Assembly: GCA_036172665.1 (NCBI GenBank)
Contig: CM069873.1
Coordinates: forward strand, 38,306,001 to 38,370,000
Reading direction: 5' to 3'
From: Prosopocoilus inquinatus
Lineage: Eukaryota; Arthropoda; Insecta; Coleoptera; Lucanidae
Length of the DNA stretch: 64,000 nucleotides
Of this stretch, positions 1-64,000 are shown piece by piece. The translations under genes were made by a program, and so were the position numbers. Positions within the stretch are counted from its first letter, which is position 1. Each line of letters begins with the position of its first letter. The notes below the pieces were generated by a model. That model saw only the letters and a list, made by a program, of their open reading frames with translations, did not search any database and was not told the DNA's origin.

Positions 1-29
1 TATTTTAAATGAGCCAAGTGTTCTTTGAA
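1..29 (-). repeat. Inverted fragment of the Penelope GIY-YIG region
   Basis: Bases 1-29 are the exact reverse complement of 1648-1676, inside the GIY-YIG coding region of the same element. Identity stops at base 30. Inverted and partial tandem copies at the 5' end are typical of Penelope-like insertions. The window edge hides how far the inverted piece extends to the left. Confidence 0.85.
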
Positions 30-1911
30 GTTCTTTAAGTTCAACAAACCGCCTTTAGATGAAATCGTAACAGGTATAGAAGATTCGATTAAGTTTTGTA
101 ACGAAAATGTCAAAAGTTTTGTTAGAACCGCGTGTAAAATTCAAATTTCCGAAAACAAAATTCAGTCCTCCCCCAAAAAACAAGATAAAAATTTGAAAAT
201 CATTAAAACACTTAGAGAAAAAGATTGTTTTTATCTCAAGGCGGACAAAGGCAATACTGTGGTCATTTTAGATAAAGAAGATTATTTCGACAGAGTAAAT
301 GGCATGCTTAATCAAGGTCAATACCAGAAAGTTAAAAAAGATCCTTTACCTAAAATGATTACGGAGACCAAAAAAACCATGTTAGACTGCAGTAAAGCGA
401 TTACGAACGCTTTACGTTACAAATTAACAACATCTAACCCAATAATCCCTAGATTGTATTGTTTACCAAAAATACACAAACCAGGTAACAGCATGAGACC
501 CATTGTATCCTGTATAAATTCACCGACTTCTTCATTATCGAGGTGGTTAAGTGATAAATTTAATAACCTTCCAGTTAAATTACCCGATTTTTCTGTTAAA
601 AATTCATTAGAATTTATTGAAAAATTAAAAAATCTAGAAATAAAACCAAACGAAATTTTAGTATCCTTCGATGTCACTTCGCTATTTCCTAGTATACCTG
701 TAAAAACCACCTTAGATTACCTGAAAGAACTTTTATCAAAGAATAGCTTCGATAAGGAGGAAGTGGATGAATTAATAAAACTCAGTAGTTTATGCATGAA
801 TCAAAATTTCTTTAAATTTAACAACGAGTTTTACCAACAATTGGAAGGGGCAGCCATGGGAAATAGCTTGTCACCGTTTATGGCAAATCTGTTTATGGGT
901 AAATTTGAAACGGAACTTAAAGCCTCTTTAGATTATTTCCCTAAAATCTGGGTGAGATACGTCGATGATATATTTTGTGTTTTTGACCAAAGTAAATGTT
1001 CAATAGAGGAATTCCTTAAAAGTTTAAACTCTAAATTCACCACCATCAAATTTACCTATGAAATTGAAACTAACAATAAACTACCCTTTTTAGACACATT
1101 AGTAACTAGAAATATTAATAAATTAGAATTTAACGTTTATAGGAAATCTACTAATGTTAATAGATTCATTCCCGCGGATTCAAATCATTGCAAACAATAT
1201 AAATTAGCGGCCTTAAATTTCTTAGTGCATAGGATGCTGACATTCCCTTTATCAACTGTTAATTATAGTAAAGAACTTCAAGAAATTATTAAAATCGCCA
1301 CGTACAATGGTTACCAACCCGATGTAATCTATAACATTATTAGAAAACAAAAACAAAAATTAGAGATTAATAAAATAACCACACTAAAATCTGACAAAAT
1401 AGGTGAGGTAGATTATAAGAAAATTGTAAAAATGCCGTTTTATCCTCAATATACTAAAGGGTTGAATACAATTTTTAAAAAGTTAGGTTTAAGAATAGTT
1501 TACACCAACAATAACAGCTTAAAATCGTTGCTGGGAAATCCAAAAGATAAAGTAGATTCGGAGGATAAATCAGGTATATATAAAATTAGTTGTAAAAATT
1601 GTGATCAAATTTATGTGGGGCAAACAAAAAGATCCTTAAAAATTAGATTCAAAGAACACTTGGCTCATTTAAAATACAAACGCTTTGATAAATCCAGTGT
1701 TGCCTTACACATGCTTGAAAACAATCATTCGGTAAATAAAATAGATTTAATCAAACAAATTAATAACAAAACAAACCTAGATTCTTTCGAAAGCTTGGAG
1801 ATTCACAAAAATAGGAATAGATTAATGAATTTTGAGAAGTCCGGGCCGACCGCTTCTTGCCTCTTCGACCTTTTGATTTTCGAAGAATCCCGGTTTGCTT
1901 TGCATGCATAA
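25..1911 (+). CDS. Penelope-like reverse transcriptase with GIY-YIG endonuclease
   Basis: The product copies RNA into DNA at nicked chromosomal targets. RT motifs are in order: motif A 'FDVTSLFPS' near residue 212, motif B 'AAMGNSLSP' near 275, and the catalytic 'YVDDIF' near 312. A GIY-YIG nuclease begins near residue 517 ('GIYKI') and continues with 'YVGQTKR' near 530 and a conserved Arg/Glu stretch. The frame is open for 628 residues, shorter than usual for the family, so the N-terminus is lost. The apparent first codons come from the inverted junction at 1-29 and are not the authentic start. The last 25 or so residues, after the coding similarity fades, may be read-through into 3' sequence. 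No internal stop is present, so this copy is fairly young. Confidence 0.9.
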   Translation: MKFFKFNKPPLDEIVTGIEDSIKFCNENVKSFVRTACKIQISENKIQSSPKKQDKNLKIIKTLREKDCFYLKADKGNTVVILDKEDYFDRVNGMLNQGQYQKVKKDPLPKMITETKKTMLDCSKAITNALRYKLTTSNPIIPRLYCLPKIHKPGNSMRPIVSCINSPTSSLSRWLSDKFNNLPVKLPDFSVKNSLEFIEKLKNLEIKPNEILVSFDVTSLFPSIPVKTTLDYLKELLSKNSFDKEEVDELIKLSSLCMNQNFFKFNNEFYQQLEGAAMGNSLSPFMANLFMGKFETELKASLDYFPKIWVRYVDDIFCVFDQSKCSIEEFLKSLNSKFTTIKFTYEIETNNKLPFLDTLVTRNINKLEFNVYRKSTNVNRFIPADSNHCKQYKLAALNFLVHRMLTFPLSTVNYSKELQEIIKIATYNGYQPDVIYNIIRKQKQKLEINKITTLKSDKIGEVDYKKIVKMPFYPQYTKGLNTIFKKLGLRIVYTNNNSLKSLLGNPKDKVDSEDKSGIYKISCKNCDQIYVGQTKRSLKIRFKEHLAHLKYKRFDKSSVALHMLENNHSVNKIDLIKQINNKTNLDSFESLEIHKNRNRLMNFEKSGPTASCLFDLLIFEESRFALHA

Positions 1912-1991
1912 TACGGTACAAAGAAAGTGAGGGGGGGAGTGCGGCTAGTCTAGTTTAGTTTATTTGTTGTTTTAAAGTTTAATATCAGTTT

Positions 1992-2034
1992 AGCGCTGAA
2001 GATGGTAACTTCGTTACCGAAATACGTATTCGCT
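1992..2034 (+). ncRNA. Hammerhead ribozyme-like motif, Penelope 3' end
   Basis: The conserved core CUGAAGA is at 1996-2002 and GAA at 2019-2021. Stem II is a perfect 6-bp helix (2004-2009 with 2013-2018, loop UUC); one U (2003) lies unpaired between the core and stem II. Stem III is the 8-nt palindrome 2022-2029, the predicted cleavage position follows U2030, and stem I is AGCG (1992-1995) with CGCU (2031-2034). Minimal type I hammerheads with tiny palindromic stem III are known from Penelope-like elements and may work as dimers. Activity is inferred only. Confidence 0.75.
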
Positions 2035-2286
2035 TTCAGTTATTAATGTGGTCGAGGGGTTTTCTCACTATTTATTTGGATTACAGCCACAGGTTTTGTG
2101 TTGCTTTGTGATTATCATACATTTCTAAACAGTATAAAAATATAAACTGAAATTTCAATAATTTAGCTGTTAATGTTAAATTACCGAAATTAAAAATGGT
2201 GGACTGTGTGTAATTTTGCACCACTTTCATGTGTGGCTATTCGATTCTGGATAACGAGATTTGGAAAATAAGGACAAAAATAAGTT

Positions 2287-2742
2287 TTTAAAAAATTTTG
2301 TGCAAATCGTTTTTGATTGCAGTGAAAACCTCGAGCAGCCTCTGTACAGCTGTTTCAGCCCTGCTTGGGGCTTCGTCAGCAGAGACGTAGCTCGACATTC
2401 CCACTGCAAACAAAAACGACTTGTCCAATTTATTCGCAATCGCGATGTAAGAATGATGAACAGATAAAATAGCGACATCTTACGATCGCTTCTTGACCTG
2501 ACATTGCAGTAGGATAGACAAATTGAAGCAGATTTGCTCCTAATAAGTCCCCCATGCAAGGCGGCCATGCTTGCTGCAATCAAAAACGATTTGCACAAAT
2601 TTTTTTAAAAACATTCATTATGCTTTGACAGCAAGCATGGCCGCCTTGCGTGGGGGACAGCAGATCTGCTTCAATTTGTCTATCCCACAGCAATGTCAGG
2701 TTAAAAAACGATCGTAGGATGTCGCTATTTTATCTGTTGATA
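2287..2742. repeat. 312-bp retrozyme repeat, inverted partial dimer
   Basis: A diverged copy of the 312-bp repeat runs in the minus-ribozyme orientation from about 2287 to 2578, then flips and runs in the opposite orientation to about 2742. The arms 2466-2578 and about 2630-2742 are inverted copies with a spacer of about 50 bp. The flip lies at the short shared sequence GCTG. The small open frames on both strands of this segment are not conserved outside the repeat and I do not call them genes. Confidence 0.85.
2340..2384 (-). ncRNA. Hammerhead ribozyme, retrozyme copy 1
   Basis: On the minus strand the core reads CUGACGA, then stem II (AGCCC with GGGCU), GAA, palindromic stem III ACAGCUGU, and A as the cleavage-site base. 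Stem I is 5 bp, CUCUG with CAGAG. Against the array copies, position 7 (free in the consensus) and the cleavage base (A for C) differ but remain allowed, and one U·G in stem I is replaced by C-G. Confidence 0.8.
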
Positions 2743-3328
2743 AAAATAAGGTTCAGGACCCAGTTTAAAAAATCGTAGGCAATACTTAACTAATATTTAT
2801 TATACTTTCTAGAGAGAACTTCAGAACAGTTTTCCATTTATTATGTCCAATTCCTATCGTTAAGGCTTAGATTTATTATAAATTTATGCTTTGTCTCAAT
2901 AAAATGGAAATTTTAAGTCATGGAGGTTAAGTACTGGAGGATATAGCGAGCAGAAAACGAACCGATTTTCAGACGGCCACTCCTCTCTCTTTTAAACAAA
3001 GAGCACCAGAGAACACAACATGTGTGTGACAAAGTACGCGATACTCCACACTCCGTTCGTTTTGCCATACAAAAGGCTCGCGGCCGGACCGGTTGGTATA
3101 ACCGGTGTATAACTCGATGTTTAAAGTAATCTGCGTCAGTTGCGTCTTGATTTATATAAAATATGAGTTAACGAGTAGGTTCTTTCTTTCGCTCACAAAA
3201 TCGTTATCCAAACGGAACATTATGAGTTTAGATTCAAAAACAGACGTTCTTTTGCAAATTAATCCTCATACGAGGTTTGTTTTCCAACATTTATTTACAC
3301 GTGATTATCATAAGGGTGATTCCATAAA
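2743..3328. other. No recognised gene
   Basis: A weak 84-codon frame at 3105-3359 has no recognisable motif and runs into the MITE TIR that follows. The stretch at 2940-3110 is less AT-rich than its surroundings (it includes a GGCCGGACCGG run) and might be a transposon end or promoter remnant; I cannot assign it. Confidence 0.4.
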
Positions 3329-3785
3329 ATTAAATCGTCAGAAGAAACGTTACAAATAAGAGCTAACCAAACACGGAAATACGGAAATAAATAGTCCAAA
3401 GTTCCGAAAAATGTTCTTATTGTAACTAATAAATAAGTATATAATTCCCTATTATTTGATATTTAAAAAATACTGAAAATAAAATAAAGTATATATATTA
3501 TGTATAAATCGTCAAAAAACAACATACACCCACACATCACAAGTTAAGAGCACTTTAGGAAAATTTTATCTCGGAAAATCCTCTCCTTATAACCAGTGCA
3601 AAATTTTACATTTTTTTGCACTATTTTATTTTTCAGGATTTTTAGGTATCAAATAACAGGGAATTATATACTTATTTATTCGTTAGAAAAAGAACATTTT
3701 TCGGGTCTTTGGACTATTTACTTCCGTATTTTCGTGTTGTTTGATTAGCTCTTATTTTTAAAGATTTTCTGACGGTTAATTTTAG
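3329..3785. mobile_element. MITE-like inverted-repeat element
   Basis: Arms of about 145 bp (3329-3475 and 3640-3785) are inverted copies of each other, for example the shared blocks TAAATAGTCCAAAG and ATAAGTATATAATTCCCT. The 165-bp centre is AT-rich and non-coding. Target-site duplications are not clear, so exact ends are uncertain. Confidence 0.7.
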
Positions 3786-4225
3786 ATATTTACATATTAA
3801 TTTGTATTTACTTACATTTAGACATATACCGGCTGTTTCAAATTGGCTGTGCACTAAAGGAATCTCCTAAACCGTACGAGATACAGGTATGGTTAAATGG
3901 AAGAAAAGTTGCACGAATCAATGTCTAACTCGTATTCATTAACAGAATGATTTTTTTATTATTTCTTCTTGAGATGTTAATAAAAATGTAAAAAAATCGA
4001 TTTTCTTTTTCACTCTGTATCTCTTTTATTATACATAATTTTGAAATTCTGATTTAACTTTCTACGGGCACTTTTTGATTCTGCTTCGAATAGGAGTAAT
4101 AGAATTGAAGCCAAACGTTTCGACTTTCCACGACCATCATCAGTTTCAATTTTTTAAATACAACTTATGTCTTTTTATTGTTCTCTTCGATGGCATTTTT
4201 TCTCCTGATTGTAATGATACATCAC

Positions 4226-6482
4226 TAAAGAGCGGATTCTATGCTAAATGCATATTGCATGCATATTTTGCATATTTGAGCATTTTGTTCAATTTTCGCA
4301 TATTTCTTAAAAACGTGCATACATATGCATATTTGAAAGAATTTGTGTCGAAGTGAGTAAATTTTTTCCTGAATTCTTAATTCGTCAGAACATGTTGTTG
4401 CATTAATTAGGGTCTAGTTTGCACCCTTCTTAGGCTTAAGCAGGCAGAATTTTCCAAGTAGTGAATTAGGGATTTCCAAGTACTTTCTTAACGATGCGGT
4501 GGGGCGTTCATGTTTGCAATATTGTTTCATCACTTCTTCACGGATTATTAGTCGGTTATTGCTGCGAACGTTTAGTTCTTCCGTAAAAGTATTTTTGTTT
4601 GTGAGAAGTGCAATATGCCGAAAGACAATTCGAGCCTGGTTAATTCCTGGATCAGAAGCTATCCCGAGCTTGCTTACACCAATGGAAGCGTATTCTGTAA
4701 AGCCTGTAGTAAAATGGTAAGTTTTAAGTTTGTTTTCTTCCTCCTTAGGTAAATATTTGCTTGGTTCTTGAATATTGAAAGTTCAGACAGTTTAAAAAAA
4801 TTCAAGTTCTTGTTGTAGATACCAACCCAACGAAAATTTTCGGTCACACATGTCGGGACAGAACTACACAAGTCAAAATGCAAGAAGATGAATGAATCGA
4901 AAACATTTCAATTACCCTTAGACAGTGGACCGTCGTTGATGACTTCATCTAATAAACAACAAGAATTTAATGCTGATTTATGCGAGGCGATGATTTGTGC
5001 AAACATACCTTTGAAAAAACTGCAAAATTCTATTTTTAAAAGTTTTTTGGAAAAATATACCAAGAAAAATGTTCCCGATGAAAGTACGTTAAGAAAAAAT
5101 TACGTGCCTCGCATCTACAACGATACTCTAAACGAAGTCAAGAAAATCGTAGAAAATCAATATAGTTATTTTATTGTGGATGAAACTACTGATTCTTGTG
5201 GGCGTTACATTGTAAATTTGTTAATAGGGTCTTTGCGGGAAGATAAACCTAGTGAATCTTATTTAATAGCCTGTACACAGTTAGACAAAACTAATCATTT
5301 AAGTATTTTAAGATCTGTTAATGAAGGTTTTATGAAATTTTTCTCACCTAATGTGTAGTTCCTACTGAAAAAATTTTACTTATGGTATCAGATGCTGCCC
5401 CTTACATGGTTAAAGCCGGGCAGCAATTTAAAACAATTTATAAAAATTTAGTTCACGTGAGTTGTTTAGCTCATGGATGTAACAGAGTAGCTGAACATAT
5501 TAGATGTGAATTTTCTGATGTAAATCTACTAATTAGTACCATTAAAAAAATATTTGTCAAAAGTCCCCTACGAGTTCAGTTGTACAGGGAAAAATTGCCG
5601 AATGTACCTTTACCTCCCGAACCAGTGTTGACTAGGTGGGGAACTTGGTTGGAAGCGGCAATGTTTTATGCTGAACATTTTGTAGCAATTAAGGAATTGG
5701 TTGTAGAGTTTAATGCCCAAGATAGTGCTGCTATTGCAAAGGCACAAAATATTGTAACAAAAACTTCATTGGCAAATCAACTGAACTTCATCAAAATGCA
5801 TTACAGTTTTGTAATACAAACTACAAACAATTTAGAAAAACCGAAAATGTCTTTAATAGAATCCGTTAAAATTGTTAAAGAATTTAAAGAGAATATTTCA
5901 AAAGTTCCAGGTAAAATCGGCAGTTCAGTAAAAAAATGTTTATCCGTTTTAGATAAAAATAGCGGCTTCAAAACCCTTGAGGAAATTTACGAAATTTTGA
6001 ATGGAAACTTTGAAATTGACTTAAGTGTAGAATTTTCAGCTATGAGTCACTTTAAATATCCCCCAATTACCTCCGTGGATGTTGAAAGGAGTTTTTCAAT
6101 TTATAAAAATATTTTGTCAGATAAAAGGCAAAATTTCCTGGTAGAGAACTTGGAAAAACACATTGTTGTAAATTATAATCGAAGATTTTTTTAGTCGTTA
6201 TAATATTTACTTAATAATGTACATACATAATATACATACTTCCTTCATATAAGCGTTTACAAATAAATGTAAATAAATTGTATAAAATATAATGTTTTTT
6301 ATTTGAATAAGAATGCCCATAAAACACAGTAGACCAGTTATTTGCATTATTTGAAGTGTTCGGCCTATCTTGCACATATTTCCCCATTTTTAGTGCATAT
6401 ATATGTGCATATTTCATCATTTTTTAGTGCATATATATGTGCATATTTCATCAAAATTACTCGCATATAAATCCGCTCTCTA
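4226..6482 (+). mobile_element. hAT DNA transposon with 8-bp TSD
   Basis: Imperfect TIRs (TAAAGAGCGGATT at 4226; its counterpart ends at 6482) are flanked by a perfect 8-bp target duplication TACATCAC at 4218-4225 and 6483-6490, the hallmark length for hAT. Subterminal TGCATAT repeats cluster at both ends (4240-4330 and 6365-6445), as expected for transposase-binding repeats. The element is inserted in the left arm of the foldback element. Confidence 0.92.
4615..6194 (+). pseudogene. hAT transposase (BED finger to hATC), frame-broken
   Basis: Exon 1 (4615-4716) starts at ATG and carries the CxxC half of a BED zinc finger ('FCKAC'). A 102-bp GT..AG intron (4717-4818) follows, and exon 2 resumes in frame with the H-x4-H half of the finger ('HVGTELH', about 4849-4869). 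The catalytic region continues to a stop at 5356-5358, where a doubled GT appears to have shifted the frame. It resumes in another frame at about 5370 ('VSDAAPYMV') and runs to 6194, ending in a clear hATC dimerisation region ('SVDVERSFS', about 6073-6100). Total length fits an Ac-like hAT transposase. One frameshift is the only break seen, so the copy is recently dead. Confidence 0.85.
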
Positions 6483-7755
6483 TACATCACTTAATAGTTG
6501 ATATTAATTTGAAGCTTAAATAATTCAGATTTTATATGAAAATTTTATTTAATACATAATTTCAAATTTTTAGTTAATTTTCTTAGCTATAGTACAAATT
6601 ATAATAAACTATTTAAAGTTTTTCTGTATCGTTATTTTAATAATGCACTGCACTTACGAAAATGAATTTTTACCGACAAATATCTAGTGGTTCTAATATA
6701 ACTTGATAGATTAGTATATCAACTTTGGTATAGGAGTGAAAAATGTTTGGTTCGTTTTCTTATCTTTTTATTATTCTAGTCAATAGTATTTTTTCTGGTG
6801 ATTTCAGTGAGTGTAATACTTAATACCTTTTTTTCAAGTAAAGTCAGAATATGACAAAAAAACTGACACAGTTTCGTCATGTTCTTCTTAATAGAATTTT
6901 CAGCTATGAGTCACTTTAAATATCCCCCAATTACCTCCGTGGATGTTGAAAGGAGTTTTTCAATTTATAAAAATATTTTGTCAGATAAAAGGCAAAATTT
7001 CCTGGTAGAGAACTTGGAAAAACACATTGTTGTAAATTATAATCGAAGATTTTTTTAGTCGTTATAATATTTACTTAATAATGTACATACATAATATACA
7101 TACTTCCTTCATATAAGCGTTTACAAATAAATGTAAATAAATTGTATAAAATATAATGTTTTTTATTTGAATAAGAATGCCCATAAAACACAGTAGACCA
7201 GTTATTTGCATTATTTGAAGTGTTCGGCCTATCTTGCACATATTTCCCCATTTTTAGTGCATATATATGTGCATATTTCATCATTTTTTAGTGCATATAT
7301 ATGTGCATATTTCATCAAAATTACTCGCATATAAATCCGCTCTCTATACATCACTTAATAGTTGATATTAATTTGAAGCTTAAATAATTCAGATTTTATA
7401 TGAAAATTTTATTTAATACATAATTTCAAATTTTTAGTTAATTTTCTTAGCTATAGTACAAATTATAATAAACTATTTAAAGTTTTTCTGTATCGTTATT
7501 TTAATAATGCACTGCACTTACGAAAATGAATTTTTACCGACAAATATCTAGTGGTTCTAATATAACTTGATAGATTAGTATATCAACTTTGGTATAGGAG
7601 TGAAAAATGTTTGGTTCGTTTTCTTATCTTTTTATTATTCTAGTCAATAGTATTTTTTCTGGTGATTTCAGTGAGTGTAATACTTAATACCTTTTTTTCA
7701 AGTAAAGTCAGAATATGACAAAAAAACTGACACAGTTTCGTCATGTTCTTCTTAA
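6028..7755 (+). repeat. 864-bp direct tandem duplication
   Basis: Segment 6028-6891 is repeated at 6892-7755 with no difference that I could find. The unit covers the hATC coding end, the hAT 3' TIR, its 8-bp target duplication and about 400 bp of the host foldback element. The breakpoint has only a few bases of shared sequence (TA/TAG). The duplication is therefore younger than the hAT insertion, or is an assembly artefact. Confidence 0.85.
6892..7346 (+). pseudogene. Duplicated hAT 3' end (hATC fragment)
   Basis: This is the second copy of the hAT terminus created by the 864-bp duplication. It encodes only the last 50 or so residues of transposase (to 7058), the subterminal TGCATAT repeats and the 3' TIR, followed by TACATCAC at 7347-7354. 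It has no promoter or start of its own. Confidence 0.8.
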
Positions 7756-8249
7756 TAAGTAAATTTATTCCTAACCACTTTTTTATTTGTTAAGTATTAG
7801 CAACTAACATTCAGTTGTCGGAAGAGGAAAAACCAATAAATTTTGACTAAATGATATTAGGTGGTTAACACAAACGAAATAAACAGCAGTGTAAACATAT
7901 TAAATTACAAGAACAAAACAAAATAAATAAGAACATGAGTTTGTGAAATAAATAAAGTGAAATAAATAAATTAAAGTAAATCCTAGAAATGTCTTCCACT
8001 GTTTTCAAAACACACATTCATACTTAATCCTATGTGTTGTTTAGAGTGCTAAAGAAATTTAAAAAAATTACATAGTTGTAGAAAGTATCTTCCAAATTTA
8101 TCACAAAAATATTTGTTTTTAGCTGTCAATGTCTTTGTAGAAGGCACTATTCAGTAATATCTAAATGTTTTTAGTATAATTAGTATTCACTTTTTCTTTT
8201 AATTCAACATTGCGCGTCAAAATTAAAAACTAGGCTTTCTCATTCCTAT
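7756..8249. other. Central unique part of the foldback element
   Basis: AT-rich sequence between the two TIR arms. It holds short AAATAAATAAA-rich stretches (7900-7985) and no open frame or motif that I recognise. Confidence 0.5.
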
Positions 8250-8891
8250 GCCAAAGCTGAGATACTAATCAAGCAAGTTATATTAGAACCAATCGATATT
8301 TGTTGGTAAAAATTAATTTTCGCAAGTGCAATGCATTATTAAAATAACGATACAGAAAAACTTTAAATAGCTTATTATAATTTACACTATAGCTAAGAAA
8401 ATGAACTAGAAATTTGAAATTATGTATTAAATAAAATTTTCATATAAAATCTGAATTATTTAAGCTTCAAATTAACATCAACTATTAAGTGTGATAGATG
8501 ATTACAATCAGGAAAAAAGATGCTATCGAACAGAGTAATAAAAAGACTTAAGTTGTATTTAAAAAATCGAAACTGATGATAGTCGCGGAAAGACGAAACG
8601 TTCGACTTCAATTCTATTACTCCTATTCGAAGCAAAATCAAAAAGTGCCTGTATAAAGTTAATTGAGAATGTCAAAATTATGTATAATAAAAGACCTACA
8701 GAGAGAAAAAGAAAATCGATTATTTTACATTTTTATTAATATCTCAATAAAAAATAAGAAAAAAATCATTCTCTCAATGGATACGAATTGAGCATTGATT
8801 CGTGCAACTTTTCTTCCATTTAACCGAATTTGTATCTCTTACGGTTTAGGAGATCCCTTCAGTGCACACCCAATTTGAAACAGCCGGTATA

Positions 8892-9060
8892 TCTTTTAGG
8901 ATGATTAGATTGTTGTTAGTTTTTAAAATTTAATGATTTTATTACGATGATTAGGTTGTTTTTAGATGTTTTTAAGTGCTTTTAAGTTGGTAGCGTACTG
9001 AATATGGCAGCTTAGCTGCCGAAATATGTATCTACGGATATAAAAATATTGTGGGCGGAC
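8892..9060 (+). mobile_element. Penelope-like 3' terminal fragment
   Basis: The region repeats the organisation of the 3' end at 1.98 kb: T/A-rich lead-in, hammerhead-like fold, then sequence containing GTGGGCGGACATTAAT. No coding part survives. It directly abuts the right TIR of the foldback element. Confidence 0.55.
8994..9036 (+). ncRNA. Degenerate hammerhead motif, Penelope fragment
   Basis: Stem I CGUA (8994-8997) pairs with UACG (9033-9036). Stem II is a perfect 6-bp helix (9006-9011 with 9015-9020, loop UUA). GAA is at 9021-9023, stem III is AUAUGUAU and the cleavage base is C9032. The 5' core reads CUGAAUA, so the catalytic G8 is U. The fold is preserved while a key residue is lost, so it is predicted inactive. 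Confidence 0.6.
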
Positions 9061-9271
9061 ATTAATTTCAATTATTTTATAACACATTAAACAATTGGTA
9101 CTAAATTGTTTCAAATCAACGTAAACCGTTTCAAATTTTAAATAAAAAAACGAAAAATCTTGTTTTACTGTATGGTGCGTTAATTTCTCGGAGCACTGTA
9201 TTTTTATGACTCGGTTTGATTAAATTGCAATTATTTACACGTGAACTGTTTATCAATAATTCATATCTCAG

Positions 9272-9432
9272 TCATGTTTTGTAGTAACAACTACGGAATT
9301 CAGATCCGAGATTCGAATCGCGATTTAAACTGTTCAGCGAAAGAATGCCAATGTTGCATATACGATCACATAAGCAATACCGCGAATTTTGAAATCATCG
9401 ACACAAACAATACGAGATATCAACGATCTGTA
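9272..9432 (+). CDS. Candidate host exon, Cys-rich
   Basis: A 161-nt open segment is bounded by a plausible acceptor (TATCTCAG at 9264-9271) and a strong donor (GTAAGT at 9433). It encodes a Cys-cluster segment ('NCSAKECQCC') followed by a Thr/Asn-rich strand-like stretch. The spacing is reminiscent of secreted insect Cys-rich domains such as DUF4773, but the match is too short to assign. No neighbouring exon could be found. It may equally be chance; its interest is that no transposon similarity is visible here. Confidence 0.25.
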
Positions 9433-10042
9433 GTAAGTTTACCTTCAAAAATAACTTTTGCGAAGAAATTACTTTAATATCATTTATCTTTGTGAAAACT
9501 TGTATGATTTGTAATCACACCTACTACTCTATTAACTTTTTACGTTTTTTTACTTGATGATGAACCGATGAAGAACGGAAAAAATCAATGTGAAGAAACT
9601 CTGAGAAATGTAGGACAACTGTATAAAATTTGACATTGCAACGTGGAACAAAAACATCATAACATAAATTTAGCGTTGTAACATGAGGGCATGATTTCAC
9701 TACAATAAGTAGCCGCAAAGTAATTTTCTAACGGAATTATTATGATGAAGTTCAGTGGCGTTACTACTTATGGAGGTAAATTTCTAGTTTATGTCAATAA
9801 AAACAATAAATTTTTAAAATTCTACTTTTGTTCCTAATCCTTACACGTTCATTTAAAAAAGCTGTACTCACTCGTACCTAACTAGCGTATAAGTAAACTT
9901 GTATGAATATTACATAAACAGCTCAGCGGCATTCAAACAATGGCTCACGAATATTATACCAGCTCTGCAGTTCTAACTTACGTCGCAGCTAAAAATTATA
10001 AAGAATAGTTGCTTGTTTTACTGTTCTCTATACTTTGTTTCA
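9433..10042. other. No recognised gene
   Basis: Intergenic AT-rich sequence. A 64-codon minus-strand frame (9524-9718) has no recognisable motif. Nothing else is supported. Confidence 0.5.
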
Positions 10043-10047
10043 GTTTC

Positions 10048-10775
10048 TATTAAAAAAGAGTTTTCATTTAAATTAAGAATCAAAAAACCCAATGTATACT
10101 GGGTGTCTCACAACGTACGGAGGAGATTGAAAGGGCAGCTGCAGGACAACTAAATAAAGCTTTTCCTTTATTCGCTTTTGATCAAAACCCAATAATAAGA
10201 AAGTTACAGCAGTTTAACTTTCTTAATTTCTTCTTTAATTTACACCTAAAGCCTCTTAATTAATAAAAATTATTTCACAAAATGTAACTTTATTATTAAA
10301 TAAACTCTAAATTTATCAAAACTACCATTCATAAAATGTCTCTGTTAATCTGTTTCCTTGTTGCGTTTTTAATTAGCAGGCAATGCACAATGAGATGAAA
10401 ACCCGTTTTTGGGCATTAAAAGAAAGAATGAAATAGCCCTTACTTTAACGTGACTACATTTTTTAAAATAGTTGTTTATTGTAAAGCAGTATTCAATTAA
10501 CTCATAAATGCCTCAAATTTGAATTTAAAACGTAAAGTATACTACAGGGGGTAACTTTTGCTTGTTAATTAATTTCACTTTAAACTCTTGTAACTTTTTA
10601 GTTATTGCTTTTTTACCAAAAATTTATTAAGAAAAAAATCTTTAATTTTATTTCCCCTACCTACCCTTTTACTCTCCTCCGTAGGTTATGAGACACCCAG
10701 TATACATATAATAGAAATAACTTATGACATGTAAGTATTTTCTAACTTTAAAATAAAATTTATCATTATTCAAGT
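10048..10775 (+). repeat. Copia 5' LTR, split by a MITE
   Basis: Sequence 10048-10098 and 10701-10775 matches the uninterrupted 3' LTR at 17664-17787. The ends TATTAAAA..TTCAAGT are set by the flanking GTTTC duplication; they lack the usual TG..CA, so the true ends could differ by a few bases. Confidence 0.8.
10099..10700. mobile_element. Tc1/mariner-type MITE inside the Copia LTR
   Basis: TIRs begin CTGGGTGTCTCA and extend about 45 bp (through CGGAGGAGA). The insertion is flanked by TATA on both sides (10095-10098 and 10701-10704), and the other LTR supplies the empty site. No coding sequence is present. Confidence 0.85.
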
Positions 10776-10789
10776 GGTTACGGGCCCAG
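10776..10789 (+). other. Copia primer-binding site
   Basis: GGTTACGGGCCCAG directly follows the left LTR. A GGTTATGGGCCCAG-like sequence at this position is typical of Copia elements primed by initiator tRNA-Met. Confidence 0.65.
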
Positions 10790-10843
10790 AAAATGCAGAA
10801 TATCTGTGCTTAAAACTCTAAATAGTCGTGCTTATATATAAAC

Positions 10844-11708
10844 ATGGATGTGAAAGTGATTCTCGATCAGTTAGAAGGACCTAACTAGCCCAAATGGAAG
10901 AGACAAGTTGAATTATTTCTCAAACATCACGATGTATATGAAGTTACTATCAGAGATTTTAAATGCCCAGAGAAATCGAGAGAAGGCAAGTCTGACAACG
11001 AAATTAAGAAATGGAAGAAAGCAGATTCAATAGCACAAGTTATATTAGTGAGTAATATGAATGATGCAAATGTAGATACAACAGCAACCTGTCATTCTGC
11101 TTATGAAATTTGGAAGCAGCTATAATCGGAGTACGAACAAAGTTCTGGTCAACGATTAGATAGACTCTGCCTAAAAGAAAACAAGAGGACATAGCAACCA
11201 TATTTCTAGATTAAAAAGACTTTTCGCCGAGGTTAATGAAAAGCTAAATAAGTTGTCAAAAGTTCAATTGCCGGAGTTATTGTTACTGAGCAGAATAATG
11301 AGCATTCTACCGTCAGAATATTTCGAATTTAAACATTTATGGAAGAGTATACCCGTAGGTGATAGAAGCATTAGTCTCTTGTTAGAAAGGTTACGATTCA
11401 TACAAATGAAATTACCTAGTCAACCAGAAAAGGATGCAGAAACAGCTTTGGAGGTTGGTGCTAAACAAAAACAGAACAGCGGTAAAAGAAGACAAAAGAA
11501 AAATCCGAAGACAATGAAGTGCTTTATTTGTAACGAGATAGGTCATTTTGCGTCGAAATGTCCCTCCAAAAGTAAGATTAAGTCAGATAATAATAATGAT
11601 AATAATAAAATATTTCTACAATTGGGAAAACCTATATTGTTCGGTCGGCATAAAAATGTACTGTTTGAACTTGAAAAGTTAGTAAACATTTATGTAAAGT
11701 ACATTTAA
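10844..11708 (+). pseudogene. Copia Gag remnant
   Basis: The frame begins at ATG 10844 with a typical Copia Gag start but meets a stop within 15 codons; the same frame and its neighbours then encode UBN2/Gag-like sequence ('WKKADSIAQVILVSN', 'SAYEIWKQL'). From 11253 a 151-codon frame ends with a CCHC zinc knuckle ('CFICNEIGHFASKCP', about 11520-11565). Several stops and shifts between 10.88 and 11.25 kb make it non-functional. Similarity ends near 11.72 kb, where inserted sequence begins. Confidence 0.8.
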
Positions 11709-11740
11709 GTTTTAAGTAAGATAACAGTCTTCAACAGTAT

Positions 11741-11935
11741 CGATGAATAAAACTTGGCGCGAGTTATCAATTGTCTTGCGTGCATCTGAGTAATTGCTAG
11801 TCAAATTCTTTTAGGTGCCGCAGACAAAATTGGTCACATTGCTGCTGTGCAAAGCCTTGAATTTACTGTTTGAAACCTTTTTAATCGTGTTATAGTATCT
11901 TTGTTTATAACTGGATAGCTCTTATTATTAAGAGG
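11741..11935 (-). pseudogene. Tc1/mariner transposase scrap
   Basis: This block is about 95 percent identical to 19591-19785, where it forms the part of a Tc1/mariner-type transposase just upstream of the first catalytic Asp. It is cut exactly before the 'DES' motif. It adjoins the point where the Copia internal sequence stops, so it marks one edge of the secondary insertion. Confidence 0.65.
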
Positions 11936-12820
11936 AATCCCACCGAATAATGCCATATACGAAAACCATTAAAACGTGCGAAGTCGTAGAGGCTTTAGTT
12001 CTTAATCACTTTATTTCATTTTTTTACACCACATATTTAAGGACTAGAACTACAAAATGACCAATGGAAATTTCGCTACGATTAGTTGTTAATTAGAAAA
12101 AAAAAAATAATTAACATTTAAAAATCGTAGTTGAACTTTACAGTAAAATTAAATATACTTCCAGTTCATATTTTCGAAAACGCGTTGGTCACTTTGTAGA
12201 TTGAAGTTTTGTTAACAAAACCGCGAAAACAGCTTTAAAAAATATGTATATATAATGTAGTTATGAATTCGCGCGTTTTGCATGTTTTTCATGAATTATT
12301 TTCATGAGGCGTGCACGGATTTCTCCCACTATCAATTGTGGGGGAGGTAACGAAAGAGGAAGCAAACATATCTTCTCTTTCTGTTCCTCTAAAAATTGTT
12401 TAAGTTAAATATTGCGGCTGGAAACAAAAATTAGCTTGTGACAGGCTGGTGGCAGGTTGGATTCGAGCCGGGAGTGACCGAATATTGTCGATGTTTGAAA
12501 AATACTTCGAAAGCATTTTGAATCATTTATTTACGTGAATTGTAATTTTAACATAGATATAGGCAAAAGAAACGAAAAATTGAAATTACACTTGTACATA
12601 CTATAAAATTGAAATGTTTGTCGGAAGTATGAATGTTAGAAATGTTTGCAACAATGACAATAACGAGAATATAATAATAGAAGAAAATATTTTTAAATTA
12701 ATTACAAAATATTTAAATGTTTGTCAATAAATTTCGAACTCCGTTACTAAATTTTTCTAACTGGAGTTTTATTAATGTGTTAATAAAATTTAATTATGTA
12801 AAAGTTTTTAAACATATAAA
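11936..12820. other. No recognised gene
   Basis: AT-rich interior of the interrupted Copia element. A short less AT-rich stretch (12420-12490) and several A-runs are present, but no frame or repeat that I can assign. Confidence 0.5.
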
Positions 12821-13003
12821 ATAGCGACATCTTACTATCGCTTTTTGACCTAACATTGCAGTAGGATAGACAAATTGAAGCGGGATTTGTTCCTAATGAG
12901 TCCCCCATGCAAGGCGGCCATTCTTGCTGTCAAAGCATAATGAAAGATTTTAGAAAAATTTTGTGCAAATCGTTTTTGATTGCAGTGAGAACCTCGAGCA
13001 GCC

Positions 13004-13046
13004 TCTGGACAGCTGTTTCAGCCCTGCTTGGGGCTTCTTCAGCAGA
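13004..13046 (-). ncRNA. Hammerhead ribozyme, retrozyme copy 2
   Basis: Core CUGAAGA, stem II AGCCC/GGGCU, GAA, palindromic stem III ACAGCUGU and cleavage base C are identical to the consensus of the main array, on the minus strand. Confidence 0.82.
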
Positions 13047-13307
13047 AACGTAGCTCGACATTCCCACTGCAGACCAAAAACGACTTGCCCAATTTATTCG
13101 CAAATGCGATGTAAGAATGATGAACATATAAAACAGCGACATCTTACTATCGCAAATCCCGCTTCAATTTGTCTATCCTACTGCAATGTTAGGTCAAAAA
13201 GCGATAGTAAGATGTCGCTATTTTATATGTTCATCATTCTTACATCGCATTTGCGAATAAATTGGGCAAGTCGTTTTTGGTCTGCAGTGGGAATGTCGAG
13301 CTACGTT

Positions 13308-13350
13308 TCTGCTGAAGAAGCCCCAAGCAGGGCTGAAACAGCTGTCCAGA
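13308..13350 (+). ncRNA. Hammerhead ribozyme, retrozyme copy 3
   Basis: Consensus hammerhead on the plus strand: stem I UCUG/CAGA, core CUGAAGA at 13312-13318, then stem II, GAA, ACAGCUGU and C as cleavage base. It faces away from the copy at 13004-13046. Confidence 0.82.
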
Positions 13351-13791
13351 GGCTGCTCGAGGTTCTCACTGCAATCAAAAACGATTTGCACAAAATTTTT
13401 TTGTAAAAGTTTTTGTTATGAATGAATATGTCTTCATGTAAATAAGCTGTAACACTAATTATGTTTCTACAAAAATTACTAATTAAAACTTAGAAAAAAA
13501 TATTAAATTAAAAATATGCGTTGTTAATGAGGACAATAAATAATACTAGCAATTGAATGTATTTTCGGAAAAAAAATTCAAGTTCAATATTGTTAGTAAT
13601 TTGACATTACTTCTATAAAGATATTTTTTGCGTTGAAATCGAGATTCCAAAATTAATATTAATTAGAGTCAATAGAATAGTCAAGTGCTAATTAATATAG
13701 TTCTTCTAGAAGAAATCCGAGACATGTGGTTCTAACCGGAAGCCAAGAATTCAACCGTAGTTCTTTATAATAAAGGAGTTGATCGCATGTA

Positions 13792-14490
13792 CAGGGTGAT
13801 TACGCGAGAATTCCCACCCCCCTTAACTACTTTATTTTTGATTTCAAGAAAAAATGTTTAATACAAAACTTGTAGGGACTAATTGAAAGTTTCTCCGTGT
13901 GCTCACAGAAAAACAATTTATGGTCGGCTAAACGAGATATGAACTAAGTTTTTTTTTTTTTTAATGGAACACCCTCTATATTATTAAGATTTTCGATTTT
14001 AAATTAAGTTCTACTGGGACTACGTATATAATAAAACTAATAATGTAGAAGGTGTCTATAAAATAATTCCTATTTAATTTATTTTATTTTTGAATTTTAG
14101 ATGTAGAAAACTCCCATTTATACAAGAGATATGATTCAAAATATCTTAAAAACTTCTACATTTTGCGTAAAAAAAATTGAGAACGCTTTAAATATGTTTT
14201 ACGTTAAATTTTCATTTATTTTTTAAAGTTTCCGAATTATATGTTGTTTCTAGCTTAAACGTTAATTTTTAGAAAATATCTAAATCGATTTAATATGTTA
14301 ATGGTAAAATTTTATTCAATGTTATTTTATTTAAAATCAAAACTTCGTTTATTTTTTTGAGTGTCCGACACTCAATTGTTTTTTGTGAATATCTATAGCA
14401 GTACTGAAATAAATTGTACGACTTCTTTTATCTTTTTTTCTTTCTAAAATAAAAGTAAAAAGAGGTAGGAATTTTCTCGTAGTCACCCTG
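13792..14490. mobile_element. MITE with CAGGGTGA termini
   Basis: TIRs begin CAGGGTGATTACGCGAGAATTCC on the left and a diverged copy closes the right end (CTCGTAGTCACCCTG). TA dinucleotides flank both ends (13790-13791 and 14491-14492), as in Tc1/mariner-type insertions. The interior is AT-rich with no frame. Confidence 0.78.
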
Positions 14491-14492
14491 TA

Positions 14493-15363
14493 CGGTGCCC
14501 GAAAAAAGGAATGTCTTCCCCATAAAATGCAAATGTTTGGGCTAAGCTGTCGAGACCCACATTACAGAGAGGCGGCCAAGCATTGCGAGCTGGTAATCCC
14601 GCTTGCGAAATTTGTCTGAGAGATATTCGAAACGTTAGACTGCCAGCTTCCGCAAATATAATTATAAAACAAAGTGTTGTATTGTAACAATTTTATCGAA
14701 TCACATTTTTCGTTTTTAATTCCAAGATAAAAATATAAATACGGATGATGGCCATAATCAGAAACAGCTACAGTACAGGATTCCAGAGAAAAATTGTATT
14801 ATTGATTTTAAAAATTATCGATGATGCCACATCAACTTATTCTATTTAATTTTGTGTATTCCTAATTTAAAATAATTTAACTCGATATTTCATTTGGTCC
14901 TGGCAAAATAAAATTCATAAAACGAACTATGACACAATCCAAAAGGGTTTATATTTGAAATAAACACTGAACCTTTACAATTTAAAAACAAAACGAATAA
15001 CAATAAAATATTAAATGAATATTACTGCTTAAACACAAGTTAAAGGCCGAAATAAATCTTTGCAGAATTCTAATTCTCAAATATTGAAATAATTTTTTTA
15101 ATTAATAATTAATTACCATATGAGAATTTTTATAATTTTATAAAAAAAATAAAAATTTACTTTTATTGTTCATGTATTGCATAGCAAAAAATGTATGACT
15201 TTACCAAACAAATAACACTTATAATTATATTTACAGAATTTAGCAGTCGCACTTTTCGAATTTATCTCAGGCAGATTTCGCAAGCAGGATTACCTGCTCG
15301 CAATGCTTGTCCTGGTTTGCTGTAAGTGTTTTATGGAGGAGACATTCCTTTTTTCGGGTACTG
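14493..15363. mobile_element. MITE with CGGTGCCCGAAAAAAGG termini
   Basis: Inverted arms of about 130 bp (14493-14640 and 15240-15363) share blocks such as CGAAAAAAGGAATGTC and CAAGCATTGCGAGC. TA flanks both ends (14491-14492 and 15364-15365), the left TA being shared with the preceding MITE. The interior is non-coding. Confidence 0.75.
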
Positions 15364-15365
15364 TA

Positions 15366-16102
15366 CTTTAGAGTTGGAATTCGTGAACATTTTCCTACAA
15401 AATATATTAAACATTCTTTATTCTAATTCACACATAAATGACGTATATAAAAATAAAAATTTAATTAAATTCTATAATAAAGTTTGACTATATTAATTTA
15501 TTAAAACTGTTCATCTCATCTTAAACGAGTTGTCTTCATCATTATTATTTTAAAATTCCCTCCCAAGGATCGTGAATTATCGTGTGCTGGGGCCCGTTCA
15601 GGAATAAGAAAGAGCGCGCTCTGGGTAATATACTTTCACTCATGTAAATTATTTTGCGTGTTTTGCTTTCCATTTTAAACGCCCAAGGTGCAATCGCAAT
15701 GCAGTTTCTGAACGCGCCTCAGTGGCCTCTCAAATCGTCATGAGCGATTCGGATTTCATCGAACGGCCAGCCTGCTGCCCCCACATTATTTACAGTAGAT
15801 ATTTGTAATTGTAAAAATATTGTAAACATGCTGATACTGCCGAAGATTATTTGTATGTGGAGCTTATTTCTGCTTCAAAAATTTAAATTTCGTTAGAAGC
15901 CGACGACTCCGAAAGACAATGCAACAACATGCTAAAGGGTAACCAATGAAATGTTTGGAGCGCACCTAGGCCAAGGAAACCAATAATAAAATTCGAAACA
16001 TTTCCCCTTAAATGTCGTAGTGTTGGGGATTAACAAGCAAGTAAAATACCAACCCGAGAGGGGTACCTTCGCAAGGATTCCTCTTAAAGGTGCCACATTT
16101 AA
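15366..16102. other. No recognised gene
   Basis: Unassigned sequence between the MITEs and the resumed Copia interior. A less AT-rich block (15585-15785) resembles no family that I know. The block TAAGATAACAGTCTTCAACAG at 16108 also occurs at 11717, so the insertion in the Copia interior is bounded by a repeated internal sequence. Confidence 0.45.
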
Positions 16103-17640
16103 GTATAAAGTAAGATAACAGTCTTCAACAGTGGCATGAGCGCTTGGCTCATGAGGTTAAGCGTTATGTATGGCGCGTGTTGCGTGACAGATCTATAAAT
16201 GTAGAAAATCGTAATGAATTTTGTACTGGATGTCCTTTTGGTAAGAAACACAGAAAATCACTATCACTCGAGAAAAGAAAGAGCCACAAGTCCTGGTGAA
16301 ATTATTTTTGCTGACTTATGTGGTCCAATGGAAGTACCACCATTCGGAGGTTCCAGATATTTTCTTGTAATCAAAGGCGATTACACGCGCTTTAGGCGGG
16401 TTTTCTTCTTGAAACAGAAGACTGAAGTACCAGAGTGCATTAAATTTTTTCTTGCTGAAGCAAAGACAGCGGGTCGGGTTGTTAAAATAATTATGAACGA
16501 TGAGGAAAAGAGTTTGTAAATTTCAACGTTAAAACTATTCTCAATAAATGGGGCATTATAACTAGAACAGTTATGCCTTATACGCCCGAGCAAAATGGAG
16601 GTATTGAACGAGAAATGAGGACTCTAATAGAAAGTGCGCCAAGAAAGTGCGCCATACCAAAGACTTACCAAAATATTTATGGGCAGAAGCCATGAATACT
16701 GCCCGCCGTATAATAAATGGTACGGGTCCGTCAATGGTCACTGCTAAAACACCAATTGAAACGGTGAGAGCAGTTTTAACTGTTGCTGCAATGGTACGGG
16801 TCCGTCAATGGTCACTGCTAAAACACCAATTGAAACGGTGAGAGCAGTCTTAACTGTTGCTGCAAATGAAAGATTGTTATTACGCCAGTTTGATGTTAAA
16901 ACAGCGTTTTTGTACGACACTCTTAATGAGGAGATATACATGAATCAACCTGAGGGATACAACGATGGCACAGATCGTGTCTGGAAATTGAAAAAGAGTT
17001 TGTATGGTCTAAAACAAAGTCCGAGATGTTGGAATCAGCAGTTTCTCAATTCAATGAGTAAACTAGGATTCAACAGAAGTGAATCAGATCCGTGCTTACA
17101 CGTTTATCATAAAAATGGCAAGAAAACCATTGTAGTTTGTTACGTTGATGATGGTCTTATAGCAGGAACTGACGTGACTGATATTCATAACTTTTTGATT
17201 GAGATGAAAAAGGAAATTAAGGTCTCACCTCCTGATTGCTACTTAGGCTACATAGGCATTGTGATAAAATAAAACGACGATGGACGGATCTAGACGAAAA
17301 GCGTTTAAATAAGAAAATACCATATCGTGAGGCTGTGGGTAGTTTAATTTTCTTGATATCCGGAACACGACCAGATATTGCATACGCGGTAAGTTCAGTA
17401 GCACAAAATGTAGAAAATCCTACAGAAAATTCTTGGAGAAAAGTGAAAAGAATATTTCGTTACCTTAAAGGTACCATTAACTTTAGTCTTATATATAATC
17501 CTGAATAACAAAAGGATTTAATTGCCTTCAGTAATGCTGATTATGCTGCAGATAAAACACGACGTTCTAGAAGTGCTGTATTATGTTTTTATGCAGCAGG
17601 TGTACTGACATGGTTGAGCCGAAAACAAAAAAATATTTTT
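16103..17640 (+). pseudogene. Copia Pol remnant (integrase, RT, RNase H)
   Basis: In order: a GAG-pre-integrase fragment ('WHERLAHE'-like, about 16132), integrase core from 16214 ('FADLCGPM' and, after a shift, the 'PEQNGGIERE' catalytic Glu region near 16580), then RT ('RQFDVKTAFL' near 16884, 'YVDDGLIAGT' near 17140), and RNase H-proximal sequence ('GTRPDIAYAV' near 17363). At least four stops or frameshifts interrupt it. The integrase C-terminus and the first part of RT are missing: integrase similarity passes directly into the middle of RT. The piece is clearly dead. Confidence 0.85.
16717..16864 (+). repeat. 74-bp tandem duplication in Copia pol
   Basis: Segment 16717-16790 is repeated at 16791-16864 with one visible difference. 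It lies where integrase similarity passes into RT and further breaks the frame. Confidence 0.85.
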
Positions 17641-17663
17641 AATTAAAATTAAAACTGAGGGAG

Positions 17664-17787
17664 TATTAAAAAAGAGTTTTAATTTAAATTAAGAATCAAG
17701 AAATCTAATGTATATACATATAATAAAAATAACTTATAACATGTAAGTTTTTTCTAACTTTAAAATAAAGATTATCATTATTCAAGT
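17664..17787 (+). repeat. Copia 3' LTR
   Basis: This uninterrupted LTR of 124 bp matches the two halves of the left LTR. It provides the empty-site sequence for the MITE at 10099-10700. Differences between the LTRs are frequent (more than 5 percent by eye), so the insertion is old. Confidence 0.82.
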
Positions 17788-17927
17788 GTTTCAAACTCTA
17801 ATTTTGGGACAGTCGGTGCATCAGATAAACTTGCTACTATTTGTATAATCTATAATAGAAATGTAAGCTTACTTATTTTAGATATGTTCTCCATGAAATT
17901 TGCAATTATTAATACTTAATAATAATA

Positions 17928-18005
17928 TGAAGTCTTCAACTACAATTTGTATATATTTTTTTATTTTCTAAAAAAAATATACAAATTGCAGTTGAAGACT
18001 TTTAA
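17928..18005. repeat. Short inverted repeat (hairpin)
   Basis: GAAGTCTTCAACTACAATTTG is followed about 20 bp later by its near-perfect reverse complement. Arms are about 33 bp. It may be a tiny MITE remnant; no target duplication is clear. Confidence 0.6.
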
Positions 18006-18890
18006 TATTATTAATATTTATTTTATTTAATTCAATATTAATTACACCAGAAGAATATCTGAAATCTTGTTTGACCTCTTGACCATTTGAACTCTTTCCT
18101 GCACCAATATTTTTCTTTTACCTCAAAAATTTACGACATTTGTAACCACTTGTAACGTTCTCGCGCTCCTTTTTTTTGTTCACACCTGATATAATCTATT
18201 TGATATAATCTCTACATTTTTTTTTAATTTCTTAAGTATGTCTTATCTTGTTTTCAATTACAAAAGATAAAGATTCCGCTGGACTTGCTGTCCATCCTAA
18301 ACGTATTTCATTAGCTTACATCATCAATATATAGAGTGAAAATTTGTCAGATGTTGTCCTGCGTAATGGAATATTAGTGTCTGATAAAATATTAAAACTT
18401 ATTCAAGTTCTATAATTACATTTTGTAGTGACAGGTAACACTTAACAATTATAGATATCGTCAGATCAAAAATATGTAATCTTTTTAAACGTAATATAAT
18501 AATTAATTCATATTTTAATACTAGAAAAGGATAGGCAGAAGAAAACAGGCGTCAATGCCAAAATTTATTTGATTATAGATGGTTCTTAAATCCGATGTAA
18601 AACATTTTTGGTCATACCTTTCTGTTTAAAAAAAGTAAATCCTTACCAGCTTACATGTGATATGCTAATACATACTATAATGATTAGGATGTCTATAATT
18701 TATTTCCGAACTACTTTTCGCCAGTGTATGAATCCAATACTGTCATCTCCTGGTTCATGCTGATAATTTTTTATTTTAATTTTTAATTGTTAACTTTACT
18801 TCACATTATTTACAATTACGTGAACGTGTTTTCTTTTTTTGTCGCAATGGAAGTGTTCTCGGATGATTCCGGTTTTCAAGAATGGTGATA
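18006..18890. other. No recognised gene
   Basis: AT-rich sequence without convincing frames. It may include the decayed 3' part of the Tc1/mariner copy that follows on the minus strand, but I see no motif. Confidence 0.45.
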
Positions 18891-19790
18891 GGTTTAAGAT
18901 TTTCAACCCACATTTCTCTTGTCTATCTTCGGTGAGCGAATTACTTTTTCAGATAAAAGATAAAATTTGTAGTGCGTAACATTTTTCTGCGGCTACAGTA
19001 GTGCTGTAGCAACTTTCTAAAAACGAATAGCGTTTTCCACTCATCGCTATAGACTCTAGACTAGAGTACTCCCAGAAAATTAGCATCTGCTTGACTAAAT
19101 AATAAAGAATGTTAAATATTTAAATAATTAAATATAGGATTAATATCCAGTTTGAAAATTTCTTGAGAGGTCTTCGACGGTTTGAGGAGGGCATGGAAGT
19201 TATCTAGTTTTGTTTGCTACGATACTCCAAAAATTCTTAATCAGATTTGAGTCAGAACTTCGCGTTGGCCAGTTTAAAACCCGAAGATTGGCAGCATAAT
19301 CTCATTATTGACAATGTTTGCTACATGTGGACGAGCTCTATCGTGCTCTAAAATGAACCGGGGTCCATACACAGTAGCAAAAAGTTCTATAGCGGGAATG
19401 ATAACATCGTTCAGATATCTGGCTATCATTGTGCCTCTGTTCATAATAATCGGGCTGGTATGATCTTCAAAATTAATCCAACTCCTTACCCTAACTATTC
19501 CACCTTCAATATTTAGCATTGTGCGAATCTTTCTGCGGACATTCTCCATACTCTGTCAAATCTATCATTCGACTTTAGCCCAGATCAGGATTCGTCGATG
19601 AATAAAACCTGGCGCGAGTTATCAATTGTCTTGCTTGCATCTGAGTAATTGCTAGTCAAATTCTTTTAGGTGCCGCAGACAAAACTGGTCACATTGCTAC
19701 TGTGCAAAGCCTTGAATTTACTGTTTGAAACCTTTTTAATCGTATTATAGTATCTTTCTTTATAACTGGATAGCGCTTATTATTAAAGGT
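18891..19790 (-). pseudogene. Tc1/mariner-type transposase remnant
   Basis: Read on the minus strand, 19790-19590 encodes the segment before the first catalytic residue, ending in 'LFIDES'. After shifts and stops, 19549-19274 encodes the DDE region with 'NFEDHTSP', 'MNRGTMIARYLNDVI' and the second catalytic Asp in 'LEHDRARPH'. The third acidic residue and the N-terminal helix-turn-helix are not found. The family is Tc1/mariner-like, nearer Tc1/Tc3 than classical mariner, but I cannot place it further. Termini are not visible; the 5' limit given is a guess. Confidence 0.75.
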
Positions 19791-20199
19791 ACCAACCGAC
19801 AAAGAACGTTTTTTGAGATAAAAGTACCGACGGCCTCATATAATAAAATATTAGTTACACTAAAAATGTCCAAACGCCAAACAGCACGTATTGACCTTTT
19901 TTGGAAGGGGTAATAAGTCGTTTGACACAAATTAGAAGTTAATTTGCTAATAGTGTGTTATATTACTTTTGTTCAAGTTACACACTGAAGTTAACTAGCT
20001 TTCTTGTTTACTTTTTTTAAGTAGTTATTGAACTAAAAATATAAATGAACTGTTTTTAATGTAATCAGTTGCCTTATTGGCCAACATTTCTTTACTGAAA
20101 ACGTAAGGAAACAAAGTTTTCTTAATATAAAAAATAATAAATTCTGTACTTAACGGAAAATTTTGCATGTTAACAGATTTATATGACGTTAATTATTTT
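19791..20199. other. No recognised gene
   Basis: AT-rich spacer between the Tc1-like remnant and the retrozyme array. Nothing is supported. Confidence 0.5.
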
Positions 20200-20393
20200 G
20201 AACATATAAAATAGCGACATCTTACTATCGCTTTTTGACCTAACATTGCAGTAGGATAGACAAATTGAAGCGGGATTTGCTCCTAATGAGTCCCCCATGC
20301 AAGGCGGCCATGCTTGCTGTCAAAGCATAATGAAGGATTTTAGAAAAATTTTGTGCAAATCGTTTTTGATTGCAGTGAGAACCTCGAGCAGCC

Positions 20394-20436
20394 TCTGGAC
20401 AGCTGTTTCAGCCCTGCTTGGGGCTTCTTCAGCAGA
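20394..20436 (-). ncRNA. Hammerhead ribozyme, array unit A1
   Basis: Consensus hammerhead on the minus strand (CUGAAGA, 5-bp stem II, GAA, palindromic stem III, cleavage base C). Confidence 0.85.
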
Positions 20437-20705
20437 AACGTAGCTCGACATTCCCACTGCAGACCAAAAACGACTTGCCCAATTTATTCGCAAATGCGAT
20501 GTAAGAATGATGAACATATAAAATAGCGACATCTTACTATCGCTTTTTGACCTAACATTGCAGTAGGATAGACAAATTGAAGCGGGATTTGCTCCTAATG
20601 AGTCCCCCATGCAAGGCGGCCATGCTTGCTGTCAAAGCATAATGAAGGATTTTAGAAAAATTTTGTGCAAATCGTTTTTGATTGCAGTGAGAACCTCGAG
20701 CAGCC

Positions 20706-20748
20706 TCTGGACAGCTGTTTCAGCCCTGCTTGGGGCTTCTTCAGCAGA
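20706..20748 (-). ncRNA. Hammerhead ribozyme, array unit A2
   Basis: Identical to unit A1, exactly 312 bp away. The third minus-oriented unit is cut at the inversion before it reaches its ribozyme. Confidence 0.85.
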
Positions 20749-20978
20749 AACGTAGCTCGACATTCCCACTGCAGACCAAAAACGACTTGCCCAATTTATT
20801 CGCAAATGCGATGTAAGAATGATGAACATATAAAATAGCGACATCTTACTATCGCTTTTTGACCTAACATTGCAGTAGGATAGACAAATTGAAGCGGGAT
20901 TTGCTCCTAATGAATCCCCCATGCAAGGCGGCCGTGCTTGCTGTCAAAGCATAATGAAGGATTTTAGAAAAATTTTGT

Positions 20979-20992
20979 GCAAATCGATTTGC
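20979..20992. other. Palindromic inversion junction of the array
   Basis: The perfect 14-bp palindrome GCAAATCGATTTGC marks the switch from minus- to plus-oriented units. Its left half comes from the GTGCAAATCG site of the repeat and its right half from the ATTTGCGAATAA site, about 100 bp apart in the unit, so the flip used short complementary sequences. Confidence 0.85.
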
Positions 20993-21045
20993 GAATAAAT
21001 TGGGCAAGTCGTTTTTGGTCTGCAGTGGGAATGTCGAGCTACGTT

Positions 21046-21088
21046 TCTGCTGAAGAAGCCCCAAGCAGGGCTGAAACAGCTATCCAGG
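21046..21088 (+). ncRNA. Hammerhead ribozyme, array unit B1 (variant)
   Basis: All core residues are kept, but stem III reads ACAGCUAU (one C·A mismatch) and stem I ends CAGG for CAGA. The unit next to the inversion is thus the most diverged. Confidence 0.75.
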
Positions 21089-21357
21089 GGCTGCTCGAGG
21101 TTCTCACTGCAATCAAAAACGATTTGCACAAAATTTTTCTAAAATCCTTCATTATGCTTTGACAGCAAGCATGGCCGCCTTGCATGGGGGACTCATTAGG
21201 AGCAAATCCCGCTTCAATTTGTCTATCCTACTGCAATGTTAGGTCAAAAAGCGATAGTAAGATGTCGCTATTTTATATGTTCATCATTCTTACATCGCAT
21301 TTGCGAATAAATTGGGCAAGTCGTTTTTGGTCTGCAGTGGGAATGTCGAGCTACGTT

Positions 21358-21400
21358 TCTGCTGAAGAAGCCCCAAGCAGGGCTGAAACAGCTGTCCAGA
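21358..21400 (+). ncRNA. Hammerhead ribozyme, array unit B2
   Basis: Reference copy: stem I UCUG (21358-21361) with CAGA (21397-21400); core CUGAAGA 21362-21368; stem II 21369-21373 with 21380-21384; GAA 21385-21387; palindromic stem III 21388-21395; cleavage base C21396. The predicted monomer RNA runs from 21397 to 21708 (312 nt). Confidence 0.88.
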
Positions 21401-21669
21401 GGCTGCTCGAGGTTCTCACTGCAATCAAAAACGATTTGCACAAAATTTTTCTAAAATCCTTCATTATGCTTTGACAGCAAGCATGGCTGCCTTGCATGGG
21501 GGACTCATTAGGAGCAAATCCCGCTTCAATTTGTCTATCCTACTGCAATGTTAGGTCAAAAAGCGATAGTAAGATGTCGCTATTTTATATGTTCATCATT
21601 CTTACATCGCATTTGCGAATAAATTGGGCAAGTCGTTTTTGGTCTGCAGTGGGAATGTCGAGCTACGTT

Positions 21670-21712
21670 TCTGCTGAAGAAGCCCCAAGCAGGGCTGAAA
21701 CAGCTGTCCAGA
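21670..21712 (+). ncRNA. Hammerhead ribozyme, array unit B3
   Basis: Identical to B2 at 312-bp spacing. Confidence 0.88.
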
Positions 21713-21981
21713 GGCTGCTCGAGGTTCTCACTGCAATCAAAAACGATTTGCACAAAATTTTTCTAAAATCCTTCATTATGCTTTGACAGCAAGCATGGCC
21801 GCCTTGCATGGGGGACTCATTAGGAGCAAATCCCGCTTCAATTTGTCTATCCTACTGCAATGTTAGGTCAAAAAGCGATAGTAAGATGTCGCTATTTTAT
21901 ATGTTCATCATTCTTACATCGCATTTGCGAATAAATTGGGCAAGTCGTTTTTGGTCTGCAGTGGGAATGTCGAGCTACGTT

Positions 21982-22024
21982 TCTGCTGAAGAAGCCCCAA
22001 GCAGGGCTGAAACAGCTGTCCAGA
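21982..22024 (+). ncRNA. Hammerhead ribozyme, array unit B4
   Basis: Identical to B2 at 312-bp spacing. Confidence 0.88.
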
Positions 22025-22293
22025 GGCTGCTCGAGGTTCTCACTGCAATCAAAAACGATTTGCACAAAATTTTTCTAAAATCCTTCATTATGCTTTGACA
22101 GCATGCATGGCCGCCTTGCATGGGGGACTCATTAGGAGCAAATCCCGCTTCAATTTGTCTATCCTACTGCAATGTTAGGTCAAAAAGCGATAGTAAGATG
22201 TCGCTATTTTATATGTTCATCATTCTTACATCGCATTTGCGAATAAATTGGGCAAGTCGTTTTTGGTCTGCAGTGGGAATGTCGAGCTACGTT

Positions 22294-22336
22294 TCTGCTG
22301 AAGAAGCCCCAAGCAGGGCTGAAACAGCTGTCCAGA
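22294..22336 (+). ncRNA. Hammerhead ribozyme, array unit B5
   Basis: Identical to B2 at 312-bp spacing. Confidence 0.88.
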
Positions 22337-22605
22337 GGCTGCTCGAGGTTCTCACTGCAATCAAAAACGATTTGCACAAATTTTTTCTAAAATCCTTCAT
22401 TATGCTTTGACAGCAAGCATGGCCGCCTTGCATGGGGGACTCATTAGGAGCAAATCCCGCTTCAATTTGTCTATCCTACTGCAATGTTAGGTCAAAAAGC
22501 GATAGTAAGATGTCGCTATTTTATATGTTCATCATTCTTACATCGCATTTGCGAATAAATTGGGCAAGTCGTTTTTGGTCTGCAGTGGGAATGTCGAGCT
22601 ACGTT

Positions 22606-22648
22606 TCTGCTGAAGAAGCCCCAAGCAGGGCTGAAACAGCTGTCCAGA
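22606..22648 (+). ncRNA. Hammerhead ribozyme, array unit B6
   Basis: Identical to B2. The array breaks off about 50 bp downstream, at 22697. Confidence 0.88.
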
Positions 22649-22697
22649 GGCTGCTCGAGGTTCTCACTGCAATCAAAAACGATTTGCACAAAATTTT

Positions 22698-23230
22698 CCT
22701 GTTAATTATTTTATTTAAAAAGATCGAAACATCATAAACATCGTATAAAAAGACCCATGTATAAAACTGTAAATTTTTTGGAAAAGAACCAAACACCATT
22801 TTTGCAAAAGAGACAAAGCCAAAAAAATAATATGCGTAAATCCCATCGTAGTTCTTTAAATAAATATATTTTTCCTTTCAAAGTGTTCAAATGAGGTTAA
22901 CATATCAACAAATTTATTTTTTTAGTTAAAAAAACTAGTTTTTTGGTTATATTTTGAACGGTACTTACACACTTTATTTCAGACATATCAACAAACGTTT
23001 TAGGAATTTATCTGAACCGCCAGAATTCACTAAATACGAAAACAAATGACGATCGGAAACGTAACAAATGAGTACCGACTTTGTTATTTTTAATAGAATG
23101 CACATATTTTTTCGAATAAAAAAAGATATTTTTCTCCTAACTGCAAAAATATTAGTTCTACAATATTTGATTTCAGACGTCTTGCAATAATTAAGTTTCA
23201 AATTATATACAGGATCACTGGTAGGTAAGT
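22698..23230. other. No recognised gene
   Basis: AT-rich sequence with short frames lacking motifs. Nothing is supported. Confidence 0.5.
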
Positions 23231-23236
23231 TTATGC

Positions 23237-23540
23237 ATGCCGCAAAATTATTTCCAAATTAATGGGGATTTTTTTAGGCCAACCGAAGGGACTTCAATGG
23301 GAAACTGCTTGTTACCATATCTTGCTAATCTTTTTATGTGTAATTTAGAAACTTCACTTGAAGAAACTAGTTGTAATTATTTCACAAGAATTTGGTTTAG
23401 ATATGTGATGATGTTCTTGCTGTTTTTAATACAAAGGAATGCAGAATGGAGGACTTTTTGAATATTTTAAATTCTAAATTTCCTAGTAGTAAATTCACGA
23501 TTGAGAAAAAGGTTGCAAATTATTCTAAAAACCTCTGATT
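23237..23540 (+). pseudogene. Penelope-like RT fragment
   Basis: A 74-codon frame encodes RT motif B ('EGTSMGNCLLPYLANLFM') and leads to a damaged motif C, where 'RYVMMF' stands in place of the catalytic YVDD (about 23398). A frameshift near 23455 is followed by 'NILNSKFPSSKFTIEKK', the usual continuation. Its sequence differs clearly from the element at 25-1911, so it is a second, older Penelope lineage. Confidence 0.8.
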
Positions 23541-24459
23541 TATTGCCTTTCGAATGAGGGTTTTAAGTTTTAGTAAAAACCTTTATACATCATACTTCCA
23601 TCAAATAATAATTATTAAGTGCGGGATAGAATATTTATTGTTTTCAATTTAAGAGAACAACAGCTTCTGTTAAGTATTAGATTTATAAACTTCAGTTGAG
23701 AAATCCCTTAGAAGTCCCGTGACTTCAAAATTATTAAAGAAAATTGTTCCAGTGTAAGCTCTAAGTTTGAATTTTTCGGTTTTAAACTGAAGCTGATTCC
23801 TCAGGGCCAAAGAGAATTAATGGAAGATGGTTTTTCTTTCGGAGGACGGCCATATGAAATGATATTTGTATTAAACTTAATTCCAACCAAAAACTGACGC
23901 AAATATTTCTCAAATTCAATTATTAAATGGGTCTTATTCTGTTCAGATGATTATTAACGCTAGATTAACGCTAAGATACATTTAAAAATAAATGTCGATG
24001 TCAAACACTATAGTCGTTAATTGTAATTTTCTGAATTCTGTGTAAATAATCTGTGCAACCCCTTTCCTGTCATTACTTTTTGTTGATATTGTCAAGTTCT
24101 TGTCCAATTTTTTCTATTGTCGTTTTCTGAGAGAGTTAGTGAAACGAAAGTACGAAAGAGAACAGGATTTCGCATACGAGCCACAGGGAATCATTTCGAG
24201 AATCAAACATAATTAATAGTGTGCACTAGAAATTTATTGAATTTTATTTATTAGTCTATTTCCTGTGTAATAAAAACGAGATTGAAATCCATACGTTCGA
24301 CTAGTATTGTTATACTATTAATGGAAGTAAAATACTTTTACTAAAACTTGCCTCACTGGAAAGGCGATAAATAAAAGAAGTTTTTAGAATAATTTGCAAG
24401 TTGGTAGCATTATAAAACTTAGGAAATAAATATGAATATTCAAGAAAGTCACCTTCCAG
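23541..24459. other. No recognised gene; left arm of an inverted repeat
   Basis: The stretch 23731-23820 is the inverted partner of 24462-24548. Otherwise the region is AT-rich without coding signal. Confidence 0.45.
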
Positions 24460-24560
24460 ATTATTCTCTTTGGCCCTGAGGAATCGGTTTCAGTTAAAAA
24501 CCGAAAAATTCAAACTTACACTGGAACAATTTTCTTTAATTTTCAATTTTAAATTAAGGG
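23731..24560. repeat. Inverted repeat abutting the provirus left end
   Basis: Arms 23731-23820 and 24462-24548 are inverted copies (shared blocks TTCTCTTTGGCCCTGAGGAAT and AACCGAAAAATTCAAACTTA). The right arm ends directly at the left terminus of the Maverick-like element. It could be a MITE that the provirus landed in or beside. Confidence 0.65.
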
Positions 24561-24565
24561 ACTTT

Positions 24566-24661
24566 AGTAGTAGGAATAAGCCGATTCTGGAACCTCCTCC
24601 GACCTTGACCAATAAAAGTCAAGGTCAAGGTCGGAGGAGGTTCCAGAATCGGCCTATTCCT
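24566..24661. repeat. Left terminal hairpin of the provirus
   Basis: The 90-bp segment 24572-24661 is a near-perfect palindrome (AGGAATAAGCCGATTCTGG inverted into CCAGAATCGGCCTATTCCT) with a centre of about 13 bases. It matches the hairpin at the right terminus (48769-48858). Confidence 0.85.
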
Positions 24662-25030
24662 GACGTGATCTCACCATGACCTTAAACTTCCAGGCCATGA
24701 CCTTGAGGTGACCTCGATCAAGGTCAAGATTGGTGGAGGTTCCAGAATCGACCTGTTCCTAACGTAACCGAGAGGTAACTTTGAAACGACCTTGAGGGTT
24801 CAAGGTTAATATCGGAGGAGGTTCTAGATTTTGTTTTGTGCCGATGTAACTACAAGGTTAAGGATCAAGTCAGAGGAGGTCGCAAAATCTCAAGGTCATT
24901 GACGTGATCTCATCATTACCTCTAAAAGCGAGGTCAGAGGAGGGTTCCAAGAATGATCCATCCTTGACGTGATCTTAACACGGTTTATCTTGAATACGAC
25001 CGTAAGGTTGGAGGAGGTAGGACCACCACC
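24662..25030. repeat. Left subterminal degenerate repeats (AAGGTCA / GGAGGAGGTTC)
   Basis: Decayed repeats of two motifs alternate: TCAAGGTCA-type boxes and GGAGGAGGTTCCAGAATC-type boxes. The first 60 or so bases match the right subterminal sequence in inverted orientation, extending the TIR beyond the hairpin. Confidence 0.7.
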
Positions 25031-25041
25031 TAAAATCTTGT

Positions 25042-25076
25042 TATATATGGTTCTTCATTTGGGAATAGATTCAGTT
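25042..25076 (+). promoter_or_regulatory. TATA plus arthropod initiator promoter
   Basis: TATATA at 25042-25047 is followed after about 29 bp by TCAGTT at 25071-25076, the arthropod initiator consensus. It sits just upstream of a spliced leader and the first viral gene. Confidence 0.6.
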
Positions 25077-25972
25077 ACAGATCTGTGAGTTGTGTTGTTA
25101 AGTCAAGCACCTACCTACATACATAAAAGTAAGTTTAAATCATCTTATTGTAATAATTTATAATTTGTATATTTTTATTGTATTTAACAGTGACATCAAA
25201 ACAAGTGGATTTTTTCCTGAAACAAAAGAGAAGGCACGTGAACGATCCTTGTGATGACGTACAGAAGAAAAGACTTCTGACTGAAAACGTTGACAAACCA
25301 AAAGAAGAAAAGCCGGATGAGCACGGTTTTAATATGCCCTCAGTTCGAAACGAGTTTCAATTTGCAATACTCTCCCAGCCTTACTTCACAGATGAAGATT
25401 TTCGTCAATGTGATACTAATGAGACAGCACCTTCCGAGATTTCAGAAGCAAGAGAGGTGACTGACGTAGATCAGTTGCCACTTTTAGCTCAAAATGTATA
25501 TTTTCTAAATAAGAGCCGTACGAAGTACGAAACATTTCTTGATCCGATAATACGTATTATGGGGTCCAAAAGGCAGAGCATATCGTTTTTAGAAGAGAAG
25601 AAAACTATTTATCCGGTAATGAAAATCAGCTCAGTAAAGGCGTCTTTCGAACGCATCGAAGGAACGAAAATACTGAAATTAGAAAGAGGTGTGGAGACAT
25701 TATATATATCTTATAAAGGTCTATTGAAACTCTGGAAATTGTGTGATATTATATTATATCGTTTGGAAGTTATGAAACAATTGAACTATAAATCATTCTA
25801 TAGCAACATGATTCCATGCTTGAGTGTTATGGAAAGTGATATGAAGACAAATGTTAAATCATTTCTCAATAATGAAATATCTGAGAAAGGAGCAATTACA
25901 AATGAATTAATGATGTTTGGAATTAGTAAATTAATTTTTGATATAAGTATGCATAAAGCTGTTAATATGTAA
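25077..25972 (+). CDS. Unknown provirus protein U1, spliced
   Basis: A leader ends at a donor (GTAAGT, 25129); a 62-bp intron ends at 25190 (TTTAACAG) and an open frame of about 260 codons follows to 25972. The first ATG in that frame is at 25333 ('MPSVRNEFQF'); whether translation starts there or in the leader is unclear. I recognise no domain. The N-terminal third is charged; the middle has a repeated beta-like pattern ('MKISSVKASFERIEG', 'LKLERGVETLYISYKG'); the C-terminus is helical. A related, differently deleted copy precedes the PLA2 gene at 50.2-50.6 kb, so the U1-PLA2 order is conserved. This copy lacks about 19 residues present there. Confidence 0.6.
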
Positions 25973-26110
25973 ATGTTATGTGATTTAATATGTATATATT
26001 TCTAGATATGACACTGTCAGTTATAAATAAAATTTTCTAAGAACACTGTTTGATCCTTTATTTAATAAACTAACGATACTTAACCAAAAAATTAAGAGAA
26101 ATTTTTACGC

Positions 26111-26117
26111 TATATAA
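26111..26117 (+). promoter_or_regulatory. TATA box of the PLA2 gene
   Basis: TATATAA lies 74 bp before the ATG. The second copy keeps a TGTATAAAG variant at the same place, and the 5' leader between the box and the ATG is nearly identical in both copies. Confidence 0.55.
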
Positions 26118-26184
26118 AGATAAGCAGTGAGTATTGAAGTAGTACACATGTAACATCGTTGACTGTTAGAAAGAAAAGCCATAA

Positions 26185-26997
26185 ATGCGACGTCGTGTCA
26201 AAACAGATTACACTGCGAGAAGCACCTTAAAACGAAAAGGTCGTGGTTTACTTAATACGTTAATTAATAAACTACCAGTAGAGTTACACTTACCAGGTTA
26301 CAATTACTGCGGTCCGGGCACAAAATTAGACGTTCGACTTAAAAGAGGTGTGAATGCGTTGGATGAGGCGTGCAAGCAACACGATATCGCATATTCTGTA
26401 AGTAGCGATTTAGAAAAACGTCACGAAGCAGATAAAAAATTGTATCAAGCGGCAGTGAAAAGAGTGAAGAGTACAGAAGCGGGATTTGGTGAAAAAGCAT
26501 CTGCGTTATCTGTAGCCGCCTTAATGAAAGCTAAGACAAAGCTTGGAATGGGAAACGGAGTGAAGAGAAAGCGTAGTAAAAGGAAGAAGCGTGGTGGTAA
26601 ATTATCATTTCGACAAGCTGTAAGGAAAGCACAACATGCAATTTCACGTAATGGTAACAAGAGTCTGTTAGAAAATGTGAAATTGGCGCAGGCTGTTTTA
26701 AAGAAGGACCACAAGAAAATAAGACCTCCACGTCAAAGAGTGATACCAATTCCTAAGAGAGGAGGGTTTTTACCTTTAATTCCATTATTTGCGGCTTTGG
26801 GCGCAATAGGATCGCTCGGCGGCGGTGCAGCTGCAATTGCTAAGGCGGTAAACGATGCAAGAGCTGCGAAAGAGCAACTGAAAGAGGCAGAGCGACATAA
26901 TCGCGCTATGGAAACAAAAGCAGTGGGAAGCGGAATTTATATAAAACCTTACAAAACAGGGTGTGGGTTATATTTACGATCCAATCCAAAAAACTGA
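26185..26997 (+). CDS. Phospholipase A2 / core-protein fusion (minor virion protein)
   Basis: The N-terminal part is a parvovirus VP1u-type PLA2: Ca-binding loop 'YCGPGT' near residue 33 and catalytic His-Asp in 'CKQHDIAYS' near residue 62, followed by a Tyr-containing helix. In parvoviruses this enzyme opens endosomal membranes during entry. A very basic segment follows ('KRKRSKRKKRGG', near residue 130), then a hydrophobic glycine/alanine stretch ('FLPLIPLFAALGAIGSLGG', near residue 194) like adenovirus core protein X/mu, and a C-terminal 'GSGIYIKPY...GCGLYL' motif seen in adintovirus core proteins. The frame is intact (270 residues). The C-terminus overlaps the protease frame by about 37 bp. 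A truncated copy lies at 49.7-50.2 kb. Parvoviral origin of the domain is inference. Confidence 0.85.
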   Translation: MRRRVKTDYTARSTLKRKGRGLLNTLINKLPVELHLPGYNYCGPGTKLDVRLKRGVNALDEACKQHDIAYSVSSDLEKRHEADKKLYQAAVKRVKSTEAGFGEKASALSVAALMKAKTKLGMGNGVKRKRSKRKKRGGKLSFRQAVRKAQHAISRNGNKSLLENVKLAQAVLKKDHKKIRPPRQRVIPIPKRGGFLPLIPLFAALGAIGSLGGGAAAIAKAVNDARAAKEQLKEAERHNRAMETKAVGSGIYIKPYKTGCGLYLRSNPKN

Positions 26998-27368
26998 AAT
27001 ATTTGCCTCGGCGACCGTTGACTGACATTGACATACTGAAATATGCTAAAATATGGAAATTACCTTTCTTTCGAGGTGTGTTTATGAGAGATACTTTACC
27101 TAAAAAGATATGGAAGCATGAAAGTGGAGTAGTGAATTTAGATAGCGATTCTGGTGAAGGAACGCATTGGGTAGCATATTATAAGAGAGGAGGAATCGTA
27201 AAATATTTTGACAGCTATGGAGATCTACGACCTCCAGTTGAAGTAGAGAAATATCTTTTGTCGAACGGATTGGGAGTTATTAACTATAATTATGAAAGGT
27301 ATCAGAAACAAAATACACAAAATTGTGGACACTTATGTCTACAGTTTTTAAAGTCCTTTACAAGTTAA
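26961..27368 (+). CDS. Adenain-like cysteine protease (C5 family)
   Basis: The protein contains the adenovirus/Polinton protease triad in order: His in 'GTHWVAY' (about residue 68), an acidic residue in 'YFDSYGD' (about residue 85) and Cys in 'QNCGHLCLQF' (about residue 124). This protease matures capsid precursors in the virion. Length (about 120-135 residues) is shorter than adenain but usual for Maverick copies. The first ATG (26961) lies inside the preceding gene in another frame; the family's conserved N-terminus begins near 27020 ('LTDIDILKYAK'), so the exact start is uncertain. No break is seen up to the stop at 27366-27368. Confidence 0.85.
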   Translation: MWVIFTIQSKKLKYLPRRPLTDIDILKYAKIWKLPFFRGVFMRDTLPKKIWKHESGVVNLDSDSGEGTHWVAYYKRGGIVKYFDSYGDLRPPVEVEKYLLSNGLGVINYNYERYQKQNTQNCGHLCLQFLKSFTS

Positions 27369-27614
27369 GTAAGAATGTAGTACTTGAAAGATGGTCAACA
27401 TGGAATCTTCACCCGTTGCGTGTACATTCACTCTTACGGGAACTGAATCAGTTTTATTTTGTGAATTGAATCCACCACTATACCTCGATGAAGAGGCACC
27501 ATATGAAATGTGCTTGTTAAATTTTGAAACGTTTAATGCAATACCTAACATAGATGAAAGTAATAATTTGATACATTATGAAGAAACAGGAAAAACGACG
27601 GTTTGGAAAACTAT

Positions 27615-27940
27615 TGTTACGTTTCTCGGGTTTTAATTTATTTATTTAAACGAATAAAACACTCGATAAAAACTTAACCGTAATTTAATAAAGCTTAAAA
27701 ACTAATTTATTTGTAACAATTTATTTTCACACTAAAATCTAACTTCGACGATCGCTGTTCGAATTCGACTGACTCGTGAGTCAACTTTGGCCCATTTTAT
27801 ATCCTTTGCGGCCGTCTAGAATCCTCCATGCTGGAAAAGTCTAGTCTGTTCGATGTAGGCCCCGGTGACGTGACGGCCGATGACGCATAACAGCGAACCG
27901 ACTTCTTGACGCCTTGAAATAAGCCGGGTGGCGCGCCACA
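27615..27940 (-). repeat. Gypsy 3' LTR
   Basis: 326 bp, TG..CA, matches the copy at 33917-34242. On the element's strand it lies downstream of integrase and the purine tract. Confidence 0.95.
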
Positions 27941-29896
27941 CTGCCCCCTTCTTAAAAACGTTTCGTCTGGAAATGTTGCTGCTCGAAATAGTCTTGAAGG
28001 AGGGTGTCGGTATCTACATGCTGGCCCATTCTTGCAACTTCCCGTCTGGAAGAAGTAGCAGTCTACGGTTTTGCTGTTGCTGACTCTTGCCTGTGGGTGG
28101 TGGCTGCAGACTAGGACTTCAATTCCCGTTCTGTGGAAGATGACTTCCAGCATGCTTCGAATTACTCTCCAGTCTAGTCCGTCCAATCCGCAGCCCAATT
28201 TGGGGATGGCTAACTTCATCTGATGGTTCTCTATTAGCTGTCTCCTCAGGCTATATAGGACTCTCCACATACTTTGATAGTCAGGTTTACCGCTTGATGT
28301 CTTCTTAGTGACTAAATAATGCACGTGGCGCCTCCGATCTGCCGTCGAATCAATGATCTGCAAGCTCTTGCCTACCACGGGATGCTGTCTTCGTAGCTCC
28401 TCGATTTGGCCAAATTTCTTCCTAAACACCTGAGCGATTCCTTTGGACATTTTCAGGTCTTCTGCTACGCAGTGGGCCAGACTGTACTCCAGTGGCACTT
28501 TAAAGAGATCTTGTTGCTTCTCCGTGGTCACTCCAAGCCGTGCCTTGCTTCCTTCGGCGTAATGAGACATGAAGGTTTCGAAGTTCACTTCGGAAACTTG
28601 CGCCCTTTGTACTGTCCCTTCATCTGCTTCTCCATGGTAAGGGGCTATCCGGTTGAAGTGGATTACTTTGGGTTTGCCATGGGGGACCTTCTTGATGCGG
28701 TAAACGACGTCGTTGATCCGTTTCATCACTTTGTAAGGACCTTCCCAAGAGGTCTGCAATTTTGGGGAGAGGCCTCGACGTCTTTGGGGATTATAAAGCC
28801 AGACCAGTGCTCCAGGTTGGTATCCCCCGTGTTGAGCGTTGATGTCATTGTGCTCCTTCATCCGATCGCTGGCCGTCTGTATATTGTGACGCACTTGGTT
28901 GTGGATGTCATCCATTTTCCTGCGTAATTTGTTCACGTAATCTTCGTCGGCAGAGACTTCGCCAGGCTTCACACCAAACTTCAGGTCGCAGGGCACTCTC
29001 GGCTCTCGCCCGAATACCACTTTCGCGGGAGTCTCCCCTGTTGTCTCATGAACAGATGAGCGGTGTGCCATTAGAAACAGGGGGATGTACGTATCCCAGT
29101 CCCTCTGATGATCGGAAACGACCTTGGACAAATGTCGGTTGATGGTTCTATTGAACCTTCCGTCCGACTGTGGGTGGAGTGCAGTTGTTCTAGTTTTTCG
29201 TACGGCGAGCAGAGTACACACGTTCTTGAACAAGGCCGATTCAAAGTTCCTTCCTTGGTCTGAATGCAGTTCAATAGGTGCACCATACCGACTGATCCAT
29301 TCCCTGACAAGGACTTCCGCAATAGTGACTGCCTCTTGGTTAGGTAGGGCGTAAGCTTCAACCCACTTGCTAAAGTAGTCCATTACCACGACGATGTACT
29401 TGTTTCCACCATTCGTTTCTGGAAACGGGCCGGTTACATCGATGGCAACTCTCTCAAATGAACTTCCAACGTTGTACTGTCTCATGGGAGCCTTACCCCG
29501 CCTGTGGGGACCGTTACTGGCTGCGCAGACTGCACACTTTCTGCACCAATCCTTCACGTCTTCCTTGCAGTTCACCCAGTAAAATCTTTCGCGCACCTTT
29601 TCCATAGTCTTCTTAACTCCCAGATGCCCTCCCGAAGTTCCATCGTGAAGTTCCCTCAGAACTTCTGGCACTCTATTCTTGGGGATTAGTAACTGTGTCT
29701 TCTGTTCCATGCCTTCCTGATTCTCTATGCTTCGTCTCAGAAGACCACGATCCAACACTATGGAGTCCCACTGCGCCCAGTTGCACATGGTGCTACCTCT
29801 TCCCAGGTAGGCCTCGCGTCCCTGCTTTTCCACTCTAGCACTAATTTCAAATCCGGGTCGTTCTCCTGGTCTGTTCGCAGTTCTTCGCCTTGCCAT
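27797..29896 (-). CDS. Gypsy integrase with TARG1-like macrodomain and CCCH finger
   Basis: From the N-terminus: H2C2 zinc finger ('HDGTSGGHLG..CRKCAVC', residues about 83-125), integrase core with first Asp in 'AIDVTGP' (about 153) and second in 'HSDQGRNF' (about 207); then a chromodomain-like GPY/F region ('GPYKVMKR', 'VIHFNRIAPYHG', about 385-425). The usual catalytic Glu is absent: 'QSDG' runs directly into 'RFNRT', three residues being deleted. After residue 460 comes a macrodomain closely resembling TARG1/OARD1 ('LAHCVAEDLKMSKGIAQVF', 'LVTKK', 'IPKLGCGLDGLDW'), keeping the Lys and Asp used by that ADP-ribose hydrolase. A CCCH finger ('CYFFQTGSCKNGPACRYRH', about 622-641) follows. The N-terminal 35 residues overlap the RT frame and are not authentic; a frameshift near 29.78 kb separates the two parts of Pol. 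The last residues read into the LTR. Confidence 0.88.
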   Translation of the reverse strand: MARRRTANRPGERPGFEISARVEKQGREAYLGRGSTMCNWAQWDSIVLDRGLLRRSIENQEGMEQKTQLLIPKNRVPEVLRELHDGTSGGHLGVKKTMEKVRERFYWVNCKEDVKDWCRKCAVCAASNGPHRRGKAPMRQYNVGSSFERVAIDVTGPFPETNGGNKYIVVVMDYFSKWVEAYALPNQEAVTIAEVLVREWISRYGAPIELHSDQGRNFESALFKNVCTLLAVRKTRTTALHPQSDGRFNRTINRHLSKVVSDHQRDWDTYIPLFLMAHRSSVHETTGETPAKVVFGREPRVPCDLKFGVKPGEVSADEDYVNKLRRKMDDIHNQVRHNIQTASDRMKEHNDINAQHGGYQPGALVWLYNPQRRRGLSPKLQTSWEGPYKVMKRINDVVYRIKKVPHGKPKVIHFNRIAPYHGEADEGTVQRAQVSEVNFETFMSHYAEGSKARLGVTTEKQQDLFKVPLEYSLAHCVAEDLKMSKGIAQVFRKKFGQIEELRRQHPVVGKSLQIIDSTADRRRHVHYLVTKKTSSGKPDYQSMWRVLYSLRRQLIENHQMKLAIPKLGCGLDGLDWRVIRSMLEVIFHRTGIEVLVCSHHPQARVSNSKTVDCYFFQTGSCKNGPACRYRHPPSRLFRAATFPDETFLRRGQCGAPPGLFQGVKKSVRCYASSAVTSPGPTSNRLDFSSMEDSRRPQRI

Positions 29897-31551
29897 TTGT
29901 CGTCAACAATGGCTGTCCTCGCAGTCGTGGCTACTTTCTCGTCCAAACGACTACAGTGCTTACAGTCTTCGGCACAGGATCTTCTCGACAAAGCATCGGC
30001 ATTTCGATGGCTAGTTCCTGCCCGATGCTGAATTTCAAAATCGTACTCCTGAAGTCGTTCGATCCATCGTGCAACTTGCCCTTCTGGGTTCTTGAAACGG
30101 AGAAGCCATTTTAGAGCGGCATGGTCGGTCCTCAGGAGGAAGCGTCTACCATACAAGTACTTGTAGAAATGTTCTATTGTTTTTACGACGGCTAGCAATT
30201 CCCTTCTTGTGACGCAATAGTTTCGTTCCGGCTTTGATAGGACTTTACTGAAGTAGCCGATCACCTTCTCTTGCCCCTCTTGTATCTGGGAGAGTACGCC
30301 ACCAATCCCAACGTTGCTAGCATCTGTGTCCACGACGAACTTGCCTTCCGGGAGAGGATAACTCAGAATAGGAGCACTAATCAAGTACTGCTTTAGTTGT
30401 TCAAAGCCAATTTGACACTGTTGGTCCCATTCAAATGGACGACCTTCTTCAGTGAGTTTTGTCAACGGCTTAGCAATGTCTGCAAATCCAGGAACGTAGC
30501 GCCGATAGTAAGTGCACAGGCCAAGGAAAATCCTTATTTGGTGTTTATTTCTGGGATTTGGCCAGTCTTTCACCACCTGAATCTTCACAGGGTCCACGGC
30601 GATTCTATTTCCATTAACAATGTGCCCCAGGTAATTCACTTCCTTCTGGAACAGGTGACACTTCTTGAGGCTAAGCTTTAGTCCAGCTCCGCGAAGCCGC
30701 TGGAACACTCCTTCCAGGTTCCTTAGGTGGTCGTCGAACGTCTTTCCCACGACAATTATGTCGTCAAGGTACACCATGCACGTTGTCCAGGACAGACCTT
30801 TCAGAACCGTCTCCATTAACCTCTCGAATGTCGCTGGGGCATTACATAATCCGAATGGCATCACTGTGAACTGCCACAGACCCATACCAATGGAAAACGC
30901 CGTCTTTTCTCGATCTTCAGGCGCCAGTTCCACTTGCCAATATCCACTCTTTAAGTCCAAAGTTGAGAAGATCTTTGAGCCGGCCAGGGTGTCCAGAGTA
31001 TCATCAATCCGTGGCAGGGGATAGCTGTCCTTCTTGGTGATATTGTTGAGTAACCGGTAGTCTACACAGAACCTGGTGGACCCATCCTTCTTCTTCACAA
31101 GCACTACTGGTGACGCCCACGGGCTGCTTGATGGTTCTATCACATTATCCTTTTCCATCTCGCGAATAATGCGTTCCGCTTCCTCACGCTTCGCCAACGG
31201 TAATCGCCTTGGAGCTTGACGGATAGGTCTTTCTTCTCCAGTCTCTATTTTGTGTTTCACGACATCAGTTCTTCCCTTGGATCCATTTTCTACCTCAACT
31301 ACATCTTGATAGCGGCCGATCAGATTCTTTGCTTTTGTCTTCTGGTCTGGAGTCAATTCCTGGGCTGTTGACATAACCATTTCCCATAATTTCCTTGGGA
31401 CTTTCGCTTCTGGCACGTTTGCTTCAAGGTGGCGGGAGATGGAGGACACCATGGTGCAGCTTCCCAAGATGGTTCCTTTCTTGATATTGACGGAGAAACA
31501 ATTGACGTTCATCAGGTGGACAGGTACTTCCTCCTTCGCCGTCAACAACAT
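29758..31551 (-). CDS. Gypsy reverse transcriptase / RNase H
   Basis: RT motifs: 'FSTLDLKSGYWQV' (motif A, near residue 195), 'FGLCNAPATFERLM' (motif B, near 234) and the catalytic 'YLDDIIVVG' (near 261). RNase H follows with 'FVVDTDASNVGIGGVL' (near 409) and 'RTDHAALKWLL' (near 475), ending in an 'NADALSRR' tail (near 518). The protein copies the element's RNA. The same frame is separated from the protease frame by a single in-frame TAA at 31600-31602. The C-terminal 20 residues or so lie past a frameshift into integrase. The domain itself appears intact. Confidence 0.9.
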   Translation of the reverse strand: MLLTAKEEVPVHLMNVNCFSVNIKKGTILGSCTMVSSISRHLEANVPEAKVPRKLWEMVMSTAQELTPDQKTKAKNLIGRYQDVVEVENGSKGRTDVVKHKIETGEERPIRQAPRRLPLAKREEAERIIREMEKDNVIEPSSSPWASPVVLVKKKDGSTRFCVDYRLLNNITKKDSYPLPRIDDTLDTLAGSKIFSTLDLKSGYWQVELAPEDREKTAFSIGMGLWQFTVMPFGLCNAPATFERLMETVLKGLSWTTCMVYLDDIIVVGKTFDDHLRNLEGVFQRLRGAGLKLSLKKCHLFQKEVNYLGHIVNGNRIAVDPVKIQVVKDWPNPRNKHQIRIFLGLCTYYRRYVPGFADIAKPLTKLTEEGRPFEWDQQCQIGFEQLKQYLISAPILSYPLPEGKFVVDTDASNVGIGGVLSQIQEGQEKVIGYFSKVLSKPERNYCVTRRELLAVVKTIEHFYKYLYGRRFLLRTDHAALKWLLRFKNPEGQVARWIERLQEYDFEIQHRAGTSHRNADALSRRSCAEDCKHCSRLDEKVATTARTAIVDDKWQGEELRTDQENDPDLKLVLEWKSRDARPTWEEVAPCATGRSGTP

Positions 31552-31599
31552 TTTCGCAACGAGGACTCCTCTTCCAATCTTCTGATCATCAGTATTAGG

Positions 31600-32244
31600 T
31601 TAAACCATAATGACTTGCCCATCTTGAAAAACACCGTTCAATTTTGCGTCGACGATAACCTCAGTCCTGCTGGGTAATACAACGTCTTCAGCGAGGACTA
31701 CTCGAGCGGCCACGTCTCCTCGTTGATGTAGAACCAACTCCTCATTATTGACCACCAATACGCCACGCTTTAAGTCCAATTGAAACCCGTGGGCACACAT
31801 GACGTCCATGCCCAAAATTGCCTCGTCCTCTATGTCCGCTACCAGTGCACGGTGTTTTATTGGAGTTGAACCAATGGTGATGATAACCTCTACTTCACCG
31901 TGGACAGTTGCTGATGTTCCAGTTGCAGTTTTCAGTCTCCACTTGGTCGGCTCGGTGAGTCCAGATGACTTGATGACGTCGGGTCTTAGGATGGTCTTCG
32001 TCGCACCCGTATCCAACAACATGGTGTGAGGAATGTTATCAATGGTAACATCCACGAAGACACTGCTGGTTAACTGCCGTAGGGATATTACTTGTTTGGC
32101 TTTCGTCTTTGGGGGCCTTTGAATACGGGTCGACGTTTGCCCCTCTGCACCGACCCGGCTTAGTTTAACTGTGGCTTCCTTGGATCCTGTCTGGGCTTTG
32201 GACATCGGCTGCGAACATGTCCTTCCTCCTGGCAATTCCAGCAC
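31600..32244 (-). CDS. Gypsy aspartic protease
   Basis: A retropepsin-like domain carries the catalytic 'LLDTGATKTIL' near residue 80 and the flap/hydrophobic 'AILGMDVM' near 145. It overlaps the end of Gag in another frame, as expected for a frameshift-fused Gag-Pro-Pol. The frame ends in TAA at 31600-31602; beyond this stop the same frame continues into RT, so the stop looks like a point mutation. Confidence 0.85.
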   Translation of the reverse strand: MLELPGGRTCSQPMSKAQTGSKEATVKLSRVGAEGQTSTRIQRPPKTKAKQVISLRQLTSSVFVDVTIDNIPHTMLLDTGATKTILRPDVIKSSGLTEPTKWRLKTATGTSATVHGEVEVIITIGSTPIKHRALVADIEDEAILGMDVMCAHGFQLDLKRGVLVVNNEELVLHQRGDVAARVVLAEDVVLPSRTEVIVDAKLNGVFQDGQVIMV

Positions 32245-33803
32245 ACCAGCGGCTTCTTCTGCTTGAAGACCTGTTCCACAATGCGGCGAACATCCTCGGC
32301 GGTGGTATACTCCCTGGGTCTCTCCTTTATAGCAGATCCCACCTTGGCGTTGGCGGATTCTTCCTCTTCTTCCTCTTGGAAGTCCATAGCCGCTCGCACC
32401 TTGACATGCCCTCTTGAGACTCGTCTCGCCGCTTCAAATTCCAAGGCATAAGCCAATGCGTTCTTGGACGTCTTCGGATGGGTCATTCTCAATGCCTGCT
32501 GGTTGTCTGGGTCACGGATTCCATCTATGAAGGTCTGCACCGTCAAACATTTGAGGAATTCAACAGGAGCTGTGGGATATGCCAACTGGGCCAGACGAGC
32601 TACGTCTGCTTCGAATTCCTGAAGACTTTCTCCGGATTTCTGACAGCGATTCCTCAACTGCGCATGGTATACCTCGGTCAGATGGGCCTGTCCGTAACGC
32701 ATTTCCATCCTATTCACCAGCTTGTCGAAGTCTTCTTGTTCCTCTGGTGGCATCGTCTGTAGCACATCGATAGCGTCCCCTCTCAAGGCCACAATTAACG
32801 AAGTGGCTTTCTCGCGGGCCGTCCATCTGTTTGCCTTTGCTGCTGCTTCGAACTTTCTGAAGTAGTTGGGCCAAGAAGACTTTCCATCGAATGTTGGTGG
32901 TTTTATTTTCAATTTCGAATTTTCTGCTTGTCCTCCCACAATTCGGATTTCATTATTTTCTAGTATTTCTACTGGTGGCTGATCCCCGAACACTCGCAAC
33001 CCCGCCATGATTTGTTCCAAATTTTTGATTTTGTTATCCTGCTGGAATATTATTTCTTCCACATTTTCTTGCAGGTTTCTTGTTTCTTCCGATATTTTTA
33101 CCACTAGTTTATCTTCAAGTCCTTTCGTCTGTTCTAGAAATTCACCCTTCAAATTTCCGGACTGTTCTAGAAGTTTCTCGTCGAAATTTCTGGATTGCTC
33201 TAGAAATTTCTCGTCTAAGTCTCTAGATTGTTCCAACAATTTATTTTGTAATTTGTCGAAATTTCCAGATTGTTCTAGAAGTTTCTCCTCTAAATTTCTG
33301 GATTGTTCTCGAAGCTTCTCTAAATTTCCAGACTGTTCTTGAAACTTCTCGTCCAAATTTCTGGATTGTTCTCGAAGTTCGTCCTTGAATTTTCCAGATT
33401 GTTCTAGAAATTTCTCGTCCAAATTTCTGGATTGTTCTCGAAGTTCGTCCTTGAAATTTCCAGATTGTTCTCGAAGTTCTTCCTTGAAATTTCCAGATTG
33501 TTCTAGAAGCTTCTCGTCCAAATTTCTGGATTGTTCTCGAAGTTCGTCCTTGAACTTTCCAGATTGTTCTCGAAGTTCGTCCTTGAAATTTCTGGATTGT
33601 TCTCGAAGTTCACCTTTCAAGATTTTATTGAAATCGACGGGACCACACGAAATTTCGAAAAGGAACGTCTCTGGATCTTCACCAGCTGTCAACAAATCGG
33701 ATCGGAGACGCTGTTGAAGTGCGCCTTTCAAACCACAGGTTTCTAACTCTCGTTCTTCCAATTCGGTTTTTAATTCGGCCACTTTTAAGTCTTTCAACAA
33801 CAC
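32160..33803 (-). CDS. Gypsy Gag with SAP motif, hendecad coiled coil and zinc knuckle
   Basis: Residues 4-37 match a SAP DNA-binding motif ('LKVAELKTELEER..LKGALQQRL'). Residues about 64-245 consist of some 15 copies of an 11-residue unit of the type DELREQSRNLD, encoded by 33-bp DNA repeats (33083-33614); the period suggests a right-handed hendecad coiled coil. A retrotransposon Gag domain follows ('WPNYFRKFEAAAKANRW', about 312) and a CCHC knuckle ends it ('CWNCQEEGHVRSRCP', about 524). The 547-codon frame is intact. Confidence 0.88.
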   Translation of the reverse strand: MLLKDLKVAELKTELEERELETCGLKGALQQRLRSDLLTAGEDPETFLFEISCGPVDFNKILKGELREQSRNFKDELREQSGKFKDELREQSRNLDEKLLEQSGNFKEELREQSGNFKDELREQSRNLDEKFLEQSGKFKDELREQSRNLDEKFQEQSGNLEKLREQSRNLEEKLLEQSGNFDKLQNKLLEQSRDLDEKFLEQSRNFDEKLLEQSGNLKGEFLEQTKGLEDKLVVKISEETRNLQENVEEIIFQQDNKIKNLEQIMAGLRVFGDQPPVEILENNEIRIVGGQAENSKLKIKPPTFDGKSSWPNYFRKFEAAAKANRWTAREKATSLIVALRGDAIDVLQTMPPEEQEDFDKLVNRMEMRYGQAHLTEVYHAQLRNRCQKSGESLQEFEADVARLAQLAYPTAPVEFLKCLTVQTFIDGIRDPDNQQALRMTHPKTSKNALAYALEFEAARRVSRGHVKVRAAMDFQEEEEEESANAKVGSAIKERPREYTTAEDVRRIVEQVFKQKKPLVCWNCQEEGHVRSRCPKPRQDPRKPQLN

Positions 33804-33916
33804 TTTTCTCGTAGCAATTGTTGTTTTTCCGATACTGTACTTATTTAATAATCTGATTAAATTTAATTTACTTTAAATTGTTTATTTATTTGCACAAACC
33901 CCACACCTGACACCAC

Positions 33917-34242
33917 TGTTACGTTTCTAGGGTTTTAACTTATTTATTTAAACGAAGAAAACACTCGATAAAAACTTAACCGTAATTTAATAAAGCTTAA
34001 AAACTAATTTATTTGTAACAAATTATTTTCACACTAAAATCTAACTTCGATGATCGCTGTTCGAATTCGACTGACTCGTGAGTCAACTTTGGCCCATTTT
34101 ATATCCTTTGCGGCCGTCTAGAATCCTCCATGCTGGAAAAGTCTAGTCTGTTCGATGTAGGCCCCGGTGACGTGACGGCCGATGACGCATAACAGCGAAC
34201 CGACTTCTTGACGCCTTGAGCTAAGCCGGGTGGCGCGCCACA
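33917..34242 (-). repeat. Gypsy 5' LTR
   Basis: 326 bp, TG..CA. On the element's strand it precedes the primer-binding site and Gag. Confidence 0.95.
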
Positions 34243-34757
34243 CTATCGTTATACCTACAGGTACATATGAACTAGACGATATCAACCAATATCTGAAAGA
34301 TTATTTTCAAAATAACAATATCCCTGATTATATAAACATTAAAGGAAATAATAATACTTTAAAGGCAACAATACACAGTTCGGTTAAGCTCGATTTTAGT
34401 AAACCAAATTCATTGGGAAAATTGTTGGGTTTTAAACCGCCAACGTTGAAAGTAAACGATAATAACATTGGTGATTTTCCGGTGGAAATAAATAAAGTAA
34501 ATGCTATAAGAATAGAATGTAATCTAACCGGTGGATCTTATAACAACGGAGAACCCGGTCATGTTTTGTATCATTTCTTTCCAAATGTACCTCTAGGGTT
34601 TAAAATAATAGAATCCCCTCTTCAAGCTATTTATCTTCCAGTGACCGTGAACGTGATTACGAGAATAGTCATTCGACTATTAGATCAAGAGAATCGATTA
34701 GTAAATTTTAGAAACGAAGTAATTACTCTAAGACTTCATTTGAGAAGATTCACATAA

Positions 34758-34960
34758 TGATTATTTACGATAGCAATTATTCGAAACGGAAAGAGTGTAG
34801 CAGAATTAGACGTAATGTATTATTTGAACTACGGAAACAGATACTGAACTGTTGTCGACAAAAAAAAACTGAAATTGACACAGAGAAATCGAATATATTT
34901 AGAGAGTTTAGGTTATAAGGTGCTAACATAGGGGGAATTATTCTGTAGAAGAGACTTAAC
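34758..34960 (+). pseudogene. Degraded small gene between penton- and hexon-like genes
   Basis: A short frame begins at ATG 34758 and breaks quickly. Sequence near 34870-34920 encodes a 'LTQRNRIYLESLGYK'-type segment in another frame, followed by stops. It is probably the remains of a small conserved provirus gene or of the upstream part of the capsid gene; I cannot name it. Confidence 0.4.
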
Positions 34961-36054
34961 CGTCAAAGGGTGAACACCATCATTTTGGGAGTAACTGATA
35001 AAATTAAATTGGACACTTCAATAACCAGTATGGAGTTCCATTCACACTTACAATTCAGTCCATCATTTGGTAATAACGATGAAGTGCGTATCACCCTACC
35101 TGAGATCGACATTACACCTTCCCTTGCGAAAGTTATTTGTACGTAGAGGGAAGACTGCGTTTGGTTAGTGGTAATACTAAACACAGTGCGACGGCACAAT
35201 TGATAAATAATCCGGTAGCTTATATGTTTAGCGAGATTAGATAGCTTCTGAACGGAGTACAGGTGGATTGGGTAAGAAATGTTGGCATAACATCAACAAT
35301 GAAAGGGTATTTTTCTTTTACTCGCAACGACACAGCAAAATTGGAAAATGCAGGATGGATCCAGGAGAATGATAAAATGAGCGATATACTCAACGTTAAG
35401 GGAGATTTCTCAGCAAGTGTACCTTTAAAGACACTATTAGGTTTTGGGGAAGTTTATAAAAAGATCGTCTTGAATATGAGGCAAGAATTAGTATTGATCA
35501 GAGCAAATGATGACGTTGATGCAGTTGTGGAAACAAACAAGACGGAAAAGATTAAATTAATAATTGACAAAATTGTATGGCGTATACCTCATATTTCTGT
35601 TGGACTACGTGAGCAATTGGCTCTAACGAGAGTGACAGTCAGAGATGTTGAAATACAAATTCCTTTCAGAAGCTGGGAGTTGCACGAGTATCCGTCGCTC
35701 CCAACTACGACAAGTCATTCTTGGACAGTAAAAACGGCTCCGCAGTTGGAAACGCAAAGGTGCATAATAATCGGTTTTCAAACTAAGCGAAAGGGTGTCG
35801 TCGATGCAAACATGAGTCTGTTTGATGACGTTAAGTTAAAATCATTAACAGTATTTCTAAATGGCGAACGCTATCCGTACGACAACATAGAAATTGATAT
35901 TGAAAATAACAAATACACCGTTATATACGACATGTATTCTAGATTTCAGGAAAAAAATTATTATCATCGTGAAAGCAGTCAACCCTGGTTCAATCCAAAA
36001 GGATTAGCTAGTTGCCCATTAATAGAAATTGACTGCACTTTTCAGAGGATGTAA
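34961..36054 (+). pseudogene. Hexon-like major capsid protein (double jelly-roll), broken
   Basis: The coding similarity starts near 34980 ('DTSITSMEFHS', 'LPEIDITP'), shifts frame near 35140 and meets a stop near 35243, after which a 263-residue frame (35263-36054) is open to the end. That part carries strongly conserved Maverick/adintovirus capsid segments ('VDWVRNVGITSTMKG', 'IDKIVWRIPHI', 'EIPFRSWELHEYP'-like, and 'NPKGLASCPLIEIDC' near the C-terminus). The protein would form the trimeric capsomers. At least two lesions make this copy defective. Only this copy is present in the window. Confidence 0.8.
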
Positions 36055-36276
36055 TGCATCAAAGTGCAGTAGAAATAAGAATTGAGTTTACAACTAAAGA
36101 AAATATTAAATTGATACTATTGCTTACTGTTTAATTCTGCATGACAAAGCGTTCTCTTATTCACCTCTCACCAAAATTGTCCGTCAGTTGATGTAAACCG
36201 TGAATAGCAGTATTAACAGAGAAGCTAAAACTATTTGATTTCATTTGATTTTATAAGAAGCAACATCAACCGAACC

Positions 36277-36765
36277 ATGAAAAAACGTTTTATTGTCATT
36301 GACATTCAAGGATTTAAAGTAGAAAATAATCAATTTATACCAAAATAGTTGGCTTCTTACGATAGTGAAAGAAAACTGAGTCATTTTTTATTTCAACCAC
36401 CCACGAGTTTGTCAATAGTCCGCAAAAAATTTCAAAATGTTGCAAACTGGTTAATGACCAATTACTATTGCATTGATTGGAATAGAGGATTCGTCCCCTT
36501 ATCTGAGTTTGACGCAATCATCACCTCTTTATGTTGTACAACTAAAGTCGTTTACGTTAAAGGAATGGAGAAGTCTCGATTTCTATGTGAAATTCTTGCG
36601 AAAAGCAATGGTGAAAGTGTACCTGTGTTAGATTTGGGTGAAATTTACGAAGATGTACAAAAATTGCAAAAATTCGAACCCAAGTGTCCATTTCACTCAA
36701 GAAGAAATTGCATGTGTTTTTTAACGAGCGTGTTTGATTTATATAAATTTATTCAAACAAAATAA
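36277..36765 (+). pseudogene. Provirus DxQG protein, copy 1
   Basis: The frame begins at ATG 36277 with a strand-like 'RFIVIDIQGFKV' and meets an in-frame TAG at 36346-36348, then stays open for 138 codons. Later features are 'YYCIDWNRGFVP', a 'VVYVKGMEKSRFL' strand and a C-terminal Cys/His cluster ('KCPFHSRRNCMC'). Similar proteins recur in arthropod Maverick-type elements; I do not know a proven function. An RNase H-like nuclease fold is conceivable from the first strand but one key acidic position is Gln, so I do not claim it. Confidence 0.6.
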
Positions 36766-37241
36766 TATGAAAGATTTTTTACACTAAACATTTGTGATAT
36801 ATTATGAATAAACTTTGGTTCTTAGTATAAGAAAGTTCAGCTCCGCAATGGATTTCTTCTCCCGTCTATTTTGCAAGAACATTATAAAGCATGTTGTAGA
36901 GAAGTTTGGCGAAGTTATTGACCAGTACGAAAAAGATTGTTCGTTCAGTAGTATACCAGACAAGAGGATTAGCTAGTTGCCCATTAATAGAAATTGACTG
37001 CACTTTTCAGAGGATGTAATGCATCAAAGTGCAGTAGAAATAAGAATTGAGTTTACAACTAAAGAAAATATTAAATTGATACTATTGCTTGCTGTTTAAT
37101 TCTGCATGACAAAGCGTTCTCTTATTCACCTCTCACCAAAATTGTCCGTCAGTTGATGTAAACCGTGAATGGCAGTATTAACAGAGAAGCTAAAACTATT
37201 TGATTTCATTTGATTTTATAAGAAGCAACATGAACCGAACC

Positions 37242-37771
37242 ATGAAAAAACGTTTTATTGTCATTGACATTCAAGGATTTAAAGTGGAAAATAATCAATT
37301 TATACCAAAATAGTTGGCTTCTTACGATAGTGAAAGAAAGGTGAGTCATTTTTTATTTCAACCACCCACGAGTTTGTCAATAGTCCGCAAAAATTTCAAA
37401 ATGTTGCAAACTGGTTAATGACCAATTACTATTGCATTGATTGGAATAGAGGATTCGTCCCCTTATCTGAGTTTGACGCAATCATCACCTCTTTATGTTG
37501 TACAATTAAAGTCGTTTACGTTAAAGGAATGGAGAAGTCTCGATTTCTATGTGAAATTCTTGCGAAAAGCAATGGTGAAAGTGTACCTGTGTTAGATTTG
37601 AGTGAAATTTACGAAGATGTACAAAAATTGCAAAAATTCGAACCCAAGTGTCCATTTCACTCAAGAAGAAATTGCATGTGTTTTTTAACGAACGTGTTTG
37701 ATTTATATAAATTTATTCAAACAAAATTATATGAAAGATTTTTTACACTAAACATTTGTGATATATTATGA
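37242..37771 (+). pseudogene. Provirus DxQG protein, copy 2
   Basis: Second copy created by the tandem duplication. It shares the in-frame TAG (37311-37313), so that lesion predates the duplication. It has an additional 1-base deletion near 37391 and has lost the normal stop, reading 13 or so codons further. Confidence 0.6.
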
Positions 37772-37811
37772 ATAAACTTTGGTTCTTAGTATAAGAAAGT
37801 TCAGCTCCGCA

Positions 37812-38146
37812 ATGGATTTCTTCTCCCGTCTATTTTGCAAGAACATTATAAAGCATGTTGTAGAGAAGTTGGCGAAGTTATTGACCAGTACGAAAAAGAT
37901 TGTTCGTTCAGTAGTATACCAGACAAGGATTTGAAGTACTTTCCAAAATCGTATCTATGTACCAGAGTCACAGCCGTAGATCTAGAATATATCTGGCCTA
38001 AATTGCCTATCCATTATCAACGTTGTAAATATCTACAAAGCCAGAGACTCTGTCACCAACATTGGAATCAAACCGAATTTTCTTTGGATGAAATAGATGG
38101 TCCACCTCCACGGAAGAAGAATTGCTATTTGTGTACTTATTCTTAA
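37812..38146 (+). CDS. Cys/His-rich provirus protein
   Basis: A frame of about 100 codons ends at 38146. It carries His/Cys pairs ('HYQRCKYLQSQRLCHQHW' and C-terminal 'CYLC') that could bind a metal. The ATG at 37812 is in another frame ('MDFFSRLF'), so a shift near 37860 is likely or the true start is at 37835. The 5' part is also present in the upstream duplicate (36850-36965), where it is cut off. Unrecognised. Confidence 0.5.
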
Positions 38147-38855
38147 AAATTATTATTAAATATTGTTATTAATAATATATTATTATACAATAAACTATAA
38201 TCAGAAAGGAGTTGTTATTTTATTCGTTATTAATTTTGATAAATCAATTTAAGGATTTAAGAAAGAATTTAGAAATACATTGCGTTATTAAATTATTTAG
38301 ATTAAGTCTTGATGAGCAATTTAGCTTGACAGATTTTTATTGTCTTTGAAAGTATCGCTTTATTCGATTGAAATTTCAAACGTGTCAAATTTGCGAATTT
38401 TCTACGATGTAAAAGTCACAAAAATGGTTTTCACTGTGCAGCGTTAAAAATTTCATAGCAAGAAATGATCTGTTTTAAAATATACAATAAACTAAATCAG
38501 AAAGGAGACGTTATTAATTTTAATCGATCAACTTAAAATTTAAGGATTTAAATTCACACACCGTCGTATAATTAAGTGGGATAGAAAAAATAAACATGTT
38601 TGCAGGCGAACGTCGATTAAATATACAAACACTATAAAATTTACATATGTATTCTGAATTGTGAATTAATATAAATAACGTTTTAAATAAATAAAAACAA
38701 ATTTAAAATTCAAATTCAATTTGCATAGAAATCGTTTAACTAATATATTATTATTATACACCATTCTCAATCGGGCTCTCACAGAGCTTAGTGCGTGTTT
38801 ACTAAAAGGGTAAGAGAATATTTTTAAAAATGTAATTTAAATTTACACGATTCTT
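38147..38855. other. AT-rich intergenic sequence
   Basis: A short sequence (AATAAACTA-ATCAGAAAGGAG followed by TTTAAGGATTTAA) occurs twice (38189-38262 and 38485-38550). AATAAA signals near 38190 could end the upstream transcripts. No coding signal. Confidence 0.5.
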
Positions 38856-39185
38856 ACAAATAAAGATTAGGGGCTGGGGTTCGATGAAATCATGGTTTCT
38901 AGGAGATGAATGCTCGTGAAATATGTATCGTTAAACTGTGGGACACTTGCAAGTTTGATTTAGGAAAATTTTTGCAAATAAAGATTATTATTCGACAGAT
39001 ACACTTTTTCCTTATATTCCTTACATTCATTTGAATAAAGATTATAAACTTGGTAATAATAAGATTACTACTCAACTTGGTAATAATAAGATTATTATTA
39101 AAGTTCGTAAATGTTATTCAAATTCTAAAGTCGTTAGAGAGAATAATTAGTTTTTGAAATTTTTTCAAAATAACTGCAAGTAAGA

Positions 39186-39310
39186 ATGAAAAAAGAGAAG
39201 GAAAGAAAAAAGGAGAGAAAAGAAAGAAAAAAAGGAGAGAAGGAAAGAAAAAAAGAAGAGAAAGGAAGGAAAAAAGGAGGAAAGAAAGAAAAGAAGAAAA
39301 GAGGAAAGGT
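39186..39310 (+). repeat. Purine-only tract (GA-rich)
   Basis: About 120 bp of almost pure A/G on the plus strand. It could form triplex DNA. It encodes a Lys/Glu/Arg run in one frame, which I regard as chance. Copies are at 41730-41850 and, inverted, 61980-62100. Confidence 0.8.
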
Positions 39311-39330
39311 TAGTTCCAGTGGGCCGTGGT

Positions 39331-39510
39331 TACGCCTTCGTTACGCCTTCGTGACGCCCAGAAAATGGAAAGGGAAGAGTAGGGATAGAAGTGGGGAGAG
39401 GGCTTTCTTCCCCCCCCCCCCCGGTTGACCCAGATTCCGCGGAAACAGAAAGTTACCCCCACCAAACTCCGCCCAGCGCCCACTAAGTCCCGCCCAGTCT
39501 CCTCCCATTC
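39331..39510 (+). promoter_or_regulatory. Enhancer-like GC-box region
   Basis: Against an AT-rich background this block holds two TTACGCCTTCG repeats plus GTGACGCC, several CGCCCA boxes (GC-box-like), a C-run and the palindrome TTCCGCGGAA (39435-39444). It lies 300-500 bp upstream of a TATA box. Copies are at about 41874-42050 and 61780-61960. Confidence 0.5.
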
Positions 39511-39807
39511 ATCCTCTTTTACTGCTACTGCAAATGGAAACAGGATGTTATAAAAATAAATAATAAAAAAAAAATTATGATGCGCGTTCGGTTTGACCTT
39601 ATACAACTTTAGTTTTGAATAACATTACGTTAAGGATGCTGTAATGCAAAATACGTATTGCATTATTTCTGGGTAAGGTGTTCTTTCACTTTTCGATGTT
39701 CTGGTTACGCGTGTTTGTTATGTGACCTTTTATAATGTTAATTTTGAATAACATATTACATAATTTCTTACGTGCAATTTTAGAAGGTTTACCTTCAACT
39801 TTTCGAG

Positions 39808-39870
39808 TATAAAAGGATTCATTTAGTTCGGATAAACTCACAAGTTACTTGTACAGTTAATCTACTGGTA
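39808..39870 (+). promoter_or_regulatory. TATA promoter and 5' splice site, SP-rich gene copy 1
   Basis: TATAAAAGG at 39808-39816, a likely start about 30 bp on (TCACAAG, 39838), and a donor GTAAGT at 39868. A matching acceptor (GCATGCCAG) ends at 40033, just before the first coding ATGs. Confidence 0.65.
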
Positions 39871-40033
39871 AGTGCTCTTACTTCTTAATTCATTAATAGA
39901 TCTATAGTATGCTACTCCATTTTCTCCAGATATATCTGTTCTATATCTGTTTGTTTAACAATTTAACTGTAAGTATTATTAAGTAAGATTTACGTTTTAA
40001 TGTTTTAATATACTCCGTATTTTTGCATGCCAG

Positions 40034-41407
40034 TAATGTCGTTTGGAAATGAACGCCCAACTTTATAGCAATCCTTCTTCAACAGTAACTACTAGCGTGG
40101 ATTCTGCATTTAGAGAAACACAGACAGGAGTGGCAAGTACTGCTCAAGTAAATGTTTCTCAGAGTGCATTTACCACTCAAGCAAATGTGCCGCCTTCATG
40201 GTGGAATGAAATTGATAATTCCTCTTACCTATTGCAAGAAGGAATTATCAATGATTCTGTACTGAACGCAGTTGGTGACGTAATAGATCGTGTGGATCCT
40301 CGAGACATTCATTCCAGTCAACCAATTGTTAGCCAATTGCTGGTTCCTAGTCCTCTTATTCTTAATCAGCAATCTACCCAACCTCCTTTTATTATTCCAC
40401 AACAATTAATCGTTACTTCTTCTTTGAATGAAACCACCAAATGAAACTTCGAAACCGCCAAATAAACCAGTTTCCCCATCAAATAAATCAGTTTCCATTC
40501 TTAAACAACCCACTCAACCCCTTATTTCTTCTTTCCTTACGCAAACCAAACCTACTCAACCCTTCATTTCTTAACAGTCAATAGTTACTCCTATTGTTAC
40601 ATCCACATCCGCCTTTGCTACTTTGGTTGCTGTTACATTCATTCCTAAGGTTGCTGTTACATCCGGTCCTATTGCTACATCGGAAACTGTTCCTATTGTT
40701 ACATCTGTCTTTACAACTCCGAGTGCCATTTCTAGATCTGTTATTTCTAAATCAAAAACTCCGAGTTCCATTTCTAAATCTGTTGTTTCTAAATCCGTTT
40801 CTATACTCGTGAACCCACACGATATGTACGCATTCTACGTGGCAACAAATATTCTCGTCTAAGGACCGTTAGCGACAAGTATGAAAGAGTGTGGTTGCCT
40901 AAAGCAGAATATTTGCAACGCAGAAGGGAACGCACAATGGAACGTAGATTGGAAATAATTGCTAATGAAAGAGTTTTTCTTTCTCCTTTGCGTTCAAATG
41001 ATGACTTGATGCATAGTGCGGAGTTGCAAGGTCAACTGAGTCAGTCGCAACCCCGTGTTGTTGCAGATAATATCCCGCTAAATCCTAATGACTCAGTTTC
41101 TGAAATAATTGATATATCAGACCGTTCAATGGAGATATCTCAATTATCACCAATTGAGAATAATAATAACACGAACTCATCAATTAATATTAATCCAGTA
41201 ATCATTAATAATTCTCCTTCTGTTCGTCGACCGAGGACTATTAATCTACCGAGGACTAATGTTACTGAATCTGCTAATATTATATCCAATATTCAGAATT
41301 TGTCACCTTCACAATCACAACCGGAACTACATATCCCCCCCTCTCAAATTCCACCTTCTCCACTTCAGATATCACCTTCTCGGCTTGAAATTTCTTGTTA
41401 CAAATAA
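40034..41407 (+). pseudogene. SP/T-rich provirus gene, copy 1 (truncated, frame-broken)
   Basis: The exon after the leader intron encodes an N/S/T/Q-rich sequence (40049-40444), then V/T/S/P repeats (40623-40862), then in a third frame a basic helix ('WLPKAEYLQRRRERTMERR', from about 40889) and a Ser/Pro/Asn-rich tail. Frame changes occur near 40440 and 40860, with a further stop at 40573, at positions shared with copy 2. The C-terminus is cut at 41398 by the duplication junction. No known domain; composition and position before the ATPase suggest a structural or regulatory viral protein. Confidence 0.55.
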
Positions 41408-42349
41408 AGATTAGGGGCTGGGGTTCGATGAAATCATGGTTTCTAGGAGATGAATGCTCGTGAAATATGTATCGTTAAACTGTGTGACACTTGCAAGTTT
41501 GATTTAGGAAAATTTTTGCATATAAAGATTATTATTCGACAGATACACTTTTTCCTTATATTCCTTACATTCATTTGAATAAAGATTATAAACTTGGTAA
41601 TAATAAGATTACTACTCAACTTGGTAATAATAAGATTATTATTAAAGTTCGTAAATGTTATTCAAATTCTAAAGTCGTTAGAGAGAATAATTAGTTTTTG
41701 AAATTTTTTCAAAATAACTGCAAGTAAGAATGAAAAAAGAGAAGGAAAGAAAAAAGGAGAGAAAAGAAAGAAAAAAAGGAGAGAAGGAAAGAAAAAAAGA
41801 AGAGAAAGGAAGGAAAAAAGGAGGAAAGAAAGAAAAGAAGAAAAGAGGAAAGGTTAGTTCCAGTGGGCCGTGGTTACGCCTTCGTTACGCCTTCGTGACG
41901 CCCAGAAAATGGAAAGGGAAGAGTAGGGATAGAAGTGGGGAGAGGGCTTTCTTCCCCCCCCCCCGGTTGACCCAGATTCCGCGGAAACAGAAAGTTACCC
42001 CCACCAAACTCCGCCCAGCGCCCACTAAGTCCCGCCCAGTCTCCTCCCATTCATCCTCTTTTACTGCTACTGCAAATGGAAACAGGATGTTATAAAAATA
42101 AATAATAAAAAAAAATTATGATGCGCGTTCGGTTTGACCTTATACAACTTTAGTTTTGAATAACATTACGTTAAGGATGCTGTAATGCAAAATACGTATT
42201 TGCATTATTTCTGGGTAAGGTGTTCTTTCACTTTTCGATGTTCTGGTTACGCGTGTTTGTTATGTGACCTTTTATAATGTTAATTTTGAATAACATATTA
42301 CATAATTTCTTACGTGCAATTTTAGAAGGTTTACCTTCAACTTTTCGAG

Positions 42350-42412
42350 TATAAAAGGATTCATTTAGTTCGGATAAACTCACAAGTTACTTGTACAGTT
42401 AATCTACTGGTA
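42350..42412 (+). promoter_or_regulatory. TATA promoter and 5' splice site, SP-rich gene copy 2
   Basis: TATAAAAGG at 42350-42358 with the same leader and donor as copy 1, 2542 bp further on. Confidence 0.65.
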
Positions 42413-42575
42413 AGTGCTCTTACTTCTTAATTCATTAATAGATCTATAGTATGCTACTCCATTTTCTCCAGATATATCTGTTCTATATCTGTTTGTTTAA
42501 CAATTTAACTGTAAGTATTATTAAGTAAGATTTACGTTTTAATGTTTTAATATACTCCGTATTTTTGCATGCCAG

Positions 42576-44117
42576 TAATGTCGTTTGGAAATGAACGCCC
42601 AACTTTATAGCAATCCTTCTTCAACAGTAACTACTAGCGTGGATTCTGCATTTAGAGAAACACAGACAGGAGTGGCAAGTACTGCTCAAGTAAATGTTTC
42701 TCAGAGTGCATTTACCACTCAAGCAAATGTGCCGCCTTCATGGTGGAATGAAATTGATAATTCCTCTTACCTATTGCAAGAAGGAATTATCAATGATTCT
42801 GTACTGAACGCAGTTGGTGACGTAATAGATCGTGTGGATCCTCGAGACATTCATTCCAGTCAACCAATTGTTAGCCAATTGCTGGTTCCTAGTCCTCTTA
42901 TTCTTAATCAGCAATCTACCCAACCTCCTTTTATTATTCCACAACAATTAATCGTTACTTCTTCTTTGAATGAAACCACCAAATGAAACTTCGAAACCGC
43001 CAAATAAACCAGTTTCCCCATCAAATAAATCAGTTTCCATTCTTAAACAACCCACTCAACCCCTTATTTCTTCTTTCCTTACGCAAACCAAACCTACTCA
43101 ACCCTTCATTTCTTAACAGTCAATAGTTACTCCTATTGTTACATCCACATCCGCCTTTGCTACTTTGGTTGCTGTTACATTCATTCCTAAGGTTGCTGTT
43201 ACATCCGGTCCTATTGCTACATCGGAAACTGTTCCTATTGTTACATCTGTCTTTACAACTCCGAGTGCCATTTCTAGATCTGTTATTTCTAAATCAAAAA
43301 CTCCGAGTTCCATTTCTAAATCTGTTGTTTCTAAATCCGTTTCTATACTCGTGAACCCACACGATATGTACGCATTCTACGTGGCAACAAATATTCTCGT
43401 CTAAGGACCGTTAGCGACAAGTATGAAAGAGTGTGGTTGCCTAAAGCAGAATATTTGCAACGCAGAAGGGAACGCACAATGGAACGTAGATTGGAAATAA
43501 TTGCTAATGAAAGAGTTTTTCTTTCTCCTTTGCGTTCAAATGATGACTTGATGCATAGTGCGGAGTTGCAAGGTCAACTGAGTCAGTCGCAACCCCGTGT
43601 TGTTGCAGATAATATCCCGCTAAATCCTAATGACTCAGTTTCTGAAATAATTGATATATCAGACCGTTCAATGGAGATATCTCAATTATCACCAATTGAG
43701 AATAATAATAACACGAACTCATCAATTAATATTAATCCAGTAATCATTAATAATTCTCCTTCTGTTCGTCGACCGAGGACTATTAATCTACCGAGGACTA
43801 ATGTTAGTGAATCTGCTAATATTATATCCAATATTCAGAATTTGTCACCTTCACAATCACAACCGGAACTACATATCCCCCCCTCTCAAATTCCACCTTC
43901 TCCACTTCAGACATCACCTTCTCGGCTTGAAATTTCTTCTCCTAGTGTCCGAAAGTCTACACCTATTCGATCCCTTTCCTCAGGAACAAATTTAATAAGA
44001 ATTTCATCACAACATGTTATACCCCTTCCTTCACCCTCTCCCAATTTAGTGGGAGTTATCTCAACAGCAGTCCAAAATTATTATGACGGAATTATGCCTG
44101 AAGTGAAGTGGAACTGA
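42576..44117 (+). pseudogene. SP/T-rich provirus gene, copy 2
   Basis: This is the longer copy. After the same N-terminal parts and frame changes as copy 1, the third segment (43431-44117, 228 codons) continues past the duplication point into a Ser/Pro-rich tail ('SSPSVRKSTPIRSL') and ends 'MPEVKWN'. The inverted copy shows that about 400 bp, including the 72-codon frame of 59520-59738, were lost here near 44100, joining this gene to the next exon. Confidence 0.55.
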
Positions 44118-44532
44118 AAGTGAGTAATCTAATTTGTATTTTACGGTTTACACTTTTGATTATTTACTTTTTCAGTTAATGGACGGAACTCTGATTAATG
44201 CGGAAACGGCGATTGTTAACTATCGAGTGGTTCATCCACGACTCGCAAAGTCAACTTCACCCAGCTATACTCCAACGCCGCTAGCGGCGGCCACACCTGA
44301 ACGACGGCCGCCGGTGCAGCAAGTGGCGGCGCCTCAACGCATCCTCCTAAAAAGGAGGGTGTTTGCGCCGACAGTGTTGGAGCCTCCTCTACCAAGACCT
44401 TTACCACCAAAGGTGGAGGTGGAGGAGGAAACGGCAGAGGTGGAAGCGGAATCCACGATGGATGAATCTTGGGTTCGTTCTCGTTCATTGCAACATTTCA
44501 ACATTTTAATAACACCTTATTTTTTACAGTGA
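44111..44532 (+). pseudogene. Small spliced acidic/proline-rich gene, 5' exon damaged
   Basis: A 56-bp intron (44120-44175, GTGAGT..TTTTTCAG) is followed by an exon beginning 'LMDGTLINAETAIVNY' and rich in Pro, Val, Glu and Ala, ending at 44532. The homologous gene at 58883-59343 retains a proper first exon; here the first exon is truncated by a deletion and preceded by a stop. Function unknown. Confidence 0.5.
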
Positions 44533-44722
44533 GGAGCATTAATCAGAGTGGCTAGAGGAATATTAATTTATTATATTTATTTAAATAAATAATTTATGAG
44601 TTTCAGTAACAGTATTTATATAGCAGTTGATATTGATAACTACAACACAGTAACAGAGTATCGCGTTTGGTAAAGAGGAAATTAATAACGTGTTGTAAGG
44701 AGGAAAAATATTTTGAATATTT

Positions 44723-45396
44723 TTGAAAAATATTATTTTAAATATAAAGTTTCAACAACAGTCTTTAAAGTTACCCGTACAAAATTTCGACGATGCAATC
44801 GCAAATGAAACCTTTAAACGTCACAGTGTTCTCTTCGGAGGATCAAGTAAACGCGTTATCATTAGCGGGAGCTCAGGGGCTGGCAAAAGTAATTCATTAG
44901 TGAAATTAGAAAAAGTAAAATTTATAGATCTGCTGTAAGACCTTATCTCAAGGAAAGTATAAATTTCTCCGACATTTGCTATCAACAGTGCCCGAGATAG
45001 GTTACTTTGAAATTTCCGATATTGAAAAAATGGTATCACGTACAAATGTAAAGGAAATTTTCAGTCGTTGTTTTTGATGTTCAGTGTACTACACAAAATT
45101 TAATTAAAGAATATTTCTCCTTTGGACATCATAGAAATGTTGACTGCTTTTATTTAAGTCAGACTTACAGTGCAATATCCAAACAAATGATTCGTGATAA
45201 CTGTAATTTCTTAAGATTTCACAAATTTGAAACACGTTTACGATGATTACGTCAGCGGAGATATGACTATGGACCAGTTTCGTAATATCTGTTACGCTTG
45301 TTGGAAGGAACCGTTTGGTTTCTTAGTTATTGATACCGATTGTTCCATAAACGCAAGGAGATATCATAAAGGATTCGACACGTACATATATCTTTA
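44723..45396 (+). pseudogene. A32/FtsK-type DNA packaging ATPase, broken
   Basis: The N-terminal 72 codons contain a Walker A ('GSSGAGKS', about 44868-44892) preceded by a typical strand ('RVIISG'). A deletion and stop follow at 44938. The remainder, aligned with the inverted copy (58316-58849), continues in shifted frames through the Walker B region near 45060 to the C-terminal 'GFDTYIYL' at 45396. Such ATPases pump viral DNA into capsids. This copy has at least three lesions. Confidence 0.75.
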
Positions 45397-45486
45397 AAAC
45401 CACTACATTTTACATAGATCTTTCATTTTTACATAGTTCTACAGTTCTTCAGTAATGTAACAGACGTTAGAGAATGCGGATGCGCC

Positions 45487-46696
45487 ATGAGTAACAAACT
45501 TAAAGCAGAATTAGCCACTGCGCGCGAAAGTTTGCGTACTAAATTAAGAACACTCAAATTCGATATTGCACAAGCAAAATATCATGCGGAGCAGTCAAAA
45601 AAAGTATCTGCAGACAACTTATTCAGCTATTGTAGAGCCACTCAGAGATATTGTCAATAAGCTAGATGTTTTTCGCAGCGTATTACCTATAAAAGAGGAG
45701 CAACAGTCATACGAAGCCAGTGAAAAGAAATTGAAAGAGGAGCCAAAGAGTTTTTTCCTACGAAAAAGACCGATTTATAAATTGAGATCTGATCCTTCTT
45801 TCATACGAAGAAAACCGAGATATAAATTAAAATCCGATCCTTCATCGCGAATTGGATTGTCAGAGGAGCATGATGTGGGTACTTCAACACCACTTGGACG
45901 TGAAATTAAACAACCTTCCATCTTAGAAGATGAAGAAATTCTTGAGGTTCCTCATGAAAAGTCTACATCTCCAACTTCAAAATCTGTTTATGAAGAAGCA
46001 AAATATGACACCGAAAGCAGTAACACCCCTGTGGACGAATCCCTGGCTCATGCTCGTACACTTCTAGAAGAACGAAAATCATTACTTCAGACTAGATTAG
46101 AATCACCGCTGGTAGAAGCTGCCTTAGAACCGTATCATCCGTTAGCGCGTGATTATGTTACACGATTTGAAACTGATGTAGAAAATGAATTCGATACAAA
46201 ATATGGTGTAAGAGAAGAAGATGAGAGATTGTTTGTTGGGAACCAGGAGCTTAAGTTTGACGGTCCCGATCATGTAATTGGAGACTTGACGTATAAGGGT
46301 ACTAAAGGTTTATACGAGCTGGTTTTTACGAAAAATCCAGAGAAATTAACGTTTCACGACGTGCGAGACTATAGAGATTTATTGAGAAGAACTAGTGCGT
46401 TTACGGTTAATTATAATCCCTCAGGGCGAATATCTGCAAGCAGAGGATTTAAATATGTGAATATTATAAAACCAATAATTCATGGAAAACCGACAAACGT
46501 TTGGTGGGCGCAAAGCTGGAAAACATGTGGAGTTTTGGAGAAAAAGCTTGTAACTAACAAATGTTTGAAGTATCAATACTAGGATAATCCTAACGAACTA
46601 GTAGAATGATTGCGTTTATTGAACGAATCTGAATCAGCAGGTCACACCGCACATAACAATGAAATCATAGCGATCATTGAAGAACTAAAAGAGTAA
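45487..46696 (+). pseudogene. DUF8207-like provirus protein
   Basis: The N-terminus (ATG 45487) is a charged coiled coil ('ELATARESLRTKL'). At a run of seven A (about 45597-45604) the reading frame changes; from 45566 the second frame is open for 338 codons. It contains a basic repeat ('KRPIYKLRSDPSFIRRKPRYKLKSDPS'-type, two similar units), an acidic middle, and a C-terminal domain ('GTKGLYELVFTKNPE', 'DLLRRTSAFTVNYNPSGRI', 'SRGFKYVNIIKPII'). The C-terminal domain resembles the insect DUF8207 family as I recall it. A stop at 46580-46582 cuts the conserved end, which resumes to 46696. Structural role is a guess from its position next to the ATPase. Confidence 0.65.
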
Positions 46697-46783
46697 AAAA
46701 TTATTTTGTAAATTGTAGTAAATATTTAGTGGAGTGCAAGCGAGCACACATTTCAGTTTCACATAGTTGTTGATTGATTCACA

Positions 46784-46962
46784 ATGACTATTGATAAGTT
46801 TGGAAGACACGTTCATAAACACACAGTTTTCAAACACATTGCTGCTACACCACTACTTTACGAAACATTATTAGACTTTCAAAGTCAAGAGCTTAACGCC
46901 GAAAGTGTATATTTGCTTTCAAATAGAGGTCACCGAACGACGTATCCGATTCAAGAAACTTC
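46784..46962 (+). pseudogene. Provirus protein X, C-terminus deleted
   Basis: Starts at ATG 46784 ('MTIDKFGRHVHKHTVFKHI') and follows its homologue at 56937-56760, where the gene continues for about 70 further codons. Here it is cut at the palindromic deletion junction 46963-46987. No domain recognised; the retained part has several His residues. Confidence 0.6.
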
Positions 46963-46987
46963 CGTTGACTGTGACTGTCACAGTCAA
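46963..46987. other. Palindromic deletion junction
   Basis: GTTGACTGTGA-CTG-TCACAGTCAAC is a perfect 11-bp inverted repeat with a 3-base loop. It sits exactly where gene X is joined to the middle of the polymerase gene, replacing about 3.2 kb (end of X, integrase, polymerase C-terminus) that the inverted copy still holds. Confidence 0.8.
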
Positions 46988-48436
46988 CTAAAGTGGTTTT
47001 AGCAATGCTTCGAAATCGGCATATATAACAAAAGGAAGCTTTAACTGTTTTTCAAAATTTTCAAATTGTAATATATTCTCTGGCAAAGATTCACCATACT
47101 TATTTATTTTTAACTCTGTCGATGGTAAAACTGTTTTGATAACTTTACAGTCTTCCCTCTCGTGTCGTTGCAATTTTTCAATACATGGAAAATACACTAA
47201 ACATCCTTCACAAATATATTTCTCGTGACCGTGATGTGAAGTCTGTTTTGACACTAAACGTGATAAATTTTTAATTCAACAATAGTGAGTATTTCCGTTG
47301 TTGTCATCAATTTCTGTTTTGACACTAAACGTGATAAATTTTTAATTCAACAATAGTGAGTATTTCCGTTGTTGTCATCAATTAATAGTAATTTTATATG
47401 AATATTTTTCCTACTTTTAGTAAAATGTAACGGTCCTACAACTCATCAACCGTAACCTTACCATTATAATGGGAACCGAGTCCGTAGACATTTATAGAAA
47501 TATTGTTCTTGCTTTCAAATTTCTTCACGTCACAAACTTTCAGTGGAAATTCTAGGTCAGTGAAATCCGCGACTGTGTTATAATGGGGATACGAAGACAT
47601 CCATTGAGGAAGACCTGTCGGTTGACACATCGCTGACGTTATCGCCCAGGCAAAGCAAGCGTTGTCGTTATTTCTAACATTTATGACAGCTTTCTTCGCA
47701 CTTATTGAGGACGGTAATGGCATGAAGCTGGATGCTTTGAGTGGATTATATTTATTAATGTTGACTTCCATATATAAAATTCTGCACAAAGTCCATCCTG
47801 TAACAATATTTGCAACTTTAAGTTTTATTCTAAACGATTGCACCTATTACTTTCTTTACCTGAATCTCGCTTCTGAAATTCCGACATTTTTACATGTATT
47901 TCGTTTACAAAATCGCGATATATAGTGTATATATCAGTTCCAAAACAAGTTATTATATTCTTGGTGTTAAAAGATTTTATCTCAGAACTTTCTTTAGAAT
48001 CTAAGAAATAGACTCCGAAAATTTCCACATCCCACTTTAATGCTTTATGGATGTCTAATATACTTTGAACCAAAGTTAATACTTTTTCTTGAATATTGTA
48101 CATAAAGTCCTCGACATCAACATAATTGTAAGGTTCCGTTATACGGTACGTTACGATTTTGTCTCCGAATGCACCAGCTATCTTCTCCACGCCGTTATCG
48201 ACGACCACAAAAGCATTACTTTTATGTGAATTACTACGCAAATGTGCTGAGAAACACTTTCTGCTGACGTATATTTCACACACATCACATTTCATAACGT
48301 TCACCCGGTCAACAACTTTGGACGGTCCGGCAATTTCATCTAATTTCAAACGTTTTCCCTGGCATGACTTACGCAAATAACGATTCATATTATCGATTCG
48401 CGTCAATTGTTTGCCACACTGATTGCAATCAAACAT
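46988..48436 (-). pseudogene. Protein-primed DNA polymerase B, N-terminal part
   Basis: Read on the minus strand: an N-terminal zinc-finger pair ('CNQCGKQLTR' at the start, 'CDVCEIYVSRKCFSAHLRSNSH' near residue 50), then the conserved Maverick N-terminal domain ('SAKKAVINVRNND', 'CFAWAITSAM', 'HKHINLL'-type region damaged here) and the start of the 3'-5' exonuclease ('FVIYADFEAL' near 47020). Frame breaks lie near 47.83, 47.43 and 47.25 kb, the last caused by a 71-bp tandem duplication. Everything beyond exonuclease motif I is deleted. It starts about 330 bp inside the right terminus, the usual place for this gene. Confidence 0.82.
47243..47384. repeat. 71-bp tandem duplication in the polymerase
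   Basis: Segment 47243-47313 is repeated at 47314-47384 almost exactly. The homologous polymerase at 53.3 kb has a single copy. Confidence 0.85.
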
Positions 48437-48599
48437 GTTTTACAATTCTAATAAGCACTATCACGTTCACTACGTTCAATAAGTTGGTAAACTCAGTCTG
48501 AGGGTCAACCGTCGTCTGCGGGTATCAAATTAAACACCTCCTTAAATACGTACACATTCAATAACAGGTTGCGTTAGGGATATTTCACAACAATTACAT

Positions 48600-48745
48600 T
48601 TGAGTCACCGCGCTTCAAGGTCCATTGCGAGGTCACCTCAGTCATTTCAAGGTCATCTCAAGGTCACTTGAAGGTCATTTCAAGGTCATCTCAAGGTTAT
48701 TTCAAGATCATTTTAAGGTCACCTCAAGGTCATGACCTTGACCTT
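48600..48745. promoter_or_regulatory. 11-bp repeats of TCAAGGTCA (nuclear-receptor half-sites)
   Basis: Eight consecutive 11-bp units of the form TTCAAGGTCAT run from 48646 to 48733; less regular units precede them and two inverted ones follow. The core TCAAGGTCA matches the monomer site of FTZ-F1/ERR-type nuclear receptors. They lie upstream of the minus-strand polymerase gene, next to the terminus. Regulatory meaning is inference; simple minisatellite growth is the alternative. Confidence 0.6.
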
Positions 48746-48768
48746 GAAGCTCATGGTGGGGTCACGTC

Positions 48769-48864
48769 AGGAATAGGCCGATTCTGGAACCTTCTCCGAC
48801 CTTGACCTTGAATTTTATTGGTCAAGGTCGGAGGAGGTTCCAGAATCGGCCTATTCCTACTACT
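48769..48864. repeat. Right terminal hairpin of the provirus
   Basis: The 90-bp palindrome 48769-48858, followed by ACTACT, mirrors the left terminus (24566-24661). Inside it, inverted similarity continues (GACGTGA..CACCATGA). Confidence 0.85.
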
Positions 48865-49512
48865 TTTGGTATCTGCAAAGGGAATTTATTTAGGAACATT
48901 TTAAAACTTTACACAAGTCGGTAGCAACAGTAATAAGGAAGTAGTTTTTTGTGAAAAGCAATAAAATTCATTTAACAAAAAGTGTTTATTGGGAATGACG
49001 CGCTCTAAGTTTAGTCAGAAAATCAGAGGGAGGTGTTTTTCTTGTATGATCTACATAAGGGGATGCAGCGATTCTCGAAGGAAGTGAAAAAAAATACCAG
49101 GAAAAAATCTGCGTCGGGTATTATCAAAAGAAGTCGCAAAATACCAGCAAACAATCCGCGTCGGGTATTATCGAAAAAGGGCAGTTAAAAACGGAAGTAC
49201 AGTATCGAAGTTACCATTGAATGAAACTTATGAACAAGTGCGAGCGTGTACATTAATAATAAAGTGCAGATGGTACAAAAGCCGTAAGATGAACAAAATT
49301 ATTAACATAACGTCGGGAACTATTTAAATCACTTATCGATTTTAATAAAGGATTGTTCAATTAAATTCAACGTTAAATGTTAAAACGAGTAATAAACACT
49401 TAAAGGAAAGCTAGCGTATCAGTATCGCAAAGATAAATATCAAGCAATTAATAACTCCGTTGTAGGAACTTAGTTTGTTATAACCCGTTTAAAATAAAGA
49501 AATACATTTCAT
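48865..49512. other. No recognised gene
   Basis: Sequence between the provirus terminus and the next provirus fragment. A 55-bp block with AAATACCAG..GCGTCGGGTATTATC occurs twice (about 49093-49130 and 49138-49172). No coding signal. Confidence 0.5.
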
Positions 49513-50181
49513 TTACTGTTGCAAAATCAAAAAGAAGAAAATAAACGATTTTAATTTGTTCTGAATTTCATTCAAAATTATAATTAGGCTTTTATTTACA
49601 ACAATTAGAAAAGAACCCAAGAGATTATTATAAACAACAAACAAAAAGGTCACGACCCTGGACCTATAAATTTTTGTTAACATGAAACTCTTATATCTTA
49701 TTTCATTACGTGAATCTGCATGTTGAGCTTTCCTTACAGCTTGTCGAAATGATAATTTACCACCAAGCTTCTTCCGTTTACTACGCTTTCTCTTCACTCC
49801 GTTTCCCATTCTAAGCTTTGCCTTAGTTTTCATTAAGGCGGCTACAGATAATGCAGATGCTTTTTCACCAAATTCCGCTTCTGTACTCTTCACGCTTTTC
49901 ACTGCCGCTTGATACAATTTTCTATCTGCTTCGTGACGTTTTTCTAAATCGCTACTTACAGAATATGCAATATGGTGTTGCTTGCACGCCTCATCCAAAG
50001 CATTCACGCCTCTGTCTCCTCTTTTAAGTCGAATGTCTAATTTTGTGCCCGGACCGTAATAATTATAACCTGGTAAATGTAACTCTACCGGTAGTTTATT
50101 AATAAACGTATTAAGTAAACCACGACCTTCTCGTTTTACGGTACTTCTCGCAGTGTTATCTCTTTTGACACGACGTTGCAT
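49513..50181 (-). pseudogene. PLA2/core-protein gene, second copy (truncated)
   Basis: From the ATG at 50181 the first 150 or so codons are about 90 percent identical to the gene at 26185, with a 3-residue insertion. The active site is altered: the catalytic His-Asp pair reads 'QHHIAYS' and the Ca-loop Cys is Tyr. Similarity stops near 49720; the remaining frame to 49513 encodes unrelated hydrophobic sequence. The hydrophobic core-protein half is missing, so this copy is non-functional. Confidence 0.8.
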
Positions 50182-50228
50182 TTAAGGCTTTTCTTTCTAA
50201 CAGTCAACGATGTTACATGTGTACTACT

Positions 50229-50640
50229 TCAATACACACTGCTAATCTTTATACAGCGCAAAAATTTATCTTTTGCTCCTTTCTCAGATATTTCATTATT
50301 AAGAAATGATGATGATGTCTCCATACGTCTTTCTAACTTCAGTATTTTTGTTCCTTCGATGCGTTCGAAAGTCGCCTTCACTGAGCTGATTTTCATTATC
50401 GGATAAATAGTTTTCTTCTCAGTAAAATACGGCTTCAAAGTGTAGTTATAAGAAGAAAATTCTTTCCATTCCTCTTCTAAAAACGATAAGCTCTGCCTTT
50501 TGGAACCCATAATACGTATTGTCGGATCAAAAATATTTCGGTACACAGTCCGACACAAATCCACTTCGTACGGCTCTTATTTAGAAAATATACACTTTGA
50601 GCTAAAAGTGGTAACTGATCTAAGTAGTAATACTAGAGGG
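50229..50640 (-). pseudogene. U1 gene fragment, second copy
   Basis: Minus-strand frames at 50564-50229 and 50640-50565 match the middle of U1 (25.5-25.7 kb). This copy retains about 19 residues ('EEWKEFSSYNYTLKPYF') absent from the left copy but has its own internal deletion before 'FLNNEISEKGA'. It precedes the PLA2 copy in the same order and spacing as on the left. Confidence 0.65.
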
Positions 50641-50705
50641 ATCCTAGGACAACTCGATGGCATGTCCATCCGCAGTACCACCGTTGAAGGTCGTCCCTAT
50701 GTTTA

Positions 50706-51110
50706 GGGGTGGTTTTTAGTGCTGAGGAAGTAATTGAGGGGTGGTTTTTTGTGCTGACGAAGTAACCCCTTTAGTTCTTGTAGCTGAAGACTTGTCGACA
50801 ATGACGTAATTTTACCAGAAGAGGTTGCTGAGTATTTCTTTTTTGCTGAGGTGAAAGAGACCGTCGACTATGACTAGCGGTGGTCGCAGCAGAATTTTTT
50901 TTTCTGGTTCTCGAAGAAATCGTGTAGCTGAAGACTTACCGACAATGACGTAATTTTACCAGAAGAGGTTGCTGAGTTTTTTTTTTTTTGCTGAGGTGAA
51001 AGGGACCGTCGACGATGGCTAGAGGTGGTCGCAGAAGAATTTTTTTCTGGTTCTCGCGAAGAAGCGCTGTCGCCAATGACCAAAGGAGGTTGTAAGAGAT
51101 TTTTTTTTTG
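50706..51110. repeat. Minisatellite of about 145 bp units
   Basis: Units containing GTAGCTGAAGACTT..GACAATGACGTAATTTTACC start at about 50779 and 50924, with a partial third; a shorter repeat (GAGGGGTGGTTTTT-GTGCTGA) precedes them at 50706-50765. T-runs vary in length. No coding potential. Confidence 0.7.
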
Positions 51111-51850
51111 CTGACGCTAGTTCTTGCGTTGACGTGTATAATTTTGTAAGAAGTGTGCGCAAAAGAGTGGTGGAAAATTTTTTGTAAGGTGAAGTGGTGT
51201 GCGGGCATCCCCTAGGCTACCCTTGGCCGAGGTAAAAAATTTTTTTACCTGTTTAAACGGATGGATTTAATTGCGGAGAGTAACAAGGCGGCATAAAATA
51301 TGCGGAATAAGATTCGCGCGCCGGCGGTAAACAGCGTAATCGCTAGGGGTCAAGCAAGAGGTCAATTAATTTACTAATTAATAACAAATATTCTAACTGG
51401 CATAATTATTTAGGACTTAAAAATATTATTTCAATACAATATATATATTGTATTATAAACAGGACAACTTTTATTATTCCAAGGTAATCTTCGTCGATGA
51501 CACCTGCGCCAACGTCTATAGAATGCCAGTGCTGACCTTGGCGCTATGCGACCGTAACTACCTTCGGGAAGTTGAATGTGGATGTCGGTGGATGTCGGTG
51601 TCTATAATTTCCTTTCTTCTCGCAGGTACTAAATAATTGTAGGCGCTGCGTAAATCGTAGCCATCTGCTTTCATCGATCCTTTCGTAGGTGCAAAAGCGT
51701 GTGCGACAGCTTTAATAAATTTTAACTGCTGCAATAGTGAAATAATTGAAGCTGTTTATAAGTTAATTTTCTGACAAAAAAATAGTTCATTTTTTGATCT
51801 TTTTGTAACCCCAGGGAAATGTATCTGTGTAAATGAAATTAATGATTCTT
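51111..51850. other. No recognised gene
   Basis: Unassigned sequence, with one less AT-rich block (51300-51350) and a small direct repeat (GTGGATGTCG) near 51580. The frame 51448-51636 shows no motif. Confidence 0.45.
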
Positions 51851-51853
51851 TTA

Positions 51854-52577
51854 TCACCGAATGGGCGGGCTTAGGGCTAATTTTCTTTGTTCGATCGTAA
51901 AAACCTCATGTTTTTGTGATCTGATCAGGAATTGCGTTGTTTCCTGAGTAGAATTATTGACCAGAGCTTCATAATAGTCTTCGAACGAAATCGAACGAAT
52001 TGCTGAATTTTTCACACCTTTTGCTTTTTTAGTGACATTATTATTTTCAATTTTATTGCGTGCGTACATTTTTGATCAGAGTCCGATAAATTCCAACATT
52101 AATATCCCGTTGTTTTTGTCTTTCATTAATCCTAAAACTTTTTTATTCCGAAGAGGTATTTGATATCTATTAGTTGGTGAATAATCAGATGTATCGAATT
52201 TTGAGATGTCTTCTTTAATGTGATCATAAATATCGTCCACGAAAAAGTGATAAATTAAAGAGTCAGTGTCGGTATAGAGTAATTTAGCGTTGTCCTTAAA
52301 TTTCGTTTTGATATATTTGTAATGGAAATCGTACAAAAAATTTTGGAAAGATCTAGTATAGCGAAGCCTACGTATATAGGTTTATTAAATTTAATGTTTA
52401 ATCGTTTCATTTCGATGATGACCATGTCGTCTTAGAAAATGGTACAACTATGAAAATTTGGTTTCGATATGTAATATTTTACATCGTAACGTCCTTCCCA
52501 TTTAGTAACCAGTTTTACGTCTTTATATTTCCGAATGTTTTCCATACTTTTACCAAACACTGAATTGTTCATAATAT
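51854..52577 (-). pseudogene. DNA polymerase B palm/C-terminal fragment
   Basis: On the minus strand: motif B ('[12 protein letters not shown]', about 52570-52535), a '[14 protein letters not shown]' segment, then after a frameshift near 52345 motif C with the catalytic 'YTDTDSL' (about 52280-52260), and after another shift near 52075 the 'KKAKGVK' segment and C-terminal region. It differs from the polymerase at 52.6-55.5 kb and belongs to a third polymerase copy. Two frame breaks and a stop near 52433 are visible. Confidence 0.75.
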
Positions 52578-52611
52578 CAAGGATCAAGAATCAACCCACT
52601 CGAACTGTGCG

Positions 52612-55506
52612 AAAGCATTAAAGTGGAATGTGGAAATTTTCGGAGTCTATTTCTTAGATTCTAAAGAAAGTTCTGAGATAAAATCTTTTAACACCAAGAA
52701 TAAAATAACTTGTTTTGGAACTGATATATACAATATATATCGTGATTTTGTAAACGAAATACATGTAAAAATGTCGGAATTTCAGGAGCGAGATTCAGAT
52801 AAAAAAAATAATAGGTGCAATCGTTTAGAATAAAACTTAAAGTTGCAAATATTGTTACAGGATGGAGTTTATGCAGAATTTTATATATGGAAGTCAACAT
52901 TAATAAATATAATCCACTCAAAGCATCCAGCTTCATGCCATTACCGTCCTCAATAAGTGCGAAGAAAGCTGTCATAAATGTTAGAAATAACGACAACGCT
53001 TGCTTTGCCTGGGCGATAACGTCAGCGATGTGTCAACCGACAGGTCTTTCTCAAAGGATGTCTTCGTATCCCCATTATACCACAGTACCGGATTTCACTG
53101 ACCTAGAATTTCCACTGAAAGTTTGTGACGTGAAGAAATTTGAAAGCAACAACAATATTTCTATAAATGTCTACGGATTAGGTTCCCATTATAATGGTAA
53201 GGTTACGGTTGATGAAGTTGTAGGACCGTTACATTTTACTAAAAATAGAAAAAATATTCATATAAACTTATTATTAATTGATGACAACAACGGAAATACT
53301 CACTATTATTGGAGTAAAAATTTATCACGTTTAGTGTCAAAACAGACTTCACATCACGGTCACGAGAAATATATTTGTGAAGGATGTTTAGTGTATTTTC
53401 CATGTATTGAAAAATTGCAACGACACGAGAGGGAAGACTGTAAAGTTATCAAAACAGTTTTACCATCGACAGAGTTAAAAATAAATAAGTATGGTGAATC
53501 TTTGCCAGAGAATATATTACAATTTGAAAATTTTGAAAAACAGTTAAAACTTCCTTTTGTTATATATGCCGATTTCGAAGCATTGCTAAAACCACTCGAC
53601 TGAGTAGAGCCAAATCCAGATAAATCTTTCACTGTTAAGTGTTATGAACACGAACCTCATTCATTTGCATATTACATTAAGTGCAGTTTCAATGCTAATT
53701 TGTCAATGTTAAAGTTATATCGCGGAGAGAATGCCGCCACTGAGTTTATAAAATGGTTAGAAAAAGATATTAAAGAAATTTACGATAAATATTTAAGTAA
53801 AATTGAGCCGATGACTGATTTAACACGAGAAGAAAAAGAGGCATACGACCGTGCAACAATGTGTCATATTTGTGAAAAACCAATATTAGATGTTAAGGAG
53901 AAGGTGCGTGATCACGAACATTTATCGGGAGCGTTTAGAGGTGCTGCTCATTCTGTGTGCAACATTAATTTTAAAATACCAAAATTTATTCCAGTGTTTT
54001 TTCATAATCTTTCTAATTATGAGAGTCACTTGTTTGTAAAGACAATGGCATTAGAAGGTGAAGATGTGGACGTGATCGCACAAAATAAGGAAAAATATAT
54101 ATCCTTTTCGAAATTAATACACGTGGGGGATAAGACAGACTGTAAAGGTAAAAAGCGTAAAGTATATTTCAAAATAAGATTTGTAGATTCTTTTCGATTC
54201 ATGCAATCGTCTTTAGAGAAATTAAGCTCATACTTGGAAGATTGGCAATGTATGGAAATTAGAAAATATTTTAACGATGAGGAGATGTTTAAATTAATAC
54301 GTAAAAAGGAATTTTCCCGTATTGTTTTATTGACTCACTCATGAAATTATATTTTCCCACTTTACCTTCTAAGAAAGAGTTTTATGATGTGCTGTATGAT
54401 GAACACGTAAAAAATAAATAAATTTGTGCATGGTTTTGACTCTAAGAAGGCAACTAAATATTTACTATATCTTGATGCTACAAATCTGTACGGTCACGCA
54501 ATGTGTTCCAGATTTCCGTGGGGAGAATTTACTTGGTTGTGTACAGAAGAGATTAACACTCTTAACATTTCAGAGTCAGAAGAAAATTCAGATGTCGGGT
54601 ACATATTCGAAGTAGATTTGGAATACCCGACTCATTTACATGACAACCACAACGAATTACCAGTTTGTCCGGAAAACATAATTCCACAAAATTCGAAATA
54701 TGGTAAACTTCTTCCAAATCTGTACAACAAAAGGAAATACATAATTCACTATTTAAATCTGAAACAATGTTTGGAAAATGGTTTAATATTAAACCAAATT
54801 CATAGGGCAATTAAATTTAAGCAATCTCGTTGGCTAAAAATATACATAAACTTTAATTCACAAAAACGAGCTGAAGCTAAAAACAAATTCGAAACTTTTT
54901 TTTACAAATTATTAAATAATAGTGTTTTCGATAAAATTATGGAAAATGTTGAGAATCGCGTCGACATTAAATTGGCCACCAGCTGGGAAACCCATAATCG
55001 AAGACCGGGAGCTGAATCATTGATAGCTAAACCAAACTATAAATCGAGTAAACTTTTACCCACCGAATAATGTACATGAAATGCCTCGAACTGAATCAGT
55101 TATTGGACGATTTAAAGACGAATACGCAGGACAGGTTATAGTATCTTTTATCGGGAGCGGTGCGAAAGCCTACTGTGTAAAGCTTATTTCAAAATGTACT
55201 AAGAAAACAAAAGGTGTTAAAAAATACGTTATAGATAAATACTTATCTGTAGATGACTACAAAGAAATCATTGAATGAGATGGTTTTATTTATAAAAAGA
55301 TGTACGTGTTTCACTCGGATTTTCATACGGTGTATACAGAGTTGAAAAATAAAATTGCCTTATCATCTAAAGACGATAAACGTTATATTTTGGATGACAA
55401 AATTCATACTCTGGCGTGGGGTCACCATAAAATTGCTGATATAGAAAGAGATAAAAAACTAAAAGAACTAATTGAAAAACTGGAAAAAGAATTAGAAAGT
55501 AAATAA
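52612..55506 (+). pseudogene. Protein-primed DNA polymerase B, internally deleted
   Basis: Five consecutive frames cover most of the gene. Features in order: N-terminal domain ('SAKKAVINVRNND' about 52960, 'CFAWAITSAM'), Zn-binding 'CEGCLVYFPC', exonuclease I ('YADFEAL', 53570), an HNH-like Cys/His cluster ('CHICEKP'..'RDHEHLSGAFRGAAH'..'CN', 53860-53970), exonuclease II ('FFHNLSNYESH', 53998), palm motif A ('DATNLYGHAM', 54475), motif B ('LLNNSVFDKIM', 54910) and the 'KKTKGVKKYV' segment (55200). The N-terminal zinc fingers and the whole motif C region are missing, and stops or shifts lie at about 52.83, 53.60, 54.34, 55.07 and 55.28 kb. It is convergent with the integrase gene, as in related elements. 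Confidence 0.85.
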
Positions 55507-55617
55507 AGTATGTTTTATTTATAAGTTCTGTTAGAAAGTAAATTAATTCATTTGTAAAATTCATTTATTGTGTATTGTGAGTATTGTATGTTTACAGTTG
55601 TAGTTAATAAATATTTA

Positions 55618-56562
55618 TTATAAAACATTGCGTTTTGGTATCCATGAATCATGTTTAGAACTCAATCCTAAATAACTTACGAGCGCTTTATTACCTTTTT
55701 CTCTCAATACATTAATTAAATATATATCTGGATGTTTTACTTTTTGTAACTCGTACTCATAAAACCCACCAAGAATGGCTTCACCATCAGCGTCTTTAAT
55801 TAGATATGTTCTGGGATTAGTATTCTGCACCGACGAAATGGTAAATATTTCGTTGGACCAATTCGGAGTGTACATCTTCGAAAATGCTTGTCTGTATTTA
55901 CTGATGCGCACATGATCTCCAACTTTAAATTTTGCAATTCTTGGATCCACAATTTTAAGGTTGCTGTAGACGGACTGTAAAATACTTTGCGCATTTCTTT
56001 GATTTATCTTGCTGGGTTTGTAACCCGTCGTACTGTGAACAGTGTTATTGTATTCTTCAATTAGCCTTGGTAATAAATTGAACCATCCGAAATTTCCTTG
56101 CATGCTAAATTCTTTCCACATTTTTTGTTTTAGGGTTCTATTAAATCTTTCGACTATCGAACTTTTTAAATTAGAGTGTGTGCTATAGTGATTAATTCTA
56201 TATTTCTTCAATAAATTTTGGATTGTAAAATTGTAAAATTCCTTTCCGTTATCTGTTTGTATATTTTTCGGTACAGAATTTCTACCTTCAGATAAAATCG
56301 ATTGGAAAGCTTTGGTTACGTCTTTACCTGTCTTATTTTTTAATGGTATTCCCCAAGCATACTTGGAAAATGCGTTGATCACTGTCAAAACGTATTTGTA
56401 TCCTTTGTTTATCTTGGCATAAGGTAGCATTTCAATTAAGTCTGCTTGGAAGAGATCTCTGAGTCCTTTTATTATTACTCGACGACGGCGAAAGTTTTTC
56501 CTTGCTGGTTTGTGCAACTCATTAACAACATCACGTTTCACATTAGAAGATAGATTAGACAT
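55618..56562 (-). CDS. Retroviral-type (Maverick) integrase with chromodomain
   Basis: An uninterrupted 314-codon frame starts at ATG 56562. The DDE core is complete: Asp in 'FQADLIEM' (about residue 40), Asp in 'IQTDNGKEF' (about 103) and Glu in 'SSIVERFNRTL' (about 138). A basic SH3-like region follows ('FKVGDHVRISKYRQAF', about 213) and the C-terminus is a chromodomain ('LVSYLGLSSKHDSWIPK', about 293-310). It would insert the linear element into the chromosome. The N-terminal HHCC finger is short or absent; the start may have been trimmed, or the finger may lie further upstream in a broken frame. The gene overlaps the end of gene X by 8 bp. It is the only viral enzyme in this inverted copy without a visible break. 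Confidence 0.88.
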   Translation of the reverse strand: MSNLSSNVKRDVVNELHKPARKNFRRRRVIIKGLRDLFQADLIEMLPYAKINKGYKYVLTVINAFSKYAWGIPLKNKTGKDVTKAFQSILSEGRNSVPKNIQTDNGKEFYNFTIQNLLKKYRINHYSTHSNLKSSIVERFNRTLKQKMWKEFSMQGNFGWFNLLPRLIEEYNNTVHSTTGYKPSKINQRNAQSILQSVYSNLKIVDPRIAKFKVGDHVRISKYRQAFSKMYTPNWSNEIFTISSVQNTNPRTYLIKDADGEAILGGFYEYELQKVKHPDIYLINVLREKGNKALVSYLGLSSKHDSWIPKRNVL

Positions 56563-56937
56563 TTTCAGTTAGAACTCGTTTTCTTACGATGAATTCAACA
56601 AATAATGGAACTGCACAAACTGAAGATGTGCAAGTAAACGAGATTTGATCTCCCACATTCAACGTTCTTCCAATTAAAGTATCAGTACAATTTATAGCGT
56701 TGATGGATACTGTAATGTTGACAATAGTAGGTTGATGAATAAATACTTTTTTAACAACGCAAGTTTCTTGGATCGTATACGTCGTTTGGTGACCTCTATT
56801 TGAAAGCAAATATACACTTTCGGCGTTATCTCTTGACTCTGAAAGTCTAATAATGTTTCGTAAAGTAATGGTGTAGCAGCAATGTGTTTGAAAACTGTGT
56901 GTTTATGAACGTGTCTTCCAAACTTATCAATAGTCAT
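56555..56937 (-). pseudogene. Provirus protein X, full-length copy with one frameshift
   Basis: Starts at ATG 56937 and is identical in its first 35 residues to the left copy. The frame changes near 56830; the second frame carries a hydrophobic, Thr/Ile-rich C-terminal half ('IVNITVSINAINCTDTLIG', 'VPLFVEFIVRKR') and ends overlapping the integrase start. Total about 130 residues. No domain recognised; the strand-rich C-terminus suggests a structural protein. Confidence 0.6.
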
Positions 56938-57005
56938 TGTGAATCAATCAACAACTATGTGAAACTGAAATGTGTGCTCGCTTGCACTCCACTAAACGCT
57001 ACAAT

Positions 57006-58226
57006 TTATAATCTGATTTTTGCCTCTTTTAATTCTTCAATGATCGCTATGATTTCATTGTTATGTGCGGTGTGACCTGCTGATTTGGATGCGTTCGATA
57101 AACGCAATCTTTCTACTAGTTCGTTAGGATCATCCCAGTATTGATACTGCAAACATTTGTTAGTTACAAGCTTTTTTTCCAAAGCTCCACCTGTTTTCCA
57201 GCTTTGCGCCCACCAAACGTTTGTCGGTTTTCCCTGAATTATTGGTTTTATAATATTCACATATTTAAATCCTCTGCTTGCAGATATTCGCCCTGAGGGA
57301 TTATAATTAACCGTAAACGCACTAGTTCTTCTCAATAAATCTCTATAGTTTCGCACGTCGTGAAACGTTAATTTCTCTGGATTTTTCGTAAAAACCAGCT
57401 CGTATAAACCTTTAGTACCCTTATACGCCAAGTCTCCAATTACAAGACCGGGACCGTCAAACTTAAGCTCCTGGTTCCCAACAAACAATCTCTCATCTTC
57501 TCTTACACCGTATTTTGTATCGAATTCATTTTCTACATCAGTTTCAAATCGTGTAACATAATCACGTGCTAACGGATGATACGATTCTAAGGCAGCTTCG
57601 ACCAGCGGTGATTCTAATCTAGTCCGAAGTAATGATTTTCGTTCTTCTAGAAGTGTACGAGCATGAGCCAGTGATTCGTCCACAGGGGGGTTACTGCTTT
57701 CGGTGTCATATTCTTCTGCTTCTTCATAAACAGATTTTGAAGTTGGAGATCTGGACTTTTCATGAGGAACTTCAAGAATTTCTTCATCTTCTAAGATGGA
57801 AGGTTGTTTAATTTCACGTCCAAGTGGTGTTGAAGTACCCCATGCTCCTCTAACAATCCAATTCGCGACGAAGGATCGGATTTTAATTTATAACTCGGTC
57901 TTCTTCGTATGAAAGAAGGATCAGATCTCAATTTATAAATCGGTCTTTTTCGTAGGAAAGAACTCTTTGGCTCCTCTTTCAATCTCTTTTCACTGGCTTC
58001 GTATTACTGTTGCTCCTCTTTCATAGGTAATACGCTGTGAACAACATCTAGCTTATTGACAATATCTCTGAGTGACTCTACAATAGGTGAATAAGTTGTC
58101 TGCAGATACTTTTTTTGACTGCTCTGCATGATATTTTGCTTGTGCAATATCGGATTTAAGTGTTTTTAATTTAGTACGCAAACTTTCGCGCGCAGTGGCT
58201 AATTCTGCTCTAAGTTTGTTACTCAT
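57006..58226 (-). pseudogene. DUF8207-like provirus protein, inverted copy
   Basis: Starts at ATG 58226. It has the same frame change at a run of seven identical bases (about 58111-58117) as the left copy, and further breaks near 57.98 and 57.70 kb. The C-terminal domain (57683-57006) is open and complete, ending 'DDPNELVERLRLSNASKSAGH..EIIAIIEELKEAKI', the hallmark end of the DUF8207-type family. Basic and acidic linker regions match the left copy. Confidence 0.68.
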
Positions 58227-58315
58227 GGCGCATCCGCATCCTCTAACGTCTGTTACATTACTGAAGAACTGTAGAACTATGTAAAAATGAAAGAAGTATG
58301 TAAAATGTGGTGGTT

Positions 58316-58885
58316 TTAAAGATATATGTACGTGTCGAATCCTTTCTGATATTTCCTTGCGTTTATGGAACAATCGGTATCAATAACTAAGAAACTAAAC
58401 GATTCCTTCCAACAAACGTAACAGATATTACGAAACTGGTCCATAGTCATATCTCCGCTGACGTAATCATCGTAAACGTGTTTCAAATTTGTGAAATCTT
58501 GACGAAATAGTACTAAGAAATTACAATTATCATGAATCATTTGTTTAGGTATTGCACTATAAGTCTGACTTAAATAAAAGCAGTCAACATTTCTATGACG
58601 TCCAAAGGAGAAATATTCTTTAATTAAATTTTGTGTAGTACACTGAACATCATCAAAAACAACGACTGAATATTCTTTTACATTTGTAGGTGATACCATT
58701 TTTTCAATATCGGAAATTTCAAAGTAACCTATCTCGGGCACTGTTGATAGCAAATGTCGGAGAAATTTATACTTCCCTTGAGATAAGGTCTTACAGCAGA
58801 TGTATAAATTTTTGAAACGTAATCCGTTCGGATGGGTTAATAATGTCACTAAGGAATTATTTTACCAGCCCCTGAGCTCCCGCTA
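58316..58885 (-). pseudogene. A32/FtsK-type packaging ATPase, inverted copy
   Basis: Most of the ATPase is open (58849-58316): Walker B 'YSVVVFDDV' near 58676, a following 'CFYLSQTYSAIP' sensor-like strand and the C-terminal 'FDTYIYL'. The Walker A region (58885-58862) is in another frame and the N-terminal 50 or so residues are deleted: sequence passes directly from the upstream gene's 'QHFNIL' end into 'ISGSSGAG'. The left copy has the N-terminus but lacks an open remainder, so the two copies are complementary in their damage. Confidence 0.8.
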
Positions 58886-59343
58886 ATGAAATAAAATGTT
58901 GAAATGTTGTAATGAACGAGAACGAACCCGAGATTCATCCATCGTGGATTCGGCTTCCACCTCTGCCCTTTCCTCCTCCACCTCCACCTTTAGTAGTAAA
59001 GGTCTTGGTAAAGGAGGCTCCAACACTAGCGGCGCAAGCACCCTCCTTTTTAGGAGCATGCGTTGAGGCGCCGCCACTTGCTGCACCTGCGGCCGTCGTT
59101 CAGGTGTGGCCGCCGCTAGCGGCGTTGGACTATAGCTGGGTGAAGGTGACCTTGCGAGTCGTGGATGAACCACTGGATAGTTAACAATCGCCGTTTCCGC
59201 ATTAATCAGAGTTCCGTCCATTAACTGAAAAAGTAAATAATCAAAAATGTAAACCGTAAAATATAAATTAGATTACTTACTTTCAGTTCCACTTGCCTCA
59301 TGAAAATTGATTTCACAAGAGGCACGTTTGGTGAAGAACTCAT
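58883..59343 (-). CDS. Small spliced acidic/proline-rich gene, intact exons
   Basis: Exon A (59343-59281) begins ATG and encodes 'MSSSPNVPLVKSIFMRQVELK'-type sequence of 21 residues; a 56-bp intron (59280-59225, GTAAGT..TTTTTCAG) is followed in frame by exon B, starting 'LMDGTLINAE' and ending at 58883 after about 110 codons rich in Pro, Val, Glu and Arg. The last codons run into the deletion that removed the ATPase start, so the original C-terminus is lost or altered. Function unknown. Confidence 0.6.
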
Positions 59344-59519
59344 CTGTAAAACGAATAACAATTATTAAAAATTGTACAAAGAAAAATAATTTTTTATATC
59401 CTCGAAAATATACCTAATACCTCGACAACATTTCCAACTTCATGTGAGGAACAAACCATTGAACAACAATATAATTCACAGACATATCTACTTAAGAGAA
59501 GAAGTTAAATCTTAATCTT
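59344..59519. other. Short intergenic or intron segment
   Basis: AT-rich spacer between exon A of the small spliced gene and the 72-codon frame upstream; absent from the left copy through deletion. Confidence 0.45.
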
Positions 59520-59738
59520 TTAAATAGATATGTCTGCGACAAGATTATGAAACAAATCTTGGATCAGACTCAGACGGTTGTGAATGAGGGAAATTTTGTC
59601 ATATTGTTCGTTTAAAGCCTGGTCAGTCGGAGACCTTAAGCGAACTGTACGTAAAATTTCACGATAAGATCGCAACTCATCCGTGACTTTTCTAAGATTT
59701 TTCTCACCCTCTAAACAACAGTTCCTGACTTCAGGCAT
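59520..59738 (-). CDS. Small coiled-coil provirus protein
   Basis: A 72-codon frame from ATG 59738 is highly charged and helical ('RKVTDELRSYREILRTVRL', 'SLIHNRLSLIQDLFHNL'), with Leu/Ile spacing of a short coiled coil. It begins 4 bp or so from the end of the SP-rich frame and may be its C-terminal extension after a frame change. It is deleted in the left copy. Confidence 0.45.
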   Translation of the reverse strand: MPEVRNCCLEGEKNLRKVTDELRSYREILRTVRLRSPTDQALNEQYDKISLIHNRLSLIQDLFHNLVADISI

Positions 59739-59741
59739 AAT

Positions 59742-61260
59742 TCAGTCATAATAATTTTGGACTGCTGTTGAGATAACTCCCACTAAATTGGGAGAGGGTG
59801 AAGGAAGGGGTATAACATGTTGTGATGAAATTCTTATTAAATTTGTTCCTGAGGAAAGGGATCGAATAGGTGTAGACTTTCGGACACTAGGAGAAGAAAT
59901 TTCAAGCCGAGAAGGTGATATATGAAGTGGAGAAGGTGGAATTTGAGAGGGGGGGATATGTAGTTCCGGTTGTGATTGTGAAGGTGACAAATTCTGAATA
60001 TTGGATATAATATTAGCAGATTCACTAACATTAGTCCTCGGTAGATTAATAGTCCTCGGTCGACGAACAGAAGGAGAATTATTAATGATTACTGGATTAA
60101 TATTAATTGATGAGTTCGTGTTATTATTATTCTCAATTGGTGATAATTGAGATATCTCCATTGAACGGTCTGATATATCAATTATTTCAGAAACTGAGTC
60201 ATTAGGATTTAGCGGGATATTATCTGCAACAACACGGGGTTGCGACTGACTCAGTTGACCTTGCAACTCCGCACTATGCATCAAGTCATCATTTGAACGC
60301 AAAGGAGAAAGAAAAACTCTTTCATTAGCAATTATTTCCAATCTACGTTCCATTGTGCGTTCCCTTCTGCGTTGCAAATATTCTGCTTTAGGCAACCACA
60401 CTCTTTCATACTTGTCGCTAATGGTCCTTACAAGAGAATATTTGTTGCCACGTAGAATGCGTACATATCGTGTAGGTTCACGAGTATAGAAACGGATTTA
60501 GAAACAACAGATCTAGAAATGGAACTCGGAGTTTTCGATTTAGAAATAACAGATCTAGAAATGGCACTCGGAGTTGTAAAGACAGATGTAACAATAGGAA
60601 CAGTTTCCGATGTAGCAATAGGACCGGATGTAACAGCAACCTTAGGAATGAATGTAACAGCAACCAAAGTAGCAAAGGCGGATGTGGATGTAACAATAGG
60701 AGTAACTATTGACTGTTAAGAAATGAAGGGTTGAGTAGGTTTGGTTTGCGTAAGGAAAGAAGAAATAAGGGGTTGAGTGGGTTGTTTAAGAATGGAAACT
60801 GATTTATTTGATGGGGAAACTGGTTTATTTGGCGGTTTCGAAGTTTCATTTGGTGGTTTCATTCAAAGAAGAAGTAACGATTAATTGTTGTGGAATAATA
60901 AAAGGAGGTTGGGTAGATTGCTGATTAAGAATAAGAGGACTAGGAACCAGCAATTGGCTAACAATTGGTTGACTGGAATGAATGTCTCGAGGATCCACAC
61001 GATCTATTACGTCACCAACTGCGTTCAGTACAGAATCATTGATAATTCCTTCTTGCAATAGGTAAGAGGAATTATCAATTTCATTCCACCATGAAGGCGG
61101 CACATTTGCTTGAGTGGTAAATGCACTCTGAGAAACATTTACTTGAGCAGTACTTGCCACTCCTGTCTGTGTTTCTCTAAATGCAGAATCCACGCTAGTA
61201 GTTACTGTTGAAGAAGGATTGCTATAAAGTTGGGCGTTCATTTCCAAACGACATTACTGG
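59742..61260 (-). pseudogene. SP/T-rich provirus gene, inverted copy 2
   Basis: Same organisation as the left copies: N/S/T/Q-rich start (61247-60846), V/T/S/P segment (60667-60428) and basic-helix plus SP-rich segment (60401-59742), with the same frame changes. Near-identity to 42.58-44.1 kb over the whole length shows that the two arms separated recently. Confidence 0.55.
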
Positions 61261-61429
61261 CATGCAAAAATACGGAGTATATTAAAACATTAAAACGTAA
61301 ATCTTACTTAATAATACTTACAGTTAAATTGTTAAACAAACAGATATAGAACAGATATATCTGGAGAAAATGGAGTAGCATACTATAGATCTATTAATGA
61401 ATTAAGAAGTAAGAGCACTTACCAGTAGA

Positions 61430-61482
61430 TTAACTGTACAAGTAACTTGTGAGTTTATCCGAACTAAATGAATCCTTTTATA
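61430..61482 (-). promoter_or_regulatory. TATA promoter and 5' splice site, inverted copy
   Basis: CCTTTTATA at 61474-61482 is the inverted TATAAAAGG; the donor of the leader intron is near 61423. The GC-box block (61780-61960) and the purine tract, here pyrimidine on the plus strand (61980-62100), lie upstream. Confidence 0.65.
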
Positions 61483-62422
61483 CTCGAAAAGTTGAAGGTA
61501 AACCTTCTAAAATTGCACGTAAGAAATTATGTAATATGTTATTCAAAATTAACATTATAAAAGGTCACATAACAAACACGCGTAACCAGAACATCGAAAA
61601 GTGAAAGAACACCTTACCCAGAAATAATGCAATACGTATTTTGCATTACAGCATCCTTAACGTAATGTTATTCAAAACTAAAGTTGTATAAGGTCAAACC
61701 GAACGCGCATCATAATTTTTTTTTTATTATTTATTTTTATAACATCCTGTTTCCATTTGCAGTAGCAGTAAAAGAGGATGAATGGGAGGAGACTGGGCGG
61801 GACTTAGTGGGCGCTGGGCGGAGTTTGGTGGGGGTAACTTTCTGTTTCCGCGGAATCTGGGTCAACCGGGGGGGGGAAGAAAGCCCTCTCCCCACTTCTA
61901 TCCCTACTCTTCCCTTTCCATTTTCTGGGCGTCACGAAGGCGTAACGAAGGCGTAACCACGGCCCACTGGAACTAACCTTTCCTCTTTTCTTCTTTTCTT
62001 TCTTTCCTCCTTTTTTCCTTCCTTTCTCTTCTTTTTTTCTTTCCTTCTCTCCTTTTTTTCTTTCTTTTCTCTCCTTTTTTCTTTCCTTCTCTTTTTTCAT
62101 TCTTACTTGCAGTTATTTTGAAAAAATTTCAAAAACTAATTATTCTCTCTAACGACTTTAGAATTTGAATAACATTTACGAACTTTAATAATAATCTTAT
62201 TATTACCAAGTTGAGTAGTAATCTTATTATTACCAAGTTTATAATCTTTATTCAAATGAATGTAAGGAATATAAGGAAAAAGTGTATCTGTCGAATAATA
62301 ATCTTTATATGCAAAAATTTTCCTAAATCAAACTTGCAAGTGTCACACAGTTTAACGATACATATTTCACGAGCATTCATCTCCTAGAAACCATGATTTC
62401 ATCGAACCCCAGCCCCTAATCT

Positions 62423-63606
62423 TTATTTGTAACAAGAAATTTCAAGCCGAGAAGGTGATATCTGAAGTGGAGAAGGTGGAATTTGAGAGGGGGGGATATG
62501 TAGTTCCGGTTGTGATTGTGAAGGTGACAAATTCTGAATATTGGATATAATATTAGCAGATTCACTAACATTAGTCCTCGGTAGATTAATAGTCCTCGGT
62601 CGACGAACAGAAGGAGAATTATTAATGATTACTGGATTAATATTAATTGATGAGTTCGTGTTATTATTATTCTCAATTGGTGATAATTGAGATATCTCCA
62701 TTGGATATTATTTGCAACAATACGGGGTTGCGACTGACTCAGTTGACCTTGCAACTCCGCACTATGCATCAAGTCATCATTTGAACGCAAAGAAGAAAGA
62801 AAAACTCTTTCATTAGCAATTCTTTCCATTCTACGTTCCATTGTGCGTTCCCTTCTGCGTTGCGAATACTCTGCTTTAGGCAACCACACTCTTTCATACT
62901 TGTCGCTAATGGTCCTTACAAGAGAATATTTGTTGCCACGTAGAATGCGTACATATCGTGTGGGTTCACGAGTATAGAAACGGATTTAGAAACAACAGAT
63001 CTAGAAATGGAACTCGGAGTTTTCGATTTAGAAATAACAGATCTAGAAATGGCACTCGGAGTTGTAAAAACGGATGTAACAATAGGAACAGTTTCCGATG
63101 TAGCAATAGGAACGGATGTAATAGCAACCTTAGGAATGAATGTAACAGCAACCAAAGTAGTAGAGGCGGATGTGGATGTAACAATAGGAGTATCTATTGA
63201 CTGTTGAGTAATGAGGGGTCGAGTAGGTTTGGTTTGCGTAAGGAATGAAGAAATAAGGGGTTGAGTGGGTTGTTTAAGAAGGGGAACTGATTTGTTTGAT
63301 GGGGAAACTGGTTTATTTGGTGGTCTCGAAGTTTCATTTGGTGGTTTCATTCAAAGAAGAAGTAACGATTAATTGTTGTGGAATAATAAAAGGAGGTTAG
63401 GTAGATTGCTGATTAAGAATAAAAGAACTAAGAACCAGCAATTGGCTAACAATTGGTTGCCTGGAATGGATGTCTCGAGGATCCACACGATCTATTACGT
63501 TACCAACTGCGTTCAGTGCAGAATCACTGATAATTCCTTCTTGCAACAGGAAAGAGGAATTATCAATTTTTGGAAAGTACAGCTGCGGAAGCATAAAGCG
63601 GGACAA
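62423..63606 (-). pseudogene. SP/T-rich provirus gene, inverted copy 1 (truncated)
   Basis: This copy corresponds to copy 1 on the left: it ends at the duplication junction (62433) and is more diverged, with a 50-bp or so deletion near 62703. Its V/T/S/P frame (63350-62916) is open over 144 codons, joining parts that are split in the other copies. Similarity ends near 63568, where unrelated sequence begins. Confidence 0.55.
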
Positions 63607-64000
63607 GTCTTATAACGAAATTTCCGAATATTTCGATAGTGTGAAGTTTCCTTGGTGACGGTTGTGACCCTTCTAATTAATTTATTACCATCAGTGAGCG
63701 TCAGAATTAACTTGTCAAATTGAGTTCTTAAGAATGTATTGTCTTTCTAAGGGAAATGTAAGTGAAAATTTTCGATCAGTGAATCGAATGGAATTAGTGA
63801 AGCCTTTAGAAGAACTATGTGACATTTTGGATGTGGAATATGTATATTAGAAATCTTAATTCAATCAATCTCCGGACATTTGCATTCAATAATTTAATCG
63901 AAAGGCTGCATGACTGTTATTTTGTTTGATTTTATTTCGCGTGGAAATAATTGTAAGTAAAATAAACACTAACTATTACACTAGTATGATTTATTTGTAT
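63607..64000. other. No recognised gene
   Basis: Unassigned sequence beyond the end of the inverted provirus copy. No frame, TIR or repeat from elsewhere in the window is seen. Confidence 0.5.

Follow-up and report, generated by a model that had tools for sequence, protein, structure and literature searches.

How did an array of 312-bp repeats, each taken to encode a hammerhead ribozyme, come to lie at positions 20200 to 22697 of a 64-kb stretch of DNA from the beetle Prosopocoilus inquinatus (called the window throughout), and which kind of enzyme placed it there? Both strands of the window were scanned with a consensus pattern (CUGANGA, a stem II of at least 3 bp, GAA). This identified 11 cores of the type I hammerhead, all members of one family and spread over three loci, the number and type that the original prediction had given. 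Cores were found on the plus strand at 13312, 21050, 21362, 21674, 21986, 22298 and 22610, and on the minus strand at 20744, 20432, 13042 and 2379. Six plus and two minus cores belong to the array itself (locus 3), one per strand to locus 2 and one on the minus strand to locus 1. One extra match of the consensus scan (30452, minus strand), inside a gypsy ORF, was unrelated to the family. A stricter pattern, which adds to the consensus a helix III, 4 bp of helix I and a permitted base at the cleavage site, recovered 10 of the 11 cores and gave 0 matches when the entire window was dinucleotide-shuffled 200 times. The core at 21050 failed; it carries a G-to-A change in helix III. A full hammerhead in each unit, as had been claimed, was thus found for all copies except this one. 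Cleavage at locus 3 is predicted after 21084, 21396, 21708, 22020, 22332 and 22644 on the plus strand and at 20710 and 20398 on the minus strand, and the expected spacing of 312 nt is exact within each arm. The ribozymes and the reference unit are located as follows.

21346 to 21410, plus strand: type I hammerhead, reference copy; core CUGAAGA at 21362, predicted cleavage after C21396
Cores at 21050 (damaged helix III), 21674, 21986, 22298, 22610 and 13312, plus strand: other hammerhead copies (pattern scans)
20696 to 20760, minus strand: hammerhead in the locus 3 antisense arm, core at 20744; second core at 20432 (pattern scans)
Core at 2379, minus strand: locus 1 hammerhead with CUGACGA and a GUA cleavage triplet
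21397 to 21708, plus strand: 312-nt unit used as reference; its position 1 is the base directly 3' of the predicted cleavage site

The original prediction had been tied to a covariance-model hit above threshold. Scanning the whole window with Rfam at the gathering threshold gave no match, and a scan of 4 kb at E<=10 gave no hammerhead. Plant microRNA matches across the inverted junction in the 4-kb scan were read as fold-back artefacts. Focused scans of 96-base stretches, covering 3 of the 11 copies, yielded full-length matches to Hammerhead_1 (RF00163) in two of the three, at 21356-21402 (23.8 bits, E 3.8e-4) and, for the locus 1 copy, at 2339-2385 on the minus strand (20.3 bits, E 0.0057), neither of which reaches the gathering score of 34. 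The damaged 21050 copy gave no hammerhead match at E<=1. More weight was given to the shuffles, the E-values of the focused scans and the end-to-end structural alignment than to the missed cut-off; the hammerheads were accepted, and the family is confirmed as real despite its low Rfam scores. An exact pattern of the ribozyme core had 0 matches in collections of viral contigs and genome contigs, as expected for insect sequence.

The 312-nt unit has a GC content of 43.6%, at most 103 stop-free codons and the 96-codon ATG frame noted before. At locus 1, both arms lack 1 nt at unit position 124, which shifts this frame. Protein coding by the frame was therefore rejected, and coding looks like a by-product, in line with the earlier reading. 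Judged from its sequence, the unit is non-autonomous, without conserved protein coding and not a Penelope.

Alignment to a concatemer of the unit changed the picture of the array. What had been called a satellite array is one insertion at 20200-22700, composed of ~2.5 antisense and ~5.5 sense units arranged head to head and flanked by a 12-bp target duplication. Loci 2 and 1 are insertions of the same kind, with the same two-armed plan and duplications of 13 bp and 9 bp, respectively; locus 1 lies on the other strand. The parts are listed below, with arm ends given as unit positions.

20188 to 20199, no strand: locus 3 left target-site duplication GTTAATTATTTT, at the element boundary and identical over 12 nt to 22701-22712
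20200 to 20986, minus strand: locus 3 antisense arm, ~2.5 units, outer end ~198-199 (site A), inner end ~36 (concatemer alignment, inverted repeats)
20987 to 22700, plus strand: locus 3 sense arm, ~5.5 units, inner end ~215, outer end ~53-56 (site B; concatemer alignment)
22701 to 22712, no strand: locus 3 right target-site duplication GTTAATTATTTT, exact match to the left copy
12797 to 12809, right copy 13402 to 13414, no strand: locus 2 target-site duplication TGTAAAAGTTTTT, 13 bp
12811 to 13153, minus strand: locus 2 antisense arm, 343 nt or 1.1 units, outer end 197 (site A), inner end 167, core at 13042
13152 to 13400, plus strand: locus 2 sense arm, 249 nt, inner end 118, outer end 54 (site B), core at 13312
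2276 to 2284, other copy 2742 to 2750, no strand: locus 1 target-site duplication AAAAATAAG, 9 bp
2285 to 2576, minus strand: locus 1 sense-type arm (element on the minus strand), inner end 79, outer end 60 (site B)
2574 to 2741, plus strand: locus 1 inverted arm, inner end 23, outer end 200 (site A)

The earlier description of 20200-22697 speaks of direct repeats and contains neither the head-to-head arms nor the flanking target-site duplication. For locus 3 the aligner gave ranges of 20199-20990 and 20983-22700, and the inner ends (36/215) were trimmed by eye because the aligner ran on over mismatches.

Target duplications were found at all three loci (12, 13 and 9 bp at loci 3, 2 and 1; 85-92% AT). 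Random boundary pairs in the window gave a duplication of at least 9 bp in 3 of 3969 cases and of at least 10 bp in 0 of 3969. The outer ends of the arms agreed among the insertions. In the order loci 3, 2 and 1, alignment to the unit concatemer placed them at 199, 197 and 200 for site A and at 56, 54 and 60 for site B, with 0-3 extra or ambiguous bases between these points and the duplications. Every insertion had one A end and one B end, the two sites being ~140 nt apart. Simulating random ends, with the tolerance set to the spread actually seen, both agreements arose by chance in 2 of 400000 runs. The inner ends varied by locus (36/215 at locus 3, 167/118 at locus 2, 23/79 at locus 1). The whole insertion analysis covers three insertions in 64 kb, at none of which LTR-like ends were seen. 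Taken together, fixed outer ends, variable inner ends, duplications and arms fit an extension of both cut 3' ends of the target from preferred internal starts, and the arms and duplications suggest that both target strands served as primers.

Arm lengths were 0.57-1.1 units at loci 1 and 2, and the longest arms as aligned measured 792, 343 and 1718 nt. Arms exceeding the 312-nt unit can only have been copied from a circular or multimeric template. Over the ~8 unit lengths of locus 3, 7 internal variants were counted (unit positions 310, 4, 92, 84, 49, 88 and 108; 3 differences beside the junctions were excluded), each private to one unit. This fits repeated copying of one template followed by later mutation and does not fit unequal crossing-over. 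We favor a circular template; it may also have been a linear multimer, as the private variants alone fit both.

What such a circle might look like was approached by structure prediction, using secondary-structure energies that ignore loop-loop contacts. The 312-nt circle folded with -110.4 kcal/mol compared to -75.3 +/- 5.0 for 200 shuffles (z -7.0, 0/200 as stable), predicting a highly self-paired circular RNA. Its predicted shape is a rod with a multiloop, with the two longest open stretches at ~48-69 and ~186-210. Sites A and B both fall within these two stretches. A random pair of positions was equally open in 1.7% of draws (P 0.017), in a test framed after the sites were known. A weak motif shared 3' of sites A and B, considered as a putative binding site of the reverse transcriptase, was not significant (P 0.07).

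In a single molecule, both as isolated motif and as circle, GCUG of the catalytic core is predicted to pair with CAGC of helix III, and the isolated motif folded with -26.8 kcal/mol versus -11.5 for the hammerhead fold as drawn by hand. Co-folding two copies of the motif without constraints produced a double hammerhead with a shared helix III of 8 bp (-57.5 versus 2 x -26.8 kcal/mol). Tandem transcripts are thus predicted to cut themselves as dimers. Enforcing the hammerhead in the circle cost 6.0 kcal/mol (-106.1 versus -112.1), a predicted core masking that is modest and would leave the finished circle partly protected. The short palindromic helix III favoring dimer cleavage is shared with the hammerhead repeats of newt and axolotl, and the helix III of the monomer, with 2 bp and a tetraloop, resembles axolotl family 2 (Cervera and de la Pena, 2020, PMC7229834). 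For core masking, the passages concerned in the same paper report it for plants and some mussel circles, however, not for most animals.

The three loci differ in age. The pieces of locus 2 are 98-100% identical to the unit of locus 3, and the recent activity proposed before is reasonable for these two loci. The copy at 2.3 kb, locus 1, is an older relative. Its 65-nt ribozyme departs from that of the locus 3 unit at 3 positions. One is the unconstrained N within CUGANGA, another the cleavage base, where GUC has become GUA, also a permitted triplet, and the third lies at the border of the internal loop in helix I. Mapped on the predicted circle fold, substitutions in the sense arm of locus 1 affected 10 of 106 unpaired versus 4 of 185 paired positions (Fisher P 0.008); the other arm showed no significant bias (9/70 unpaired versus 6/98 paired, P 0.17).

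Comparing these features with known systems, the assignment to the retrozymes found support. Metazoan non-LTR retrozymes of coral, mussel and axolotl carry a type I hammerhead in units of 170-400 nt with a GC content <50%, occur as tandem copies with target duplications >4 bp and adopt a compact circular fold (PMC7229834). Further marks of the class are the absence of conserved protein coding, of LTRs, of a primer binding site and of a polypurine tract, and self-cleavage with circular RNA in tissue. Shared here are the type I hammerhead (full pattern in 10 of 11 copies), the 312-nt unit with its GC content, tandem units at locus 3, duplications of 9-13 bp, the lack of conserved coding and, as far as predicted, the compact circular fold; by these features the element fits this class. 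The plant LTR retrozyme, with type III hammerhead, a unit of ~700 bp and a 4-bp duplication, is not matched by the type I hammerhead, 312-nt unit and 9-13 bp duplications found here. The axolotl genome holds ~126,000 motifs (PMC7229834), compared to three dispersed insertions in 64 kb here. A clear difference concerns architecture: all three copies are two-armed with fixed outer ends, whereas the pertinent part of PMC7229834 describes tandem repeats only. The nearest statement found concerns schistosome W-elements with hammerheads: in the text in question, one element has a presumptive target duplication, and internal inverted repeats are reported (PMC8490949); these inverted repeats do not equal paired arms. 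In the main text of openly licensed retrozyme papers, no description of a two-armed insertion with fixed start sites was found in the passages covered. On sequence grounds, the element would therefore be of a known metazoan retrozyme kind, and its two-armed insertions with fixed start sites are apparently new.

Which enzyme could leave such insertions? For animal retrozymes, it was proposed that a primed circular RNA, perhaps primed by the DNA target, is copied into multi-unit tandem cDNA, with Penelope-like elements as strong candidate helper (PMC7229834). According to a 2020 review, in the part cited here, the repeats contain no conserved motif that would point to the helper (PMC7761336), and a further publication names LINEs or Penelope-like elements (PMC11722881). 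Two features of the window bear on a helper of the Penelope type.

25 to 1911, plus strand: Penelope-like element ORF with reverse transcriptase and GIY-YIG endonuclease (Pfam RVT_1 and GIY-YIG; insect and springtail homologues)
1996 to 2022, plus strand: minimal hammerhead-like motif of Penelope type with CTGAAGA, U, a 6-bp stem II, GAAA and no helix III

The ORF ends ~370 bp from locus 1, and its element represents a candidate for the type of helper. Among the best 120 of 652 matches, its best named homologue was from Tribolium, and those of a springtail, two longhorn beetles and mosquitoes came next; a search of solved structures gave 0 matches. The gypsy polymerase of the window had its best named homologue, among the 120 matches listed, in the leaf beetle Gonioctena (71% identity). 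The motif at 1996, 85 bp 3' of the Penelope stop codon, was picked by eye for its stem II and position and had no Rfam match. A loose hammerhead pattern matched 19 times, 11 times in the retrozyme family and 8 times elsewhere, and as one of the 8 non-family matches the motif means little by its match alone. A repeat pair at 3789-4225 and 8491-8927 contains 2 of these 8 matches and was not resolved into a Penelope pLTR.

The biochemistry of a related enzyme is informative. The purified Anolis Penelope protein PAc cuts and extends both strands in vitro, prefers AT-rich DNA and starts reverse transcription at two positions inside the RNA that have no homology with the cut DNA; these sites match the 'tail' of genomic copies, with a spacing of 30-40 nt (PMC11167929). 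In the rotifer Adineta, Pen copies carry inverted pLTRs head to head, one of them with a 'tail', and often have duplications of 8-10 bp (PMC3846280). There, self-priming rather than priming on two strands is invoked for the head-to-head copies, and a duplication is absent from some copies. Head-to-head repeats, AT-rich targets, short duplications, two internal starts of reverse transcription and a hammerhead carried by the RNA are all shared with the insertions described here, and from the in vitro and the rotifer observations jointly one would predict scars such as ours. Head-to-head arms with duplications at AT-rich DNA were found at 3/3 loci, and two fixed internal start sites likewise at 3/3, though the loci are few. 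Differences were observed as well. The unit is noncoding, lacks an ORF with reverse transcriptase and GIY-YIG, and its arms can exceed the unit length. The start sites are ~140 nt apart, not 30-40 nt as in Penelope tails, and in every insertion an A end is paired with a B end, whereas for PAc the start site did not differ between the two DNA strands in vitro (PMC11167929). The Anolis enzyme moreover requires RNA from its own ORF start (PMC11167929). Compared with window positions 1-2285, which hold the Penelope ORF together with its 3' flank while the 5' end of that element lies outside the window, the unit showed nothing beyond matches of chance length, and no pLTR or ORF-start recognition region shared with Penelope was seen in this stretch.

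Weighing this evidence, we consider the element to be probably a metazoan-type non-LTR retrozyme moved by Penelope-type two-strand target-primed reverse transcription on a circle. Tandem copies would be transcribed, and neighboring hammerheads would pair via their palindromic helix III and cut as dimers. The 312-nt monomers freed by this cleavage would be closed by a host ligase into compact circles with masked ribozyme core. An enzyme of the Penelope type, combining reverse transcriptase and GIY-YIG endonuclease, would then cut AT-rich DNA on both strands with a stagger of 9-13 bp. With the circle as template, synthesis from each target 3' end would begin at one of two fixed, single-stranded start sites, A (~197-200) or B (~54-60). 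Each cDNA would run a variable distance round the circle before the two cDNA ends are joined. The product would be a pair of arms placed head to head between the copies of a target duplication, constant at their outer ends and variable where they meet.

The main rival keeps the retrozyme and replaces its helper by a LINE-type enzyme acting through ordinary twin priming on linear or circular RNA. Twin priming of LINE-1 yields a head-to-head inversion together with target duplications, the arrangement that this rival would produce here, and the target 3' ends on the site A side are T-rich at all three loci, which also speaks for it. However, twin-primed LINE inversions begin at variable internal positions, whereas the three insertions all use the same internal start. 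By eye, no added A-tail was seen at the element ends of the three loci, and Pfam detected reverse transcriptase domains only in Penelope, gypsy and copia elements among the 20 ORFs scanned (of 26 with at least 150 aa), the 64-kb window being a small sample for such elements. We therefore regard a LINE-type helper as rather unlikely.

Two further explanations dispense with reverse transcription by such a helper and carry far less weight. A satellite grown by unequal crossing-over and inverted later, with the hammerheads as passengers, would agree with the 5.5 and 2.5 nearly identical units of locus 3, but the duplications tightly flank 3/3 loci, the outer ends agree among insertions with different duplications, and no variant is common to different units of locus 3; this origin is disfavored as very improbable. 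A non-autonomous DNA transposon with fixed ends and a rearranged interior would account for the two fixed ends and the duplications next to them. It was rejected, and appears the least probable of all, because by eye the ends are not inverted repeats of each other and the duplication length varies (9, 12, 13); in addition, the inner junctions differ at every locus.

Extending the Penelope-type retrozyme reading beyond this beetle is more speculative. That animal retrozymes in general are moved by Penelope-like enzymes, with the circular RNA as direct two-primer, rolling-circle template, two dedicated open sites as starts, and arm lengths recording the run of the reverse transcriptase round the circle, may or may not hold, and we see the case as evenly balanced. 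The insertion scars described here offer a signature for the helper enzyme of animal retrozymes, a question left open in the literature, as far as the passages cited go (PMC7229834; PMC7761336). The prediction of fixed outer ends, variable inner junctions and duplications of 9-13 bp is checkable in sequenced animal genomes. If true, the scars would provide direct genomic evidence for target-primed reverse transcription on circular RNA.

Besides the Penelope-like ORF at 25-1911 (+), a second Penelope-like RT was found as a fragment at 23228-23520, showing 45-53% identity to the RT of that ORF. Furthermore, a 0.4-kb repeat is present as an inverted pair (3789-4225 and 8491-8927; 89% over 402 bp) and contains a CTGATGA...CGAAAC string, which might be another Penelope-type minimal hammerhead.

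Ty3/gypsy-type ORFs lie at 27610-34211 on the minus strand, flanked by direct repeats 98% alike, and carry SAP and zinc knuckle, RT-RNase H, and integrase domains. A 74-bp tandem duplication (16716-16865, 98%) overlaps the start of the following fragment:

16808-17272, Copia-type RVT_2 fragment

Long, near-identical inverted repeats surround several ORFs at 38851-63569 (for example 39407-41396 versus 59894-61883, 99%). This repeat-bounded region presumably resembles a Polinton/Maverick-type element. The repeats enclose:

49513-50181, minus strand, phospholipase A2-like ORF
53700-54344, plus strand, Endonuclease_7 ORF
55618-56562, minus strand, rve-integrase ORF

Outside these inverted repeats lie two further ORFs: 35263-36054, with a double jelly-roll-like domain at E 8.3e-71, and 26185-26997, with a second phospholipase A2-like domain.

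The head-to-head arms of the hammerhead retrozyme insertion at locus 3 share 99% complementarity over 801 nt, with 125 nt between them (20190-21916). A read-through transcript of the arms would yield long double-stranded RNA, a possible source of small RNAs.
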